Below, one piece after another: positions 1 through 64,000 of a stretch of 64,000 bases of DNA. The stretch is taken from contig NZ_SDHX01000001.1 in the NCBI RefSeq assembly GCF_004118375.1, positions 1,491,693-1,555,692 on the forward strand, given 5' to 3'. Under the pieces are notes generated by a model. It had not been told where the DNA came from. It did no database searches and worked only from the letters and a program-made list of their open reading frames with translations. Source of the DNA: Oleiharenicola lentus (GTDB taxonomy: Bacteria > Verrucomicrobiota > Verrucomicrobiia > Opitutales > Opitutaceae). Both the position numbers and the translations under genes were made by a program. Each line of letters opens with the position of its first letter. The first letter of the stretch is position 1.

Positions 1-196
1 GCTCCAAGATCTTCTCGACGACCTCGGGCTGGCGACGGGCATTCTCGCGGATGATGAAGATCACGCGCTCAATGGCGACGGTGATCATGAGGAACGAGAC
101 AAGCAGGATGGGCCACATGATGGGGCCACCGTGCTTGAACAACTCCATCGGAGTCTGGTTCATCAGGAACGCGAGGGGCATGGATGCAGAGATCAT
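1..196 (-). CDS. MotA/TolQ/ExbB-type proton channel protein, N-terminal part (cut by window edge)
   Basis: Only the first 65 codons lie in the window; the gene runs off the left edge. The visible start has a short N-terminus with the segment ELFKHGGPIMWPILLVSFL followed by an IERVIFI stretch. This is the usual beginning of ExbB/TolQ/MotA channel proteins: a first membrane helix, then a charged cytoplasmic segment. Members of the family use the proton gradient to drive TonB or Tol partners at the inner membrane. The start at 196 is the first ATG; a second in-frame ATG lies five codons later. No clear Shine-Dalgarno sequence precedes either. The gene lies downstream of three tRNA genes on the same strand. 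Whether it is ExbB or TolQ cannot be told from this fragment. Confidence 0.75.
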   Translation of the reverse strand, partial: MISASMPLAFLMNQTPMELFKHGGPIMWPILLVSFLMITVAIERVIFIIRENARRQPEVVEKILE

Positions 197-440
197 AGTG
201 CGAGTGTGATTTTATGACTGAGCGGGGGATTATAGTTTTCCTGTCGGAAAGGGGAGCGGCAGCCAGTGGGCGAGGTGAGTGTGGGGTCAAGCACCCGACT
301 GGAGCTTACTAATACATGTGCAATTAACTCGTGAATACAAATGCTGCTTAAAAGGAGTTTGCACTGTCAATGCGGTTTCTGTGCCAGCGCCTCGAAACTT
401 GTGAGGCAGCAAACGAATTCATGCAGCTCATCAGGGAAAT

Positions 441-514
441 TGGCTGCCCGACTAGGACTCGAACCTAGACAGAACGAGTCAGAGTCGTTCGTGCTACCAT
501 TACACCATCGGGCA
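441..514 (-). tRNA. tRNA-Gln (anticodon CUG)
   Basis: The minus strand folds as a full cloverleaf: acceptor stem TGCCCGA/TCGGGCA, a D-arm containing GGTGTAATGGTAGCA, an anticodon stem AACGA/TCGTT enclosing loop CTCTGAC (anticodon CTG), and a T-arm with GGTTCGAGTCC. Discriminator G and an encoded CCA follow. It is last of three tRNA genes in tandem on this strand. Confidence 0.95.
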
Positions 515-587
515 GTGGGAAAATTCGTGCGGCATGACGATTGCGTGGGGGTAGTGGACGCTGGCGCAGCCGTGAAATCTGAAAAAG

Positions 588-662
588 TGGAGCCGGCGAT
601 GGGATTCGAACCCGCAACCGCCTGTTTACAAAACAGGTGCTCTACCATTGAGCTACGCCGGC
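588..662 (-). tRNA. tRNA-Thr (anticodon UGU)
   Basis: Cloverleaf on the minus strand with acceptor stem GCCGGCG/CGCCGGC, D-arm AGCTCAATGGTAGAGC, anticodon stem CCTGT/ACAGG with loop TTTGTAA (anticodon TGT), T-arm GGGTTCGAATCCC, discriminator T and encoded CCA. It lies between tRNA-Lys and tRNA-Gln and is probably cotranscribed with them. Confidence 0.95.
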
Positions 663-714
663 GTTGCGTGCCGGGCACGATAAAATTGGGATAATTGGCA
701 AACAACCCGAAATT

Positions 715-789
715 TGGTGGCTCCCCGGGGACTCGAACCCCGAACCTACTGATTAAGAGTCAGCTGCTCTACCATTGAGCTAGGAAGCC
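715..789 (-). tRNA. tRNA-Lys (anticodon CUU)
   Basis: Cloverleaf on the minus strand: acceptor GGCTTCC/GGGAGCC with one G-U pair, D-arm AGCTCAATGGTAGAGC, anticodon loop CTCTTAA (anticodon CTT), T-arm GGGGTTCGAGTCCCC, discriminator A and encoded CCA. It is first of the three-tRNA cluster. Confidence 0.95.
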
Positions 790-806
790 GCAAAAATGGA
801 GGGCCA

Positions 807-835
807 GAACCTCATTAACGCAGGATGCATGTCAA
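807..835 (-). promoter_or_regulatory. Candidate promoter of the tRNA-Lys-Thr-Gln cluster
   Basis: A perfect TTGACA hexamer (835 to 830 on the minus strand) sits about 40 bases before the first tRNA base, the right place for a -35 element. The corresponding -10 position (AGGTTC) matches the consensus poorly, so this rests mainly on the -35 box and position. Confidence 0.3.
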
Positions 836-1053
836 CCTATTTTCCTGCGGGATCATCAGGAATGTTCTGGGGCTGATTCGCGCCGTGAGAAAGTGTTATT
901 CTCCGGCCGAATTTCTGGGCGTTAAATTGGCTCAATCCATTCATGGCCGGCCTGCGCCCGAAGCGCTCGGGCCGACGGTGTTGCTCGCATTCATCGTTCA
1001 GACAAAATACTTGCCAAGCCCTCCGGCCTTCTCTGTTTTGGCCAACTCATCCC

Positions 1054-1248
1054 ATGCAAAAGACCAAAAAGTCCGTTGCCAAGCGCTTCAAATTGTCCGC
1101 CACGGGCAAGTTGATCCGGCGCACGCCCGGGTTCCGTCACCTGCTGGCCGCCAAGAGCACGAAGTCCAAACGCCGTGCTTCCCGCGACAAGCTGGTGGCC
1201 CCCGGTCATGCCGAGCCGCTCAAGCGCTGTCTGCCCTTTGGGCTCTAA
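1054..1248 (+). CDS. rpmI: 50S ribosomal protein L35
   Basis: A 64-residue, very basic protein beginning MQKTKKSVAKRFKLSATGKL, with the family's conserved KRRASRDKLV region and C-terminal motif KRCLPFG (L35 proteins usually end in a related R-x-L-P-x-G sequence). It is part of the large ribosomal subunit. The start is the ATG giving the standard L35 N-terminus; no good ribosome binding site is visible. rplT follows 87 bases downstream, the usual pairing. infC, which often precedes rpmI, is not present upstream, where tRNA genes on the other strand lie instead. Confidence 0.96.
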   Translation: MQKTKKSVAKRFKLSATGKLIRRTPGFRHLLAAKSTKSKRRASRDKLVAPGHAEPLKRCLPFGL

Positions 1249-1335
1249 TCAGACAGCCGAAGCGAAAACCACAACTCCGCCAGGCGGGTGAATCCTAACG
1301 AGACGACCCGCCGGCGCCCAAAACACTAAAACAAC

Positions 1336-1722
1336 ATGCCTCGTGTCACAAACTCCCCCGCGTCGCGCAAGCGCCGCAAGAAAGTGCTGAAATACGCCAA
1401 GGGCTATTTCGGCAACAAGTCCAAGCTGTTCCGCTACGCCAAGGAAGCGGTCCAGCATGCCTGGCAATACGCCTACATCGACCGCAAGAAGAAGAAGGCC
1501 AACATGCGCGGCCTTTGGATCGTGCGTCTGAACGCCGCCTGCCGCGAGGCCGGCCTCAGCTACAGCCGCTTCATCGAGGGTCTCAAGGCTGCGAAGATCG
1601 AGCTCGATCGTCGCCAGCTCTCCGAGATCGCGATCGCCGACGCCGTCGCCTTCAAGGCCCTGGTCGAGAAGTCCAAGGCCGCGCTGAAGAGCAAGCCGGG
1701 CGTCACCCTCCAGAAGGCCTGA
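1336..1722 (+). CDS. rplT: 50S ribosomal protein L20
   Basis: A 128-residue basic protein starting MPRVTNSPASRKRRKKVLKY. It has the L20 signatures AKGYFGNKSKLFR, the KKKKANMRGLWIVRLNAACR region and the C-terminal IADAVAFKALV segment. L20 binds 23S rRNA early in assembly of the large subunit and in some bacteria represses its own operon; no specific autoregulatory structure was identified here. It follows rpmI and precedes pheS, an order common in bacteria (rpmI-rplT-pheST). A hairpin with a T-run separates it from pheS. Confidence 0.97.
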   Translation: MPRVTNSPASRKRRKKVLKYAKGYFGNKSKLFRYAKEAVQHAWQYAYIDRKKKKANMRGLWIVRLNAACREAGLSYSRFIEGLKAAKIELDRRQLSEIAIADAVAFKALVEKSKAALKSKPGVTLQKA

Positions 1723-1775
1723 TCCCGCGCGAGCCTCTCGGGGCTCGCCTTCCGGTCGAAAGACCATTTCACAGA

Positions 1776-1813
1776 AGGACGGTCTCTTCGGAGCCCGTCC
1801 TTTTTCTTTTTCC
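1776..1813 (+). terminator. Hairpin with T-run between rplT and pheS (terminator or attenuator)
   Basis: Stem AGGACGG (1776-1782) pairs with CCGTCCT (1795-1801) around a 12-base loop and is followed by a pyrimidine run (TTTTTCTTTTTC). The structure ends about five bases before the pheS ATG, so it could end rpmI-rplT transcripts or modulate read-through into pheS. Confidence 0.75.
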
Positions 1814-1818
1814 CGATC

Positions 1819-2862
1819 ATGCAAGAAACCATCTCCGCGATCCTCGCCAAGGCCCAGCCCGAGCTGGCCGCGCTCAAGACGCGCGCCGAGTTCGAAGCCG
1901 CCAAGGCCCGCTACGTCGGCCCCAACGGCGAATTCACCGCCCTCATGAAACAGATGGGCGCGGTGCCCAAGGAGCAGCGCCCCGCCATGGGCAAGCTCGT
2001 CAACGAGGCCAAGGCGCAGCTGTCGGCGCAGCTCGACGCTACGCTCGAGCGTATCGCCGCCGCCGAGATCGCCGCGCAGCTCGGGCCCATCGTGGACCCC
2101 ACGCTGCCGTCGCCCGACCCCGGTCCCGGCACCATGCACCCGCTCACGCAGGTGCGCGAGGAGATGTGCCGCATCCTGCGCAAGGCGGGCTTCACGGTCG
2201 CCGACGGCCCGGAGGTCGAGACGGAGTATTACTGCTTCGATGCGCTCAACACTCCCGCCGACCATCCGGCGCGCGCCGAGCAGGATACGTTTTACTTTCC
2301 GGAGAACGCCAAGTTCGGCAACATCGCCCGCAAGGTCCCCGGCGAGAAATACCTCCTGCGCACGCACACCTCGTCGGTGCAGATCCGCACCATGCTCAAG
2401 GGCGAGCCGCCCATCCGCATCGTGTCTCCCGGCCGCGTCTATCGCCGCGACACCACCGACGCCACGCACAGCGCCAACTTCCACCAGCTCGAGTGTCTCT
2501 ATGTGGACAAAAACGTCACCGTGCGCGACCTGAAGGCGCTGCTCGACTACATCTTCGCCTCGTTGCTCGGCAAGGACACCAAGACCCGTTTCCGCCCGCA
2601 TTACTTCGGTTACACCGAGCCCTCCTTCGAGGTGGACCTTTCCGCCAAGCACCTGCCCAAGGTGAACAAGGAGTGGATCGAGATCGGCGGCTGCGGCATG
2701 GTTGATCCGTCGGTGTTCGAGGCCGTTGGTTACGACCCCGAGGTCTGGACCGGCTATGCCTTCGGCATGGGCCTCGAGCGCCTCGCGATGCTCGTCTATG
2801 GCATCGATGACATCCGCTATTTCTACCAGAACGACGTTCGCTTCCTGAAGCAGTTCGCCTGA
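1819..2862 (+). CDS. pheS: Phenylalanine-tRNA ligase alpha subunit
   Basis: 347 residues, typical for PheS. It is the catalytic subunit of the alpha2-beta2 enzyme that charges tRNA-Phe in the cytoplasm. Seen: an N-terminal coiled-coil arm (roughly residues 1-85, tRNA binding); class II synthetase core with HPLTQVREEM and the region GPEVETEYYCFDALN; motif 2 around RTHTSSVQIRTM and VYRRDTTDATHSANFHQLE; motif 3 at the C-terminus, GMGLERLAMLVYGIDDIR. It starts just after a hairpin and T-run; pheT begins eight bases after its stop, so the two are surely cotranscribed. Confidence 0.97.
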   Translation: MQETISAILAKAQPELAALKTRAEFEAAKARYVGPNGEFTALMKQMGAVPKEQRPAMGKLVNEAKAQLSAQLDATLERIAAAEIAAQLGPIVDPTLPSPDPGPGTMHPLTQVREEMCRILRKAGFTVADGPEVETEYYCFDALNTPADHPARAEQDTFYFPENAKFGNIARKVPGEKYLLRTHTSSVQIRTMLKGEPPIRIVSPGRVYRRDTTDATHSANFHQLECLYVDKNVTVRDLKALLDYIFASLLGKDTKTRFRPHYFGYTEPSFEVDLSAKHLPKVNKEWIEIGGCGMVDPSVFEAVGYDPEVWTGYAFGMGLERLAMLVYGIDDIRYFYQNDVRFLKQFA

Positions 2863-2870
2863 GACGCCCG

Positions 2871-5336
2871 ATGAAAATTTCCCTCAATTGGCTCAAGCAA
2901 TACGTGAACCTCGACGGTGTCTCCACCGACGAGCTGAAGCGCGCCGTCACCTTCCTCGGCTTCGAGGTCGAGGGCGTGGCCAGCACCGGTCTGCCGCCGC
3001 TGCAAAACGTCGTCGTGGGCGAAATCCTCACGCGCACCAAGATTCCGAACCTCAAGAAGGACATCTCTCTCTGCACGGTTGAGGTTGGTGCCGCCCACGG
3101 CGGCGTACGCACCATCGTGTGTGGCGCACCCAACTGCGATGCCGGCAACCGCGTCCCCGTGGCCCTGCCCGGTGCAGTTCTGCCGAGCGGGTTCCAGATC
3201 GCCCTGCGCAAGACCTACGGCCACGAGTCGCAGGGCATGATGTGCGCTCCCGACGAACTCGGCCTGTCCGGCGACCACGCCGGCCTGCTGATTCTCCCGG
3301 CGATCACGCCCATCGGCCAGCCGATCAACGACGCCGTCCCCGGCGGCGACACCGTGCTCGACATCGAGATCACGCCGAACCGACCGGACGCACTCAGCCA
3401 CATCGGCATCGCGCGCGAACTCGCCGCCTGGTTTTGCAAGGACGTCAGTTACCCCTCGATCAAGTTCCGCGGCGAGACGCACGGTTCCCGCCCCGACATC
3501 CTTGCCGACATCAAGGTCGAGGCGCCCAAGGACTGCCCGCTCTACATCGGCATCGCCATCGCCGGCGTGAAGGTCGGCCCGAGCCCGGCGTGGATGCAGG
3601 AGCGTCTCAAGGCCATCGGCCTGCGCCCGATCAACAACCTCGTGGACGTGGGCAACTACGTCATGCTCGAGCTGGGCCAGCCGCTGCACGTTTTCGATTC
3701 CAAGAAGATCGGCGGTCGCAAGATCATCATCCGCCACGCCCACGACGGCGAGAAGCTCGTCACCCTCGATGCGAAGGAACGCGTGCTCAACAACCGCATG
3801 CTGGTCATCGCCGACGAGTCCAGGCCGCTCGTCGTGGCCGGCATCATGGGCGGCGCGGATGCGGGCGTGGACGAAACCACGACCGACATCGTGCTTGAGG
3901 CGGCGTATTTCCGCCCGCAACTGATCCGCGCCACTTCCAAGAAACTCGGACTCGCGTCAGACTCTTCCTACCGCTTCGAACGCGGCGTGGATCCGCACAG
4001 CACGCTGGAAGCGGCGCAGCGCGCCGTGGACCTGTTGCTCGAAACGGCTGGGGGCACCGTGGTCGGACCGTCGTTCAAGGTCGGTGGCGACGTGCCGTGG
4101 CAGCGCGAGATCGTCGTCACGCCCGCCTACATCAACGAGAAGCTTGGCTTCGAAATTCCCGCTGACGAACAGCGCGCCGCACTCGAGGCGCTCGACCTCG
4201 TTGTGACTCACGAGGAGCCGACCGAGAAACGCGGCCCTGCGTGGACCGTGGCCATCCCGAGTTACCGCGCCGATCTCGACCGTCCGATCGACCTCGTCGA
4301 GGAAGTTTTGCGCGTTTACGGCACTGAAAAGGTGCCCGCCGCACCGGCCGTCGGCCCGGCCTTGGTGGATGCCGAGGATGCGCCGACCGTCGTGTTCAAC
4401 CGCAAGGTCACGGACTACCTTGTCGGGCAGCATTTCCACGAGTGCGTGAACTACACGCTGCGCTCGGCCAAGGAGCTCAAGACCTGGGTCTCCGACACGG
4501 CCGTGCAGGAACTCGGTCTGCTCAATCCCTTCGTCGAGGAGCAGTCGCACCTGCGCCCCACGCTGGTGCTCGGCCTGCTTGAGTCGCTCAAGCTCAACCA
4601 GTCGCGCGGCAACCATGTCTCCCGCCTCTGCGAAACCGGCCGCGTGTTCATGGAAATCAACGGCACGGTGCACGAGTGCGCCGGCGTCGGCTTCATCATG
4701 GCCGAGAATCCCAAGGCCCGTTCCTGGCTCGTTCGTGATCAGCCGGACTTCTACACCGTTAAGCGCCACATGGAGATTCTCGCCGCCGAGGCGGGGATTG
4801 ACCTCTCGGCGCAGCCGCTCGTGCCGGTGTCCGGCGCCTATTGGGGGTGGCAGGAAGGCCATGCAGCCGCTGCCGGGGAAATGAAGCACGGTTGGTCTGC
4901 GCGCTTTGGCCTGCTGAATCTCGCGATGGTCCGCGCCGCGGGCGTCGAGGGCAAGGTCTGGTCCGGCATGCTCGCCATACTGCCGGAAAATCTCACGGCC
5001 GACGGCGCGCGCCGCCGTTACCGTAACTTCAGTCTGCAGCCCGTCGCCCTGCGCGACCTGGCGCTCGTGATGGATGTTGCGCGCCAGGCTGAGGAGGTGC
5101 GCACCCAGCTGCTCCAGACCGCCCGGTCGGCTGCCGGCACCGCCTTTGCTGTCGAGGGGGTCGAGATCTTTGACGTGTATCGGGGCTCGGGTCTCCCCGA
5201 GGGGAAGAAGAGCGTGGCCTTCGCGCTCTCGTTCCGCTCGGCCGAACGCACGCTCACCGACGACGAGGTCAACGCGGTCTTCGCCAAGATACAGCAGGAG
5301 ATCGCCGCTGATGGCAGTGTCACCGTGCGCGCCTGA
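2871..5336 (+). CDS. pheT: Phenylalanine-tRNA ligase beta subunit
   Basis: 821 residues, the usual size of the long bacterial PheT. Domains by order: N-terminal segment MKISLNWLKQYVNLDG, an EMAP/OB-type tRNA-binding domain (about residues 40-155, with VCGAPNCDAGNRVPVALPGA), B3/B4 editing domain (about 215-400, with INNLVDVGNYVMLELGQPLH and RPLVVAGIMGG), B5 domain with the class II-like fold (to about 690), and C-terminal anticodon-binding FDX-ACB domain (about 725-821, FSLQPVALRDLALVMD to AFALSFRSAERTLTDDEV). The editing domain hydrolyses Tyr-tRNA-Phe in known homologues. Second gene of the pheST operon. Confidence 0.97.
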   Translation: MKISLNWLKQYVNLDGVSTDELKRAVTFLGFEVEGVASTGLPPLQNVVVGEILTRTKIPNLKKDISLCTVEVGAAHGGVRTIVCGAPNCDAGNRVPVALPGAVLPSGFQIALRKTYGHESQGMMCAPDELGLSGDHAGLLILPAITPIGQPINDAVPGGDTVLDIEITPNRPDALSHIGIARELAAWFCKDVSYPSIKFRGETHGSRPDILADIKVEAPKDCPLYIGIAIAGVKVGPSPAWMQERLKAIGLRPINNLVDVGNYVMLELGQPLHVFDSKKIGGRKIIIRHAHDGEKLVTLDAKERVLNNRMLVIADESRPLVVAGIMGGADAGVDETTTDIVLEAAYFRPQLIRATSKKLGLASDSSYRFERGVDPHSTLEAAQRAVDLLLETAGGTVVGPSFKVGGDVPWQREIVVTPAYINEKLGFEIPADEQRAALEALDLVVTHEEPTEKRGPAWTVAIPSYRADLDRPIDLVEEVLRVYGTEKVPAAPAVGPALVDAEDAPTVVFNRKVTDYLVGQHFHECVNYTLRSAKELKTWVSDTAVQELGLLNPFVEEQSHLRPTLVLGLLESLKLNQSRGNHVSRLCETGRVFMEINGTVHECAGVGFIMAENPKARSWLVRDQPDFYTVKRHMEILAAEAGIDLSAQPLVPVSGAYWGWQEGHAAAAGEMKHGWSARFGLLNLAMVRAAGVEGKVWSGMLAILPENLTADGARRRYRNFSLQPVALRDLALVMDVARQAEEVRTQLLQTARSAAGTAFAVEGVEIFDVYRGSGLPEGKKSVAFALSFRSAERTLTDDEVNAVFAKIQQEIAADGSVTVRA

Positions 5337-5364
5337 GGCGCGCGGTGTGGCTGGCGGAATGGAG

Positions 5365-5384
5365 CCGGGGCGCTCTCGCCCCGG
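5365..5384. terminator. GC-rich hairpin between convergent pheT and PilZ gene
   Basis: An 8-bp perfect stem CCGGGGCG/CGCCCCGG with a CTCT loop lies in the 76-base gap between the two convergent genes. It has no T-run on either side, so a terminator role, perhaps for both strands, is only inferred from position. Confidence 0.4.
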
Positions 5385-5412
5385 GCGTTAGCCCACCATC
5401 ATTGCACCCTGC

Positions 5413-6168
5413 TCAGGCCGCGAAGAGTTCGAGGAACTTCCGGACCTCCGATGGCACCGACTTGTTAAGATTTTGTGTGACGAACTGAAACAGGCGGCGG
5501 ATCTCGTCCTTGTGGCCGGCTCCCATCGCGGTATTGGTGCCGTCGCGCCGGCCCACCTTGAGACCGGGCACCTCGGTGTTGCCGCGGATGACATAGTCGT
5601 GGATGAGCAGTTCGAAGAGTTTGGCGTTCTTGCCGTTGCTGTCGCGCCAGACATTCAGCTCCGATTCGGATTCGCCGCGATACTGTTCCTTGAGCAAGCC
5701 GGGGATGTCCTGTTTGACCCGGCTCACCGGCTCCAGGGTTGAGCCGACCACGACCGGCTCCATCAGCTGGAGAAAAGCCCTGCGCGCATAGGAATCGGGG
5801 AAGGCTAGGGTCAGGCCGCAGCTGACAAACTGCGCCCCGGCGCGGAAGTAGGCGACTCGCGCCTCGATTTCGAAAAGCAGGTTCTCCAACTCCAGTTTCA
5901 GCTGGCACACATCGCCGGGTGAGGCGGAGGCGGCCGGGTGAAGGCGGATGTTGGCACCGTTGCTGGAAAGATCAACCAGCTGGCCACCCCAATCCGTGGA
6001 TCCGGCGCGATGGCCGGTCAGCAGGCCGCCGTCTCCATCCCGGGAAGGCAGGGAGAGCTTGGCCTTCAGGGCGAATTTCACCCCGACGGGATAGCGTTTG
6101 GCGCCGCGTTTGTCAGAGTTTCCAATCTCGGGTTTCTTGAAATCCAGGATCTTCTTGAAAAGCAGCAT
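5413..6168 (-). CDS. PilZ-domain protein, family with conserved C-terminal domain (copy 1)
   Basis: 251 residues. After an N-terminal tag MLLFKKILDFKKPEI comes a PilZ domain with both cyclic-di-GMP signatures: RGAKR (RxxxR) near residue 23 and DLSSNG (DxSxxG) near residue 68. PilZ domains bind c-di-GMP and alter motility, adhesion or exopolysaccharide; what this one controls is unknown. The second half is not a standard PilZ fold: it has an ELNVWRD segment, a HDYVIRG segment and a C-terminal block DEIRRLFQFVTQNLNKSVP ending in FLELFAA. These blocks recur in the genes at 9509-10264 and 10277-11020, so the three are paralogues. The start was set at the ATG giving the shared MLLF N-terminus; longer in-frame upstream sequence is not similar. 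Divergent from gatC. Confidence 0.82.
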   Translation of the reverse strand: MLLFKKILDFKKPEIGNSDKRGAKRYPVGVKFALKAKLSLPSRDGDGGLLTGHRAGSTDWGGQLVDLSSNGANIRLHPAASASPGDVCQLKLELENLLFEIEARVAYFRAGAQFVSCGLTLAFPDSYARRAFLQLMEPVVVGSTLEPVSRVKQDIPGLLKEQYRGESESELNVWRDSNGKNAKLFELLIHDYVIRGNTEVPGLKVGRRDGTNTAMGAGHKDEIRRLFQFVTQNLNKSVPSEVRKFLELFAA

Positions 6169-6294
6169 GCCGCCAGCCGACGCCGAAGATGTGTAGCCGT
6201 CAAGCTGCCAGAGCGCTGTCCAGTCTCGGGCGACTTTTGCCGATTGCCATGGGACGCATCCGCCGCCTGCTTGGTGGGCGTCATTGACCCTTCC

Positions 6295-6585
6295 ATGAGC
6301 GCCGGATCCGACCTCAACATCGACTACGTGGCCAACCTGGCCCGCCTCGCCCTGACCGACGAGCAAAAGGCCCGCTATGCCCGCCAATTGGGCGACATCC
6401 TGCACTACGTGGACAAGCTCAAGCAGGTGGATGTCGCAGGCGTCGAGCCCATGGCTCACGCCGCCCCGGTTTTCAATGTCTGGCAAACCGACGAGCCGCG
6501 CTCCGGCCTGACGACCGGGCAGGCCCTGCGCAACGCTCCCGCGCAGCGGCAGAACATGATCGTCGTGCCCAAGGTCGTCGAATAA
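6295..6585 (+). CDS. gatC: Asp-tRNA(Asn)/Glu-tRNA(Gln) amidotransferase subunit C
   Basis: 96 residues starting MSAGSDLNIDYVANLARLAL, with the GatC features LTDEQKARYARQLGDILHYVDKL and the C-terminal LRNAPAQRQNMIVVPKVVE. GatC stabilises GatA and anchors it to GatB in the enzyme that amidates mischarged Glu-tRNA-Gln or Asp-tRNA-Asn. The start gives a normal-length GatC; the reading frame extends upstream but that part lies opposite the PilZ gene and has no GatC similarity. gatA starts three bases after the stop. Confidence 0.95.
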   Translation: MSAGSDLNIDYVANLARLALTDEQKARYARQLGDILHYVDKLKQVDVAGVEPMAHAAPVFNVWQTDEPRSGLTTGQALRNAPAQRQNMIVVPKVVE

Positions 6586-6588
6586 GCC

Positions 6589-8058
6589 ATGGCGCGCGAT
6601 CTTACCTATCTTTCCGCCACCGAGCTGGCGGCACTGCTCGCCACCCGACAGCTTTCGTCGGTCGAGCTGGTGCAGTCCTGCCTCGCCCGCGTGCAAGCCG
6701 TGGATACGCAGGTGAAAGCCTTCAATTCCCGTGATGAAGCGGCCGCGCTCGCCGCCGCCCGCGAATCTGATGCCCGTCGCGCCGCCGGGCAGGCGAGGGG
6801 ACCGCTCGACGGCATCCCGGTCGGTTTCAAGGACGTCATCGCCGTCGAGGGGCAACCGCTCACGTGTTCCAGCAAGATGTTGGCGAACTACGTTTCCCCT
6901 TACGACGCCACTGTCACGACCCGCCTGAAAGCCGCCGGCGCGATTCCGCTCGGCCGGCTCAACATGGACGAGTTCGCCATGGGCTCCTCGACGGAAAACT
7001 CCGCCTTCGGCCCGACGGCCAACCCGTGGGACCTCACGCGCGTGCCCGGCGGCAGCTCCGGCGGCTCAGCCGCGGCCGTCGCCGCAGGCGAACTGCCGCT
7101 CACGCTCGGTTCCGATACGGGCGGCTCCATCCGCCAGCCGGCGGCGCTTTGCGGCATCGTCGGACTCAAGCCGACCTACGGCTTGGTCTCCCGCTTCGGG
7201 CTCGCCGCCTACGCGTCGTCCCTTGACCAGATTGGTCCGCTCAGTCGCACGGTGGATGATGCCGCGGTGTTGCTGCAGGCCATCGCCGGACACGACGAGC
7301 GTGACTCGACCTCGTTTAAGGCTGACGTGCCCGATTACCGCGCAGAGATGGCGAAGCGCTCCGGCCCGTGGCGCATCGGCGTGCCGAAAGAGTTCTTTGG
7401 CGCCGGTCTCGACCCTGAGGTGGGAGCCGCCGTGCAGTCGGCCATTGGGCACTACCGCAAGGCCGGCTGCGAAATCCGCGAGGTATCGCTGCCGTTGGCG
7501 GCGGAGCAGGCCATCGCGGTTTACTACCTCATCGCCACGGCCGAGGCCTCGTCCAATCTCGCCCGCTACGACGGCATCCGCTACGGCCACCGCGCCGCCA
7601 AGGCCAAGGATGTCGTGGACCTCTATTTCCAGTCGCGCGCCGAGGGTTTTGGCGACGAGGTGAAGCGCCGCATCATTCTCGGCACCCACGTGCTGAGCAG
7701 CGGCTACTACGATGCCTATTACCTGCGCGCCCAGAAGGTGCGCACGCTTATCCGCAACGAGTTCGCCGCCGTGCTGAAGGACTGCGATGCGTTGCTCTCG
7801 CCCACGTCGCCGACTCCCGCGTTCAGGATCGGGGAGAAGTCGTCCGATCCGCTTGCGATGTATCTCACCGACATCTACACGATCAGCGTGAACCTCGCCG
7901 GCCTGCCGGGCATCTCGGTGCCCTGCGGTTTCACCGCCGGCGGTCTGCCCATCGGCCTGCAGCTGATCGGGCGGCCTTTCGACGAATCTGGCCTCCTCGC
8001 CATCGCCCGCCACTACGAACAGGCGCACGACTGGCGGAACTTCCATCCCTCACTCTGA
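6589..8058 (+). CDS. gatA: Asp-tRNA(Asn)/Glu-tRNA(Gln) amidotransferase subunit A
   Basis: 489 residues, standard for GatA. Amidase-signature enzyme that releases ammonia from glutamine for GatB. The catalytic Ser-cisSer-Lys set is visible: Lys81 in GIPVGFKDVI, and the serine-rich block VPGGSSGGSAAAVAAG followed by LGSDTGGSIRQPAA carrying the cis-Ser and nucleophile Ser. The substrate loop region LARYDGIRYGHR is also typical. The stop overlaps the gatB start by one base (TGATG), indicating translational coupling within gatCAB. The window has tRNA-Gln(CUG) but no glnS; presence of gatCAB alone does not show whether Gln-tRNA, Asn-tRNA or both are made this way. Confidence 0.97.
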   Translation: MARDLTYLSATELAALLATRQLSSVELVQSCLARVQAVDTQVKAFNSRDEAAALAAARESDARRAAGQARGPLDGIPVGFKDVIAVEGQPLTCSSKMLANYVSPYDATVTTRLKAAGAIPLGRLNMDEFAMGSSTENSAFGPTANPWDLTRVPGGSSGGSAAAVAAGELPLTLGSDTGGSIRQPAALCGIVGLKPTYGLVSRFGLAAYASSLDQIGPLSRTVDDAAVLLQAIAGHDERDSTSFKADVPDYRAEMAKRSGPWRIGVPKEFFGAGLDPEVGAAVQSAIGHYRKAGCEIREVSLPLAAEQAIAVYYLIATAEASSNLARYDGIRYGHRAAKAKDVVDLYFQSRAEGFGDEVKRRIILGTHVLSSGYYDAYYLRAQKVRTLIRNEFAAVLKDCDALLSPTSPTPAFRIGEKSSDPLAMYLTDIYTISVNLAGLPGISVPCGFTAGGLPIGLQLIGRPFDESGLLAIARHYEQAHDWRNFHPSL

Positions 8059-9503
8059 TGAAATACGAAGCCGTCATCGGTCTGGAGGTTCATGTGCAGC
8101 TGCGCACGGCGTCGAAGATGTTCACGCGCGTCGCCGCCGGTTACGGCGAGCCGGAGAACACGCTTGTCGATCCTGTCGTGCTGGCGTTGCCCGGGGCGCT
8201 GCCGGTGCTGAACAAGGAGGCCCTCGACAAGATCATCAAGGCCGGCCTCATCCTCGGCTGCGACATCGCCCCGGTTTGCAAGTGGGACCGGAAAAACTAT
8301 TTCTATCCCGACTCGCCCAAGAACTACCAGATCTCGCAATACGACCAGCCGATCTGCCTCGGCGGCGCGGTCGAAATCGAGCTGCCCGGGCCCTCGCGCA
8401 ACGTGATGGGCGAGCACAAGAAGATCGCGCTGACCCGCATCCACCTCGAGGAGGACGTCGGCAAGCTCAACCACGGCGCCGTGGAGTCGCTGGTGGATTA
8501 CAACCGTGCCGGCACGCCGCTCATGGAAATCGTGTCCGAGCCCGACCTGCGCAGTGCCGACGAGGCCTTTGCATTCCTGACCTCGCTGCGCATCGCCCTC
8601 GTGCAGGGCGGCATTTCCGACTGCGACATGGAGAAGGGCCAGATGCGCTGCGATGCCAACATTTCCATCCGGCCGGTCGGCGAGACGAAGCTCGGCACCA
8701 AGGTCGAGCTGAAGAACCTCAACTCCATCTCGTTCGTGCGCGACGGCATCGCCCATGAAATCCGCCGCCAGATTGCCGTCGTCGAGGCCGGCGGCGTCAT
8801 CGTTCAGGAGACGCGCGATTACGACGGCCAGACCGGCGCCTCCCAGTCGCTGCGCTCGAAGGAAATGGCCCATGACTACCGCTATTTCCCCGATCCCGAC
8901 CTAATGCCGGTGAAGGTGGACGAGGCGTGGAAGGCGCGCATCAAGGCCACGGTGCCCGAGCACCACTTTGACCGCCAGCGGCGTTACTTGGATCAATTCG
9001 GCCTGCCCTACACGCAAACTTCCGTGCTGGTGCCCGATACCGCCTACAGCGCGTATTTTGAGGAAACCGTCGCGCTCGGTGCCAAACCTCAGGCGGCGGC
9101 GAACCTGATCTGCAACAACCTGCTCGGCGAGCTCGCCGCGGCGCAGCTTGAACTCTCCGCCAGCAAGGTTCGGCCCGCGCACATCGCGTCCTTGGTCAAG
9201 CTCACCGAAAGCGGCGTCATTTCCAGCAGCATCGCGAAGGAGGTTTTCGCGGCGATGTTCCAGTCCGGCGAAATGCCCGATGTTATCGTCGAGAAGCAAG
9301 GCCTCAAGCAGTCGAGCGACACCGGCGAGTTGGAGAAGTGGGTGGCCGATGCCATCACCGCCGACCCGAAGGCCGTGGCCCAATTCAAGTCCGGCAACGA
9401 GAAGGCGCTTAATGCGCTCAAGGGCGCCGTCATGAAAGCTTCCAAGGGCAAGGCCAACCCGCAGCTCGTCGACCAGATTGTCCGCAAGCAGCTCGGCGCC
9501 TGA
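8058..9503 (+). CDS. gatB: Asp-tRNA(Asn)/Glu-tRNA(Gln) amidotransferase subunit B
   Basis: 481 residues. GatB phosphorylates the mischarged aminoacyl-tRNA and amidates it with ammonia from GatA. Conserved GatB blocks: YEAVIGLEVHVQLRTASKMF at the start, KWDRKNYFYPDSPKNYQISQ, RIHLEEDVGKLNH, YNRAGTPLMEIVSEPD and MRCDANISIRP. The C-terminal helical YqeY-like tail (about residues 330-481), ending AKGKANPQLVDQIVRKQL, binds the tRNA elbow in known structures. One-base overlap with gatA. The next gene converges from the other strand five bases after the stop. Confidence 0.97.
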   Translation: MKYEAVIGLEVHVQLRTASKMFTRVAAGYGEPENTLVDPVVLALPGALPVLNKEALDKIIKAGLILGCDIAPVCKWDRKNYFYPDSPKNYQISQYDQPICLGGAVEIELPGPSRNVMGEHKKIALTRIHLEEDVGKLNHGAVESLVDYNRAGTPLMEIVSEPDLRSADEAFAFLTSLRIALVQGGISDCDMEKGQMRCDANISIRPVGETKLGTKVELKNLNSISFVRDGIAHEIRRQIAVVEAGGVIVQETRDYDGQTGASQSLRSKEMAHDYRYFPDPDLMPVKVDEAWKARIKATVPEHHFDRQRRYLDQFGLPYTQTSVLVPDTAYSAYFEETVALGAKPQAAANLICNNLLGELAAAQLELSASKVRPAHIASLVKLTESGVISSSIAKEVFAAMFQSGEMPDVIVEKQGLKQSSDTGELEKWVADAITADPKAVAQFKSGNEKALNALKGAVMKASKGKANPQLVDQIVRKQLGA

Positions 9504-9508
9504 GCTGA

Positions 9509-10264
9509 CTACGCGGCGAAGCGCTGGAGGAAGGCGCGGACGTCGTCGGGGACTTCGCGCGAGAGGTTCGGCAGGATCCAGAGGAAGAGCTGGCGGATCT
9601 CGTCGTTGAGGCCGCCGCTGGTGTCAAAGACCGGGTTGCTGAGCTTGCCCTTGTGCGAATCCGTGGCCTCGCGCACGTAGGCCTCGAGCACCCCGAGCTT
9701 CGCGTCGGCGCGGCAGAAGTAGTCGTGCGTCTCGAACTCGAAGCTGTGCAGCGGCGTGCCGAAGGATTTTTCGAGCCAGACCGTCAGAGCCGAGTTTTCC
9801 TCGCCGCGGAAGACCTGCTTGATGAACTGCGGCTCGTTCTGCGCCACGCGCTCGGGTGGCACGCCCCGGAGCGACTGGCCGATAGCCACCGGCTGGAGCA
9901 ATTGGAGCCATGATTTTTGCTCAAGGAAGTCGCCGAACTGCAGGCCAAGTCCGCAATACTGGCCCCGGGCGACGGGGCGCAGGTGCGCGATCTTCGCGGA
10001 CAGGGTCAGCTGAAAATCTGCGAGGGCGAGGCGAACTTTTACGCCCTGGCCGTGCCTTAGCCCGGAATCATGGTCTGTGGTCAGCAAGCCCAGGCCGTTG
10101 CCGGAAAGATTTTCGACCTTGCCCGGTAATTCGAAATTCGGGCCGATCAGCCAGGCTTGGAGCGGAAAAGCCGCGCCCGGGGCGTAGCGTTGGTTGAGCC
10201 GCAGGTCGGCGAGTTTCTCGACCTTGGGTTTCTCAAAATTGAATATGCGGCGGAAAAGCAGCAC
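9509..10264 (-). CDS. PilZ-domain protein, family with conserved C-terminal domain (copy 2)
   Basis: 251 residues, starting MLLFRRIFNFEKPKVEKL. PilZ motifs are RLNQR (RxxxR) near residue 23 and NLSGNG (NxSxxG) near 53, so c-di-GMP binding is plausible. The second half shares with the other two copies the ALTVWLE segment, HDYFCRA segment, and C-terminal NDEIRRLFLWILPNLSREVP ending FLQRFAA (DEIR at roughly 225). Only 12 bases separate it from the next copy upstream (10277-11020), so the two are probably one transcript. Target process unknown. Confidence 0.82.
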   Translation of the reverse strand: MLLFRRIFNFEKPKVEKLADLRLNQRYAPGAAFPLQAWLIGPNFELPGKVENLSGNGLGLLTTDHDSGLRHGQGVKVRLALADFQLTLSAKIAHLRPVARGQYCGLGLQFGDFLEQKSWLQLLQPVAIGQSLRGVPPERVAQNEPQFIKQVFRGEENSALTVWLEKSFGTPLHSFEFETHDYFCRADAKLGVLEAYVREATDSHKGKLSNPVFDTSGGLNDEIRQLFLWILPNLSREVPDDVRAFLQRFAA

Positions 10265-10276
10265 GGTGAAGGCGGG

Positions 10277-11020
10277 TCAGAATCCTTGCACAAAGGTGCG
10301 AACGTCGGCGGGCACGTCCTTGGGCAGATTGAGCATGGTCCACCGGAAGAGCCGGCTGATCTCGGCCTGGACGTCGGCGGGTAGTTTTCGGTAGGCGGGA
10401 CCGCTGGCTTTGGCCCGGGTGGGCGCGATCATGTATTTGCGGGAGTAAACCTGCATCTCGGCGCCGACGGTGGCCTGCACGATATAGTCGTCCATCTGCC
10501 AGTGCAGGCTGTGAAAGGGACCCGCGTCGTCGGTTTGCCGCCAGACATTGAGCTCGGTGCCTGGCCTGCCGGTGAAGACCAGTTTGTGCATGCCGGGATC
10601 CAGCTGGCGCACTTCTTCGGGTGGGGTTACCCGGAAGACGCTGCCGATGGCGATGGGTTGGAGCAGCTGGAGGTAGGCCTTTTTCTCATCGAAACTGGCG
10701 AATCCGGCCGTGAGTCCCAGGCGACAGCCCGAAGGCAGGATGCGCACATGCGCGATGGTGCAGGCAAACTCGACCCACGAGTCGTCGATCATCAGGTGAA
10801 GCTTGGCCAGGGATCCGCGCGTATAGGCTGGGCCGGCCACGCGCAGGCCGGCGCCGCCCGGCGACAGGTCCATGATCTTCGCACTGCGGGGTTCGCCATC
10901 CACGTCGATGGTGGCCTGCAGCGGGAACACCTTGCCCGGCACGTAACGTTGTTCCCGGCGGCGCTCTATCTCCCGAATGTGGTTTTCCTCAAAACCGAGT
11001 ATGCGGCTGAACAATAGCAC
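10277..11020 (-). CDS. PilZ-domain protein, family with conserved C-terminal domain (copy 3)
   Basis: 247 residues, starting MLLFSRILGFEENHIREI. PilZ motifs RREQR and DLSPGG are intact. The C-terminal half again carries TELNVWRQ, DDYIVQA and EISRLFRWTMLNLPKDVP ending VRTFVQGF, the family blocks seen in the other two copies. It is first in a two-gene set with 9509-10264 and is divergent from the superoxide dismutase gene, 82 bases away. No membrane segment or output domain is visible, so the protein probably acts by binding a partner when c-di-GMP is present; this is inference. Confidence 0.82.
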   Translation of the reverse strand: MLLFSRILGFEENHIREIERRREQRYVPGKVFPLQATIDVDGEPRSAKIMDLSPGGAGLRVAGPAYTRGSLAKLHLMIDDSWVEFACTIAHVRILPSGCRLGLTAGFASFDEKKAYLQLLQPIAIGSVFRVTPPEEVRQLDPGMHKLVFTGRPGTELNVWRQTDDAGPFHSLHWQMDDYIVQATVGAEMQVYSRKYMIAPTRAKASGPAYRKLPADVQAEISRLFRWTMLNLPKDVPADVRTFVQGF

Positions 11021-11102
11021 CCGGGACAGCTAGTGGTCTCCCCCGGATAAAACAAGCCCGCGCATGCGGCGGCCCGTTCTTGCGCGGCGTTAGGATCGGG
11101 CC

Positions 11103-11846
11103 ATGGTGCCATGCATGACAAACAACCCCGCCCCGGTCTCGCGTCGGTCCGCCCTCAAAATCATCGGCACCGCCACCGCGCTGGCAGGCTTCGGTCTGTC
11201 CCGGGCCCGTGCCGCGACGGAGCCGGCCCCGCTGGGCTGGGAGCTTCCACCCCTGGGTTACGCCTACGCTGCGCTGGAGCCGCACTTCGATGCGCTGACG
11301 ATGGAGATCCATCACACCAAGCACCATCAGGCCTACATCACCAATGCGAAGAATCTGCTCAAGGACCACCCCGGCCTGCTGGCGCTCGGGCCGGAGACCT
11401 TGGTGCGCGATCTCGCCCGCGTGCCGGAGGCCATCCGCACCGGAATCCGCAACAACGCCGGCGGCCATGTGAACCATACGTTTTTCTGGAAGCTCATTTC
11501 GCCTGCGGGAGGCATGTCCATCCAGCAACTGCCGGTCGCGATCGCGGAGACCTTCGGCTCGATGGACGCTTTCAAGAAACTTTTTGCCGACGCCGCCATG
11601 AAACGCTTCGGCAGCGGCTGGGCCTGGCTTAGCGTCAAGGCGGACGGCGGACTGGTCATCCACTCGACGGCCAACCAGGACTCTCCGCTTTCCGAGGGAC
11701 TCACGCCCGTCATCGGGCTCGATGTCTGGGAGCACGCCTACTACCTGCACTATCAGAACCGCCGCGCGGACTTTGTGGCGGCGTTCTGGCACGTGCTGAA
11801 TTGGACGCAGGCCGAGGCGAATTATGCGGCCGCGCGCCGCGGCTGA
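11103..11846 (+). CDS. Superoxide dismutase (Fe/Mn family), twin-arginine exported
   Basis: 247 residues. Residues 1-40 form a Tat signal ([10 protein letters not shown] then a hydrophobic stretch ending ARAAT), so the enzyme should be folded, metal-loaded and exported to the periplasm. The mature part has the family's metal ligands: His in [10 protein letters not shown], His in NHTFFW, and Asp and His in [22 protein letters not shown] carries the Gln typical of Mn-type enzymes, though metal cannot be assigned safely. YLHYQ replaces the common YLDYQ. AGGA seven bases before 11103 supports this start; an ATG at 11115 is the alternative. It converts superoxide to peroxide and oxygen. Confidence 0.92.
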
Positions 11847-11855
11847 AGCTCGGCC

Positions 11856-12215
11856 ATGGGTGCCAAGAGCTTTAAGGAAATCGGCCTGCCGGCGGCCAGG
11901 CGTCACCTGTTCCTGTGCGCCGGGCCCGATTGTTGCGCCATGGAGGATGGCCTGAAGACGTGGGAGCATCTGAAGACCTCGTTGAAAGAGTGCGCCGTGC
12001 CGGCGCTCCGGACAAAGGCCGCGTGTTTCCGGCTCTGCCATGAAGGACCCTGGCTGGTCGTATATCCCGAGGGTGTCTGGTATGCGCAGGTGACGCCCGA
12101 GCGGTTCGATCGCATCCGTCGCGAGCACCTTGTAGGCGGAAAACCGGTGGCAGAGTGGGTCAGAGCGGTGCAGCCGCTCGACGGCGACCCGACCCGTTCA
12201 GACCTGCGGGCTTGA
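11856..12215 (+). CDS. Thioredoxin-like [2Fe-2S] ferredoxin
   Basis: 119 residues with the pattern of Shethna-type ferredoxins: an N-terminal [12 protein letters not shown] and, further on, [20 protein letters not shown]. These give four cysteines in CxxxxC and CxxxC spacing for a 2Fe-2S cluster in a thioredoxin fold; WYAQVTPE is also typical. It is probably a soluble electron carrier or sensor; its partner is not known. It starts 9 bases after the superoxide dismutase stop, so the two may be cotranscribed, and its 3' end overlaps the convergent fur gene by 18 bases. Confidence 0.82.
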
Positions 12216-12740
12216 AATCGTCGTCGGCACCGACACGGAGGTGCCACGGGCGAGCGATTTGGCCGCCAGCTGGCATTCCGGGCAAACACCGAAGAACTCG
12301 AGCACATGGCTGACCTGCTCGAAGCCCCGGTCCTTGAGCTGCTGCTCGACGTCGTTCGCCAAGGTGTAGTTAACCTTCTCGGTTTTACCGCAGGTCTTGC
12401 AGACGATGTGGTAGTGGCGCGCGGTGTCGAAAGTCTGTTCGTAGAGGCAGGTGCCGTTGTGCAGGTAGCTGCGGCGCACCAAACCCAGTTCCTCAAACGC
12501 CGCCAGACAGCGGTAAATGGTGACGAGATCACAGGAGTTTACACCCACTTCCTGATGGATCCGCTCGATGCTGACCGGCCCGCTTTGCTTGAGCAGCGCC
12601 TCCACCAAGGCCACCCTCGGTTTGGTCACCCGCATGCCCGCATTGCGGATGCGGTTGCACGCTTCGTTCAGGAACGACTCCTTGCTACGGGGTTCCTGAA
12701 CGCCGGCGTGTGGATGGTTGGTCTGTGTGGCCGCGATCAT
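12198..12740 (-). CDS. fur: Fur-family metal-responsive repressor
   Basis: 180 residues, slightly longer than most Fur proteins because of a poorly conserved N-terminal 25 residues and C-terminal tail. Winged-helix DNA-binding part: [14 protein letters not shown] to [17 protein letters not shown]. Dimerisation and metal part: [18 protein letters not shown] and FFGVCPECQ, giving both CxxC pairs for structural zinc, plus histidines for the regulatory metal. The exact subclass (Fur, Zur or PerR) cannot be settled from sequence alone; position next to superoxide dismutase and a ferredoxin suggests iron or peroxide control. Divergent from 12900-13328. Confidence 0.88.
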
Positions 12741-12899
12741 TTCTTCCGGGCCAAAATTTGCCCGAAATGCTTGGATATGCGAGACTAAGTTTACGAATTA
12801 ATCTTCAAAAAGCGTAAGATAATCCGACGAATTTTGGCCCCGGCTGAGTGGTTGCGACGACCGTTGGGCTGTGCTAGCTACTCTTTCCAACGAACTTAA

Positions 12900-13328
12900 A
12901 TGCAAGACCTCGAATTTGCCGAAATTGTCGGACTCATCTGCAAGGAAGACACGCGCTTTGATCGCAAAGCCTACGAGTTTGTCCGCCAGGGGCTCGACCA
13001 CACGGTCAAGGAAGTGAAGCGCAAGCAACCTGAGCGTACCGGCAAAGCGCAGCATGTCACCGGCGCCGAACTGCTGAACGGCATCCGTCACTACGCACTC
13101 GATCAATACGGCCCCCTCGCCAAGACCGTGCTCAACAAGTGGGGCGTGCGTCGTTGCTCCGACTTCGGCGACATCGTTTTCAATCTGATCGAGTATAATG
13201 TCTTCAGCAAAACCGAGAGCGACCGGCGCGAGGATTTTGCGGAGATCTACGATTTCGAAGAGGCTTTCGTGAAGCCTTATCAGCCGGCGGGAAACCGCCG
13301 GGTGCGCCGCCCCGCTGATCAGGCCTGA
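12900..13328 (+). CDS. Minf_1886 family protein
   Basis: 142 residues. The sequence FAEIVGLICKEDTRFDRKAYEFVRQGLDHTVK, then HVTGAELLNGIRHYALDQYG and FGDIVFNLIEYNVFSKTESD, is the pattern of a small conserved family best known from Verrucomicrobiota, Planctomycetota and relatives and named after a Methylacidiphilum gene. No function is established. There is no signal peptide or membrane segment. It is transcribed away from fur across a 159-base AT-richer gap. It helps assign the window to the Verrucomicrobiota-Planctomycetota group. Confidence 0.8.
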   Translation: MQDLEFAEIVGLICKEDTRFDRKAYEFVRQGLDHTVKEVKRKQPERTGKAQHVTGAELLNGIRHYALDQYGPLAKTVLNKWGVRRCSDFGDIVFNLIEYNVFSKTESDRREDFAEIYDFEEAFVKPYQPAGNRRVRRPADQA

Positions 13329-13350
13329 ACCTCTCTTCCGTTTACGCTCA

Positions 13351-15909
13351 ATGCCGAAATCCTGCTCCGCCCGCCCGCGCGACCTTGCCCTGCTCGAGAG
13401 TCTCTGGCGCGAATCCATCGAACGCTACACGCTGCCCAACGGTCTGACCGTGCTGCTCAAGCCCGACCACTCCTCGCCGGTCAGCTCGGTGCAGGTGTGG
13501 GTGAAGACCGGCAGCATCCACGAGGGTGCGCACCTTGGCGCCGGTCTCTCGCACTACCTTGAGCACATGCTCTTCAAGGGCACGGAGCGCCGCGCCGGGC
13601 GCGAAATTTCGGCGACCGTCCAGGCCCACGGCGGCTACATCAACGCCTACACGACCTTCGACCGCACCGTCTACTACATCGACGTGCCCGGCAACCACAC
13701 CGCCGTCGCCATCGACTTGTTGGCCGATGCCGTGCTCCGCTCGACGCTGCCGGCCGAGGAGGTGGCGAAGGAAAAGGACGTCATTCTCCGCGAGATCGAC
13801 ATGTGTCTCGACGACCCCGACCAGCGCCTCTCGCAGGCCCTCTTCGAGACGGCCTTTCGCACGCACCCTTACCGCCAGCCCATCATCGGCCACCGCGAGG
13901 TCTTTGCCGCCAGCACCCGCGAGGACCTGCTCGGCTACTACCGGGCCCGTTATGTGCCCAATAATTTGGTGCTCGTGATTGTGGGTGACTTTGAGGTCGC
14001 GGCCACCCGGGCGAGCATCGCCGAACATTTCGGCCAGGCACCGCGCGCGCGGCTTGCTCCCGTGCTGGTGCCCGAGGAAGCCGTCCAGCTCGCCCGGCGC
14101 GACATGCATCTGCACGAGGACGTGAAGGTTTCCCGCGCCGGCCTTGGCTGGCAGATCCCGGGCCTCGCACATCCCGACGCCCCCGCGCTCGACATGCTCG
14201 CGATGGTGCTCGGCCACGGCGACAGCTCGATCCTCTGGCAGGCCATCCGCGAAAAGGCCCGGCTCGTCCACACCATCGACGCCATGTCCTGGAGCCCCGG
14301 CACCGGCGGTTTGTTCTATGTTTCCTATCTCGCTGATCCGGACAAACGCGTGCCTGCCGAGCAGGCCATTCTGCGCGAGCTCGACCGCGTTGCCGCCAAG
14401 GGCGTGAGCGCCGCGGCCCTCGCGAAGGCCGTGCGTCAGGCCGTGACCTCCGAAGTGAACATGCGCAAGACCATGTCCGGCCAGGCCTCGCGGCTTGGTG
14501 CCGGCGAGGTCGTGGTCGGCGACGTCAATTACACGCGCCAGTATTTCGAGCGGCTGTTCGCGCTCACTCCGGCAAAACTGAAGCAGGTCATGCGCACCTA
14601 CCTCGTGCCGGAACACCTGACCGTCGTGTCATCGAATCCGGTTGGCGCGTCGGATGAGCGAAGCGGGTCGGTATCCCGACCAACCGTGTCTCTGGACTTC
14701 GAGGAGATAAGACTGCCCAATGGCGCCCGCCTCCTGATCCAGCCCAACCGTAATCTGCCCAACCTGCACCTCCGGCTCGCCTTCGCCGGCGGACCGATGT
14801 TCGAGCCGGCCGGCCGGCGCGGCACGAATTCCCTCCTGGCGGCGTTGCTCACCAAGGATACCGTCCGACGCACCGCCGAGCAGGTGGCCTCTGCGATCGA
14901 GGCGGTGGGCGGTTCCTTCCACGAGTTTTCGGGCAACAACAGCTTCGGTCTGACCGCCGAAGTGCTGCCTGGCGACTCGGCCCTGGCCTTGGAGCTGATC
15001 AGTGACGCCGTGCTGCGGCCCACCTTCAAAGCCACCCGCCTCGCCATTGAGCGCGATTCCGCGCTCGCCGCGCTCCAGGAGAGCCTCGACGACGTGGTCA
15101 CGGTCGGCCGCAAGCGGCTCCGCGAAAAATTCTTCGGCGCGCATCCCTTCGCGATCGAGAGCGGGGGCGACGAAACCGGCCTCAAGGCTATCAGCGTGGC
15201 CGATCTGCAGGCCCTGCACTCGCGGCTCATCGTTGCGGGCAACGCCGTGCTCGCGGTTGCGGGGGATTTCGAGGCGAGGAAATTCGTGCCGGCCCTGAAG
15301 GCCTTCCTGGGCAAGCTGCCCAAGGGCTCGGCGCCCCGGCCGCAGGCGGCGTTGACGGTCGCGCCAGGCGATTTCATCGAAATCCAGCCGCGCCAGCAGG
15401 CCGTCGTGTATCAGGCTTTCCCGGGCCCCGGGTTGCTGGCGGCCGATTACATCGTCAGCGAAGTGGCCGATGAGCTCTTCAGCGGCATGTCTTCGAACCT
15501 GTTTGAGCGCGTGCGCGAACAGAAGAGTCTGGCCTACTTCGTGCGGTCCAGCCGCATCGTCGGCCTGCACCGCGCGATGTTCTACTTTTACGCCGGCACC
15601 AGCCCCGAACGTCACGGCGAGGTCATCAACGAATTGAATCTCGAGATCGAGCGCGTCCGTTCCGGCGGGGTGGCCGCCGAGGAACTGCACCGCTGCCAGG
15701 TGCGGTTGAAGGCCGCCAAACGGATGGGGTTGCAGACCAACGGCGCCCGCGCCATGGGGGCCGCCCTCAACGGTGTTTACGGCCTGCCGGTTAACGACTG
15801 GCGCGACTACGACGCGCGCGTTGATGCCGTGACCTTGGCCGACCTCACGGCCTTCGCCCGCCGCTACTTCGAGCGCGGTCAACGCGTGCAACTGGTGGTG
15901 AAACCCTGA
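13351..15909 (+). CDS. M16-family zinc metallopeptidase (two M16 modules)
   Basis: 852 residues made of two tandem M16 modules. The first (about residues 20-440) has the inverted zinc motif HYLEH (LSHYLEHMLFKGTE) and the downstream zinc-ligand region VAKEKDVILREIDMCLDDP, so it is the catalytic half. The second (about 450-852, beginning LDFEEIRLPNGARLLIQPN) lacks the motif and keeps the ELFSGMSSNLFERVREQKSLAY block used for substrate binding. No signal peptide is seen, so a cytoplasmic peptidase, perhaps for peptide turnover, is likely. It starts 22 bases after the previous gene. Confidence 0.93.
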   Translation: MPKSCSARPRDLALLESLWRESIERYTLPNGLTVLLKPDHSSPVSSVQVWVKTGSIHEGAHLGAGLSHYLEHMLFKGTERRAGREISATVQAHGGYINAYTTFDRTVYYIDVPGNHTAVAIDLLADAVLRSTLPAEEVAKEKDVILREIDMCLDDPDQRLSQALFETAFRTHPYRQPIIGHREVFAASTREDLLGYYRARYVPNNLVLVIVGDFEVAATRASIAEHFGQAPRARLAPVLVPEEAVQLARRDMHLHEDVKVSRAGLGWQIPGLAHPDAPALDMLAMVLGHGDSSILWQAIREKARLVHTIDAMSWSPGTGGLFYVSYLADPDKRVPAEQAILRELDRVAAKGVSAAALAKAVRQAVTSEVNMRKTMSGQASRLGAGEVVVGDVNYTRQYFERLFALTPAKLKQVMRTYLVPEHLTVVSSNPVGASDERSGSVSRPTVSLDFEEIRLPNGARLLIQPNRNLPNLHLRLAFAGGPMFEPAGRRGTNSLLAALLTKDTVRRTAEQVASAIEAVGGSFHEFSGNNSFGLTAEVLPGDSALALELISDAVLRPTFKATRLAIERDSALAALQESLDDVVTVGRKRLREKFFGAHPFAIESGGDETGLKAISVADLQALHSRLIVAGNAVLAVAGDFEARKFVPALKAFLGKLPKGSAPRPQAALTVAPGDFIEIQPRQQAVVYQAFPGPGLLAADYIVSEVADELFSGMSSNLFERVREQKSLAYFVRSSRIVGLHRAMFYFYAGTSPERHGEVINELNLEIERVRSGGVAAEELHRCQVRLKAAKRMGLQTNGARAMGAALNGVYGLPVNDWRDYDARVDAVTLADLTAFARRYFERGQRVQLVVKP

Positions 15910-15979
15910 TTCCCGCGCCTGTTTTTAGGTGGCGGGGCGGCTTTCGCCTCGAGGCCGGATCGGATTATCTGGTCCGGTC

Positions 15980-16357
15980 ATGATCAAATCATCCTTACCC
16001 CAATTCGCGCCGGCCTTGCTGGCGCTTGCCTTGACAGTCCTGCCGGCCGCCCTCCACGCGGAGGAGGCCGCCGAAAAGAAGCTGACCAAAAACCAGCAGA
16101 AGCATGATGCCGACCAGGACGGCAAACTGAGCGAGGAGGAAAAAGCCGCGGCCAAGGAGGCAGCCAAGGCCAAGGCGAAGGAGACCCGCGAGGCCAATCT
16201 CGACAAATACGACGCCAACAAGGACGGCAAACTCGACGCCGAGGAGCGGGCGAAGAAGAAGGCTGACGAACAGGCCGAAAAAGATGCCCGCAAAGCCGAG
16301 CGCGATGCGGCCAAGGCGGAGAAGAAAGCGGCGAAGGAAGCCGAAATGGCGAAGTAA
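15980..16357 (+). CDS. Small secreted protein with EF-hand-like loops and Lys/Ala/Glu-rich tail
   Basis: 125 residues. The signal peptide MIKSSLPQFAPALLALALTV is followed by a likely cleavage after LHA. Two calcium-loop-like motifs follow, DADQDGKLSEEE and DANKDGKLDAEE, each with the D-x-D-x-D-G-x-(L/I)-x-x-x-E EF-hand pattern or close to it. The rest is a charged, probably helical Lys/Ala/Glu repeat. It may bind calcium in the periplasm. The start was set at the ATG before the signal peptide, not the upstream in-frame start at 15929. A strong terminator follows. Confidence 0.75.
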   Translation: MIKSSLPQFAPALLALALTVLPAALHAEEAAEKKLTKNQQKHDADQDGKLSEEEKAAAKEAAKAKAKETREANLDKYDANKDGKLDAEERAKKKADEQAEKDARKAERDAAKAEKKAAKEAEMAK

Positions 16358-16383
16358 TCCCGAGATTCACGTTACTTCCACGA

Positions 16384-16411
16384 AGCCCCGGCCTAGCGCC
16401 GGGGCTTTTTT
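16384..16411 (+). terminator. Rho-independent terminator after the EF-hand protein gene
   Basis: A 9-bp perfect stem AGCCCCGGC/GCCGGGGCT with loop CTAGC, followed by TTTTT. Confidence 0.9.
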
Positions 16412-16569
16412 ATGCCGGCTCGAAGGGCCGCGGTAAGTCCGGAAGTTTCACAGACCGACGGACCTCTTTCCATCACCCGCCCTGCGGGCACCCCGCTCAG
16501 AAAGGGATTTGCGCTCCGGAAGTTTGGGTCCCTTCCATGAAGCGGGGTGGCGCGGATCTACGCCGGCAC

Positions 16570-17187
16570 TCAGCCCCCCGGTGGTGGGCGGTTGGGGTCG
16601 CGCACCGGTTGCTCGATGGGATTCCGGTCGGGACCGGAATTGAACTTGTTGTCGTAACCGTCGCCGCGGAACTCGGCTGGATAGTCGAGCACGACGGGCA
16701 CGGCCGTGCCGTTGATCGTGGCCGGCTGGTATTTCCATTTCACCAGCGATTTGGCGACCGCGAGTGCGAAGAGCCGGTGGGTGAAGTCATAGCAATGCAT
16801 GGTCTTTACGGCGCCGTCGGCTCCCACCAGCACGAGAAACCGCGCGTGGCCCTCCTGTTTGCCTTGGCGCAGGCTCTTCGGGAATGCGTAGGGTAGCGAC
16901 GATTTGACTTCCGGGGCCTGGGCTCCCTCCGGCAGCAGAAACGCGCGGGACTTGGCCGTGACGCCCGACTGGTTCAGGGCGGCCATGAGTTCCGGACTCA
17001 GGCCGGTATTCGGGGTGGCGGGCACGATGAGGGTATTGGGTCCCAGCATTTTGGTGAGGTAGCTGGCGTCGAAGATGACATCCTCCAGCGTCAGGCTGGG
17101 TTCTTTTTTCTCCTTCTTGTCCGCGGCTCCGATCAGGGCCGGACCAAGCAGCAGGCAAACACAGAGCAGGCGGGTGATAGTTCTCAT
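16570..17187 (-). CDS. Exported protein with TonB C-terminal-like domain
   Basis: 205 residues. The signal peptide MRTITRLLCVCLLLGPALIG ends near GAA. From about residue 95 the sequence ARFLVLVGADGAVKTMHCYD followed by LFALAVAKSLVKWKYQPATINGTAVPVVLDYPAEF has the pattern of the TonB C-terminal fold (variable-position GxV, a kWKFxPA-like motif and a final beta strand). It lacks the N-terminal membrane anchor and proline-rich spacer of true TonB, so it is probably a periplasmic relative and not an energy transducer. The start was set at the ATG opening the signal peptide; the upstream in-frame extension is unlike coding sequence. Confidence 0.72.
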   Translation of the reverse strand: MRTITRLLCVCLLLGPALIGAADKKEKKEPSLTLEDVIFDASYLTKMLGPNTLIVPATPNTGLSPELMAALNQSGVTAKSRAFLLPEGAQAPEVKSSLPYAFPKSLRQGKQEGHARFLVLVGADGAVKTMHCYDFTHRLFALAVAKSLVKWKYQPATINGTAVPVVLDYPAEFRGDGYDNKFNSGPDRNPIEQPVRDPNRPPPGG

Positions 17188-17257
17188 GGCAGTATGCAAG
17201 CAGGCCGGCGGGGGGCCGGGCAATTCGTTTTCAAGCCGGCCCAACCCGGTCGAGCCT

Positions 17258-17644
17258 TCAGCGCACCTGCCCGAAGCCCAGGTCGTAGCCGTCGAGGTCC
17301 TGTACGCCGAATTCGCGGACGCCGTAAGGCTTGTTGCCGAGGCCGTAGTCGATCTTCGCTCCGCGCTGCTGAAACTCGGCGAAGAGGGCGTCCACGTCGT
17401 TGACCCAAAAATAGACGTTCCACATGCCGGACTTCACCTGCCAATGCGGCACGATCGCCGTGCCGCGCGGCGCCAGCGTCAGCATGAGGTGCAGGCCGTC
17501 GCGTTTGAGAATCACAAAGTCCGGCGGCTCGCCCCAGAAGCGCTCGTAGGTGAAGCCCAACGCATCGCGGTAGTGGTTCGCGGCGGTCACGACATCACGG
17601 ACGAGTAACACGGACGCGGAGGAGGTGAGGCGAGGGGAGGGCAC
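17258..17644 (-). CDS. VOC (glyoxalase/bleomycin-resistance) superfamily protein
   Basis: 128 residues, one VOC domain of two beta-alpha-beta-beta-beta modules: ASVLLVRDVVTAANHYRDAL and LGFTYERFWGEPPDFVILKR, then NVYFWVNDVDALFAEFQQRG and the terminal EFGVQDLDGYDLGFGQ. Members bind a divalent metal and act as lyases, dioxygenases, isomerases or drug-binding proteins; nothing here fixes the substrate. GTG start. The next gene upstream (17650-18288) ends only five bases before it on the same strand. Confidence 0.85.
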   Translation of the reverse strand: MPSPRLTSSASVLLVRDVVTAANHYRDALGFTYERFWGEPPDFVILKRDGLHLMLTLAPRGTAIVPHWQVKSGMWNVYFWVNDVDALFAEFQQRGAKIDYGLGNKPYGVREFGVQDLDGYDLGFGQVR

Positions 17645-17649
17645 TAAGA

Positions 17650-18288
17650 CTAAAGACGAGTTGGCGAGTCCACGGCCGTTCCGCTCACGACATTGAATCC
17701 CTTATCCGCCAGCAGGTTCATGAACGCATTGTCGTAGGCGGCACTATATGGCGGAACGCCAGCAATCATCCTGTATTCGTTTCCATACTTACGGAAGGTG
17801 ACGTGGGTGGGATCTCTCTGCTCGTGAGTGACGAGGTAACCGTAGGCAATGACGTAGTCGTCCCTATAGATCAGGAGCCAGAATTCATAGCGTTCGATGC
17901 GGCTTATGAGCTCAGGGAGCTTTGCCAGGTTCGCGGTGGGCATCGTGCGAATAGCTCTCTGTGACGGCTCGTCATAGAGAGGAAGAATTTTCTCCAAGGA
18001 ACCGCTCGTGGCGATTTGAAGGTATCTGGCCAAAATTACCCAAGGCGAATCAAGGGAGGTGCTATGGTGTGGCGTGACGACAATTGGCTTGGAAAGTCGC
18101 TCACCGGGCAACGTCACACGTCGAATACCACTGGAATCCGTCGTGAATGATTTCTCTGCCTCGGGTATGGGGTAATCGGGATACCGTTTGTTGCCCTTCG
18201 GCAATTCAAAGCTTATCTCGGCGAAGAGGCCAGTCCAACAGGCCATTGCGGTGAAGAGGACTGCGGCATATCGCTTTGTCAGCAGCAT
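17650..18288 (-). CDS. Exported protein of unknown function
   Basis: 212 residues, not recognised. A Sec signal peptide is clear (KRYAAVLFTAMACWTGLFA). The mature part contains YPDYPIPEAEKSFTTDSSG and an acidic/aromatic stretch RIERYEFWLLIYRDDYVIAY, and ends GFNVVSGTAVDSPTRL. No catalytic or membrane motif was seen. Base composition is visibly less GC-rich than its neighbours, with more A/T third positions, so it may be a recent arrival together with the adjoining hicAB pair. Divergence is unlikely: the hicB stop lies 16 bases upstream on the same strand. Confidence 0.65.
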   Translation of the reverse strand: MLLTKRYAAVLFTAMACWTGLFAEISFELPKGNKRYPDYPIPEAEKSFTTDSSGIRRVTLPGERLSKPIVVTPHHSTSLDSPWVILARYLQIATSGSLEKILPLYDEPSQRAIRTMPTANLAKLPELISRIERYEFWLLIYRDDYVIAYGYLVTHEQRDPTHVTFRKYGNEYRMIAGVPPYSAAYDNAFMNLLADKGFNVVSGTAVDSPTRL

Positions 18289-18304
18289 GGCCTACTTTCC
18301 TGTT

Positions 18305-18541
18305 TCAGACCAGCACGGCATCCCGCATGGCGCGGGTGTTCGGGGCGGGGAGGAGCTGACGCTTGCGGCTGAGTTGGGCGACTTCCTCACGAACCAGAAT
18401 CCGCAGTTTGCGGTAGGTGGCTTCCTCGGTAGCGCCGTGACACACACCGCCCCAGGGGAAGAGGTCGGGGCAGTAGCCGACGTAGGCACTGTCTTCGTCG
18501 CTCCAGCGGACGAATTTGAGATAGCGGTCTTCGGGTTTCAT
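18305..18541 (-). CDS. hicB: HicB-type antitoxin (small)
   Basis: 78 residues. RYLKFVRWSDEDSAYVGYCP, then DLFPWGGVCHGATEEATYRK and LRILVREEVAQL, is the partial RNase H-like fold of HicB antitoxins. HicB binds and silences the HicA ribonuclease and represses the operon in characterised systems. Its ATG overlaps the hicA stop by ATGA, the normal arrangement. The C-terminus (LPAPNTRAMRDAVLV) is short and shows no clear ribbon-helix-helix, so autorepression by this protein is uncertain. Confidence 0.78.
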   Translation of the reverse strand: MKPEDRYLKFVRWSDEDSAYVGYCPDLFPWGGVCHGATEEATYRKLRILVREEVAQLSRKRQLLPAPNTRAMRDAVLV

Positions 18542-18737
18542 CGGGTGGCCTCGCGGATGGCGTTGCTGACTTGTCTCTCTTGGTAGTGATGCGCGTCGGC
18601 ACCGGCTTTGCCACTCAAAATACCGAGCCGGACAGCCGGGGATGGCGGAACTTGCGGTGCGACCCTTTACCACCGGATACCGCCACGAATCCGGCTTGGG
18701 TCAGATCCGTGATCAGTTGGTGGATTTTGCGAGGCAT
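18538..18737 (-). pseudogene. hicA: HicA-type toxin, frameshifted
   Basis: The minus strand reads MPRKIHQLITDLTQAGFVAV then SGGKGSHRKFRHPRLSGSVF and stops at 18615. One base lost shortly before that stop would join it to the other frame, ILSGKAGADAHHYQERQVSN and AIREATR, ending at 18538. Both halves match HicA: the N-terminal GSHRKF carries the catalytic His, and LSGKxGDDA..YQER is the family C-terminus. The full span is 200 bases, one short of a whole number of codons. The toxin is either inactivated by a one-base deletion, made by a -1 frameshift, or affected by a sequencing error. No slippery heptamer is obvious. Confidence 0.82.
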
Positions 18738-18778
18738 CGGACATTGCGGGGTGAGGGCACCCCACCTCCAGGGAATAT

Positions 18779-20068
18779 TTAGACGAGCATCTTGCCGTTC
18801 TGATAGACGACCTTGCCCGAGACGATCGTGGTCTTCACGCGGCCGGTGAGGTTTTGTTTGTCCCAGGGGGAGTTGATGGACTTCGAGAAGGCGCCGTAGG
18901 TGTTGTAGAGCCAGGTCTCGGCGGGGTCGAAGATACACACGTCGGCGGTGGCGCCGGGGGCGAGGGTGCCGGCGGGGAGCTTCAGGATGTCGGCGGCCTT
19001 GCGGGTCATCAGGTCGATGACGTGGCTGAGTTGGAACTTCGACTTCTTGACGAGGATGTCGAGGCACACGGGGAGGGCGGTCTCGAGGCCGATGATACCG
19101 TTGGGCGCGTAGTCGAACTCGCGGTCCTTTTCCTCGGGGGCGTGCGGGGCGTGGTCGGTGCCGATGCAGTCGAGCGTGCCGTCGCGCAGGCCGGCGATGA
19201 TCGCCTTGCGGTCCGCCTCGGTGCGGAGCGGCGGGTTCATCTTGAAGTGGGTGTCGTAGGTGCCGAGCGCCTCCTCGGTGAAGGCGATGTGATGCGGCGT
19301 GGCCTCGGCGGTGACGTTGACGCCGTTCTTCTTCGCCTGGCGCATGAGCTCGACGGAGTGGGCCGAGCTGATGTGCTGCATGTGGATGTGCGCGCCGGTG
19401 TAGCGGGAGAGGATGATGTTGCGGGCGACGATGATGTCCTCGGCGGCGTGCGGCCAGCCCTTGAGGCCGAGGCGGGTGGAGACGACACCCTCGTTCATCA
19501 CGGCCTTCTCGGTCATGGACTCGTCCTGGCAGTGGTCGAGAATGGAGAGGCCGAACATCTTGGCGTATTCGACCGCGCGGTGCATGAGTTCGTTGGACTG
19601 GACGCAGAGCCCGTCGTCGGTGAGGGCGACGACGCCCGCCTTCTGGAGCGAGCCGTGCGGGGCCAGGGCCTGGCCCTTCATGCCGACGGTGATGCAACCG
19701 GTGGGATAGACGTGGACGGGCGCGGCGGCGGCGGCGGCCTTGATCAGGGTGACGGTGCCGGCGTTGTCCACGACGGGCGAGGTGTTGGGCATGCACACCA
19801 CGGTGGTGAACCCGCCCGCGGCGGCGGCCTGCGAGCCGGTGAGGATGGTCTCCTTGTGCGTCTGGCCGGGTTCGCGGAAATGGACATGGATGTCCACGAG
19901 GCCGGGGCACACGACGAGGCCCTTGGCGTCGATGACCTGCGCGGATTTCTTCTGCGCCGGCGTGGGGGATTTCACGAACTTGCCGTCGGCAATGAAGACA
20001 TCGCCCTTGGCGTCGCGCTTGGAAGCGGGGTCGATGACGCGGCCGTTCTTAATGTGGAGGAAAGGCAT
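18779..20068 (-). CDS. pyrC: Dihydroorotase
   Basis: 429 residues from the chosen ATG (a second in-frame ATG lies seven codons upstream). It cyclises carbamoyl-aspartate to dihydroorotate in pyrimidine synthesis. Metal-site signatures of the amidohydrolase fold are present: CPGLVDIHVHFREPGQ, the HCQDESMTEKA and HMQHISSAHSVE histidines, EATPHHIAFTEE, and the Asp in DCIGTDHAPHAPEEKDREFD. This is the long type I/III-like enzyme (about 430 residues) that pairs with aspartate carbamoyltransferase. It is third of pyrR-pyrB-pyrC; an inverted repeat occupies the gap to pyrB. Confidence 0.95.
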   Translation of the reverse strand: MPFLHIKNGRVIDPASKRDAKGDVFIADGKFVKSPTPAQKKSAQVIDAKGLVVCPGLVDIHVHFREPGQTHKETILTGSQAAAAGGFTTVVCMPNTSPVVDNAGTVTLIKAAAAAAPVHVYPTGCITVGMKGQALAPHGSLQKAGVVALTDDGLCVQSNELMHRAVEYAKMFGLSILDHCQDESMTEKAVMNEGVVSTRLGLKGWPHAAEDIIVARNIILSRYTGAHIHMQHISSAHSVELMRQAKKNGVNVTAEATPHHIAFTEEALGTYDTHFKMNPPLRTEADRKAIIAGLRDGTLDCIGTDHAPHAPEEKDREFDYAPNGIIGLETALPVCLDILVKKSKFQLSHVIDLMTRKAADILKLPAGTLAPGATADVCIFDPAETWLYNTYGAFSKSINSPWDKQNLTGRVKTTIVSGKVVYQNGKMLV

Positions 20069-20080
20069 GGGGAAAGTATT

Positions 20081-20163
20081 AAGTAACAAGTATCAGGTAA
20101 CAGGAAGGGTGCGGAAGGCAGTGGGTGGGATTCTTGATACTTGGCACTTGGTCCTTGTTACTT
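20081..20163. repeat. Inverted repeat between pyrB and pyrC
   Basis: AAGTAACAAG at 20081-20090 is complemented exactly by CTTGTTACTT at 20154-20163, with a second inner pair AAGTATCA/TGATACTT (20088-20095 and 20134-20141). The block fills the whole pyrB-pyrC gap and could form a long hairpin in the transcript. It looks like a dispersed repeat and not a regulatory leader, which is a judgement from its sequence style. Confidence 0.6.
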
Positions 20164-20170
20164 GGCGATT

Positions 20171-21118
20171 TCAGGTCACCGGCACGGTGACCGCCTCCGG
20201 TTGTCCGCCGGCGCAGAGGTAGAGGACGGCCATGCGGACGGCGATGCCGTTGGTGACCTGCTGGAGGATCACGCTGCGGTCGGAGTCGGCGATGTCGGAG
20301 TCGATCTCGACTCCGCGGTTGATCGGGCCGGGGTGCATGATGATGGCGCCGGGTTTCACCCAGCTCGCTCGGGTGTAGTTGAGGCCGAACATGCTGGTGT
20401 ATTCGCCGATCGACGGGAAATGGCTCACGCCCTGGCGCTCATGCTGGATGCGGAGGAGCATGACGACATCGGCGTCGGCGAGGGCCTCGCGGAGGTTGTG
20501 CGAGACACGCACGCCCAGGGACTCGAACCAGTGCGGGACGAGGGTGGACGGGCCGACGATGGTGACGTCGGCGCCAAGCTTGGTGAGAGCGTGGATGTTG
20601 GAGCGGGCGACGCGGCTGAAGAGGATGTCGCCGAGGATGACGACCTTGCGGCCCTTCAGGTCGCCCAGCTTCTCGCGCATGGTGAACACGTCGAGCAGCG
20701 CCTGCGTCGGGTGCTCGTGCGCGCCGTCGCCGGCGTTCACGACCGGGATACCCAGAACCTTGCTGAGGTAGAGCGGGGAACCGGAGGCGGCGTGGCGGAG
20801 CACGATCATGTCGGCGTGCAGCGCCTGGATGTTCTGGGCGGTGTCGCGGAGGGTTTCGCCCTTGGTCGTGCTAGAGGCGGCGGCGTCGAAGGAGATGACG
20901 TCGGCGCTGAGGAGCTTGGCGGCCATCTCGAAGGAGATGCGCGTGCGCGTGCTGGGCTCGAGGAAGAGGTTGACGATGGTCTTGCCGCGGAGGGCGGGGA
21001 CCTTCTTGACCTTGCGGTCGAGGATGCGCCGGAAGGCGCCGGCGGTGGCGAGGATCTGCTCGATCTCGCTGCGCTTGAGTTCCTCGATGGTGAGGAGATG
21101 TTTGCGATGCCAGGGCAC
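20171..21118 (-). CDS. pyrB: Aspartate carbamoyltransferase catalytic subunit
   Basis: 315 residues. Committing step of pyrimidine synthesis: carbamoyl phosphate plus aspartate. Carbamoyl-phosphate motif STRTR at residues 56-60 within LFLEPSTRTRISFEMAAKLL, the 80s-loop region SSTTKGETLRDTAQNI, GDGAHEHPTQALLDVFT and the C-terminal MHPGPINRGVEI, all intact. No pyrI regulatory subunit gene is adjacent. It lies 11 bases after pyrR and belongs to the same operon. The N-terminus starts MPWHRKHLLTIEELKRSEI, as usual for this class. Confidence 0.96.
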   Translation of the reverse strand: MPWHRKHLLTIEELKRSEIEQILATAGAFRRILDRKVKKVPALRGKTIVNLFLEPSTRTRISFEMAAKLLSADVISFDAAASSTTKGETLRDTAQNIQALHADMIVLRHAASGSPLYLSKVLGIPVVNAGDGAHEHPTQALLDVFTMREKLGDLKGRKVVILGDILFSRVARSNIHALTKLGADVTIVGPSTLVPHWFESLGVRVSHNLREALADADVVMLLRIQHERQGVSHFPSIGEYTSMFGLNYTRASWVKPGAIIMHPGPINRGVEIDSDIADSDRSVILQQVTNGIAVRMAVLYLCAGGQPEAVTVPVT

Positions 21119-21129
21119 GGGAGGAAAAT

Positions 21130-21756
21130 TTACGACTTACGATTTACGATTTTTGATTTCCGACCGGCCGAGGCTGGTTCGGTGAGAATGGTATCCAGTT
21201 CGGGAGACGCGGGGTCGAGGCGGACCCGCACCTTCTCGTCGTCGTAGGCGACGAGGGCGATGCCGGTGTAGGCGGCGGCGACGGGCAGCAGGCGGCCGCC
21301 GCGGTCCACGAGGACGGCCAGCTCGACGGCGGCGGGGCGGCCGTGGTCGAAGAGCTCGTCGAGTGCGGCCTTCACGGTGCGGCCGGAGTGGAGGACGTCG
21401 TCAGCGAGGATGACGGAGGCGCCGTTGACGTCGTGCGGGATGATCGTCGGGGCGTGTTCCTTGGGAATCGGGTTGGCGCCGATGTCGTCGCGGTGAAAAG
21501 AGATGTCGAGCGTGCCGGTGCCCGGCTGGAGGCCGGCTTTTTTCAGCGCGGTGACGAGGCGGCGGGCGAATTCCACGCCGCCGTTGGCGATACCGAGGAT
21601 CAGCAGGCGTTTCGTGCCGGCGTGGCGCGTGGCAATGGCGGAGGCAACGCGGTCGATCGCTTGGTGGATGGTCTGGGCGTCGTGCTTCGGAGGTGTGGCC
21701 ACGAGCCGGAGTTTGTGGGCGCAGGCGCTGGACTCGTCCAGCGCAAAGGCGGTCAC
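21130..21756 (-). CDS. pyrR: PyrR-like uracil phosphoribosyltransferase / pyrimidine operon regulator
   Basis: 208 residues with a PRTase fold. The PRPP loop is VILADDVLHSGRTVKAALDE, preceded by LLILGIANGGVEFARRLV and DISFHRDDIGAN, all PyrR-like. In Gram-positive bacteria PyrR binds pyr leader RNA and causes attenuation; no clear PyrR-binding RNA or attenuator was found in the 45 bases upstream, so only the enzymatic role is supported here. The start is a GTG; a GTG at 21705 is a possible alternative. The last nine or so codons (ending IVNRKS) are read from a tandem TTACGATTTACGA-type repeat at 21130-21160, giving an unusual tail. Confidence 0.85.
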   Translation of the reverse strand: MTAFALDESSACAHKLRLVATPPKHDAQTIHQAIDRVASAIATRHAGTKRLLILGIANGGVEFARRLVTALKKAGLQPGTGTLDISFHRDDIGANPIPKEHAPTIIPHDVNGASVILADDVLHSGRTVKAALDELFDHGRPAAVELAVLVDRGGRLLPVAAAYTGIALVAYDDEKVRVRLDPASPELDTILTEPASAGRKSKIVNRKS

Positions 21757-21801
21757 GCGCCGTCGGGGGGGCGTATCCGTTGCCGGGGATTGACCTGCTC
21801 C

Positions 21802-23670
21802 TCAGGGCACCGGATGCAGCCAGCGAGCGAGGCAGATCTGGAGCGTCTCGGTGCGCACGGGCTTGGTGATGAAATCGTCCATGCCGGCGGCGAGGCATGC
21901 CGCGCGGTCCTCGGGGCGGGCGTTGGCGGTGAGGGCTACAATCGGCAGATCGCGGCCGGCCGCCATCAGGCGGGCGCGGCGGGTCGTCTCAAGGCCGTCG
22001 ATGCCGGGCAACTGGCAATCCATGAGCACGAGGTCCCACTGGCCCGCCTCGAGGGCGTTGAGACCGGCCTGGCCGTCGGGCACGACGTGGCATTGGAGGC
22101 CGAGGCGCTGGAGCATGAGCGTGATGACGCGCTGGTTCACAACATCGTCTTCCACCACGAGGATGCGGGCATCTACATGCCTGGGCCAGGGTGCGTTGGT
22201 GGCGAAGGGGAGGGAGGTTTCGCGTCCTTTGGCGACTGGCAGGGTGAGAGTGAGCTCGAAGACCGAGCCTTCGCCCGGGTTGCTTTGCACGGTGATCGTG
22301 CCGCCCATGCCCTGCACCAGACGTTGCGAGATGGCGAGGCCGAGACCGGAGCCGCCGTATTTGCGGCTCATCGAGCTGTCGGCCTGCCTGAACGGTTCGA
22401 AAAGATGCGCGCGGGTCGCCTCGTCCATGCCGATGCCATGGTCGCGCACGCGCACGGTCAGGCGGAGCGTGCCGGCGGTGGCGGTGTCGCCCGACATGTC
22501 CAGGGAGATGTCGCCATGTTCGGAGAATTTCACAGCGTTGCCCACGAGGTTGAGCAACACCTGGCGCACGCGCATGGGGTCGCCGAGGACGCGGGTGCGG
22601 GCCGCCTCGTCGGCAGAGAATTTCAGTTCGAGCGACTTCGCCGCGGCGCGCGGCCGCATGAGCGCGATGATGTCTTCGCCGACGGTGGCCGGGCGGAAGG
22701 GGATGGACTCGTAGTCGAGGCGTCCGCTCTCGATCTTGGAGAAATCGAGGATGTCGTTCAGGATGCGGAGCAGCGAGTCGGCCGAGCGCGCGGCGGTCTC
22801 GACCTGCTCGCGCTGGGCGGCGGTGAGGCTGGCGGTGTTAAGGAGGTCGAGCATGCCGAGGATGCCGTTCATCGGCGTGCGGATCTCGTGGCTCATCGTG
22901 GCGAGGAAGTCGCTCTTGGCCTGGTTGGCGCTTTCGGCGCGCTCTTTGGCGGAACGCAGTTCAGCCTCGGCTTGGCGGCGGTGGGCGACCTCGGCACTCA
23001 GCTCGCGATTGAGGGCGGCGGCCTGGCGTTGCCTTGCGTCGAGTTCGGCGGCCAAGGCTGCGGACTCGAAGCCCAGCCGCAGTGAGTTGCTGAGGGTCTG
23101 ATGGTAGCTCCGGGCCATCGCGATGAGGAAGGCCATGTAGAATACGGCCAACGCGCCCATGATGGTGTGGGTGGTTGTGCCGACTTGCAGCATGCGGACG
23201 ATGAGCGGCAGCAGGCTGAGGACCTGGAACGACCAGCAGGCGGGCAGGATCGGGCCGAGCGAGCGGGTGGCACCGGCGGTGATGCCGGCGAGAATCAGGA
23301 TGAGAAGTGGCAGTTCCTCTTGACCAAGGATCGGGTAGAAAAACCACGCGGCAAAGCCCCAGCCCAATCCGGTGAGCGCGGCTCCCAGGGAAAACTGTGC
23401 GACCCAAAGATGCTGGCGGCCGGGCTTGGGCGGTTGCCGCCGATAGTAAACGGTGAGGAGACCGCGGGCGCCCGCCAGCAGCACCATGGAGCCCAACCAG
23501 CTCCAAACGAGCGTCGGCGAAGGCGATTGCACGGCGACCCAGGCCAGTCCACCCGTGGCGATCAGCGTGGCGGCCAAGCCGGAGGGCAGGTCGAAAAAGC
23601 CCTGGCGCACCAGTTCAGCTTCGACCCGTTGCGCGGTGTCGGGGATGGAGACGGGCGCCTTGGAGTCCAT
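21802..23670 (-). CDS. Membrane hybrid histidine kinase with receiver domain
   Basis: 622 residues. About residues 30-190 hold five or six hydrophobic helices with no large periplasmic loop, so the sensed signal may be in or near the membrane. A coiled coil ([20 protein letters not shown]) leads to the HisKA domain with H-box [15 protein letters not shown]. The ATPase domain has the N-box [22 protein letters not shown], and [17 protein letters not shown]-terminal receiver domain (about 500-620) keeps the phospho-acceptor Asp in [10 protein letters not shown] and Lys in FITKPV. There is no Hpt or output domain, so a partner must receive the phosphate. An upstream in-frame GTG at 23691 is possible. 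Confidence 0.9.
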
Positions 23671-23729
23671 GCAACGAAGGCTAGGCAGCACACCTTCGCG
23701 CGAAAAGACTTATACGACCTGAATCTAGG

Positions 23730-23997
23730 CTATGACGGGGGGATGAGGGACCAAAGGCGCTTCTTGGCGAATGCCCGGCCCATGGCGATTTTTAGGTATT
23801 TCTCGAATACCGCTGCTTTTTCCGATCCCGGAACGCTACCGTAGTTTTGATCCACCACAGGCGGGCTTTGGCCGAGTGTGGGACACCGCCGCATTGTGCT
23901 TCGCGAGTCGTGCCACCAAATCGTCGCTGAGGCCGACGTAAAAGCCTCCGGAGCAGAGCAAGGATTTCAGAACAGTGACCTAGGCGAATTTGTTCAC
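23730..23997 (-). pseudogene. GIY-YIG endonuclease-like gene, decayed
   Basis: The minus strand spells a GIY-YIG family protein broken three times. From 23997 it reads VNKFA, an in-frame TAG where a Tyr codon would be expected, then VTVLKSLLCSGGFYVGLSDD and LVARLAKHNAAVSHTRPKPA. A frame change leads to LWWIKTTVAFRDRKK, and another, at a run of five A, to AAVFEKYLKIAMGRAFAKKR and LWSLIPPS before a stop. Order and content match small UvrC-type GIY-YIG proteins (FYVGLSDDL, then AFxDRxxAxxFEKYLK, then GRAFAKKRL). It sits beside a tRNA gene, which is common for these proteins. Confidence 0.8.
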
Positions 23998-24166
23998 GTG
24001 ATTCGGCCCATCATTACTTATTGGGTTCTGCGGAGCGCTTGCTGAGGCCCGCCTGCGCCCGGTGGGATTTGGCGTGGCAGCCTACGTGAAGCGCATCGCA
24101 GTTCTTTCTGTCGATCAACGCCTTCCCTTGGCTGGCTTGCCGAGTCGTAGCTCGCAGAGCGAAGGC

Positions 24167-24243
24167 TGGTGGACCCTACTGGACTCGAACCAGTGACCTT
24201 TTCCATGTCAAGGAAACGCTCTAACCAACTGAGCTAAGGGTCC
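24167..24243 (-). tRNA. tRNA-Val (anticodon GAC)
   Basis: Cloverleaf on the minus strand: acceptor GGACCCT/AGGGTCC, D-arm AGCTCAGTTGGTTAGAGC, anticodon stem TTTCC/GGAAA with loop TTGACAT (anticodon GAC), T-arm CTGGTTCGAGTCCAG, discriminator A and encoded CCA. An open reading frame across it is spurious. Confidence 0.95.
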
Positions 24244-24382
24244 GTGAAGGGTCAGGAGTCAACGGTTCGGACCGGGCGGCGCAAGGGAAATTTCATCAAC
24301 GCGAAAACCTGTCAGGAGACCTGCGCGCGGGACATGGCGACGCTTGAATCCGCGTTAATTCGTGTCCATTCGTGCTTTCAAA

Positions 24383-26050
24383 ATGCTCCAATCCCTCCGC
24401 ATCCGCAATCTGGCGCTCCTCGACGAGGTCGAGCTGGATTTCGAGACGGGTTTCACCGCGGTGACCGGCGAGACCGGCGCGGGCAAGAGCATCCTGCTCG
24501 GCGCGCTGTCGCTGCTGGCCGGAGCGCGGGCGGACAAGACCATCATCCGCCAGGGCGCTGACGCCTGCGAGGTCGAGGCGGCGCTGTTTTTCTCCGACAC
24601 CCGCCGGCTCGACATGGTGCTGGCCAACCTGAGCCTGCCGCCCTGCGACGACGGTGTGCTCATCATCAAGCGCAGTCTCCCGCGCGAGAAGGCGCCGAAG
24701 ATGTCGGTCAACGGCGGCCTCGCCACGCTCGGCGCCCTCCAGGAACTCGGCGCGCAGTGGATCGATTTCCACGGCCCGGGCGAGCCGCGTCGGCTGCTCA
24801 AGGAAAACGGCCAGCGCGAGCTGCTCGACCTCTTCGCCCGCAACAGCGGCATCCTCGAGAAATACCAGGCGCTCTTCGGCCAATGGCGCGACCTGATCGA
24901 GGAGCGCGACCGCCTGCGCTCCGCCGACAAACTGTCATCCGACCAGATTGATTTCCTGAAACTGCAACTCGCCAAGATCGACGCCCTGGAGCTGACCGAG
25001 GAGGCCATCGCCGCCCTCGAACGCGACTTCCAGCGCCAGCAGGGAGCGCAGGAAATCATGCAGCTCGCCTCGCGCCTCAGCGGCGGACTCAGCGGCGAGG
25101 ACGGCCTGCTCGGCCGGCTGGCCCAATTGCTGCGCGATGCCCGTCAGCTCGAGGCCTTTGACGCCACCAGCAAGGCGCTGGCCGACCGCCTGCAGTCCGC
25201 CTCGCTGGAACTGGGCGACCTCGACGCGGAGTTTTCCTCGCTCGCGACCTCGCTGAACTTCGATCCCGAGCAGGCGGAGGAACTGCAGACCAAGATGAAT
25301 TCCTGGCTGGAGCTGAAGCGGAAGCACGGCGCCAAGGTCGAGGCCGTGCTCGCCGCGCGCGACGACATGCGCCGCCGTCTCGAGCAGCAGGGCGACATCG
25401 AGGGCACGCTGGCCAAATTGGAGAAACGGATCGCCGCCGCCGAGAAACAGGCCCGCGCCGCCGCCGCGGAACTCCGCGCCACCCGCGACAAGGCCGCGCA
25501 GCAGCTCGCCAAAGTTGCGGCCAAGGTCATCGTCCAGCTCGGTTTCAAGAAGGCTGATTTTCGTGTGGCGCTCACGCCGCTGGCCGAGCCCGGGCCGCAC
25601 GGCGACTGCGGGGTGGAGTTTCTGTTTTCGCCCAATGTTGGCGAGGCGCCTCTGCCGCTCAGCCGCATCGCGTCGAGCGGCGAGCTCGCGCGTGTCATGC
25701 TCGCGCTGAAAGCCGTTCTGGCCGAGATCGACGACGTGCCCCTGCTCGTATTCGACGAGGTGGACGCCAACGTCGGCGGCGAGATCGGCCGCATCGTGGG
25801 CGAGAAGATGGCCGACATCGCCGAGCGCCACCAGGTGCTTTGCGTGACGCACCTGCCACAGGTCGCGGCACAGGCGGCGAATCATTTTGTGGTGATCAAG
25901 GACCAGAGCGGCGACCGTGCCTCCGTGAGCATCGAATCCATCCACGACGACCGGAAGGGCCGGGTGGGGGAGCTCGCGAGGATGCTCGGCGACCGCACCG
26001 CCAAGAGCGCCCAGGCCCACGCCGAGGAGCTGTTGAAGCTGCGCGGGTGA
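24383..26050 (+). CDS. recN: DNA repair ATPase RecN
   Basis: 555 residues from the ATG at 24383 (MLQSLRIRNLALLDEVELDF); the upstream in-frame ATG at 24362 would add seven residues that are not typical. SMC-like protein of double-strand-break repair. Walker A GETGAGKS at residues 29-36; coiled-coil arms in the middle (about 150-370, rich in Glu/Lys/Arg/Ala); then RIASSGELARVMLALKAVL (ABC signature) and the Walker B block VPLLVFDEVDANVGGEIG, followed by the H-loop LCVTHLPQVAAQA. All key motifs are intact. Normal length for RecN. Downstream lies a cluster of inverted repeats. Confidence 0.95.
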   Translation: MLQSLRIRNLALLDEVELDFETGFTAVTGETGAGKSILLGALSLLAGARADKTIIRQGADACEVEAALFFSDTRRLDMVLANLSLPPCDDGVLIIKRSLPREKAPKMSVNGGLATLGALQELGAQWIDFHGPGEPRRLLKENGQRELLDLFARNSGILEKYQALFGQWRDLIEERDRLRSADKLSSDQIDFLKLQLAKIDALELTEEAIAALERDFQRQQGAQEIMQLASRLSGGLSGEDGLLGRLAQLLRDARQLEAFDATSKALADRLQSASLELGDLDAEFSSLATSLNFDPEQAEELQTKMNSWLELKRKHGAKVEAVLAARDDMRRRLEQQGDIEGTLAKLEKRIAAAEKQARAAAAELRATRDKAAQQLAKVAAKVIVQLGFKKADFRVALTPLAEPGPHGDCGVEFLFSPNVGEAPLPLSRIASSGELARVMLALKAVLAEIDDVPLLVFDEVDANVGGEIGRIVGEKMADIAERHQVLCVTHLPQVAAQAANHFVVIKDQSGDRASVSIESIHDDRKGRVGELARMLGDRTAKSAQAHAEELLKLRG

Positions 26051-26073
26051 GGGGGCTTTCTCTCGGATTGCCT

Positions 26074-26148
26074 GTAGGGTCGGACCTTGGTCCGACCTCG
26101 CGCACGATTGGTAGGGTCGTTGCAAGCAACGACCCTACCAATCGTGCG
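26074..26148. repeat. Inverted-repeat element of the GTAGGGTCG family
   Basis: Contains the unit GTAGGGTCGGACCTTGGTCC and a following perfect 23-bp inverted repeat (26101-26123 against 26126-26148, two-base loop) that contains GTAGGGTCGTTGC and its complement. Similar paired units occur at 33741-33798 and 40536-40627. After recN it could also act as a transcript end, though no T-run follows. Confidence 0.7.
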
Positions 26149-26256
26149 GAAGCCTGCGTCTCCTCATTTCCGATCCAGCCCGCCGCTGTATTTCCCGGCC
26201 ATTGTGCCACACGAAGGGCTGGCGTGGCGCGCCGGAATGTGATGGGTTGGGGCTGC

Positions 26257-27438
26257 ATGTCCGACCACACCCCGCTCTTCGCCCGCCGTATCGAGCAGAT
26301 GCGTCCCTCGACGATCCGCGAGATCCTCAAGGTCACCGCGCAGCCCGAGGTCATCTCGTTTGCCGGCGGTCTGCCCGCGCCCGAGCTGTTTCCGGTGGCC
26401 GAGGTGCGCGCCGCGGCCGACGAGGTGCTCGTGCAGCACGGCAGCCGTGCGCTGCAATACAGCCAGAGCGAGGGCTATCCCGGTTTGCGCGAATGGATCG
26501 CCGCCGAAGTGGGCCGCCGTGGCATCAAGGCCGCGATGGACGACGTGCTGGTGACCAACGGCTCGCAGCAGGTGCTCGATCTCGCCGGCAAGCTCTTCCT
26601 GAACCCCGGCGACGTGGTGCTGACCGAGAACCCGACCTACCTCGCGGCCATCCAGGCGTTCCAGACCTTCGAGGCGCGGTTCGTGCCGGTGCCGACCGAC
26701 GAGCACGGCCTGATTCCCGAGGCGCTGCCCGCGCTGATCAAGCAGCACCGGCCCAAGTTTCTCTACACGATCCCCAACTTCCAGAATCCCACCGGGATCA
26801 CGCTCACAGCCGCCCGGCGCGAGGCGCTGGCCCGCATCGCGGCGGAGCACAAGCTGCTCGTGCTGGAGGACGATCCTTACGGCAAACTCCGCTACCACGG
26901 TGCCGACATCCCGCCCATCAAGCACTGGGACACCGCCGGCCAGGTGCTCTACGCCAGCACGTTTTCCAAGACCATCGCCCCCGGCCTGCGCACCGGCTGG
27001 GTGGTGGCGCCGCCGGAGATTTTCAGCCGCCTCCTCATCCTCAAGCAGGCCTCGGATCTCCACACCTCGAGCTTCGACCAACTCGTGGCCTACACCTACC
27101 TGACCAAGTTCGACCAGACGGCGCATCTGGAAAAAATCCGCCGCGCCTACGGCGAACGTTACGAGGTGCTCGACGGCGCGCTCCGCGCTGCGATGCCGGC
27201 GGGCTTCAGCTGGACCAAGCCCGAGGGCGGCATGTTCCTCTGGATTACGGGACCGGCGAACCTCGACGCGCTGGAGCTCCTGCAACGCGCCATCGCCAAG
27301 AAGGTCGCCTTCGTGCCCGGCCGGGATTTCTTCCCCGCCGACGCCGGGAAAAACTACCTGCGCCTGAACTATTCCAATTCCACGCCCGAGCGCATCCGCG
27401 AGGGCGTGAGCCGGCTCGCGGCGCTCTGCCGCGGCTGA
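26257..27438 (+). CDS. PLP-dependent class I/II aminotransferase (2-aminoadipate/aromatic type)
   Basis: 393 residues, fold type I. The start is the ATG giving MSDHTPLFARRIEQMRPSTI, the normal opening for this group; in-frame codons further upstream run across the recN 3' end and repeats. FAGGLPAPELFP, ALQYSQSEGYPGLREWIAAE, the cofactor region TNGSQQVLDLAGKLFLNPGD, TIPNFQNPTGITL, the Asp of LEDDPYG, and the Lys of ASTFSKTIAPGLRTGWV are all present. Resembles LysN-type/aromatic aminotransferases of the MocR-like clade without a DNA-binding domain. The substrate cannot be fixed from sequence. Confidence 0.9.
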   Translation: MSDHTPLFARRIEQMRPSTIREILKVTAQPEVISFAGGLPAPELFPVAEVRAAADEVLVQHGSRALQYSQSEGYPGLREWIAAEVGRRGIKAAMDDVLVTNGSQQVLDLAGKLFLNPGDVVLTENPTYLAAIQAFQTFEARFVPVPTDEHGLIPEALPALIKQHRPKFLYTIPNFQNPTGITLTAARREALARIAAEHKLLVLEDDPYGKLRYHGADIPPIKHWDTAGQVLYASTFSKTIAPGLRTGWVVAPPEIFSRLLILKQASDLHTSSFDQLVAYTYLTKFDQTAHLEKIRRAYGERYEVLDGALRAAMPAGFSWTKPEGGMFLWITGPANLDALELLQRAIAKKVAFVPGRDFFPADAGKNYLRLNYSNSTPERIREGVSRLAALCRG

Positions 27439-27485
27439 CGCGCTGCAGGGTTGCCACGCGGCGGCAAGTGATTCTAGTTCGGGGC

Positions 27486-28394
27486 ATGACCCACCCCGTC
27501 TCGCGTCGCACCGCCCTCAAACAGCTTGGCGCCGGCACCGTCCTCGCCACCAGCATGAGCCTTCTCCACGCCTCCGACGCCGCCCCGGCGCCCGCCCGCA
27601 AGGGTCGCGTGAAGCAGTCTGTCTGCAAGTGGTGCTTCAAGGACATCCCCCTCGAGGAATTCTGCGCCGCCGCGGCGGCCATGGGCCTGCAGTCCGTGGA
27701 GCTGCTCGGACCGAAGGAATTTCCCGTTCTCAAAAAATACGGCCTGACCTGCGCGCTCGTCAGCAACCCGAACACGAAGGCCGGCGAGGTTTCCGTGGGT
27801 GGCATCACCAAGGCGTGGAACCGTCTCGAATACCACGACGCCCTCGTGGCCGCCTACGAGGTGCGGTTGAAGGAAACCGCCGAGGCCGGCATGCCCACGC
27901 TGATCGTTTTCTCCGGCAACCGCGACGGCATGTCCGACGAGCAGGGCCTGGAGAACTGTGTGATCGGCCTGAAGCGCATCGTGCCGCTTGCCGAGAAGCT
28001 CGGCGTCACGCTCGTGATGGAGCTGCTCAACAGCCGGGTGAACCACAAGGATTACATGTGCGACCGCACGCCGTGGGGCGTCGAGTTGTGCAAGCGCATC
28101 GGCTCCGACCGCTTCAAGCTGCTCTACGACATCTACCACATGCAGATCATGGAGGGCGACGTGATCGCCACGATCCGGCAGAACCACCAATATTTCGGGC
28201 ACTACCACACGGCCGGCGTGCCCGGGCGCAACGACCTCGATGAAACGCAGGAGCTGTTCTACCCCGCGATCATGCGCGCCATTGTGGAAACCGGCTATCA
28301 GGGCTTCGTCGGTCAGGAATTCATCCCGCGCGGCAAGGACACCGCGGCCGCGCTCGCCGCGCTCAAGCACGGCGTGCAGGTCTGCGACGTCTGA
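27486..28394 (+). CDS. Tat-exported sugar phosphate isomerase/epimerase-like TIM barrel (hydroxypyruvate isomerase-like)
   Basis: 302 residues. A twin-arginine signal (SRRTALKQLGAGTVLATSMS) ends near DAAPAPA, so the protein should be exported folded. The mature part is an AP-endonuclease-2-type TIM barrel: KWCFKDIPLEEFCAAAAAMG, LVMELLNSRVNHKDYMCD, KLLYDIYHMQIMEGD, GHYHTAGVPGRNDLDETQE and GFVGQEFIP. The Glu, Asp, His and Glu of these blocks would bind a divalent metal. It resembles Hyi-like isomerases, of which exported versions are frequent in Verrucomicrobiota and Planctomycetota. Its substrate is unknown. A strong terminator follows. Confidence 0.82.
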   Translation: MTHPVSRRTALKQLGAGTVLATSMSLLHASDAAPAPARKGRVKQSVCKWCFKDIPLEEFCAAAAAMGLQSVELLGPKEFPVLKKYGLTCALVSNPNTKAGEVSVGGITKAWNRLEYHDALVAAYEVRLKETAEAGMPTLIVFSGNRDGMSDEQGLENCVIGLKRIVPLAEKLGVTLVMELLNSRVNHKDYMCDRTPWGVELCKRIGSDRFKLLYDIYHMQIMEGDVIATIRQNHQYFGHYHTAGVPGRNDLDETQELFYPAIMRAIVETGYQGFVGQEFIPRGKDTAAALAALKHGVQVCDV

Positions 28395-28420
28395 GCCTCC
28401 CAGGACATCTCAACCGCCGC

Positions 28421-28456
28421 AAACACCACCTGTAATCAGGTGGTGTTTTTCTTTTC
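28421..28456 (+). terminator. Rho-independent terminator after the isomerase-like gene
   Basis: A perfect 12-bp stem, AAACACCACCTG/CAGGTGGTGTTT (28421-28432 and 28437-28448), loop TAAT, then TTCTTTT. It isolates the cytochrome cluster from upstream transcription. Confidence 0.92.
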
Positions 28457-28525
28457 AGCAGGGTCGTTGCGCGGTAGATTGGGAGCGAAAACCCCGCCGG
28501 CATGCGCTCACCATCATGCATGGAT

Positions 28526-28555
28526 TGCGCAAGGAATGAACACACGTGCGCAAGG
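28526..28555 (+). promoter_or_regulatory. Direct repeat upstream of the cytochrome cluster (possible activator site)
   Basis: TGCGCAAGG occurs at 28526-28534 and again at 28547-28555, start to start 21 bases, about two helical turns. It lies 110-140 bases before the first cytochrome gene. Such spacing is typical of paired regulator-binding sites. No matching -35/-10 pair was clearly recognised. Confidence 0.35.
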
Positions 28556-28664
28556 GGTGCGGAGTGCAAAAACTGCATATCTGGGAAGATGGCGACGATA
28601 AATCAGACATCGACTTTTCACTTTTCACCCCAAGCACCTCTAACGTTCGTCAAACACTGAAATC

Positions 28665-29444
28665 ATGAGCCTCAAACTGCGTTGGTCCAAATCGGCCCTG
28701 ATCTTCGGAGGCACCGCGATCTGGGGAATGCTGCTGGTCGGTTGCGTCATGGTGCAGCGCACCATGATCGTGCCGCCGCAGGTTCCCGGCGCCACCTTCG
28801 TCGGATCGGGCAAATGCGCGGACTGTCACGAAAGCGTGACGTCCGAATTTCATGACGCCACCCACGCCAAGCTGTTTGCCCCCGGCGGCAACGGCCAGGA
28901 GATCGGGTGCGAATCCTGCCACGGTCCCGCCTCCCTGCACGTGAAGTCCGGCGGCGAGCTCGGCACGATTATCAACCCGAAGGGCTCCCCCGAGACCTGC
29001 TTCCAGTGCCACCTCGACAAGCGCGGCGAGTTCGCCCTGCCGAACGCGCACCCCGTGCTCGCCGGCAAGATGGGCTGCAGCGACTGCCACAGCCCGCACA
29101 GCGGCGATGCCATCACCGAGGGCGGCACGAACTTCGCCAGCCTCAACGAGTCCTGCGTGAAGTGCCACACCTCCCAGGGCGGCCCGTATGTGTTCGAGCA
29201 CGAGGCTTCCCGCGAGGGTTGCGTCACCTGCCACAGCCCGCACGGCTCCATGAACGCCAAGATGCTCAAGGCGCGCAACGCCAACCTCTGCCTGCAGTGC
29301 CACTTCCAGCAGCAGACCGCGCCGGGCGTCATCCTCATCGGCGGTCGTGACCACGCCTCGTTCCTCTCCCGCGGCACCTGCTGGTCCGCCGGCTGCCACG
29401 AGGCCATCCACGGCTCGCACGTCAGCTCCTCCCTCCGCTTCTAA
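28665..29444 (+). CDS. MtrA/DmsE-like octaheme c-type cytochrome, predicted lipoprotein
   Basis: 259 residues. The N-terminus has a hydrophobic segment ending in a lipobox, LLVGC (Cys27), so it is probably lipid-anchored. Heme sites: seven CXXCH motifs at about residues 51, 82, 112, 138, 164, 186 and 209, plus one CX4CH (CWSAGCH at 239-245). TFVGSGKCADCHESV, IGCESCHGPASLHV and the ending GCHEAIHGSHVSSSLRF resemble the DmsE/MtrA family of porin-embedded cytochromes, which usually has ten haems. The next gene is an MtrB/PioB-like barrel, 27 bases on, supporting a role as the electron wire through an outer-membrane porin. No SD is needed to decide the start; ATG follows a non-coding gap. Confidence 0.88.
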   Translation: MSLKLRWSKSALIFGGTAIWGMLLVGCVMVQRTMIVPPQVPGATFVGSGKCADCHESVTSEFHDATHAKLFAPGGNGQEIGCESCHGPASLHVKSGGELGTIINPKGSPETCFQCHLDKRGEFALPNAHPVLAGKMGCSDCHSPHSGDAITEGGTNFASLNESCVKCHTSQGGPYVFEHEASREGCVTCHSPHGSMNAKMLKARNANLCLQCHFQQQTAPGVILIGGRDHASFLSRGTCWSAGCHEAIHGSHVSSSLRF

Positions 29445-29471
29445 CCCGCAACCTCCAACCAGGATACTGTG

Positions 29472-31574
29472 ATGAACACGATCTCTCCCTCCTCCCAGTC
29501 ACGCCGGCCGGTTGCGGCGCTGTGCGCGGTGCTCTGCGGCCTTGTCGCCCTGAACGCCGCCGAGAAGAAAGAACCGCCGCTCGAGAACTACATCGATTTC
29601 TCGGTCGGCGCCGCTTCCCTTGATGGCGACAAGCCGTCCTTCCAGAAAGGACAGCAGCTTGAAAAGGACGGCTTCGGCGGCATTGAGGCCCTCCACTACA
29701 CCAAGGCCCTCAACGACACGACGACGCTGACCCTCGACGCCCGGGCGCTCGCGGGCAACAACGACTACCTGTTCGACCTGAAGATCACCAAGGACGACCT
29801 CGGTTTCCTCAAGTTCGGCTACAAGGAGTTCCGCGTCTGGTATGACGGCAGCGGCGGCTACCTGCCGTCGCGGGCCTTCATCCTCCCGCTCTACGACGAG
29901 GACCTGTTCACCGACCGGGCCAACCTCTGGCTTGAGCTGGGTTACACGGTCGAGGATCGCCCGCAGTTCAACTTGCGCTACGACCTCTTCACCCGTGAGG
30001 GCACCAAGGACTCGACTTCCTGGGGCGACACCGGCCTGGCGGTGAGCGCCTCCGCGACCCGCGGCCTGCTGCCGACCTTCTTAAAGCTCGACGAGAAGCG
30101 CCACCAGCTGTCCGCCAACGTCAAGCAGACGAAGGACAACAGCACCTGGTCGCTCGCCGTGCGCGCCGACAAGGGTGACTACGAGAACTCCCGCAACATC
30201 CGCCGCCGCGCCAACGAGACCGGTCTCGACCGCAAGATCACCGCGAAGGAGGGTCAGGACTACGACCTCTTCCAGATGCGCGGCTCCTACGAGAACAAGA
30301 TCCACGACAAGCTCATGGTGACCACCGCCGTCGCCCGCACGACCATCGACACGACGCTCAGCGGCAGCCGCATCTACGGCGCCGACTACGATCCGGTGTA
30401 TGACCCGGCCTTTGCCAACCGCCAGCAACGCGACGAGGGTTTCTTCGACCTTCACGGCGAATCCGAGATGAAGCAGACCGTCGGCACGATCAGCGCCCGC
30501 TATGAGCCCAAGGAACGCCTGGTCATCGTGCCCGCCTTCCGCTTCGAGTCCATCGACTGGACCAACTTCGTCCACTTCGAGGAGACCAACGTCGGCAGCG
30601 GTGCGAGCCGTCCTCCCACCATGGAGGCCGTCGGCGCCGACAGCGAAAAGGACTGGAAGGTCATCTCCGAGAGCCTCGAGGCCCGTTACGCGGGCATCAA
30701 GAACCTCTCCCTCAGCTTCAAGGGCGAGTGGACCAAGTCCGAGGGCGACCTGACCGAGCTGCGCGTGCTCGAGCCCGGCACCTCGCACGCCGCAATCAGC
30801 ATCGACCGCGACTCCGAGTTTGAGCGCGACACCCAGAAGTATGCCGCGACCGCGAACTGGTATGTCCGCCCCGGCACCACCGTCGCCGTGCAGTATTACT
30901 ACAAGGGCCGCACCAACGACTACCGCGCCGTCCGCGACAACACCGTGAGCAGCGCCGACCGCTACCCGGCCTACATCGCCAACCAGGACTTCGAGACCAA
31001 CGACTTCAACGTCCGGTTCAGCACCAAGCTCGGCGACAAGGTGCGTTCCGTGACCCGCTACGACTATCAGGTCACGACCATCAACACCCAGGACATCGGC
31101 CTCGCCCTCGCCGAGAGCGCCGAGATGGAGACCCACGTCTTCGCCCAGTCCCTGAGCTGGATGCCGAAGGACCGCTGGTATGTGCAGGCCACGATCAACG
31201 TGGTCTGGGACACGCTGCGCACCCCCGCCGCCACCCTCACCGGCGCGGCCGGTGGTCTCGTCAAGAACAGCGACGCCAACTACACCTACGGCAGTCTCGG
31301 CGCCGGCTACGCGCTCGACGAGGACAGCGACCTCTACCTCGACTACACCGTCTCGGAGTCCCGCGACAGCTGGGTCAACAACTCCGACCGGACCGTCGCC
31401 TACGGCTCCGAATACACGACGCAGCTGGCCTCCGCCACCTGGACCCGCCGGCTTGACCGGAACATTTCGGTCTCGCTAAAATACGCCTACGCCAAGAATG
31501 AGGATGTGCCCAACGGCGGTTACGCCGACTACGAGGCCCACCTGATCTACGGCAAGCTGCAGTATCGCTTCTGA
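29472..31574 (+). CDS. MtrB/PioB-like outer-membrane beta-barrel of a porin-cytochrome conduit
   Basis: About 700 residues from the ATG at 29472 (a GTG lies one codon before). Signal peptide about 1-30, cleavage near LNA. The rest is alternating polar/aromatic beta strands: LTLDARALAGNNDYLFDLKI, NLSLSFKGEWTKSEGDLTEL, DLYLDYTVSESRDSW, and a C-terminal strand ending YGKLQYRF with terminal Phe, the outer-membrane barrel signal. Length and repeat style match the decaheme-associated MtrB/PioB family, which surrounds an MtrA-type cytochrome. It has no CXXC near the N-terminus, a motif some MtrB proteins carry. It lies directly after the MtrA-like gene and before a small cytochrome gene. Confidence 0.85.
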   Translation: MNTISPSSQSRRPVAALCAVLCGLVALNAAEKKEPPLENYIDFSVGAASLDGDKPSFQKGQQLEKDGFGGIEALHYTKALNDTTTLTLDARALAGNNDYLFDLKITKDDLGFLKFGYKEFRVWYDGSGGYLPSRAFILPLYDEDLFTDRANLWLELGYTVEDRPQFNLRYDLFTREGTKDSTSWGDTGLAVSASATRGLLPTFLKLDEKRHQLSANVKQTKDNSTWSLAVRADKGDYENSRNIRRRANETGLDRKITAKEGQDYDLFQMRGSYENKIHDKLMVTTAVARTTIDTTLSGSRIYGADYDPVYDPAFANRQQRDEGFFDLHGESEMKQTVGTISARYEPKERLVIVPAFRFESIDWTNFVHFEETNVGSGASRPPTMEAVGADSEKDWKVISESLEARYAGIKNLSLSFKGEWTKSEGDLTELRVLEPGTSHAAISIDRDSEFERDTQKYAATANWYVRPGTTVAVQYYYKGRTNDYRAVRDNTVSSADRYPAYIANQDFETNDFNVRFSTKLGDKVRSVTRYDYQVTTINTQDIGLALAESAEMETHVFAQSLSWMPKDRWYVQATINVVWDTLRTPAATLTGAAGGLVKNSDANYTYGSLGAGYALDEDSDLYLDYTVSESRDSWVNNSDRTVAYGSEYTTQLASATWTRRLDRNISVSLKYAYAKNEDVPNGGYADYEAHLIYGKLQYRF

Positions 31575-31602
31575 GCCCAACTCTCAACCCACTGCCAATC
31601 CC

Positions 31603-31941
31603 ATGAAGACCACGATGAAGCTCGTCACCCTCGGCCTGGCCCTTGCCGGCGCCGCCAGCCTCGCTGCCGCCACGGCGGCCGAGAACTGGGAAAACCACTG
31701 CGCCTCCTGCCACGGCGAAGACGGCAAGGCCCAGACCAAGCAGGGCAAGAAACTCAAGATCCGCGACTACACCGACGCCGCGGTGCAGGCCGAACTCAAG
31801 GACGACGCCATGCTCCAGGCCATCCTCGATGGCGTTAAGGAGAACGGCAAGGAGCGCATGAAGGGTTTCAAGGAAGAGCTCGAGAATCCCGACCAGGAGG
31901 CCAAGGACCTCGTCGCCTTCATCCGCAAGCTGAAGGCCTGA
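31603..31941 (+). CDS. Small periplasmic monoheme cytochrome c (class I)
   Basis: 112 residues. Signal peptide KLVTLGLALAGAASLAAATA, one heme site CASCHGEDGKA at about 33-37, a Met in ERMKGFKEEL that can be the sixth iron ligand, and a C-terminal helix AKDLVAFIRKLKA. This is the usual layout of small soluble c-type cytochromes that shuttle electrons in the periplasm. It is 28 bases after the barrel gene and before a terminator, so it is probably in the same transcript as the conduit and may carry electrons to it from the inner membrane proteins encoded downstream. Confidence 0.88.
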   Translation: MKTTMKLVTLGLALAGAASLAAATAAENWENHCASCHGEDGKAQTKQGKKLKIRDYTDAAVQAELKDDAMLQAILDGVKENGKERMKGFKEELENPDQEAKDLVAFIRKLKA

Positions 31942-31960
31942 GCGGCAGACATCTACCCCT

Positions 31961-32005
31961 GCTCCGGCGTGAAAACCTGCCCCTTCGCGCCGGAGCTTTT
32001 TGTTT
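31961..32005 (+). terminator. Rho-independent terminator after the conduit genes
   Basis: GCTCCGGCG (31961-31969) pairs with CGCCGGAGC (31988-31996), followed by TTTTTGTTT. It separates the MtrA-MtrB-cytochrome set from the ImcH-like gene. Confidence 0.85.
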
Positions 32006-32028
32006 CAGCGTCCCGCAAATTCAAGGCC

Positions 32029-32120
32029 ATGTCATCGCGAGGTCCGCAGCGCGGACCGTGACGATCCAGTCGGATTGCTTTGTCCCCCGGCGAAAGGGGG
32101 ATCCTCGCGCTGACCAAGAT
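32029..32120. repeat. Degenerate dispersed repeat (GTCATCGCGAGG type)
   Basis: The block begins GTCATCGCGAGGTCCGCAGC and ends GGATCCTCGCGCTGAC, the two ends being imperfect inverted copies, with CCCCCGGCGAAAGGGGG hairpin between. This style matches short intergenic repeats found in many bacterial genomes. It has no coding potential. Confidence 0.5.
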
Positions 32121-32155
32121 ATCAGGACGAATCACCTCCACCACCATTCCACGCC

Positions 32156-33652
32156 ATGAGTGACGAATCCCCGTCCGAATCCGTCGCGCCCCTGCGGCCG
32201 CGCTCGCATTTCAACAACTGGATCAGCGCCCTGGGCGCGGTCCTCGCCATCGGTGCGCTGTTCTCGTTCGCGCTGCTCACCTGGATGGACCTGACCGGTT
32301 CCAACCAGAATCCCTATCTCGGCATCTTCAGCTACATCGTCGCCCCCGGCTTCCTGATCGCCGGCATCGCGATGGCCTTCTTCGGGGCCTGGGCGCAGCG
32401 CCGCTGGATGCTCAAGCACACGACCCAGCCCGACAAGTGGCGGCTCGACTTCAACAACCGGGCGCAGCGGCGACTGCTCATCCTGTTTGGCTGCGGCGGC
32501 GTGGTGTTTCTGCTCCTCAGCGCCTTCGGCAGCTACCAGTCCTACCACTACGCCGAGTCCAACCAGTTCTGCGGCCAGGTCTGTCACACGGCGATGAATC
32601 CCGAATACCAGACCTACCAGCGCGGCGCGCACGCCCGCGTGGACTGCGTCGAGTGCCACGTCGGCTCCGGCGCGCAGGCCTTCATCGAGGCCAAGCTCAA
32701 CGGCACGCGCCAGCTCATCGGCTTCACCCTCGACAACTACCAGCGACCGATCCCCACGCCCGTGCACAACCTCCGCCCGGCGCGCGAGACCTGCGAGAAG
32801 TGCCACTGGCCCGAGAAATTCCACGGCAACGTCGAGATGGTCTTCGATCACTACCTGTCCAACCGGAAGAACGACAGCCACACCGTGCGCATGCTCATGC
32901 ACGTGAACTCCGGGCGTCCCGGCAGTCCGCTCGGCGGCATCCACTGGCACGTCAGCCCGGACAGCTCGGTCGAGTATTACGCCGCCGACGAAAAGCGACA
33001 GGACATCGTGTGGATGCGCGTGACCGACAAGAAGGACGGCACCGTGAAGATTTTCCGCAACGAGACCTTCAAGGGCGAGCCGCCCGCCGGCACGGTCCGC
33101 ACGATGGACTGCATGGACTGCCACAACCGCCCCGCCCACGTCTTCCCGACCGCCAACGAGTCGGTCGAGCACGCCATGGCGCTCGGCACGATCAGCGGCA
33201 AGCTGCCCAACGTGAAGCGGACCGTGGTCCAGGCCCTCCTGCAGGAGGACATCGCCACCAGCGCCGAGGCGCCCGGCAAGATCGCCGAGTTCCTCCGGGC
33301 CAAATACAAGGACCACGCCGACCTTCCGGCCACCATCGCGGCCACCCAGGAAATCTACGCGAAGACCATCTTCCCCGAGCGCAAGGCCGACTGGCGCGTC
33401 TATCCCAACAACATCGGCCACAAGGACTGGCTTGGCTGCTTCCGCTGCCACGACGACAAGCACAAGACCGAGAAGGGCGAGACCGTCCGCGCCAGCGACT
33501 GCAACTCCTGCCACACCATCCTCGCGCAGGGCAAGGGCGAGCAGCTCGCCAGCATCAGCGCCTCCGGCCTGGAGTTCGAGCACCCCAGCGGCCCCTACGA
33601 TGAGGAGCTGACCTGCGCCGACTGCCACAACGGCGGCATCCAGGGGAAGTAA
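32156..33652 (+). CDS. ImcH-like NapC/NirT-family heptaheme inner-membrane cytochrome
   Basis: 498 residues. Three hydrophobic helices near the N-terminus (about 22-45, 58-80, 103-122) are followed by a periplasmic haem domain. Heme sites in order: CGQVCH (a CX3CH motif), CVECH, CEKCH, CMDCH, CFRCH, CNSCH and CADCH, seven in all. The first lies in the NapC/NirT-like context SNQFCGQVCHTAMNPEYQTY. This membrane layout and seven-haem count match Geobacter ImcH, a quinol-oxidising inner-membrane cytochrome needed for high-potential extracellular acceptors. ImcH similarity is judged from memory of the layout. It starts after a terminator and a repeat, so it may have its own promoter. Confidence 0.85.
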   Translation: MSDESPSESVAPLRPRSHFNNWISALGAVLAIGALFSFALLTWMDLTGSNQNPYLGIFSYIVAPGFLIAGIAMAFFGAWAQRRWMLKHTTQPDKWRLDFNNRAQRRLLILFGCGGVVFLLLSAFGSYQSYHYAESNQFCGQVCHTAMNPEYQTYQRGAHARVDCVECHVGSGAQAFIEAKLNGTRQLIGFTLDNYQRPIPTPVHNLRPARETCEKCHWPEKFHGNVEMVFDHYLSNRKNDSHTVRMLMHVNSGRPGSPLGGIHWHVSPDSSVEYYAADEKRQDIVWMRVTDKKDGTVKIFRNETFKGEPPAGTVRTMDCMDCHNRPAHVFPTANESVEHAMALGTISGKLPNVKRTVVQALLQEDIATSAEAPGKIAEFLRAKYKDHADLPATIAATQEIYAKTIFPERKADWRVYPNNIGHKDWLGCFRCHDDKHKTEKGETVRASDCNSCHTILAQGKGEQLASISASGLEFEHPSGPYDEELTCADCHNGGIQGK

Positions 33653-33662
33653 TCGGTTTACA

Positions 33663-33798
33663 GGTGGAACCCGCGCTCCGCGCGGGTTTCCGCACCAGGC
33701 CGCGACGGAGCGCGGGCTCCACCTCCACCCTGAATGGCCTGTAGGGTCGGCGCTTGCGCCGACCTAACGCGCGAAGTCGCCGCAAGCAGCGACCCTAC
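33663..33798. repeat. Two inverted-repeat elements between ImcH-like and CbcL-like genes
   Basis: First element: an 18-bp arm beginning GGTGGAACCCGCGCTCCG (33663-33680) is matched by its near-complement at 33706-33723. Second element: unit GTAGGGTCGGCGCTTGCGCC (33741) faces the inverse unit ending GCGACCCTAC (33789-33798). The second element is the family seen at 26074 and 40536. No gene lies here. Confidence 0.7.
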
Positions 33799-33919
33799 AC
33801 AGACAGGCGCAGCTCGGAGATTCAGGCCTACATCGTCGCCTCCCGCACAATCTACGCTCCGCCCCCGCCAACGCCTGCGGAGCGCGCAGCTGGCCTTGGT
33901 GCGATGATGCAGTCGGACG

Positions 33920-36109
33920 ATGAAACTCCTGCGTGCACCCCGTTGGGTGATCGCTGGCCTGCTGGTCATCCTGACTGCGGCCCGCGCGGCGGAGCCGTCC
34001 GGTTACAGGAAGCCCGCCGGTCCGCCGGTTGTGCCGAACAGCGAGTGCATGGACTGCCACGAGGCCGAGTTCAAATCGCGGAAGAAGGGTCAACCCAAGG
34101 AGTGGATCGGCATCAAACCGGAGCCCTATGCGCACTCGGCGCACAAGGACCTGGCGTGCATCGAGTGCCACACGGCGATCACCGAGCCCGAGCACCCGTC
34201 AAAGCTGCCAGCGGTGGACTGCGCTGCCTGCCACCAGGACACCGCGGCCAAGCACGCCTTCCACCCGCGACTGGCCGAGGCGCCCGTGCCGGCGGGCGAC
34301 GACACGGCCTGCGCGCAGTGCCACGACCCTCACGAGATGCTGCCGGTCAAGGATGCCGCCTTTGCCTTCCGCCGCGAAAGCCAGACCCAAGCCTGCGGTC
34401 GCTGCCACGAAAAGGCCCGCGACGGCTACCTCGCTTCGGCGCATGCGCTGCGCAGCAGCACCACGCTTTCCGTCGAGCCCGACTGCCTCTCCTGCCACCG
34501 TGAACGCGTGGCCAGCGTTGGCCCCGGCTGCCTGCCGGTGGAGCTGAAGCTGGCCCAGGTGCAGCAATGTGAATCCTGCCACGTGAGGAAAGAGGAGGTC
34601 GTGCAGCGCACGCTCCTCGGCGCGAAGTTTGTCGCCGGTTTCAACCACTCCGTGCACGGCTCGGCCCTGCTGGCGGGCAAGGAGAACTCCGCCTCCTGTG
34701 TGGACTGCCACGGGGCGCATGCGATGAACAAGGCCGCGGTCGGCACCGCGTCGGTCAACCGGCTGCACCTCACCGACACCTGTGCGCGCTGCCACGAGAA
34801 GGAGGCCGACGGCTACCGGCAGAGCGTGCACGCCGTCGCGCTGGGGCAGGGCAACCTTGATTCCGCGGGTTGCACGGACTGCCACGGCGAGCACGACATC
34901 AAGCCGCACACCGATCCCTCCTCGCCGGTGCACAAGACCAACCTCGCGCAGCAGGTTTGCGCCGAGTGCCACGCTTCGGTGCGGCTCACGCGTCGCTACG
35001 GGCTCGCCAGCGACACCTTCAAGACCTTCAGCGACAGCTACCACGGCCTCGCCGTGCGGGGTGGGGCGGTGAGTGTGGTAAACTGCGCGAGCTGCCACGG
35101 CAGCCATGTGATCAAGTCGCAGGACGACCCGAGCTCCAGCGTCCACAAGGCCAACCTCATGCAGACCTGCGGCGAGTGTCATCCGGGGGCGGGGGAGCGT
35201 TTCACCATCGGCGCGGTCCACTCCAGCGACGAGCAGAAGGCCGATTCGCCGATCCTCTACTGGATCGCGACGTTCTATCTCATTCTGATCACCGTGACCA
35301 TCGGCGGCATGCTGGTGCACAACGGGCTGGATTTCCTGAAGAAGATCCGGCGAAAGCTGGCCATTCAGAAGGGCGAGATCGAAGAGCCACACGTCGCGCA
35401 CCGGCTCTACCTGCGCATGACGGCGCACGAGCGGTGGCAGCACGGGGCGCTCGTCGTGAGCTTCGTCGTGCTGGTCATCACCGGCTTCATGCTGCGTTTC
35501 CCCGAGGCGTGGTGGGTGGTGGCGCTGCGCGGCGTCAGTGACCGGGCCTTCGAATGGCGGAGCCTGATCCACCGCGTGGCGGGCGTCGTCATGCTCGTGG
35601 CCGGCGCCTGGCACATCGGCTACCTCGCCTTCGCTCCGGCCGGGCGGAAGCTCTTCCTCGACTTGCTCCCGCGCTGGCGCGATGTGCTCGATCCATGGCG
35701 CGTGCTGAAATACAACCTCGGCCTCGCGCCGACCAAGCCGGCCTTCGGACGCTTCAGCTACATCGAGAAGGTCGAATACTGGGCGATGGTCTGGGGCACG
35801 CTGCTCATGGGCGTGACCGGCGCCCTCCTCTGGTTCGACAACACCTCGATCAACCTCTTCTCGAAGCTCGGCTTCGACGTCTCGCGCACGATCCACTACT
35901 ACGAGGCCATCCTCGCCACGCTCGCGATCATCTTCTGGCATTTCTACTTCGTGATCTTCAACCCCGACGTCTATCCGATGAACCTCGCCTGGCTCACCGG
36001 CCGGATGTCCGAAGCCGAGATGCTGGAGGAGCATCCGTTGCAGTTGGAAGAGATGAAGCAGGCGCAGAAGCGGGCAGCCAAGCCGCCACCCGGACCGCCC
36101 ACGCAGTAG
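33920..36109 (+). CDS. CbcL-like fusion: 13-haem cytochrome c domain plus membrane cytochrome b (copy 1)
   Basis: 729 residues. Signal peptide about 1-23. The N-terminal two thirds holds thirteen CXXCH motifs (CMDCH, CIECH, CAACH, CAQCH, CGRCH, CLSCH, CESCH, CVDCH, CARCH, CTDCH, CAECH, CASCH, CGECH). From about residue 455 there are membrane helices with histidines placed for b haem: HERWQHGALVVSFVVLVITG, HRVAGVVMLVAGAWHIGYLA, and HYYEAILATLAIIFWHFYFV. This resembles Geobacter CbcL (nine c haems fused to a HydC/FdnI-like b subunit), a quinol oxidase for low-potential extracellular respiration, but with more c haems. Shares VVPNSEC-DCHEAEFK and KKGQPKEWIG with the gene at 36951, so the two are paralogues. 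Confidence 0.87.
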   Translation: MKLLRAPRWVIAGLLVILTAARAAEPSGYRKPAGPPVVPNSECMDCHEAEFKSRKKGQPKEWIGIKPEPYAHSAHKDLACIECHTAITEPEHPSKLPAVDCAACHQDTAAKHAFHPRLAEAPVPAGDDTACAQCHDPHEMLPVKDAAFAFRRESQTQACGRCHEKARDGYLASAHALRSSTTLSVEPDCLSCHRERVASVGPGCLPVELKLAQVQQCESCHVRKEEVVQRTLLGAKFVAGFNHSVHGSALLAGKENSASCVDCHGAHAMNKAAVGTASVNRLHLTDTCARCHEKEADGYRQSVHAVALGQGNLDSAGCTDCHGEHDIKPHTDPSSPVHKTNLAQQVCAECHASVRLTRRYGLASDTFKTFSDSYHGLAVRGGAVSVVNCASCHGSHVIKSQDDPSSSVHKANLMQTCGECHPGAGERFTIGAVHSSDEQKADSPILYWIATFYLILITVTIGGMLVHNGLDFLKKIRRKLAIQKGEIEEPHVAHRLYLRMTAHERWQHGALVVSFVVLVITGFMLRFPEAWWVVALRGVSDRAFEWRSLIHRVAGVVMLVAGAWHIGYLAFAPAGRKLFLDLLPRWRDVLDPWRVLKYNLGLAPTKPAFGRFSYIEKVEYWAMVWGTLLMGVTGALLWFDNTSINLFSKLGFDVSRTIHYYEAILATLAIIFWHFYFVIFNPDVYPMNLAWLTGRMSEAEMLEEHPLQLEEMKQAQKRAAKPPPGPPTQ

Positions 36110-36123
36110 CCCTGAATCTTTGA

Positions 36124-36175
36124 ACCACAAAGGCACCAAGATTCGGAGATATCCCTCTCTTTGTGTCTTTGTGGT
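36124..36175. repeat. Inverted repeat (ACCACAAAG type)
   Basis: A 17-base arm, beginning ACCACAAAGGCACCAAG (36124-36140), is matched near-perfectly by CTTTGTGTCTTTGTGGT (36159-36175). It lies between the CbcL-like gene and the toxin gene. It is a dispersed repeat by style. Confidence 0.6.
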
Positions 36176-36190
36176 GAAAGTATCTGTGAA

Positions 36191-36490
36191 CTACACGTAT
36201 CGACCAAGCCAGTGGAGTGGGTGACGTTTGCTGTGGCTGATGGACAGGATTTCCAGTTCTTCGCCGGCCAGTTTTTCCCAGTAGTAGAAGGCGTAGGGAA
36301 AGCGGCGGATGAGTCCGCGCCGCACGCCGTCCTCGATGATCCGCCAGCGATACGGAAAGTCCCGGAGATCGGCGACCGCCTCATCCACGGCCAGGATAAA
36401 GTCTGCGCCCAAGCCTGGACGTTTGGTTTCGTAGTAAAGGGCGGCTTCGGCGAATTCCCGATCCGCCTCCGGGTGCAGGACGATTCTCAT
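36191..36490 (-). CDS. RelE/ParE-family toxin
   Basis: 99 residues. RIVLHPEADREFAEAALYYE, then ADFILAVDEAVADLRDFPYR and the C-terminal GLIRRFPYAFYYWEKLAGEE, is the ParE/RelE fold: a beta-alpha-alpha start, a helix pair, and the FPY-xxYY strand. ParE toxins hit gyrase and RelE toxins cut mRNA; which applies here is undetermined. Its ATG overlaps the antitoxin stop by ATGA, the normal antitoxin-toxin order. It lies between the two CbcL-like genes on the opposite strand. Confidence 0.85.
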   Translation of the reverse strand: MRIVLHPEADREFAEAALYYETKRPGLGADFILAVDEAVADLRDFPYRWRIIEDGVRRGLIRRFPYAFYYWEKLAGEELEILSISHSKRHPLHWLGRYV

Positions 36491-36702
36491 TCACGGGCCC
36501 GGTCAAGCGCGGCCCGAGCGGAGGCGAGTGCCTCGGCATAGGGACGGCTGACCACTTGGCCCGTGGCTGATTGGTGCTTGCGTTGCAGGGCGACCTGCAG
36601 GGCCGGATCCTCGCGCTCGGCCTTCAGCATGAAGGCGGAAACCTCGGCCAAGCCCTCCGGGGGCAGACCCTTGATCTCGGCGATGATCTCGGCGGCTTTC
36701 AC
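36487..36702 (-). CDS. Antitoxin partner of the RelE/ParE toxin
   Basis: 71 residues with a GTG start. KAAEIIAEIKGLPPEGLAEV then SAFMLKAEREDPALQVALQR is a helical N-terminal segment; the rest is charged and probably unfolded until bound to toxin. The N-terminal helical pattern is common in small antitoxins paired with ParE-like toxins. It overlaps the toxin start by four bases, so the pair is translationally coupled. Identity as antitoxin is inferred from position and size, with modest sequence support. Confidence 0.72.
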   Translation of the reverse strand: MKAAEIIAEIKGLPPEGLAEVSAFMLKAEREDPALQVALQRKHQSATGQVVSRPYAEALASARAALDRARE

Positions 36703-36950
36703 GCGGCTAACATCGCCTGATCCGGCCGGAAAATCAACCCCGGTTTCAATCGCCGGGGCCGATACCCTTGTGATCTTGCATCGGTTTGTGTAGGGCAGGA
36801 GCGGCTTTATGCCGCGATAGAATCAGGCATCGCGGGGTAAGCCCGCTCGCACTGTTTAGCAGGTGCGTGGCTGATGCCCGCAATTAACGCCTACGGGCGT
36901 GCAAGGACTGCGGAGCGGGTGTGCAGGGTTTGCGGTAGGCTGGAAATTGC

Positions 36951-39122
36951 ATGGGCAAGGTATCGTCATCGCTCACCCGCGTCGTCCTGTTGTTGGCCGG
37001 CGTTTGGGGACTTGCGTCATCCGCATTGAGTGCCGCCGAGGAAGCGGTGCTGAAGCCAGCGGAGATGGCCGCGCCGACCGTTGTGCCGAACAGCGAGTGC
37101 CTGGACTGCCACGAGGCGGAGTTCAAACCGCGCAAGAAGGGCCAGCCCAAGGAATGGATCGGTGTGCGCCCGGAACTGTTCACGAAGTCCGTCCACGGGA
37201 AGCTAAACTGCGTGGACTGTCACAACACGATCACCGAGCCCGAGCACCCTTCGAAGCTGCCACCGGCGCAGTGCGCGAGTTGCCACGACAAGGCGGTCAA
37301 CCAGTTCGCCAAGAGCATTCACGGCATGAGCCACGAGATGGGCTCGTCCGACGCCGCATCCTGCGCGAGCTGTCACGGCACGCACTACTTGGTGCCGGTG
37401 AAACAGGCCGATTCGCCCGTCTTCAAGTTCAACCTGGCGAAGACCTGCGGCACCTGCCACGACGACGACAAGATCACCAAGGACTACCGCATGGGCCAGA
37501 CGAAGGCCGCGGGCCACTACCTCGACAGCATTCACGGCCGCGCGCTCACGCAGATGGGCCTGATCGTCGCCCCGAGCTGCAACGACTGCCACGGCGTCCA
37601 CGACATCAAGCGCAGCGTGGACAAGGAATCGCACACCCACCACGCCAACATCGCGAAGTCCTGCGGCGCCTGCCACCTCGGCATCGAGGAAACCTACAAC
37701 GCCAGCGTGCACGGGCAGCTGCTGCGCAAGGGCGACGGCAAGGGGCCGGTCTGCACCGACTGCCACAGCGCGCACGACATCGAGAAACCCACGAACGCGC
37801 ACTTCAAGGCCAACAGCGACCAGAGCTGCGGCAAGTGCCACGAGGACCGGCTCGAGCACTACCGCGAAACCTATCACGGCAAGGCCATGGCCCTCGGCCA
37901 GCCGAACGTGGCGTCGGATGTGGCTGCGTGCTATGACTGCCACGGCCATCACGACGTGTTCCCGGTGAGCGACGAGCGCTCGCGGTTGTCGAAGGACAAG
38001 ATCCTCGCCACCTGCCAGCAGTGCCACCCGGGCGTCGGGCCGAAGTTCACCCAATACCAGCCGCACGCCAACCCGCTCGACGAGGTCAACTACCCGATCC
38101 TGAACAAGGTGTTCTGGTTCATGACCTCGCTGCTGATCGGCGTGTTCGGCTTCTTCGGCCTGCACACGGCCTTCTGGCTCTTCCGGTCGATCTACCTCTA
38201 CCTGCACGACACGAAATCGTTCCGCGCCGCGGTGGTGCAGACCCACACCGACGACGAGAACTACACCCGCTTCACGCCGTTCGAGCGCTTCCTGCACCTG
38301 ATGATGGTGACCAGTTTCCTCGCGCTGGTGATCACCGGCATGCCGCTGAAGTTCTACTACACCGACTGGGCGAAGCTGATGTTCCGCCTGCTGGGCAATG
38401 CCGAAGTGGCACGCACGCTGCACCACTACGCGGCAGTCGTCACCTTTGCCTATTTCTTCCTGCATCTCGCGGCGTTGGTGCGCGGCTTCTGGCGCAACCG
38501 CGGCGGCCTGAAGGATCCGGTCACGGGCAAGTTCACCTTCAAGCGGCTCTTGGACCTCATCTTCCATCCCGACTCCATGGTGCCGTCGCCGCAGGACTGG
38601 CGCGACTTTATCGCTCACCAGAAATGGTTCTTCGGCAAGGGACCGCGCCCGCAGTTCGACCGCTGGACCTACTGGGAGCGCTTCGACTACTTCGCCGTGT
38701 TTTGGGGCGTGGCGATCATCGGCTTCTCGGGCCTGATCATGTGGTTCCCGGGCTTCTTCACGCAGTTCCTCCCCGGCTGGGTGATCAACATCGCGCTCGT
38801 GGTGCACTCCGACGAAGCGCTGCTCGCGGCCGGCTTCATCTTCTCATTCCACTTCTTCAACACGCATTTCCGCATCGAGAAGTTCCCGATGGACACGGTG
38901 ATCTTCTCGGGCCGGATCTCGAAGACCGAGATGCTGCACGAGCGGAAGCGCTGGTATGACCGCTTGGTCGCCGCCGGCAAACTTCAGGTCTATCGCGTGA
39001 AGTCCGACGACTGGGAAGGCCGCAAGAACATCGCCAAGGCCTGGGGCTTCATCTTCTTCGGCACCGGCCTCGTGCTGCTGGCGCTAATCGTGTATGCGAT
39101 GGTCTCGCGGCTGGGGCATTGA
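36951..39122 (+). CDS. CbcL-like fusion: 11-haem cytochrome c domain plus membrane cytochrome b (copy 2)
   Basis: 723 residues. Signal peptide about 1-28. Eleven CXXCH motifs in order: CLDCH, CVDCH, CASCH, CASCH, CGTCH, CNDCH, CGACH, CTDCH, CGKCH, CYDCH, CQQCH. The membrane part from about residue 385 carries FERFLHLMMVTSFLALVITG, RTLHHYAAVVTFAYFFLHLA, HSDEALLAAGFIFSFHFFNT and a C-terminal helix FIFFGTGLVLLALIVYAMV. Unlike copy 1 it has that extra C-terminal helix. Shared N-terminal motif and b-type helices show descent from one ancestor; differing haem numbers show divergence. Likely a second quinol-dependent electron entry module for the same conduit. Confidence 0.87.
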   Translation: MGKVSSSLTRVVLLLAGVWGLASSALSAAEEAVLKPAEMAAPTVVPNSECLDCHEAEFKPRKKGQPKEWIGVRPELFTKSVHGKLNCVDCHNTITEPEHPSKLPPAQCASCHDKAVNQFAKSIHGMSHEMGSSDAASCASCHGTHYLVPVKQADSPVFKFNLAKTCGTCHDDDKITKDYRMGQTKAAGHYLDSIHGRALTQMGLIVAPSCNDCHGVHDIKRSVDKESHTHHANIAKSCGACHLGIEETYNASVHGQLLRKGDGKGPVCTDCHSAHDIEKPTNAHFKANSDQSCGKCHEDRLEHYRETYHGKAMALGQPNVASDVAACYDCHGHHDVFPVSDERSRLSKDKILATCQQCHPGVGPKFTQYQPHANPLDEVNYPILNKVFWFMTSLLIGVFGFFGLHTAFWLFRSIYLYLHDTKSFRAAVVQTHTDDENYTRFTPFERFLHLMMVTSFLALVITGMPLKFYYTDWAKLMFRLLGNAEVARTLHHYAAVVTFAYFFLHLAALVRGFWRNRGGLKDPVTGKFTFKRLLDLIFHPDSMVPSPQDWRDFIAHQKWFFGKGPRPQFDRWTYWERFDYFAVFWGVAIIGFSGLIMWFPGFFTQFLPGWVINIALVVHSDEALLAAGFIFSFHFFNTHFRIEKFPMDTVIFSGRISKTEMLHERKRWYDRLVAAGKLQVYRVKSDDWEGRKNIAKAWGFIFFGTGLVLLALIVYAMVSRLGH

Positions 39123-39448
39123 TTGGTCAGGTCGGTGCCGGAAGGGAATGGTGTGGCTGGGCGGACTGGATTCTTCGCTGCGCTCAGAATGACACGCTGT
39201 TTGTCATCCTGAACGGAGTGAAGGATCCAAGATGATGTCCGCTGGCGGTTATGCTGCTGGATCCTTCGCACGGCTCAGGATGACGGTAGGGACGTCTTTG
39301 GGAGGACCCACCCAATCAGGCTTCGTCTTGGTCGTGAGTCTCAGAATTCAGTGCGATTTTCGATTTCCTAACCAGCAGCTTGCGCCCCCTCGTTCGAGGG
39401 GTGGATTGTCGGTTGCGTTGCGGGGGTGAGCGACTTCATTCAACGAAC
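39123..39448. repeat. Repeat-filled gap with CTTCGC-GCTCAGGATGAC copies
   Basis: No gene is visible here. The gap holds three copies of a dispersed repeat: direct TGGATTCTTCGCTGCGCTCA (from 39167), inverted GTCATCCTGAACGGAGTGAA (from 39203), and direct TGGATCCTTCGCACGGCTCA (from 39258). Related copies occur at 42634 and 42677. No strong promoter for the following gene was recognised. Confidence 0.65.
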
Positions 39449-40369
39449 ATGAAACTCCGCTACCCCCGGTCATTGGTTATTCTGTCATTGCTGGCGTGTG
39501 CCGTGTCGGCTTCGGCCGCCCCGCTGCGCGTGCTCTATTTCACGAAGTCCTCGGGCTACGAGCACAGCGTGATCAAGCAGGACAACGGCAACCCGAGCTA
39601 CTCGGAGAAAATCCTCACGAAGCTCGGCGAGCGTGAGGACATCGTGTTCACGACCAGCAAGGACGGGTCCAAGTTCTCCCCGGAATACCTGGCGCAGTTC
39701 GACGTGCTGCTGTTCTACACGAGCGGCGACCTGACCAGCACGGGCAACGACCGTCATCCCGGCATCACGACCGCCGGCCTGAGCGCGCTCTTTGACTTCG
39801 TGGCCAACGGCGGCGGCTTCGTCGGCCTCCACGCGTGCAGCGACACCTTCCACACGATGGAGCGTGGCGGCGGCAACAACCCGCGCCGGCTCCAGCGCTA
39901 CCGCAACTACGGCGCGGCGGCCGATCCCTTCGTGAAGATGCTCGGCGGCGAATTCATCCGCCACGGCCCGCAACAGGTGGCAATCGCCACGATCACGGAC
40001 CGGAAGTTCCCCGGCTTCGACGGCTTCGGCGACGAGCTTAAGGTGAACGAGGAGTGGTATACGCTGAAGGACTTCATGCCCGATTTGCGCGTGCTGCTGG
40101 TGATGCAGACGGCCGGGATGGAGGGTGGCGATTATGCGCGTCCGCCGTATCCGCTGGCCTGGGCCCGGCCGCACGGCAAGGGCCGCGTGGCCTACAATGC
40201 CATGGGCCACCGGGAGGACGTGTGGGACAGCGCGTATTTCCAGTCCATGCTCGCCGGCATGCTCAAGTGGGCCGGCAATCGCGCCGAAGCCGACGTGACG
40301 CCGAACCTGGAGAAGGTCGCACCGCAGCACGCGACGATCCAGGCGCCGCCGGCGGAAGTGAAGCAGTGA
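39449..40369 (+). CDS. Exported ThuA-domain protein
   Basis: 306 residues. Signal peptide (LVILSLLACAVSASA) then a ThuA-type, class I glutamine amidotransferase-like domain: RVLYFTKSSGYEHSVIKQDN, LLFYTSGDLTSTGNDRHPGI, FVANGGGFVGLHACSDTFHT, MLGGEFIRHGPQQVAIATIT, and the end GRVAYNAMGHREDVW. ThuA proteins are linked to sugar (trehalose) use in rhizobia and are numerous in Verrucomicrobiota and Planctomycetota; the reaction is not established. The start is the ATG opening the signal peptide. No functional link to the cytochromes upstream is evident. Confidence 0.88.
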   Translation: MKLRYPRSLVILSLLACAVSASAAPLRVLYFTKSSGYEHSVIKQDNGNPSYSEKILTKLGEREDIVFTTSKDGSKFSPEYLAQFDVLLFYTSGDLTSTGNDRHPGITTAGLSALFDFVANGGGFVGLHACSDTFHTMERGGGNNPRRLQRYRNYGAAADPFVKMLGGEFIRHGPQQVAIATITDRKFPGFDGFGDELKVNEEWYTLKDFMPDLRVLLVMQTAGMEGGDYARPPYPLAWARPHGKGRVAYNAMGHREDVWDSAYFQSMLAGMLKWAGNRAEADVTPNLEKVAPQHATIQAPPAEVKQ

Positions 40370-40638
40370 TCTGTTCTGGAGGGCCTAGCTCACGCTGGGC
40401 CACGGCACATCGGGAGATGTGCCCTCCACCAAGGGGACCAAGCCGGCCCGCAGAGACGCGGGCCCTTCGATAACTTGGAGGGTTGATTTGCTGACCAACC
40501 GCGGCCGGTGCTGAGACCGGCCCTCCATTTGATTTGTAGGGTCGTCGCTTGCGACGACCTCGTCCGCGCTCTCGGCCTGCGCTATTTTCGTGCATGAGAT
40601 CGGCCCAAGGTCCGACCCTTGTTGCTACAGAGGGGAGG
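40370..40638. repeat. Intergenic block of inverted repeats, including GTAGGGTCG units
   Basis: Between ThuA and ccsA. It contains short palindromes such as GCACATCGGGAGATGTGCC, a CCGGTGCTGAGACCGG hairpin, the unit GTAGGGTCGTCGCTTGCGAC (40536) and an inverse, degenerate unit ending near 40627 (CCCAAGGTCCGACCCTT). The last two form the same paired arrangement as at 26074 and 33741. No gene is seen. Confidence 0.65.
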
Positions 40639-42555
<1,917 letters not shown>

Positions 42556-42585
42556 GGGGGAGAATTTTAAGCGGGGAGGGAGTGC

Positions 42586-42745
42586 CCACGGAACACACGG
42601 AATACACGGAAATGGGCCAAAGGGACCGAAGCTGTCTTCCAGAGTGAAGCGAAGGATCCAGCCGCACGCGTGAACTTGGATTCTTCGCTACGCTCAGAAT
42701 GACACGCGGGAATGAGTTGAACCGTGTTCATCCGGGTAGTCTCTG
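42586..42745. repeat. Dispersed-repeat block between ccsA and resB
   Basis: Contains CACGGAACACACGGAATACA (about 42588), an inverse copy of the AGGATCCA repeat (ends 42660), a direct TGGATTCTTCGCTACGCTCA copy (from 42677) and a CCGTGTTCATCCGGGTAGTC stretch. These are short repeat types common in intergenic DNA. No gene. Confidence 0.6.
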
Positions 42746-42751
42746 GGTGGT

Positions 42752-43927
42752 TCAGGCGTTTGCCGCGGGAGCAGCGGCCTTCCGCTTGCGGATGAAGTTG
42801 AGGAGGCTAAGGCAGAACTGCCAGGTGAGGCCGATGCCCATCAGGATGCAGGCGATGTAGGGGAAGAGCCAGCCGGGGTTGTTGACGACCTGGAAGGCGG
42901 ACATCTTGCCGGCGGCGTTCATCTGGTATTGGTAGAAGGTCTGGCCGCCGTGGCGTAGCGGGTTGTTCATGAAGATGACGACCTCGCGGTCCTCACCGGC
43001 GGTCGGGTCCTTGAGCTGCACGCGGCTGGCGAAGTTCTTGGGGATCTCCGTGCCCGGGTATTTCTCATGGGTCACCTGGTGCAGCGTGATGGAGAACGGC
43101 ATATAGTGGCGCTTGAGTCGCATGACGACCTCCCAGGTGCGACCCTCGAAGTTGAAGGTCTGCGGCATGCCGACAGCGGGTGACACGGCCCAGGTGCCGA
43201 GCGAGCCGGAAGGGCCGGTGATCTCGACAAAGGCGGCGGGCAGGTTGTTCTCATCGGGCTTGTAGGTGAGGGGCAGGGGGATGACCTGCACGCGGGTGCC
43301 GATGCCTTGGGTGGCCACGGGCAGACCGGGGCGGGCGGCGGGATCGCCCATCTGGAGCGTGGCGTTGGCGAAGTAGGCTTTCACCGTAACCTGGAAGGGC
43401 AGCTTCGGGTGCTGGAGCGACTTCTGGTCGGCCAGCACGGCCTCCGGGATGGCGACGACCTCGTCGTATTCCGGATTGCTGCGGTCAATGATCGCCAGCT
43501 CGTGCTCGCGGAAGCTCTCGGCGTAGGACTTGGTCTGACCTTCCTCCAGGCGCATGGAGCTGTCCTGTTGCATGATGCCGGTGATCAGTTCGCCGACGAG
43601 CAGGAGGATGAGGCCGCCGTGGGCGAGCTGGATGCCGAGCTTCCGCCAGGTGAAGGCGAAGCGGTAAATATGCGCGGCGACGAGGTTGATGAGGAGCAGG
43701 CCGCCAATGAAGTAGCCGCCGGGAAAAACAGGTATCGGTATGTCGGTGCCCGGCGGCCGCCAGAGCACGAAGAAGCTGCGGAAGTATTTTTCCTGCACGG
43801 CCCAGATGCCGAGGTTCACCTGGTCCAGCGTCGCCACGAAGACGAGCAGCAGGGACAGGATGAGCAGCACCACCGTGAGCTGGAGCGAGACGAAGAAGTC
43901 GCGGAATTGGCGGAGGAGGGGGTGCAT
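42752..43927 (-). CDS. resB: System II cytochrome c biogenesis protein ResB
   Basis: 391 residues from the ATG at 43927; an upstream in-frame extension was rejected because it overlaps the previous gene and has no hydrophobic start. Helices at about 15-35, 66-88 and 94-113 precede a large periplasmic part (about 115-350), and a last helix (FPYIACILMGIGLTWQFCLS) is followed by a Lys-rich tail. ResB (CcsB) acts with CcsA to deliver haem. FFVSLQLTVVLLILSLLLVF and the LQLAHGGLILLLVGE-like IQLAHGG segment are ResB-typical. The preceding lipoprotein gene ends two bases before its start. Confidence 0.88.
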   Translation of the reverse strand: MHPLLRQFRDFFVSLQLTVVLLILSLLLVFVATLDQVNLGIWAVQEKYFRSFFVLWRPPGTDIPIPVFPGGYFIGGLLLINLVAAHIYRFAFTWRKLGIQLAHGGLILLLVGELITGIMQQDSSMRLEEGQTKSYAESFREHELAIIDRSNPEYDEVVAIPEAVLADQKSLQHPKLPFQVTVKAYFANATLQMGDPAARPGLPVATQGIGTRVQVIPLPLTYKPDENNLPAAFVEITGPSGSLGTWAVSPAVGMPQTFNFEGRTWEVVMRLKRHYMPFSITLHQVTHEKYPGTEIPKNFASRVQLKDPTAGEDREVVIFMNNPLRHGGQTFYQYQMNAAGKMSAFQVVNNPGWLFPYIACILMGIGLTWQFCLSLLNFIRKRKAAAPAANA

Positions 43928-43929
43928 GC

Positions 43930-44586
43930 TCAGGGGGTCTTGACGGTGTGCAGAAAATCGATGAACGCCTGCTTTTCGCCGGCGACCAGGGCGTCGGGCC
44001 CCATCAGTTTGAAGAACCAACTGTTGCCGTTGTAGCTGGTAATGGCGCCGAGCATCCGGGTGCCGGAAGGACCGACAAGGTCCACGACGTCAAAATGCAT
44101 GCCGCCCTGGCCGTCCAGGTGCTGGATGGAGGCGTCGAGCTCGGCCGGAGCTGCATTGGGCAAGCCGACCTGGCCGCGCCAGCGGTTGAGATTGGCGTGC
44201 AGTCCGCCGGTGTCGCCCGGGAAGGCGGTGATGGCGAAGTCGGCCTCAGCCCCGTCGCGCTTCACGGCGAAGCTGCCTTTGCGCATCGAGGAGCCGGCCT
44301 TGGCCGTCCAGGAGGAGGGGGCGGTCCATTTGAGATCGGAGCCGCCGGCGGTGGGCACCGCGGTGTTGGCCATGGTGGCCATGTCGCCGGCGGGAGCCGG
44401 GGCGGTGCCGCCGGAATTGCCGGCCACGGGCGGGTGGCCGTCGGGCAGGGCTCCGGTCGCAGCGGGTGGGACGACGGCCGGCGCCGGGTCCTTGGGCGCC
44501 CGGTAAGCGGTGATCTGTCGGTCCTTGCAGGCGGTGAAAAGCAGCGGGGCGAGCAGGAGTGCGCAAGCGAGGGGGCGTGGGGACAT
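43930..44586 (-). CDS. Predicted lipoprotein of unknown function, cotranscribed with resB
   Basis: 218 residues. Signal sequence MSPRPLACALLLAPLLFTAC with a lipobox-like FTAC at Cys20, then a long Pro/Ala/Gly linker (about 25-85) and a globular part with LKWTAPSSWTAKAGSSMRKG, FAVKRDGAEADFAITAFPGD and a C-terminal WFFKLMGPDALVAGEKQAFI. The pattern of a W-rich beta sandwich resembles a domain seen in several exported bacterial proteins, but no name is certain. The stop is two bases before the resB start, so it probably belongs to the cytochrome maturation operon, possibly as a helper; this is inference. Confidence 0.65.
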   Translation of the reverse strand: MSPRPLACALLLAPLLFTACKDRQITAYRAPKDPAPAVVPPAATGALPDGHPPVAGNSGGTAPAPAGDMATMANTAVPTAGGSDLKWTAPSSWTAKAGSSMRKGSFAVKRDGAEADFAITAFPGDTGGLHANLNRWRGQVGLPNAAPAELDASIQHLDGQGGMHFDVVDLVGPSGTRMLGAITSYNGNSWFFKLMGPDALVAGEKQAFIDFLHTVKTP

Positions 44587-44713
44587 GGCCTCATTTAGCA
44601 TAAGATTCCGCGTTGAACAGCAACCCTAACCGGAAATTATGAGCGCGACGGCCAGGGCCGATTAGCAGAGAAATTTTGACTGCGAAGCCGCTCTCCCTGT
44701 TCATCTTGGACGC

Positions 44714-45424
44714 ATGCAAATCACACCGCTTGGAGACAGCGCACTCACGCTGACGTTGGGAGACTCGATCAACGAGTCCACCCATCGCCAGGTGCAGGCG
44801 GCATGGCGGTCTCTTAGTGCCGAGCCCCTGCCCGGCGTGAGCGAGGTGACGCCCGCCTACACGACGGTCACGGTGTTTTTCGACACTGCCCGCGTGGTCG
44901 CGGCCGGTGCGCCGGAGGACGAGGTCGTCGAGTGGCTGACGGCCCGGGTCCGCGAGCGGCTGAAGAATCCGCCGAAGAGCGCGAAGGCGGGCAAGCCGCG
45001 CACCGTCGAGATTCCGGTGTGCTACGGTGGCGAATACGGGCCCGACCTCGGGCGCGTGGCGGCGCAGGCGCGGCTGTTCCCGGAGGAGGTCGTGAAGCGG
45101 CACAGTGCGGCGAAGTATCTCGTGCATCTCATCGGTTTCGCGCCGGGGTTTCCGTATCTCGGCGGCTTGCCGAAGGAACTCATCACGCCGCGCCACGCGA
45201 AGCCGCGCATGGCCGTGCCTCCCGGCACGGTGGCGATCGGTGGCGAACAGACCGGCATTTACCCGCAGGTCACGCCGGGCGGCTGGAATCTCATCGGTTG
45301 CACGTCCTTGAAACTGTTCCGGCCCGACCTGAATCCGCCGGTGCTGCTGCAGGCGGGCGACGAGGTGCGCTTCAAGGCGATCACGCCGGAGGAATTCAAG
45401 CGGCTGGAGGAGGAGGCGCGATGA
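44714..45424 (+). CDS. pxpB: 5-oxoprolinase subunit PxpB (KipI family)
   Basis: 236 residues. Part of the three-protein ATP-dependent enzyme that opens 5-oxoproline to glutamate. Seen: MQITPLGDSALTLTLGDSIN, the KipI motif region HLIGFAPGFPYLGGLP, PRHAKPRMAVPPGTVAIGGE and TGIYPQVTPGGWNLIG. Its Bacillus relative KipI inhibits a sporulation kinase, but next to pxpC and pxpA the oxoprolinase role is the better call. Stop and next start overlap (ATGA). The preceding gene is divergent, 127 bases away. Confidence 0.93.
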   Translation: MQITPLGDSALTLTLGDSINESTHRQVQAAWRSLSAEPLPGVSEVTPAYTTVTVFFDTARVVAAGAPEDEVVEWLTARVRERLKNPPKSAKAGKPRTVEIPVCYGGEYGPDLGRVAAQARLFPEEVVKRHSAAKYLVHLIGFAPGFPYLGGLPKELITPRHAKPRMAVPPGTVAIGGEQTGIYPQVTPGGWNLIGCTSLKLFRPDLNPPVLLQAGDEVRFKAITPEEFKRLEEEAR

Positions 45425-46413
45425 TCCGTGTGCTCAAACCCGGTCTGCTCACGACGGTCCAGGATCTCGGCCGGCCCGGCTACCAGCAATACGGCGTGGT
45501 CGTGGGCGGGGCGCTCGACGCCTTTGCCGCGCGCGTGGCGAACCTGATCGTCGGCAACGACGACAACGCTGCGCTCCTCGAAATGGCGCAGACCGGACCC
45601 GATTTGCAGTTCGAGCGGGCGGCGCTCGTCGCGTGGAACGGAGGAGACTTCGAGGCCACGATCGGGGGGCGTCCGCTGTTGCGCGACCGCGCGGTGCGGG
45701 TCGAGCCGGGAGAGACGTTGAGCTTCGGCGTGGCACGGCGCGGTCTGCGGGCGTGGCTGGCGGTGGCCGGCGGACTTGATGTGCCGCTGGTGATGGGCAG
45801 CCGCTCGACCTACCGCCGCGCCGGACTGGGCGGTCACAACAACGGCCGTCCGCTGGCGGCCGGCGACCGGCTGCAGGCGTTCGCGCCCGGCGAGTGGGCG
45901 ACAACGGTGCTGGCCTCGCTCGGGCAGCGAGAGGCGCGGGCGACCGTGTGGACGGTGCGCCCGGAGACCCTCGGTCCGCAGGCTCCGGCCGGCACGGTGC
46001 GCGCCGTGATTGGACCTGAGTGGGACTGGTTCAACAACGATGCGCAGAAAGCTCTTTTTGCCTCCGAGTGGGAAGCCACGCGCGAAGCCGACCGCATGGG
46101 CGTGCGGCTGCACGGGCCGGAGCTGGCCCTGCACAAGCCGCGCGAGATGATTTCCTCGGCCGTGAACACCGGCATCGTGCAGGTGCCGCCTTCGGGTCAG
46201 CCCATCGTGCTTTTGCCCAGCCGCCAGTCGGTGGGCGGTTACCCGCGCATCGCCGCCGTGGCTTCGGTGGACGTGGGCCGCTTCACCCAATTGCGGCCCG
46301 GCGAGAAGGTGCGCTTCGAGCGCATGCCGCTGGCGGTGGCCTTCAAGCTCCAGCTGCAGCGCGAACGCGACCTCGGCCGCGTACGCATGGGTCTGGCGCG
46401 GCTGACCGGCTGA
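45421..46413 (+). CDS. pxpC: 5-oxoprolinase subunit PxpC (KipA family)
   Basis: 330 residues from the ATG overlapping the pxpB stop; a longer reading frame starting earlier lies in the wrong context. MIRVLKPGLLTTVQDLGRPG, GVVVGGALDAFAARVANLIV, SRSTYRRAGLGGHNNGRPLA and LPSRQSVGGYPRIAAVASVD are conserved KipA/biotin-dependent-carboxylase-like motifs. PxpB and PxpC form the complex that phosphorylates or activates 5-oxoproline with PxpA. Second of pxpBCA. Confidence 0.93.
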   Translation: MIRVLKPGLLTTVQDLGRPGYQQYGVVVGGALDAFAARVANLIVGNDDNAALLEMAQTGPDLQFERAALVAWNGGDFEATIGGRPLLRDRAVRVEPGETLSFGVARRGLRAWLAVAGGLDVPLVMGSRSTYRRAGLGGHNNGRPLAAGDRLQAFAPGEWATTVLASLGQREARATVWTVRPETLGPQAPAGTVRAVIGPEWDWFNNDAQKALFASEWEATREADRMGVRLHGPELALHKPREMISSAVNTGIVQVPPSGQPIVLLPSRQSVGGYPRIAAVASVDVGRFTQLRPGEKVRFERMPLAVAFKLQLQRERDLGRVRMGLARLTG

Positions 46414-46419
46414 GGCGCG

Positions 46420-47169
46420 ATGCGGCGCGTGGATCTCAACTGTGATCTGGGCGAGGGCGGCGCGCACGATGCCGCGCTGATGCCGCTGATCACGTCGGCC
46501 AACATCGCGTGCGGCGGGCACGCGGGTGACGAGACCACCATGCGGGCAACGATTGCGCTGGCCTTGAAGCACGGCGTGGCCATCGGTGCGCACCCGGGTT
46601 TTGCGGATCGCGAAAACTTTGGCCGCAGGGAACTGGACGTGACGCCGCCGCAGGTCGCCGAACTGGTCCTGAAGCAGGTACGGAGATTCCAGGAAATTGC
46701 GGCTGGTTGCGGAGCGCAGATGCATCATGTGAAACTGCACGGCGCGCTCTACAACATGGTGTCGCGGGACCGGCAGCTCGCCGAAGCCGTTGTGCAGGCT
46801 CTCCGGGTTGCCGCGGATAATCCGATTCTCTATGCGCTGGCTGGAAGCGAACTCGAACGTGTTGCGCACGCCCGTCCCGATTTTATCGTGAAGAGCGAGG
46901 TCTTCTCCGACCGCACCTACCAGCCCGACGGCTCGCTGACGCCGCGCTCGCGTGCGAATGCGCTGATTCACGATGAGGCGGTGGCGGTCGCCCAGGTGCT
47001 CCAGATGGTGCGTGAAGGCCAGGTGACGGCGAAGGACGGCAGCCGGGTGCCGATCCGGGCCGACACGATTTGCCTGCACGGCGACGGCGCGCATCCGGTG
47101 GCGTTTGCGCAGCGTTTGCGCCGTGAGCTGGCCGCGGTCGGGGTCGAAATCAGTTGCGTTGGCGGCTGA
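46420..47169 (+). CDS. pxpA: 5-oxoprolinase subunit PxpA (LamB/YcsF family)
   Basis: 249 residues. RRVDLNCDLGEGGAHDAALM, TSANIACGGHAGDETTMRAT, GVAIGAHPGFADRENFGRRE and HHVKLHGALYNMVSRD are the family blocks, including the metal- or substrate-binding Asp, His and Glu. Gap to pxpC is six bases. The last 20 bases overlap the convergent PEP-CTERM gene on the other strand. The set scavenges 5-oxoproline, which forms from glutamine or glutamate. Confidence 0.94.
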   Translation: MRRVDLNCDLGEGGAHDAALMPLITSANIACGGHAGDETTMRATIALALKHGVAIGAHPGFADRENFGRRELDVTPPQVAELVLKQVRRFQEIAAGCGAQMHHVKLHGALYNMVSRDRQLAEAVVQALRVAADNPILYALAGSELERVAHARPDFIVKSEVFSDRTYQPDGSLTPRSRANALIHDEAVAVAQVLQMVREGQVTAKDGSRVPIRADTICLHGDGAHPVAFAQRLRRELAAVGVEISCVGG

Positions 47170-49498
47170 GGCGGCGGCGGCGCCAGGCGAGCAGACCGCC
47201 GGTGGCGGTCAGCAGAAGTGCACCATAGGTGGACGGCTCGGGCACGGGGGTGATCTGGTGGAAGCCGGTGCCGGGATTGTCCTCGTAGCTCAGCCACTTG
47301 GTGTCGTTGGCGTCGAAACCGGTGAAGGTCACCTGGTTCATCGGATTCACGCCGGTCGCGTCGAAACTCGCCCCGGTCCAGAACTGGGTGAAGAAATAGT
47401 CCGAGGCGTCGGTCCAGTTTTGCACGGTAAGGGTGACACCGCCGCTGATGCTGAAGTTCGTGACGTTCAGCGCGGAGACGCCGGCGAAGTCGATGATGCT
47501 ATCGGCGGTGATGTTGAGCGTGCCGAGGGTCAGTGCGAGGTCGCTGAGGCGCAGGGTGCCGCCGGCCAGGTTGAAGGTGCCGTCGAAATCGAAGTCCGTC
47601 GTGTTGTCGAGGGTGAGGATGCCGGTGCCCTGCTTGGTGAAGGTGCCGTCGCCGGAGAGAACGCCCGAGAACGTGGTGGAAGCGTTGCCGACGGTGGTGA
47701 GCGAGCCGCTGCCCTCGAGCAGCACGGTGCCGGCCCCGGCGAGCGAGGCGACGGCGTCGCTGAAACCATTGAGATCGAAGGTAGCGCCGCTGGCGACGGT
47801 AAGGGCGGAAGAGTTGGAAATGGCGTCGGAAGCGCCGAGCAGGAGGGTGCCGGTGTTGACGGTCGTGGCGCCGGTGTAGGTGTTGGAGCCCGCGAGCGTG
47901 AGAGTGCCGGCTCCGTTCTTGATAAGGCCGCCGGTCGTGGTGGTGATGGCGCCCCCGATCGTGGTGTCGCCGTCGCCCGTCACCGTGAGCGTGCGGGTGT
48001 TGCCGGAGATACCGCCGGCGAGGTTGAGAGTGCCGGCGGCGGAGCCGATCGTGGTGTTGGCGTTGAGGGTGATGTTGCCGGCCAGGGAATTTGCGCCCGC
48101 CGCATTCAGCAGCGCGCCCGTGCCACCGATGCCCGTGCCGCTGAGCGTGAGCGCCTCCGCGCCGACCGCGATGCCACCTTCGAGTTGCAGGGCGGCTCCG
48201 GAGGCCACGGTGGTGCCGGAGGCCGTGGTGCCGAGGGCGGAGGAGTGTTGGATGTTCAGTACGCCGCCAGAGACGGTGGTGAGCCCGGTGTAGGAATTGG
48301 CCCCCGAGAGGGTGAGGGTGCCGGCCGCCTGCTTGGTAAGCGTGCCGGAGCCGGTGGCGATGTCGCCCGAAATGAGCGTGTTGCCCGCGCCGTTGACCGT
48401 GAGGTTGCGGTTGGCGCCCGTGATGGTGGCGCTCACGGTGAGATCGGGGTCCGCGGCGGTGCTGTTGTTGACCGTGAACGTGCGGTTGGCGGAGCCGAGA
48501 TTGAGGTTTCCGCTGATGGTGGCGCCGTCGGGGTTGTTGGTGGCGGTGTAGGTGACATTCCCGCCGAGGGTGAGAGTACCTGCACCGGTGGAGACGGTGG
48601 CGCTCGTGCCGGCGGCACCTCCGCCCAGATTGAGCGCCCCGATCGTATCGTTGAAGCCGTTCAGGTCGAGGGTGCCGGCGAAGACGGTGAAGGTGTTGTT
48701 GGACAGATTGTTGGAAGCCCCGGTGCGGAGGGTGCCGCCGCTCGCGCCGCCGGAGCTGCCGACGGTGGTGGTGCCGGTGTAGGTGTTGGCGCCGCTGAGC
48801 GTGAGGGTGCCGGAGCCGGTCTTGATGATGTTGCCGGCGCCCGTGCCACCGTTGCCGATGGCGCCGCTGACGAGCGTGTCACCGGTTCCGCCGAAAGTGA
48901 GGGTGCGGCCGGTGTTGTTGTTGGAGAGGCTGACCGCACCGGAGAAGGTGACGCTGCCGGTGGCGTTGTTGGTCAGGGTGCGGTTGCCGCCGCTGTTGGT
49001 GAGGGTGCCGTTGAAGAGGAAGGCCGAGGCGCCGGTCAGCGTGAGGGTGTTGTTAAGGGTGACGGCGGCGAAGCTCAGGTCGCCGTTGTCGGCATCCCAG
49101 GTCTGGGCGCCCCCGACCACCACCGTGTTGCTGAAAGTCTGGGTGAGGCCGGATTGGTTCAGAATGCCGCTGTCCGCGATGCCGTTCAGCGTGAGCGCGG
49201 ACCCGGTGAAAATCTCCGCGTCGGCGCCGACATCGAAGAACAGGCGGCCTGCCGTGGCGGCGGCGGTCAGGTTGGGGTCGCGGGCCGTGTTGCTGTTGAA
49301 CGTGGCGGTGGCCGCGCCGCCGGGCACGCCCCCGCTCCAATTGCTGGCGTTGGACCAGGTGGTGGAGACGCCGCCGGTCCAGACCTGCGCTGTCGTGGTC
49401 AGGCCGAAGCTCACGACGCTGAGGAAGAGCAAGGAGCGCCGCCACGCCCGGTGAAATTCACCGGACAAGACGCAGCCTGGAGAAAATTGTCGGCCCAT
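47150..49498 (-). CDS. Autotransporter-repeat protein with PEP-CTERM sorting tail (1)
   Basis: About 782 residues. Start chosen at 49498, 11 bases after AAGGGG; an ATG at 49507 is the alternative. Signal segment RSLLFLSVVSFGLTTTAQ. The body (about 50-700) is built of autotransporter-associated beta-strand repeats, e.g. GSGTLTLSGANTYTGTTTVG, AGTLTLSGANSYTGLTTVSG and AGTLTLAGSNTYTGATTVNT, forming a beta-helix. The end has VPEPSTYGALLLTATGG followed by a hydrophobic helix and an Arg-rich RRRRLSRQR tail, the PEP-CTERM signal used by exosortase for surface sorting. There is no C-terminal beta-barrel. Likely surface or extracellular matrix protein; partner exosortase is not in this window. Confidence 0.88.
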   Translation of the reverse strand: MGRQFSPGCVLSGEFHRAWRRSLLFLSVVSFGLTTTAQVWTGGVSTTWSNASNWSGGVPGGAATATFNSNTARDPNLTAAATAGRLFFDVGADAEIFTGSALTLNGIADSGILNQSGLTQTFSNTVVVGGAQTWDADNGDLSFAAVTLNNTLTLTGASAFLFNGTLTNSGGNRTLTNNATGSVTFSGAVSLSNNNTGRTLTFGGTGDTLVSGAIGNGGTGAGNIIKTGSGTLTLSGANTYTGTTTVGSSGGASGGTLRTGASNNLSNNTFTVFAGTLDLNGFNDTIGALNLGGGAAGTSATVSTGAGTLTLGGNVTYTATNNPDGATISGNLNLGSANRTFTVNNSTAADPDLTVSATITGANRNLTVNGAGNTLISGDIATGSGTLTKQAAGTLTLSGANSYTGLTTVSGGVLNIQHSSALGTTASGTTVASGAALQLEGGIAVGAEALTLSGTGIGGTGALLNAAGANSLAGNITLNANTTIGSAAGTLNLAGGISGNTRTLTVTGDGDTTIGGAITTTTGGLIKNGAGTLTLAGSNTYTGATTVNTGTLLLGASDAISNSSALTVASGATFDLNGFSDAVASLAGAGTVLLEGSGSLTTVGNASTTFSGVLSGDGTFTKQGTGILTLDNTTDFDFDGTFNLAGGTLRLSDLALTLGTLNITADSIIDFAGVSALNVTNFSISGGVTLTVQNWTDASDYFFTQFWTGASFDATGVNPMNQVTFTGFDANDTKWLSYEDNPGTGFHQITPVPEPSTYGALLLTATGGLLAWRRRRLSRQRN

Positions 49499-49580
49499 TG
49501 CGTGCATGTCCCCTTGTAAGGGAACTATACCCGGGCCGAGGCAGCCAGACAAGGACGCAATCGGAGGCGACCGGAGGCCT

Positions 49581-51659
49581 TCAGCACTTGCGTTGCAGGC
49601 GGCGACGCAAGGCGGTGACCGCCGCCAGGCCGCCGATCAGCAGGGCGCCATAAGTGGACGGCTCCGGCACCGGGGTGATCTGCCGGTCGTAGCTTTGCCA
49701 TTTCGTGTCGTTGCCGCTGAAGCCGGAGAAAACGACCTGGTTCATGGGTGCAGTGCCAGAAACGCTGAAGGAGGCGCCGGTCCAGTTTTGGGCGTAAAAG
49801 AAATCGGTGGCATCGGTCCAGTTTTGGATCGTGAGGGTGACGCCGTCGGCGATGGTGAGGTTGGTGAAATCCAGGATCGAGGCGGCGCCGCCGAAATCGA
49901 TGATGGAGTTGGCGCTCACCAAAAGGGTGTCGGCTGAGAGTGTCAGGCTGCTCAGGGTGAGCGTGCCGCCGGCCAGCTGGAAGGTGCCGTCGAAGTTGAT
50001 ATCGTCCGTCAGGGTGAGGTTGCCGGAGCCGAGTTTGGCAAACGTGCCGCTGCCGGTGAGGTCGCCGCCGAAGGTGGAGGAGCCGGAGTTAACACCCACG
50101 CCGAGGTAGCCGCTGGTGGAGAGGTCGATCAGGCCCGTGCCGGCGAGCGTGTTGATGTTTTCGGTGAAATTGTTCAGCTGCAGCACGCCGTCGGAGTTGA
50201 GGGTGATGAGGCCGGCGTAGTCGGCGATCTGGTTGGAAGCGTCGAGACGCAGTACCGCGGAGCCGGCGGCACCGGAGTTGTCGCCGATGTTCACCGTGCC
50301 GCCGCCAATGGCGTTGGTACCTGCGGTCTTCGCGAGGGCGACGGTGCCGTCGTTGACCGCGAGGGTGCCGGAGAAGGAATTGTCCGCCGTGCCTCCGAGA
50401 GTCAGGGAGCCGGTGCCGGTTTTGGTGATGCCACCGCTGTCGTTGATCTGGCCCAACAGGTTGGTGTTACCCGCGCCGGTCACGGTCAGGGTGTTGCTGC
50501 CCAAGCCGAGCTGTCCCGTGGCGGTCAGCGACCCGGCGGTCGAATTGAGAGTGGCGTTGCCGTCGAGGCCGAGGGCGGCGTTGAGGGTGTTGTCGCCGGA
50601 AATGTTTCGGACGGCCCCGTTGCCGGCCACGCCGGTGCCTTCGATCGAAAACTGGCCTTCCGTCACCGTGATGTTGTTGGTCAGGGCCAGCGTGGCGCCC
50701 GAGGCGACGGTGTTGCCCCAGTTGCTGGCGCCCAAAGCGGAGTTGCTCGCCAGGGTCAGGGTGCCGGCGCTCACCGTGGTGGGGGCGGTGAAGGTGTTGG
50801 TGCCGCTGAGCACCAACTCGCCCGAACCCGCCTTGGTGATGCCGCTATACCACGGTTCGGTGATGTTGCCCGAGAAGGTCGTCGTTGCCGTGTTGTTGAC
50901 GGTGATGGTGCGGGTGCCGCCACCGAGGTTGATATTCCCCGTCAGGGTGAGGGCGGAGGCGCCTCCGATGACAAAATCTCCGCCGACGCTGACACTGTTG
51001 GCAACGGTGCGGCTACCACCCGTGGCGGACAGGGTGCCGCCGTTGATTGTCAAGGCACCGCTGCCCAATGCGCTGTTGTTACCGACGGAGAGGGTGCCGG
51101 CAGAAAGGGTGGTGCCGCCAGAGAAGGTGTTGGCACCGGAGAGGACCAGTTCGCCCGTGCCGCTTTTGGTGAGGGAGCGTGTGCCGCCGCTGTTTGCCAC
51201 CGTTGAAGTGATGACAAGGCTGCCCGTGCCATTGATGTTCATGGCGGCGTCTCCACCCAGGGCGAGCGTGGTGAACGCGAGCGTCTGCGTGCCGCTGCTG
51301 CCGGCGGTCCGGGTGATGTCGCCGGAGGTTAGGGTAAGTGTGCGTGAGCCGCTGCCATTGAGCAGGCTGAAATTATCGTTAACGCTGTTAAAGGTCAGGC
51401 TGTTGGCCACCCGGTTGCCCCCGAGTGAAATGTTGCTCACCGTGGCGTTGTCGTCGGTCGCATTGAACTGGACGTTGGAAGCGGCCGTGGGCACGGCGTT
51501 GGTACTCCAGTTTGCGCCAGTGCCCCACTGATTGTTACCATTCCCGTTGTCCCACACGACTTGGGCCTGAAGCGTCGCAGCGAGCAAGCAGACCGCAGCC
51601 GCTACTACCCGGTTGAGTAGTCTGCCGGATGAGCGGAATGGGATGAGCGGAACTGCCAT
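49581..51659 (-). CDS. Autotransporter-repeat protein with PEP-CTERM sorting tail (2)
   Basis: 692 residues. Signal peptide about 1-33 (VVAAAVCLLAATLQA). The body again has autotransporter beta-strand repeats, e.g. GTGELVLSGANTFSGGTTLS, GSGELVLSGTNTFTAPTTVS and GTGSLTLGGTADNSFSGTLA. The end reads VPEPSTYGALLIGGLAAVTA then RRRLQRK: PEP motif, membrane helix, basic tail. Same plan as the neighbouring gene, including the shared QNWTDAxDxFxxxxWTGASF segment before the tail, so tandem duplicates. Low-complexity Gly/Thr/Ser/Asn content produces long false reading frames on the other strand. Confidence 0.88.
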   Translation of the reverse strand: MAVPLIPFRSSGRLLNRVVAAAVCLLAATLQAQVVWDNGNGNNQWGTGANWSTNAVPTAASNVQFNATDDNATVSNISLGGNRVANSLTFNSVNDNFSLLNGSGSRTLTLTSGDITRTAGSSGTQTLAFTTLALGGDAAMNINGTGSLVITSTVANSGGTRSLTKSGTGELVLSGANTFSGGTTLSAGTLSVGNNSALGSGALTINGGTLSATGGSRTVANSVSVGGDFVIGGASALTLTGNINLGGGTRTITVNNTATTTFSGNITEPWYSGITKAGSGELVLSGTNTFTAPTTVSAGTLTLASNSALGASNWGNTVASGATLALTNNITVTEGQFSIEGTGVAGNGAVRNISGDNTLNAALGLDGNATLNSTAGSLTATGQLGLGSNTLTVTGAGNTNLLGQINDSGGITKTGTGSLTLGGTADNSFSGTLAVNDGTVALAKTAGTNAIGGGTVNIGDNSGAAGSAVLRLDASNQIADYAGLITLNSDGVLQLNNFTENINTLAGTGLIDLSTSGYLGVGVNSGSSTFGGDLTGSGTFAKLGSGNLTLTDDINFDGTFQLAGGTLTLSSLTLSADTLLVSANSIIDFGGAASILDFTNLTIADGVTLTIQNWTDATDFFYAQNWTGASFSVSGTAPMNQVVFSGFSGNDTKWQSYDRQITPVPEPSTYGALLIGGLAAVTALRRRLQRKC

Positions 51660-51738
51660 GATTACTGAGTGAAACTAGGTAAAACACCCTAATTTGCAAC
51701 CCACTAACCATGGAACGTCACAATCCCCCTCCAGTTAA

Positions 51739-52842
51739 TCAGTTATTGAATCGAAACAGCGCCACATCCCCGTCCCGGAAGACGTATTCTTTGCCTTCCA
51801 AGCGGTATTTGCCGGCGTCGCGGGCGGCAGCCACCGAGCCAAGGCGGGTCAGGTCCTCGTAGCTGACAATCTCGGCCTTGATGAAACCCTTCTCGAAATC
51901 CGTGTGGATGACGCCGGCGGCCTGCGGGGCCTTCCAGCCTTTCTTGATGGTCCAGGCTCGGACTTCCTTCTCGCCCGCGGTGAAGTAGGTTTGCAGGCCG
52001 AGCAGCGAATATGCACCGCGGATGAGAGAAGACACGCCGGAGTCGTCCACGCCGAGATCCTTGAGGAACGCCTTGGCTTCCTCGGGCGGGAGGTCGATGA
52101 GTTCGGCCTCGATCTTGGCGCTGATCGGCACGTAGGCGGCGTCGTGGTGCGTGCGGACGAATTCGGCGACCTTCTGGACGAATTTGTTTTGCTCGGCGGT
52201 GGCGAGGTCGGACTCGGCGACATTGCAGGCGAAGAGCACGGGCTTGGCCGTGAGCAGCTGGAAGAGTTTCATCAGGGCCTTCTCGTCGTCGGAGGCCGGG
52301 AGCGTGTTGGCGGTCTTGCCGGCGTTGAGGTGGGGTTCGAGTTTCTGCAGGAGCGCGAGTTCGATAATGGCCTCTTTGTCGCCAGCTTTCGCGCTTTTCT
52401 GAGTCTTGGGCATGCGCTTGGCGACGGCGTCAAGGTCGGCGAGCACGAGCTCGGTGGTGATGACCTCGATGTCGCGCACAGGGTCCACGCCGCCCATGGT
52501 GTGAACGACGTCGCTGTCTTCGAAGCAGCGCACGACCTGCACGATAGCGTCCACCTCGCGGATATTGGCGAGGAACTGGTTGCCGAGACCCTCGCCCTTG
52601 CTGGCGCCGGCCACGAGGCCGGCGATGTCCACGAACTCGATCGCGGCGGGCACCACGACGCTGGTCTTGGCGATGTCCTTCAGCACATAGGCGCGGTCAT
52701 CGGGCACGATCACGACCCCGACGTTCGGGTCGATGGTGCAGAACGGATAGTTGGCGGCCTCGGCCTTGCGGGAGCGGGTGAGGGCGTTGAAGAGGGTGGA
52801 TTTGCCCACATTGGGCAGACCGACGATACCGGCTTTGAGCAT
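51739..52842 (-). CDS. ychF: Redox-regulated ATPase YchF (Obg-like GTPase family)
   Basis: 367 residues from the ATG giving [20 protein letters not shown]; the longer in-frame extension is not YchF-like. G1 GLPNVGKS, then [10 protein letters not shown], the G3-like DIAGLV, and NVAES in place of NKxD: the Glu explains ATP instead of GTP preference in studied homologues. The C-terminal TGS domain is present ([40 protein letters not shown]). YchF binds ribosomes. Divergent from rpsP across 128 bases. Confidence 0.95.
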
Positions 52843-52888
52843 AAAATTGGGTGCGTTAAGGGTCGGATGCAGCGGTGGCACTGGGGGC

Positions 52889-52917
52889 TTGACAAGGGCA
52901 AAGTTGTTCCGTCCATT
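52889..52917 (+). promoter_or_regulatory. Candidate rpsP promoter
   Basis: TTGACA at 52889-52894, a 17-base spacer, and TCCATT at 52912-52917 as -10. The -35 is perfect; the -10 matches three of six consensus bases. It sits 54 bases before rpsP, on the plus strand. Confidence 0.45.
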
Positions 52918-52970
52918 CTGCCCCTTTTCCAACTTAGAACCGCTTCCCGTTTCGTAAACAGACACATCCA

Positions 52971-53228
52971 ATGGCCCTTAAAATCCGCCTCTCCCGCTTC
53001 GGCACCAAGAACGAGCCCCACTATCGCGTGGTCGTCGCCGAGGCCCGTTCCCGCCGCGATGGCGACGCCGTCGAGCAGCTCGGCGCCTACAACCCGCGCG
53101 CCAAGGGCAACCAGCTGACCATCAAGCTCGACCGCGTGGACTACTGGCTTTCCAAGGGTGCGAAGCCCAGCGACACGCTCCACGCGCTGATCAAGCGTGC
53201 CAAGCGCTCCGCAGCCGCCAAGGCCTGA
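52971..53228 (+). CDS. rpsP: 30S ribosomal protein S16
   Basis: 85 residues: MALKIRLSRFGTKNEPHYRV, VVAEARSRRDGDAVEQLGAY and NPRAKGNQLTIKLDRVDYWL are the S16 blocks; the tail AKRSAAAKA is Ala/Lys-rich. It belongs to the small ribosomal subunit. trmD and rplS follow, the usual cluster, but rimM, which commonly lies between rpsP and trmD, is absent. A terminator-like hairpin separates rpsP from trmD. Confidence 0.96.
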   Translation: MALKIRLSRFGTKNEPHYRVVVAEARSRRDGDAVEQLGAYNPRAKGNQLTIKLDRVDYWLSKGAKPSDTLHALIKRAKRSAAAKA

Positions 53229-53253
53229 GCATCCCGCCAGTCCTGATTTCCCG

Positions 53254-53280
53254 AGGTTCGGCTCGCGCCGGACCTTTTTT
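53254..53280 (+). terminator. Hairpin with T-run between rpsP and trmD
   Basis: AGGTTCGGC (53254-53262) pairs with GCCGGACCT (53267-53275) with one G-U pair, followed by TTTTT. It may end part of the rpsP transcripts; trmD begins within 17 bases, so read-through or a second promoter must serve trmD. Confidence 0.8.
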
Positions 53281-53296
53281 ATTGGAAACTCGCCCC

Positions 53297-53974
53297 GTGC
53301 GCATCGACGTTCTCACGCTGTTTCCCGCCATGCTCGACGGCTTCCTCTCCGAGAGCATGCTCGGCCGGGCGCGTGAGGCGAAATTGCTCGAGATCAACGT
53401 CCGCAACACCCGCGACTGGGCGACCGACAAGCACAAGACGACCGACGACCGTCCGTTCGGGGGTGGGGCGGGGATGCTGATGAAGTGCGAGCCGCTGTTC
53501 GCGGCGGTCGAGGAACTCCAGACGCCGGGTTGCCGTCGCATCTACCTGACCCCAGACGGGGCGCCTTTTACAACCGCCAAGGCCGAGGAGCTGTCGAAGC
53601 AGCAACACCTTATCTTTGTCAGCGGCCACTATGAGGGCATCGACCAGCGCGTCCGCGACGCGATCATCGATGAGGAGATCAGCATCGGCGATTACGTGCT
53701 CACCAACGGCACGCTGGCCGCCGCCGTGGTCATTGATGCGCTGGCGCGTTTCATTCCCGGCGTGCTCGGAGAAGAAAAGTCGTTGACCAGCGAAAGTTTC
53801 ACCCGCAACTTGCTCGACTTTCCCAATTACACGCGTCCCGCCGTTTACCGCGGCATGTCCGTGCCGGAAGTGCTCCTTCAGGGCGACCACGGCAAAATCG
53901 AGAAGTGGCGGCACGCGCAGCAGTTGGCAAAAACAGCGAAAATTCGACCCGATTTACTCAACAAACAGCCATGA
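53297..53974 (+). CDS. trmD: tRNA (guanine-N1-)-methyltransferase
   Basis: 225 residues from a GTG start at 53297 (VRIDVLTLFPAMLDGFLSES, the normal TrmD N-terminus); an in-frame TTG at 53282 is the other candidate. It methylates G37 of tRNAs. The SPOUT knot region is present: FVSGHYEGIDQRVRDAIIDE, ISIGDYVLTNGTLAAAVVID, and VPEVLLQGDHGKIEKWR. The LDFPNYTRPA tract is TrmD-typical. Stop overlaps the rplS ATG (ATGA), so the two are translationally coupled. Confidence 0.95.
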   Translation: MRIDVLTLFPAMLDGFLSESMLGRAREAKLLEINVRNTRDWATDKHKTTDDRPFGGGAGMLMKCEPLFAAVEELQTPGCRRIYLTPDGAPFTTAKAEELSKQQHLIFVSGHYEGIDQRVRDAIIDEEISIGDYVLTNGTLAAAVVIDALARFIPGVLGEEKSLTSESFTRNLLDFPNYTRPAVYRGMSVPEVLLQGDHGKIEKWRHAQQLAKTAKIRPDLLNKQP

Positions 53975-54336
53975 ACCAGATCATCAAAGACATCACCGCC
54001 GCTCAGGTGAAAACCGCCGCCGCCCCCTTCAAGGTGGGCGATGGTGTCCGCGTGCACACGAAGGTGCGCGAAGGTGACAAGGAGCGCACCCAGATCTTCG
54101 CCGGTGTCGTCATCGCCCACAAAGGCAGCGGTATCCACGAGACCTTTACCGTCCGCCGCATCAGCTACGGCGAGGGCGTCGAGCGCGTGTTCCCCGTCAA
54201 CTCGCCCAACGTCGAGAAGATCGAGGTCGAGAAGGAGTCCGAGCCGGGCAAGGCCCGCCTCTACTACCTCCGCGACCGCTCCGGCAAGGCCGCCATGGCC
54301 GTCAAAGAAAAGCGTCTCGAGGATACGAGGGCCTGA
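53971..54336 (+). CDS. rplS: 50S ribosomal protein L19
   Basis: 121 residues: [60 protein letters not shown] and [17 protein letters not shown] match L19. The tail ([16 protein letters not shown]) is somewhat longer than usual. It lies at the subunit interface of the ribosome. ATG overlaps the trmD stop. The gene ends 23 bases before a strong terminator. Confidence 0.96.
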
Positions 54337-54359
54337 GCATTGCAGCAATGAACCTATCA

Positions 54360-54386
54360 AGCGAACCCACCGGGTTCGCTTTTTTT
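54360..54386 (+). terminator. Rho-independent terminator after rplS
   Basis: AGCGAACCC (54360-54368), loop ACC, GGGTTCGCT (54372-54380), then TTTTTT. Perfect 9-bp stem. Confidence 0.93.
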
Positions 54387-54484
54387 ATGTCCGCCTCCCT
54401 GCGCTAACTTGTGACGCAAATTCGGCTTTGCAGCGACGGCGCTGCGCCCGTTTACTCAGAACTCCACTCCCACCTGCGACTTTC

Positions 54485-56473
54485 ATGAAACTGAACCCTG
54501 AGATTCTCTCCCAAGCTGCCAACCAGGCCCGCGGCCTCGCCATCGACGCCGTGCACAAGTGCTCCTCCGGCCACCTCGGCCTGCCGCTCGGCGCCGCCGA
54601 GATCGGCGCCGTCCTCTACGGCCACGCGCTGGTCCACAACCCCGACGAACCCCGCTGGCTCAACCGCGACCGCTTCGTGCTCTCCGCCGGCCACGGCTCC
54701 ATGTTCCTCTACAGCTGGCTCCACCTGAGCGGCTACGACCTCTCCCTCGACGAGGTGAAGAACTTCCGCGTCCTCCACAGCAAGACCCCCGGCCACCCGG
54801 AGTTCCACGAGACGCCCGGTGTCGAGTGCACCACCGGCCCGCTCGGTCAGGGTATCGGCAACGCCGTCGGTTTCGCCCTCTCCGGCAAGATGGCCGAGGC
54901 GCGCTTCAACACCGCCGAGCACGCCATCTTCGACCACCATGTGGTCTGCCTCGCCGGTGACGGCTGCATGCAGGAAGGCGTCGCGATGGAAGCCATCGCC
55001 TTCGCGGGCCACCAGGGCCTCGACAACCTGATCCTCATCTACGACGCCAACGACGTTACCCTCGACGCCATGGCCGACAAGACCCAGAGCGAGAACGTCG
55101 CCGTGCGCTTCAAGTCCATCGGTTGGGACGTGCAGACGCTCGCCGACGGCCACGATCTCGCCGCCATTTCCAAGGCGATCAACAAGGCCAAGAAGACCAA
55201 GACCGGCAAGCCGCAGCTCATCATCGCCAAGACCATCATCGGCAAGGGCATTCCCGAGGTGCAGGGCACCTCGAAGGGCCACGGCGAGGGCGGCGCGAAG
55301 TTCTCCGAGGGCGCCCGCAAGGGCCTCGGTCTCCCCGCCGAGCACTTCTATGTCAGCCCCGAGGTGCGCGAGTATTTCAAGGCGCACAAGACCCGCCTGA
55401 AGCGTGCCTATGGCAAGTGGCGCAAGACCTACGAGGCCTGGCGCGCCGCGAACCCGGAAAAGGCCGCGCTGCTCGACTCGCGCAACGACAAGCTCAACGC
55501 CGCCGACCTGCTGGCCAAGATCCCGGCCTTTGCCGCCGATGCCAAGCTCGCCACCCGTGCCGCGGGCAAGGACGTGCTCCAGCCCGTCGCCGCCGCGCTG
55601 CCGCTGCTCATCTCCGGTTCCGCCGACCTTCACGGCTCGACGCTCAACTACATCGCCTCCGACAAGGATTTCGACAAGGCCAACCGCGCCGGCCGCAACC
55701 TGCGCTACGGCATCCGCGAGCACGGCATGGCCGCCATCAACAACGGCGTGGCCTACGACGGCATCTTCCGCACCTCGTGCGCGACGTTCCTCGTGTTCGC
55801 CGACTACTCGCGTCCCTCGATGCGTCTTGCCGCGCTCTCGAAGCTGCCGGTCATCTACATCTACACGCACGACTCGATCGGTGTTGGTGAGGACGGCCCC
55901 ACGCACCAGCCGGTCGAGACCGTCACCGGCCTGCGCATCATCCCGAACCTCGATGTCATCCGCCCGGCCGACCCCGAGGAAACCGCCGGCGCCTTCGCCG
56001 CTGCCCTCGAGCGGCAGGATGGACCGACGCTCCTCTCGCTCACCCGCCAGGCCGTGCCGATGCTCAATGAGATTCCGGCCGCCGAGCGCCGCAACGGTGT
56101 GCTCAAGGGCGCCTACATCGCCGTGAAAGAAACCGCACCGCTCACCCACATCCTGCTCTCCGCCGGTTCCGAGCTCCAGTGGGCCGTGGCTGCCGCCAAG
56201 CAGTTGGGTGGGGGAGTTCGCGTGGTCTCCGTGCCGTCCTTCCTGCGCTTTGATGCCCAGCCCAAGGACTACAAGGAGTCGGTCCTCCCGTCCTCGTGCC
56301 GCAAGCGCGTGGCCATCGAGGCGGGCGTCACCGGCCTTTGGAGTAAATATGTCGGCCTCGATGGCAAGGTCATCGGCATCGATCGTTTCGGCCTCAGTGC
56401 CCCGGGTAACATCGCCATGAAGGAACTCGGCATCACGACCGAGGCCGTGGTCGCCGCCGCCCAGGCGCTTTGA
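54485..56473 (+). CDS. tkt: Transketolase
   Basis: 662 residues from the ATG giving [20 protein letters not shown]; a longer in-frame stretch upstream lies over rplS. Transfers two-carbon units in the pentose phosphate pathway with thiamine diphosphate. Seen: [60 protein letters not shown], the ThDP motif [20 protein letters not shown] ending in [31 protein letters not shown] and [13 protein letters not shown]. All three domains are complete. It is followed by a terminator; transcribed alone. Confidence 0.95.
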
Positions 56474-56496
56474 GCCACATGGTGGCGTTAAGCTTC

Positions 56497-56523
56497 ACAG
56501 CCGGCCATTAGGCCGGCTGTTTT
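56497..56523 (+). terminator. Rho-independent terminator after transketolase
   Basis: ACAGCCGGCC (56497-56506), loop ATTA, GGCCGGCTGT (56511-56520), then TTT. Perfect 10-bp stem. Confidence 0.88.
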
Positions 56524-56582
56524 GCTTCGGTTGTAGGACAACTGTCACGGAATGTTACAAAACTCTGCTTGCGGAATTGATT

Positions 56583-56605
56583 AGGAGGCTAACTGTCAGC
56601 CTCCT
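56583..56605. promoter_or_regulatory. Inverted repeat just upstream of the MarR gene (likely operator)
   Basis: AGGAGGCT (56583-56590) and AGCCTCCT (56598-56605) form a perfect 8-bp inverted repeat with a 7-base centre, 22 bases before the MarR start. MarR dimers bind such palindromes and often repress their own operon; binding by this protein is inferred. No T-run follows, arguing against a terminator. Confidence 0.55.
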
Positions 56606-56627
56606 TATATTCAGGGTCCGTCCTATC

Positions 56628-57212
56628 ATGCCGCATCTGCTTCTCAAAGATCTGCCACGCTACGAGTGCCTTCTCGAGGCCGCCCGGGAGTTTCCGGATC
56701 TCGATCCTTCCGCAGCGGAGGCCTTCCTCCACTTGCTCCGCACCGGCGACGAGGTGTTTGCGATGACTGAGCGCAACCTCACGGATCATAGCATTTCCCA
56801 CGGGCGTTTTGGGGTGCTGATGCTGCTCTGGCGCAGCACCCAGCCGCGGGCGGCCAAGCTGATGGGGGCCGAGGACTGCACCTGCGGCGGTCCGCGCACG
56901 CCGGCCGAGCTGGCCGAGGCCGCCGGCGTCACCCGCGCGACCATGACCGGGCTGATCGACACGCTCGAGCGCGACGGTTTCGTCAAGCGAGAGCCCGATC
57001 CCGACGACCGCCGCATGATGTCGGTGCGGCTGACCCCGAAGGGTGACCGCTTCCTCAATGATTTCCTGCCGGGCCACTTCAAGGTCATCGCCGAGGTGTT
57101 GTCCCCGCTGAGTGAAAACGAGCGCAAATCCCTCGTGCGCATCCTCACCAAGGTGCAGGCCCACATCGCCGTTCTGCGCGTCGAAAACGCCGCCCAACCA
57201 GCCGTCTCCTGA
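56628..57212 (+). CDS. MarR-family transcriptional regulator of the RND efflux operon
   Basis: 194 residues from the ATG at 56628 (MPHLLLKDLPRYECLLEAAR); an upstream in-frame TTG at 56577 is less likely because it would overlap the operator. Winged helix-turn-helix: TPAELAEAAGVTRATMTGLI followed by DTLERDGFVKREPDPDDRRM, the MarR wing DxR pattern. A segment between helices, MGAEDCTCGG, carries two cysteines CTC that are not part of the usual fold and might sense oxidants or metal. It is first of four co-directional genes, 42 bases before the adaptor, so it likely represses the pump and itself. Confidence 0.85.
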   Translation: MPHLLLKDLPRYECLLEAAREFPDLDPSAAEAFLHLLRTGDEVFAMTERNLTDHSISHGRFGVLMLLWRSTQPRAAKLMGAEDCTCGGPRTPAELAEAAGVTRATMTGLIDTLERDGFVKREPDPDDRRMMSVRLTPKGDRFLNDFLPGHFKVIAEVLSPLSENERKSLVRILTKVQAHIAVLRVENAAQPAVS

Positions 57213-57254
57213 CTTTTCCTTTAATCCACGCCATCCCCGACCCACGCCCAAGTT

Positions 57255-58376
57255 ATGTTTAAGAAATTCCTCATCGCCATTGCCGGTTTCATCGTCGTCG
57301 TGCTCACGCTCGGCGCGGTGAAGGCGGCCCAGATCCAGAAGATGATGTCCGTCTCCCATGTGCCGCCGCCGAGTGCCGTGACCACGGCCGAGGCCCAGGC
57401 GGTGCAGTGGCACTCCTACCTCAACGCGATCGGCACGTTGGCTCCTGTCCAGGGCGTGACCCTGGCGGCGGACGCCGACGGCACGATCACCCGCATCGTG
57501 GCCGACAGCGGCACCGCCGTGAAGGCCGGTGACCTCCTGGTCGAGATCGACACCAGCGTCGAGACCGCCCAGCTCGCCGCTTCCCGCGCGCGCGCCGAGC
57601 TCTCCCGCATCAATTTCGAGCGCGCCAAGGAACTCTGGGACCGCAACGCCACCTCCAAGTCCGACTTCGATCTGGCTGACGCCACGCTCAAGCAGTCCCT
57701 CGCCGAGGTCGCCGCCATCGAGGCCCAGATCGGCAAGAAACAGGTGCGCGCGCCCTTTGACGGCCGTGTCGGCATCCGCCTGATCAATGTCGGCCAGTAT
57801 GTGGCCCGCGGCCGCGCCTTGCTGCCCCTGCAGAAGCTCGATCCCATCTACGTCAACTTCAGCGTCCCGCAGCGCCAGCTGCCGGACCTCGCCCGGGGCC
57901 AGGAGGTTGGCATCCGCGTGGATGCCTTTGCCGACCGGACCTTCAAGGGCACCATCACCGCCATCAACTCGGAGGTTGATGCCGCCACGCGCAACATTTC
58001 TGTCCAGGCCACGCTCGCGAATCCCGACGAGGTCCTGCGCGCCGGCATGTTTGCCCGCGTCGAGGTGCAGAAGAGTGCGGCCGAGACCCAGGTCGTCGTG
58101 CCCGCCACCTCCATCGCCTATGCCTCTTACGGCAACTCCGTGTTTATCGTCGAGAAGATGAAGGGCGAGGACGGCAAGGAATACCTCGGCGTCCGCCAGC
58201 AGTTCGTGAAGCTCGGCGCCACTCGCGGCGACCTCGTCGCCCTCACCGAGGGCGTAAAACCCGGCGAACAGGTCGTGACCTCCGGCGTTTTCAAGCTCCG
58301 CAACGGCGCGCCGGTGCAGGTCAACAACGTCGTGCAGCCCACCAGCAGCGCGACCCCGCAGCCCGCCAACACCTAA
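57255..58376 (+). CDS. RND efflux periplasmic adaptor (membrane fusion protein)
   Basis: 373 residues. N-terminal anchor FLIAIAGFIVVVLTLGAVKA. Lipoyl-like part: IGTLAPVQGVTLAADADGTI with VKAGDLLVEIDTSVETAQLA, then an alpha-hairpin (about 115-160), the second lipoyl half VRAPFDGRVGIRLINVGQYV, a beta-barrel (VNFSVPQRQLPDLARGQEVG) and a membrane-proximal domain with VVPATSIAYASYGNSVFIVE. It joins the inner-membrane pump encoded next to the TolC-like channel encoded after that. Resembles MexE/TriB-like adaptors. Confidence 0.92.
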   Translation: MFKKFLIAIAGFIVVVLTLGAVKAAQIQKMMSVSHVPPPSAVTTAEAQAVQWHSYLNAIGTLAPVQGVTLAADADGTITRIVADSGTAVKAGDLLVEIDTSVETAQLAASRARAELSRINFERAKELWDRNATSKSDFDLADATLKQSLAEVAAIEAQIGKKQVRAPFDGRVGIRLINVGQYVARGRALLPLQKLDPIYVNFSVPQRQLPDLARGQEVGIRVDAFADRTFKGTITAINSEVDAATRNISVQATLANPDEVLRAGMFARVEVQKSAAETQVVVPATSIAYASYGNSVFIVEKMKGEDGKEYLGVRQQFVKLGATRGDLVALTEGVKPGEQVVTSGVFKLRNGAPVQVNNVVQPTSSATPQPANT

Positions 58377-58378
58377 AA

Positions 58379-58470
58379 AGACCACGGACCATCGACCCTA
58401 GACTGGTGACTGGCAAAAGCCTTCGGCCGTCTGCCCCGTCCCTGGTCTGTAGTCCTTAGTCTCTTCCCTT
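58379..58470. repeat. Imperfect inverted repeat in the adaptor-pump gap
   Basis: GACCACGGACCATCGACCCT near the left end and CCTGGTCTGTAGTCCTTAGT near the right are loose inverted versions of one another, with a CCTTCGG core between. It looks like dispersed repeat DNA and splits the pump from the adaptor by about 100 bases. Confidence 0.4.
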
Positions 58471-58478
58471 TTCCTCCC

Positions 58479-61400
58479 ATGTTATCCAAGAGTTTCACCG
58501 ACCTCTTCATCCGGAAGCCGGTCATCGCGCTGGTCGTCAACATCGTCATCCTGGTCGTTGGCGTCGTCTCGTATTTTCAGCTCAACACCCGGCAGTATCC
58601 GCGCAGTGACAGCGCGGTGGTCAATGTCACCACGGTCTATTTCGGCGCCAGCGCCGACACCGTGCGCGGCTACATCACCACCCAGTTGGAGCGCGCCATC
58701 GCCAGTGCCGACGGCATCAACTACATCGAGTCCACCAGCAGCGCCGGGCTCAGTGCTATCCGCGTTTACCTGCGGCTGAACTACGACACCAACGCGGCGC
58801 TTGCGCAGATCAGCGCCAAGATCGACCAGGTGCGCAACGAGCTCCCGCCCGAGTCCGAGTCGCCCACCATCAGTGTCGAGACCGCCGACAACGAATTCGC
58901 CTCCATGTATCTGAGTTTCTACTCGGAGGAATTGGACCAGAACCAGATCACCGACTACCTGAACCGCATGGTCCAGCCGCGCCTCGCCGCGGTGAAGGGC
59001 GTGCAGAAGGCCGAGCTGCTCGGCGGTCGCGTGTTCGCGATGCGCATCTGGCTCAAGCCTGACGAACTGGCGGCCCACGGTCTCAGCCCCTCCGAGGTTC
59101 GGCAGGCGCTTTCCGCCAACAACGCCCTCGCCGCCGTCGGCGCCACCAAGGGCTCGATGCTGAGCGTCAGCCTCGTGGCCAACACCGATCTCAAGAACGT
59201 CGAGCAGTTCCGCCAAATGGTCGTGGCCGAACGCAACGGCACCATCATCCGCCTCGAGGATGTGGCCGATGTGGTGCTCGGCGCCGAGAGCTACGACGAG
59301 GAGGTCCGCTTCGGCGGCCAGACCGCCACCTTCATGGGCATCTGGGTGCTGCCCAGTGAAAGCACCGTCGAGGTCATCCAGCGCGTGCGGGACACCTTCC
59401 CCGAGGTTCAGGCCAGCCTGCCCGCCGGCCTGAACGGCACCATCGCCTATGACGCCAGCAAATACATCGAGGACGCGCTCAGCGAGATCGTGAAAACCCT
59501 CACGGAAACCCTGCTCATCGTCACCGTGGTGATTTTCCTCTTCATGGGTTCGCTGCGCTCGGTGTTCATCCCGATCGTGGCCATGCCGTTGTCACTGGTC
59601 GGTGCGATGGCGCTGATGTTGATCTTCGGGTTCACCATCAACCTCCTGACCCTTTTGGCGATCGTGCTCGCGGTCGGTATCGTGGTGGACGACGCCATCG
59701 TGGTCGTGGAAAACGTGGAGCGCCACATCCGCGAGGGTCTCACCCCGGTCGATGCCGCCATCCAGGGCGCGCGCGAACTGGTCGGACCGGTCATCTCGAT
59801 GACCATCACGCTGGCCGCCGTTTATGCCCCCATCGCCTTCCAGGGCGGCCTGACTGGCGCGCTCTTCCGTGAGTTCGCCATGACGCTCGCCGGCGCCGTC
59901 GCCGTCTCGGGCTTTGTCGCCCTCACGCTCTCGCCCATGATGAGCGCCTATATGCTCAAGGGCGGCGACGCCGAGGAAAAGGGCCTGACCGGCACCATCA
60001 ACCACTTCTTCGACCGCGTCCGCAACCGTTACGAGAGAATGATCGGTGCCAGCCTTGGTTGGGTTCCGGTCACCCTCACGGCTGCCTTCCTGTTCTCGTT
60101 GCTGCTCGTGCCGTTCTTCATGCTGGCCCAGAAGGAACTGGCTCCCAAGGAGGACCAAGGCGTGGTTTTCAGCCTCATGATCCCGTCGCCCACGGCGACC
60201 ATCGACCAGAACGTCATCTACGCGAAGGAAGTGCAAAAGATGTTCGAGGCCGTGCCGGAATATGAGCAGTCGTTCCAGATCACCGGCGCCCGCTTCGGCT
60301 TCTCCGGCATTCTGCTGAAGCCCTGGTCCGAGCGCACGCGCAGTTCGCTGGAGATTGAGCAGGCGCTGCAGGCTCCCGCCGCCGCCATCCCCGGCATCAA
60401 CGTCGTGATCAACTCGCCCGATCCGTTGCCCTCGGGCGGCTCGATGCCCATCGATTTCGTCGTGCGCTCCACCGCCGACCACAAGGAGATGGAGGAGATT
60501 GCGCAGAAACTCGTGCTCTTCGCCAACGGCGAGGCCAACGCCGGCGGCGGCGCCCCGACCTTCTACTTCGCCGACACCGATCTCCGCTTCGACCTGCCGC
60601 AGGTCGAGATCGAGATCGACAAGGACAAGGTTGCCGCAATGGGCCTGAACCTCACCGACGTGGCCCGTGATCTCGGCTCCATGCTGGGCGGCGGCTATGT
60701 GAACCGGTTTGTCAACGACGGCCGCAGCTATCGCGTCATCCCGCAGGTCGAGCGCGGCCAGCGCCTCAACGCCGAGCAGTTGCTCGACTACCACATCCGC
60801 GGCCCGCAGGGCCAGTTGATCCCGCTCTCCACCATCGCGACGCTCAAGGAGACGGTGCAGCCCCGCACGCTGAACCGCTTCCAGCAGCTGAACTCGATCA
60901 AGATCCAGGGGGTGGGCCCGAGCTTGGACACCGCGCTCAAGAAACTTGAGGCCAAGGCCAAGGAAATCCTGCCCGCCGGCTACTCGATCGACTACGGCGG
61001 CCAGTCACGCCAGCTTCGCTATGAGGGTGCAGCCCTCTGGTCGGCCGGCGCGCTCGCCCTGGTACTGATCTTCCTGGTGCTCGCGGCGCAGTTTAACAGC
61101 TTCCGTGACCCGCTCATCATTCTGTTCGGCTCGGTACCGCTGGCCCTGGTCGGTGCGATGTTGCCGATCTTCCTCTGGCAGACGTCGCTCAACATCTATT
61201 CGCAGATCGGTCTGATCACCCTCGTTGGCCTCATCGCCAAGAACGGCATCCTGATCGTGGAGTTTGCCAACAGCCTCCAGGAACAGGGCATCGCCAAGCG
61301 CGAGGCCATCCGCCGCGCCGCCGCCACCCGCCTGCGGCCGGTGCTCATGACCTCCGCGGCCACGGTGTTCGGTCACATCATGCTGATCTTCGTCAATGGT

Positions 61401-61583
61401 CCCGGTGCCGCCGCCCGCAACAGCATCGGCTGGGTCCTGGTCGTCGGCATGGCCGTCGGCACGCTCTTCACCCTCTACGTGGTGCCGGCCTTCTACATGC
61501 TCATCGCCAAGGATCACGCCGGCGCTCAAGTGCCCGCCGCCCCGCCGGCGCCGGTTCCCGCCGAGCCGGTCCTTGCCAAATAA
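58479..61583 (+). CDS. RND multidrug efflux transporter, inner-membrane pump (HAE1-type)
   Basis: 1034 residues, full length for HAE1 pumps. Starts TDLFIRKPVIALVVNIVILV. Proton-relay residues are present: two aspartates in LAVGIVVDDAIVVVENVERH (helix 4) and the Lys of LITLVGLIAKNGILIVEFAN (helix 10). Two large periplasmic loops (about 40-330 and 560-860) and twelve helices are in place. The loop sequence QYPRSDSAVVNVTTVYFGAS resembles the aromatic/basic drug pumps of the AcrB/MexF kind. Exports hydrophobic compounds from the inner leaflet or periplasm; substrates are unknown. Confidence 0.93.
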   Translation: MLSKSFTDLFIRKPVIALVVNIVILVVGVVSYFQLNTRQYPRSDSAVVNVTTVYFGASADTVRGYITTQLERAIASADGINYIESTSSAGLSAIRVYLRLNYDTNAALAQISAKIDQVRNELPPESESPTISVETADNEFASMYLSFYSEELDQNQITDYLNRMVQPRLAAVKGVQKAELLGGRVFAMRIWLKPDELAAHGLSPSEVRQALSANNALAAVGATKGSMLSVSLVANTDLKNVEQFRQMVVAERNGTIIRLEDVADVVLGAESYDEEVRFGGQTATFMGIWVLPSESTVEVIQRVRDTFPEVQASLPAGLNGTIAYDASKYIEDALSEIVKTLTETLLIVTVVIFLFMGSLRSVFIPIVAMPLSLVGAMALMLIFGFTINLLTLLAIVLAVGIVVDDAIVVVENVERHIREGLTPVDAAIQGARELVGPVISMTITLAAVYAPIAFQGGLTGALFREFAMTLAGAVAVSGFVALTLSPMMSAYMLKGGDAEEKGLTGTINHFFDRVRNRYERMIGASLGWVPVTLTAAFLFSLLLVPFFMLAQKELAPKEDQGVVFSLMIPSPTATIDQNVIYAKEVQKMFEAVPEYEQSFQITGARFGFSGILLKPWSERTRSSLEIEQALQAPAAAIPGINVVINSPDPLPSGGSMPIDFVVRSTADHKEMEEIAQKLVLFANGEANAGGGAPTFYFADTDLRFDLPQVEIEIDKDKVAAMGLNLTDVARDLGSMLGGGYVNRFVNDGRSYRVIPQVERGQRLNAEQLLDYHIRGPQGQLIPLSTIATLKETVQPRTLNRFQQLNSIKIQGVGPSLDTALKKLEAKAKEILPAGYSIDYGGQSRQLRYEGAALWSAGALALVLIFLVLAAQFNSFRDPLIILFGSVPLALVGAMLPIFLWQTSLNIYSQIGLITLVGLIAKNGILIVEFANSLQEQGIAKREAIRRAAATRLRPVLMTSAATVFGHIMLIFVNGPGAAARNSIGWVLVVGMAVGTLFTLYVVPAFYMLIAKDHAGAQVPAAPPAPVPAEPVLAK

Positions 61584-61598
61584 TCCTGTCCCGTTTCC

Positions 61599-62966
61599 AT
61601 GAATCCTTTCATGCGCCCGTCCAAACTCCTCCTCGTGGTGGCGAGCCTGCTCGTCTCCCTCCCGGCCGTCGCCCAGCTCAATGACGGCAAACCCGACCCG
61701 GACTTCACCGTCCCGGAGCGCCTCGACCTGAACTACGCGCTGGCCTATGCGCTGGATAACAACTTCGCCATCCGCCAGGCCAAGGAGCGCATCCGCCAGC
61801 AGGAAGGGATCGTGCTCGACGTCCGCTCCAACCAGCTGCCCGGCGTCACGGCGAGTGCGGGCGTGCAGCGTAATTCCGACGATGTCTCCTCCAACGGTCG
61901 CAACGAGGCCTGGTCCGTGGACATCACCGCCCGCCAGGTCATCTACGCCGGCGGCAGCGTCACCGCGAGCATCAAGGGCCAGCAGCTGGCGCTCGATGCC
62001 GCCGTGCTTTCGCTCCGGGCCGTCATCAACGACGCCCTGCTCGGAGTGCGCACGCAGTTCTACACGGTGCTGCTCAATCGCGAGCGCATCAAGGTGCAGG
62101 AACAAAACATCGAGCTCCTTCAACGCCAGCTCCAGGACGTGAAGAACCGCTACGAGGCAGGCACGGTCTCCAACTTCGAGGTCCTCCGCGCCGAGGTCGC
62201 CCTGGCCAACGCCCAGCCCGCCCTGATCATCGCGCGCAACGACTACCGTATCGCCATCGAGGAGCTGCGCCAAGCCATGGGTTATGTGGCGGCCAGCGAC
62301 AACAACGTGACCAAGGTACCGGACTTCCTCGGCACGTTGGACTTCAATCCGAGCAGCTTTGAGCTGCGGTCGGCTCTCGTCACCGCCCGCGAGCAGCGCC
62401 CTGACCTGAAGCGCCTTGCCAAGCTGACCGACGCTTCCGAGCAGAATGTCACCGCCAGCCGCGCCGGCCGCCTGCCGAACGTCTCGGCCTTCGGGTCCTA
62501 CGACTGGCGCCAGGCGCCGCTCGCGAGCAACCGCTCGTCTCTCGACGGCTGGACCGTTGGCGTGCAGTCGAGCTGGGATATCTTTGACGGTCGGTCCACC
62601 GCCGGCCGGGTGGCTCAGGCCCGGTCGATCTTGGAACAAAACCGCCTGGCCCTGGCGGAGGCCCAGCTGGGCGTCGAGGTCGAGGTCCGCCGGGCCATCT
62701 CGTCGCTTCAGGAATCAACCGAGCTGGCCGAGGCCTCCAAGAAGGTGGTCGAACAGGCCGAGGAAGCCGTTCGTTTGGCCAATGCCCGCTACTCCGCCGG
62801 CACTGCCACCCAGCTCGATGTGCTGACCTCGCAGGTCGATCTCACGACCGCCCGGCTCAACCAGCTCCAAGCCTACTATCGTTACAACATCGCCGTCGCG
62901 TCCGTCCGCAACGCCATGGGCTTGTCCGACGAGTCTCTTCCCGCCGGCGAGCTCAAGTATCCCTGA
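61599..62966 (+). CDS. TolC-family outer-membrane efflux channel
   Basis: 455 residues. Signal peptide (LLLVVASLLVSLPAVAQ) then two OEP repeats: RQAKERIRQQEGIVLDVRSN, LPGVTASAGVQRNSDDVSSN in the first half; LPNVSAFGSYDWRQAPLASN, QLGVEVEVRRAISSLQEST and NARYSAGTATQLDVLTSQVD in the second. The paired helical-hairpin and beta-barrel plan of TolC/OprM is visible. It starts 16 bases after the pump and completes the adaptor-pump-channel set. No lipobox. A terminator follows. Confidence 0.92.
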   Translation: MNPFMRPSKLLLVVASLLVSLPAVAQLNDGKPDPDFTVPERLDLNYALAYALDNNFAIRQAKERIRQQEGIVLDVRSNQLPGVTASAGVQRNSDDVSSNGRNEAWSVDITARQVIYAGGSVTASIKGQQLALDAAVLSLRAVINDALLGVRTQFYTVLLNRERIKVQEQNIELLQRQLQDVKNRYEAGTVSNFEVLRAEVALANAQPALIIARNDYRIAIEELRQAMGYVAASDNNVTKVPDFLGTLDFNPSSFELRSALVTAREQRPDLKRLAKLTDASEQNVTASRAGRLPNVSAFGSYDWRQAPLASNRSSLDGWTVGVQSSWDIFDGRSTAGRVAQARSILEQNRLALAEAQLGVEVEVRRAISSLQESTELAEASKKVVEQAEEAVRLANARYSAGTATQLDVLTSQVDLTTARLNQLQAYYRYNIAVASVRNAMGLSDESLPAGELKYP

Positions 62967-62986
62967 CCCGCTTTGCCGCGCGAACC

Positions 62987-63013
62987 GGGCCGCCTCCGGG
63001 CGGCCCTTTTTCT
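62987..63013 (+). terminator. Rho-independent terminator after the efflux operon
   Basis: GGGCCGCC (62987-62994), loop TCC, GGCGGCCC (62999-63006), then TTTTTCTT. Perfect 8-bp stem. Confidence 0.92.
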
Positions 63014-63062
63014 TCGCGCCTCGGGCAACTTTGGCCACGCTCAAGTGTCGTAAGCGCATCGC

Positions 63063-64000
63063 ATGAAGCCTGTTCGAGTTCTGCTGGTTTTGTCAGGAGT
63101 GGTGCTGGGGTTCTCCGCCTTGGCAGTGGGGTTGGCGCTGACCCCTGCGGTCCAGCGTTGGGCCGTGTTGCGCGCCTTGCAGGACCGGCCGGAACTCAAG
63201 GTGGAGCTCGCCACGGTTTCGGCCGGATTTTCCGGCGCCACGGTCACCGGCTTCAAGGCGGTGCACCAAGGCTTGCCCGTCCGCTTCGAGCGACTGGAGG
63301 CGGACTTTTCACCGTTGGCCTACCTCTTGGGCGGGCACCTGCGCATCAGCCGGCTCACGGTCACGGGTCTGGAGGTGGATGCCAGCGGTGTTTCCCGGAC
63401 CAAGGCTGAGGCCGCCGCCGCTGGCGCGCCCGCGGCTGCGCCGGGTCTGTTGGCCCGGGTGCAGCTGCCCTTTGATCTCACGCTGGGCGATATCCGGGTT
63501 GAGGGACGCGCCTTGCTCCCGGCCGACCCTGGGCAGGCGCCTGTGGAAGCGACCTACACGATCACCGGCGGCAAGTTCTCCGCCGGACAGGAAGGCCAGC
63601 TGCAGCTCGATGCGCGGCTGCGTCACCCTTCGGCCAAGGCCGGCGTCAATTCGCTGCAGGCCCAGGCCGCGCTGCGCGCCACGCTCACCCCGCAGCGGCG
63701 TTTTACGAAGGTCGGCCTGACGACCCTCGTGGACGCCGAGGGCCCCGCGCTCACGGGCACCAGCCAGCTCAAGGTCGGCGCCGAGGTTTACCAATCCTCC
63801 ACCGGTGAAAACTACGAGGTGACGGTGAGCACGCTGCTCCAGGGGCAGGCGGAAAACGCGCTGATCGTCCGCGCCCTGTTGCCGGCGGGCACGCAGCGCT
63901 ACGAAGGGGAGTGGGCGCTCAAGGCCCGCACCGCCCAGCTGGAGCCATTCGCGTTGGGCAGCAAGTTGCCCGATTTCGACGCCACGGGTGACGGTCGTTT
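63063..64000 (+). CDS. AsmA/TamB-like large exported protein, N-terminal part (cut by window edge)
   Basis: 312 codons are visible without a stop, running off the right edge. A signal anchor (RVLLVLSGVVLGFSALAVGL) is followed by LTPAVQRWAVLRALQDRPEL and then beta-rich, repeat-like segments: LEADFSPLAYLLGGHLRISR, LTVTGLEVDASGVSRTK and FDLTLGDIRVEGRALLP. This pattern, an anchor then long beta-strand repeats with motifs of the LRISRLTVTGLEVD type, is that of AsmA/TamB-family proteins, which span the periplasm and help lipid or outer-membrane protein transport. The name rests on style only. Confidence 0.65.
   Translation, partial: MKPVRVLLVLSGVVLGFSALAVGLALTPAVQRWAVLRALQDRPELKVELATVSAGFSGATVTGFKAVHQGLPVRFERLEADFSPLAYLLGGHLRISRLTVTGLEVDASGVSRTKAEAAAAGAPAAAPGLLARVQLPFDLTLGDIRVEGRALLPADPGQAPVEATYTITGGKFSAGQEGQLQLDARLRHPSAKAGVNSLQAQAALRATLTPQRRFTKVGLTTLVDAEGPALTGTSQLKVGAEVYQSSTGENYEVTVSTLLQGQAENALIVRALLPAGTQRYEGEWALKARTAQLEPFALGSKLPDFDATGDGR

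Follow-up and report, generated by a model that had tools for sequence, protein, structure and literature searches.

A candidate lipid-anchored, two-part relative of the MtrAB electron conduit in Oleiharenicola lentus

In Shewanella-type systems, the lipid anchor belongs to the surface cytochrome MtrC. Oleiharenicola lentus carries a conduit operon in which a multihaem cytochrome gene is joined to the gene of an outer-membrane barrel and no such surface protein is encoded alongside, which raises the question of where the electrons go once they have crossed the outer membrane. We analysed this operon within a 64-kb stretch of the genome (hereafter, the window), where the following features are found.

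28421..28448, + strand: terminator-like hairpin upstream of the conduit operon (consensus scan only)
28665..29444, + strand: octahaem, MtrA-related conduit cytochrome, 259 aa, seven CX2CH and a C-terminal CX4CH
29469..31574, + strand: haem-free outer-membrane barrel with predicted MtrB fold, 701 aa (AF2 model)
31603..31941, + strand: monohaem class I cytochrome c, 112 aa, one CX2CH, hydrophobic leader without lipobox
31961..31996, + strand: intrinsic terminator hairpin, then TTTTTGTTT
32156..33652, + strand: ImcH-like inner-membrane cytochrome, three TM helices, six CX2CH and one CX3CH, NapC/NirT domain
33920..36109, + strand: CbcL-like protein, 13 CX2CH and a b-type cytochrome membrane part
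36951..39122, + strand: CbcL-like protein, 11 CX2CH and a b-type cytochrome membrane part

The octahaem, barrel and monohaem genes (28665-31941) form a single operon with a terminator at its end. This is a 13-bp hairpin at 31961-31996 with UUUUUGUUU directly after it; the segment 31955-32006 reaches -25.1 kcal/mol (z -6.6), a stability equalled by none of 200 shuffles, and a simple terminator scanner saw just the 5-bp core of the hairpin. The original prediction, that no outer-surface terminal cytochrome is encoded with the conduit and that a terminator and inner-membrane genes follow it, agrees with what we observed: the hairpin is succeeded by the ImcH-like and the two CbcL-like genes, and among window ORFs of at least 60 aa, two or more CX2-4CH motifs occur only in these three and in the octahaem gene. 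The product of 32156-33652 has the three N-terminal TM helices, the NapC/NirT part and a haem number within the six to ten that are given for ImcH (PMC6295460). In both CbcL-like proteins, as in CbcL/MtrH/MtoC, a multihaem N-terminal part continues into a HydC/FdnI-like b-type cytochrome, and both score above the cut-off of Ni_hydr_CYTB; simple hydropathy places 4 and 5 helices past the leader, 6 being the usual number. The monohaem cytochrome is probably a periplasmic shuttle.

By sequence comparison, the conduit cytochrome is homologous to MtrA (PDB 6r2q_A, E 8.2e-30). The same chain is the only Foldseek match below 0.001 to its AF2 model, which has a pLDDT of just 65 and lacks the haems. 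The alignment to Photobacterium MtrA extends from MtrA haem 3 through the C-terminal LR[FY], which reads SLRF in the octahaem protein, and pairs octahaem haems 2-8 with MtrA haems 4-10. Against the DmsE/MtrA model TIGR03508, the octahaem protein scores 153.5 bits and does not reach the cut-off of 192.2 (Photobacterium MtrA, used as control, scores 322.4 bits), having 8 haem sites and not 10.

For the barrel, the kinship is visible in the predicted structure. The AF2 model (pLDDT 90.4) has 26 strands of at least 10 residues, a count that leaves out two 3-residue bridges, and its best Foldseek match is MtrB (6r2q_B, E 6.4e-14, TM 0.64/0.69); in VIA, the comparison with 6r2q_B gives Z 23.5 over 570 residues at 3.9 A, and the next row 17.9. 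In its published description, MtrB has 26 strands, the first four shorter, and its beta1-beta2 loop contains a helix (PMC7198977). In our model the first strands measure 10-13 residues and a helix occupies residues 55-62 of the beta1-beta2 loop; the last six strands are also short (11-15 residues). The barrel gave no match to TIGR03509, the MtrB/PioB family (control Photobacterium MtrB, 551.1 bits), and hhalign of a 49-barrel profile against Photobacterium MtrB stayed below significance at 5% probability. The modelled barrel thus folds like MtrB but is not significantly similar to it in sequence.

Two traits of the octahaem cytochrome are strongly conserved. Residues 24-27 read LVGC, resembling a lipobox, and the protein is probably lipidated at Cys27, judging from this motif. 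A cysteine 23-29 residues ahead of haem 1 is present in 85 of 85 plus 20 of 20 ORFs, never with Asp at +2; in distinct sequences, a lipobox-type cysteine precedes haem 1 in 99 of 99 and the strict motif is found in 72 of 99, compared with 1 of 66 monohaem leaders examined as a control. The last haem sits on CX4CH in all 99 distinct sequences (here CWSAGCH), with a near-invariant Trp at this motif of the predicted outermost haem.

Like Shewanella MtrAB (PDB 6r2q), the locus thus combines in adjacent genes a homologous membrane-spanning cytochrome with a predicted 26-strand barrel whose first strands are short and whose first surface loop carries a helix. It differs in having 8 haems instead of 10 (MtrA haems 1-2 are missing), a lipobox-type cysteine, CX4CH instead of CX2CH at the last haem, a diverged barrel sequence and no MtrC/OmcA. 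PioAB and MtoAB likewise consist of a conduit cytochrome and a barrel without a surface cytochrome (PMC6344600, PMC4245776); compared by description, their cytochromes are decahaem, whereas ours is octahaem with the lipobox-type cysteine and CX4CH, and is accompanied by ImcH/CbcL-like partners. The Geobacter OmbB-OmaB-OmcB complex, also compared by description, shares the porin and the octahaem periplasmic cytochrome but has the dodecahaem OmcB outside. In Verrucomicrobia, Opitutus and Ca. Udaeobacter among them, He et al. 2017 described a porin gene next to the gene of an eight-haem cytochrome, with an extracellular multihaem gene in several cases only; they presented the complex as a novel, periplasmic one without homology to the systems of Shewanella and Geobacter (PMC5615132). 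By that description our locus is of the same kind, a porin gene adjoining an eight-haem cytochrome gene; to it we add the tie to MtrA/MtrB, the conservation of the cysteine and of the exit haem, and a survey of where one type of third part occurs. Among the titles and abstract openings searched, we found neither a lipidated MtrA-like conduit nor a verrucomicrobial MtrA.

The original prediction had proposed looking for large outer-membrane multihaem cytochromes in the rest of the genome and checking neighbouring loci in relatives. Profile searches of the complete 4.71-Mb genome, which included no OmcS/OmcE/OmcZ-specific profile, found no surface cytochrome of the MtrC/OmcA type: the best score to TIGR03507 (OmcA/MtrC surface decahaem) was 18.8 bits against a cut-off of 209.3, with Photobacterium pDA100 MtrC giving 392 bits as positive control, and PF22113 had no match at E 1e-4 or better. 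Further profile matches genome-wide were only NrfHA, a pentahaem ActA/QrcA-like protein, ORFs of at most two motifs and two C554-TPR octahaem proteins (L046:4896-7100 and L047:5416-7110; eight CX2CH each, lipobox-like leaders), the last two being the surface-cytochrome candidates of this genome.

Across the order, the octahaem and barrel genes co-occur in the same 24 of 273 genomes. Relatives' loci were taken from the best 80 of 207 related stretches (79 loci, among them a Ca. Udaeobacter record, L141, and an Opitutus record, L125), and tblastn there placed the barrel downstream of the octahaem ORF in 84 of 85 cases. Of 76 relatives, 29 have an ImcH-like gene no more than 6 kb downstream and 33 a monohaem gene no more than 1.5 kb away, both counts being lowered by contig ends and by an ORF selection that may miss genes. 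A large multihaem gene of one type (G031-type) adjoins the conduit in 5 of the 24 carriers and is absent from all 249 non-carriers (p 3.5e-6); it is missing from O. lentus itself and from all 15 carriers of the window's family. The alignment of G031/G084-type proteins was made without L118 (890 aa) and L136 (592 aa). On the octahaem tree, many inner branches of which are open, the presence of a large multihaem gene nearby requires at least four changes, which may be gains or losses. Small four-haem ORFs were seen close to several conduits, and the conduit neighbourhood of carrier G181 has a 460-aa ORF with six haems and a single hydrophobic stretch at its N-terminus, under the eight-haem limit used.

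Plain profile matches proved poor signs of a surface cytochrome in the order. TIGR03507 was above its cut-off in none of the 273 genomes; all matches in 17 genomes were below it, 12 of the 17 starting at profile position 491 like the pentahaem protein of O. lentus. PF22113 was above cut-off in 39 of 273, with CbcL-like matches in G196, G202, G013, G272 and G003, and many others were pentahaem or C554-TPR proteins and hence no surface-cytochrome sign. Within the window's family, we inspected PF22113 matches at eight places in five carriers, judging leaders by eye. In G248, two open frames (404 aa, 9 haems; 785 aa, 11 haems) lie about 18 kb away from the conduit. Away from the conduit, G172 has frames of 689 aa with 9 haems and 997 aa with 6, G232 one of 606 aa with 11 haems, and G135 one of 857 aa with 6 haems. 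The other places were a CbcL-like 13-haem and a NapC-like membrane-anchored nine-haem protein (both G135) and a C554-TPR-like protein (G066). At least three family members (G248, G172, G232) thus encode large secreted multihaem proteins of 9-11 haems unlinked to the conduit, and the idea that a surface cytochrome, where present, always adjoins the conduit in this order was dropped, which slightly lowered our confidence in the two-part reading and raised the odds of a partner encoded elsewhere.

Since these three encode such unlinked proteins, a distant partner is possible in principle, and the conduit of O. lentus could be completed by a surface cytochrome encoded elsewhere, such as a C554-TPR octahaem protein or a protein of the nanowire type that escaped the profiles. 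The lipobox-like leaders and eight CX2CH of both C554-TPR proteins would suit this role, and the census was by profiles, without a raw motif scan or an OmcS control. However, PF22113, which detected the proteins of G248, G172 and G232, finds nothing in O. lentus at the threshold given above; C554-TPR proteins, present in 9 of 24 carriers as against 84 of 249 non-carriers (p 0.82), are distributed without relation to the conduit and were rejected as its partner on grounds of co-occurrence; and, by eye, a glycosidase-like gene lies upstream of the L046 copy. We regard a partner encoded elsewhere as unlikely. An extracellular enzyme docked on the barrel, as DmsAB is on DmsEF, seems to us quite unlikely: DmsF complexes with extracellular DmsAB have been described (PMC7198977) and the octahaem protein has similarity to the DmsE model, but that similarity falls short of the model's cut-off, and no docking enzyme is evident, by eye, among the ORFs of 22000-40000. 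Inward flow, with electrons taken from Fe(II) or another outside donor, is likewise quite unlikely in our estimation. Fe(II) oxidation has been proposed for the two-part MtoAB and PioAB (PMC6344600, PMC4245776) and CbcL/MtoC homologues are known in both directions; against this, ImcH homologues came, as of 2018, only from Fe(III) reducers and were taken as quinol oxidases (PMC6295460). The sole RuBisCO-like gene is closest to OiaX, a sugar-catabolic type (503 bits, under its cut-off of 700) and lies beside an OiaK-like kinase, so that we see no sign of Calvin-cycle CO2 fixation and do not count this gene in favour of inward flow.

With no usual outside terminal piece, electrons probably leave straight from the conduit's own tip. 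The original prediction had offered three options, namely direct hand-off, a surface cytochrome elsewhere and inward flow. Of these, direct hand-off as in PioAB or MtoAB fits best, because cytochrome and barrel are related to MtrA and MtrB and the multihaem protein linked to some conduits is absent from the genome and from 15 of 15 family carriers. We give about an even chance to an outward MtrA-MtrB-like conduit of two parts that is anchored by a lipid and hands electrons directly to small or humic acceptors. Against this reading stand the unlinked multihaem proteins of other family members, the diverged barrel sequence and the short last six strands of its model, a lipobox that is strict in 72 of 99 sequences, and the ImcH-like and monohaem genes seen near fewer than half of the relatives' conduits. 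In this scheme, the lipid on Cys27 would hold the cytochrome by its haem-1 end at the inner leaflet of the outer membrane, haems 2-8 would thread the 26-strand barrel, and the last haem, on CX4CH, would face outside. The ImcH-like and CbcL-like proteins would draw electrons from the quinol pool, the monohaem cytochrome would relay them to haem 1, and the last haem would release them, with no surface cytochrome in between, to acceptors that are soluble, chelated or humic. Indeed, MtrAB alone has been reported to let electrons cross liposomes and to allow extracellular Fe(III) reduction (PMC4245776, PMC5971433), and Shewanella without MtrC and OmcA to reduce Fe(III)-EDTA at the wild-type rate (PMC12304082).

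Conduits of two parts put to the test whether a surface cytochrome is necessary for a wire through the outer membrane. In this phylum, homologous conduits occur naturally with two parts and apparently also with three, which makes the contribution of the surface part directly comparable. Moreover, the kinship links a widespread, mostly uncultured bacterial group to the Mtr lineage, and the predicted lipid on the conduit cytochrome and the CX4CH at its exit are concrete, testable traits. A more speculative and unlikely extension is that the conduit cytochrome itself has taken over the surface role, the lipid anchor being on it, the two-haem periplasmic extension gone and the CX4CH haem serving as reductase site, with the conduit-linked surface multihaem protein an optional add-on. 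The strict lipobox is lacking in 5 of 5 conduits with a multihaem gene nearby, compared with 22 of 94 others (p 0.001), 72 of these 94 having it; when only the side of the tree with all five is considered, the link is weaker (5 of 5 versus 16 of 32, p 0.06). The conduit also occurs in records labelled Dechloromonas, Acidobacteria, Deltaproteobacteria and Akkermansia muciniphila, assignments taken from the record labels and possibly affected by mis-binning.

The window lies at positions 1491693-1555692 of a 3.30-Mb contig, in a genome of two contigs (4.71 Mb, completeness rating 100%), and its closest relatives are Opitutaceae and other Verrucomicrobiota. Three genes, set 24 and 28 bp apart, encode the conduit. 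A 13-bp hairpin and its U tract lie directly 3' of the trio and are followed, on the same strand, by three quinone-linked cytochrome genes, assigned by criteria taken from PMC6295460. This bears out the original prediction of a terminator and then inner-membrane genes after the conduit.

28665-29444, forward strand: octahaem cytochrome
29469-31574, forward strand: barrel, 701 aa
31603-31941, forward strand: monohaem cytochrome
32156-33652, forward strand: ImcH-like cytochrome
33920-36109, forward strand: CbcL-like cytochrome
36951-39122, forward strand: CbcL-like cytochrome

The octahaem protein has sequence similarity to the MtrA chain in the Mtr crystal structure (PDB 6r2q_A, E 8.2e-30; the sequence table names this chain 'Cystathionine beta-synthase', apparently a deposition label error). 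Its haems 2-8 were aligned by phmmer with MtrA haems 4-10, and a six-row alignment placed haem 1 opposite haem 3 of Photobacterium MtrA. Because the correspondence runs from MtrA haem 3 onward, the two N-terminal haems of MtrA are missing; in MtrA, that end projects into the periplasm (PMC7198977, PMC5971433). Both the octahaem protein, where the motif is conserved, and Photobacterium MtrA end in LR[FY], which recalls the aromatic residue at the C-terminus of barrel proteins. The barrel itself has no Pfam or NCBIfam match, and its hhalign comparison with Photobacterium MtrB was not significant. Its AF2 model is confident (pLDDT 90.4, pTM 0.83; input alignment of 49) and comprises 26 strands of at least 10 residues; with both structure aligners MtrB is the top PDB match, ahead of TonB-dependent receptors. 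Strands 1-4 span only 10-13 residues, with a short helix between strands 1 and 2, in the manner described for MtrB (PMC7198977). Loops on the presumed surface side are 3-20 residues long, against 2-6 for the turns on the other side.

Within the order, 273 genomes were searched. The barrel at E 1e-5 and the octahaem profile at E 1e-30 picked out an identical set of 24. In 79 loci of GTDB genomes, drawn from the best 80 of 207 related stretches, a barrel lies downstream of 84 of 85 octahaem ORFs (the exception is L103). Five loci (L090, L092, L101, L143, L160) carry two or three octahaem-barrel pairs; their barrels form a window-like group and another only ~26% identical to the window's barrel, both present in L090 and L101. 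Together with 20 further neighbourhoods, these loci yield 99 distinct octahaem sequences. A cysteine 23-29 residues ahead of haem 1 closes the hydrophobic leader in 85/85 and 20/20 ORFs and is never followed by Asp; the leaders satisfy a strict lipobox in 62/85 and 14/20 cases and a looser one in 82/85 and 19/20, against a strict lipobox in 1 of 66 monohaem leaders. The last haem motif is CX4CH in 99/99. Photobacterium MtrA (plasmid pDA100, beside true MtrC and MtrB), in contrast, has no cysteine ahead of its first haem and ends in CX2CH. We suggest that a lipid would anchor the protein by its haem-1 end to the inner leaflet, that the haem chain would thread the barrel, and that the last haem may be exposed outside.

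Shewanella conduits have a third part, a large multihaem surface cytochrome (MtrC/OmcA). The original prediction that none is encoded with this conduit held: open frames in the window of at least 60 aa with at least two haem motifs are only the octahaem, ImcH-like and two CbcL-like genes. Its proposed search elsewhere in the genome, made with six profiles (PF09699, PF14522, PF13435, PF14537, TIGR03507, PF22113), likewise returned no large surface cytochrome of MtrC type. PF22113, an MtrC/F-domain profile, yielded nothing at or below E 1e-4. Beyond the window genes, the matches were NrfHA, a pentahaem protein (nearest NCBIfam QrcA) that we take to be ActA-like, and two C554-TPR octahaem proteins; low-scoring matches in L007, L014, L016, L017, L020, L039 and L042 are ORFs with at most two motifs each. 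The C554-TPR pair (L046:4896-7100 at C1:2.04 Mb; L047:5416-7110 at 2.67 Mb) has lipobox-like leaders and a haem region 86% identical, past which the L047 frame diverges, possibly by frameshift; this protein occurs in 93/273 genomes, unrelated to the conduit's distribution. In the nitrite reductase NrfA, encoded with NrfH at L045:5529-7698, 5/5 motifs are CX2CH, where the classic active-site haem is CX2CK.

Among relatives, we counted as third part any nearby gene, other than the inner-membrane types, whose product has a minimum of 450 aa and eight haems. One lies near 5 of 99 octahaem sequences, or near 4 of the 59 whose loci extend 3 kb or more upstream and 7 kb or more downstream. The three such proteins tested (L107, L118, L136) have MtrC/F-like domains over cut-off; the OmcA/MtrC profile reached cut-off in 0/273 genomes. 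All five conduits keep the leader cysteine and CX4CH, with a strict lipobox in 0/5 versus 72/94 others; within their side of the tree the trend is weaker (0/5 versus 16/32, p 0.06). One of these multihaem proteins, that of genome G031, was used as a query; its haem domain was found in G031, G047, G063, G084 and G147, all conduit carriers, and in 0/249 non-carriers; in 5/5 the gene shares the octahaem gene's contig, within ~3 kb. Thus a conduit-linked third part exists in the order and is absent here. With related genomes treated as independent, which they are not, and only the best few candidates per genome scored, the G031 haem domain occurs in 0/15 carriers of the window's family versus 5/9 elsewhere (p 0.003). 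Leaders were seen in G031, G047 and G084 only, and in G063 a further copy lies on a different contig. In the remaining 22 of 27 matched genomes only the C-terminal tail was matched; this tail of the multihaem protein (L239:878-3253 in G031 and L242 in G084 for the whole protein, which is also in G047, G063 and G147) may be a surface-sorting module common to them all.

Carriers G248, G172 and G232 of the window's family encode large secreted multihaem proteins at sites apart from the conduit, so a distantly encoded partner is possible in this family. These (L256, L260 and L262, respectively; 9-11 haems, leader-like N-termini) are possible surface cytochromes, found with PF22113, which detects nothing comparable in the genome studied here. 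Direct hand-off is allowed by published results: MtrAB carries electrons across liposome membranes and extracellular Fe(III) is reduced without MtrC (PMC4245776, PMC5971433), and Shewanella lacking both MtrC and OmcA reduces Fe(III)-EDTA as fast as the wild type, although the greater part of FMN and Fe(III)-citrate reduction requires MtrC (PMC12304082). He et al. (2017; PMC5615132) described in Verrucomicrobia a porin with an eight-haem cytochrome, joined in several cases by a gene for an extracellular multihaem protein. They proposed that humic substances are the acceptor, and stated that homologues of the Shewanella and Geobacter systems were absent. As far as our literature searches show, the following is new: the relationship to MtrA and MtrB, conservation of the leader cysteine and of CX4CH at the exit haem, the strict octahaem-barrel co-occurrence, and how one third-part type is distributed. 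The ImcH-like and CbcL-like partners point to a putative outward direction. A RuBisCO-like protein (L244:7805-9052), nearest to OiaX and adjoining an OiaK-like kinase, probably serves sugar-acid catabolism rather than CO2 fixation.
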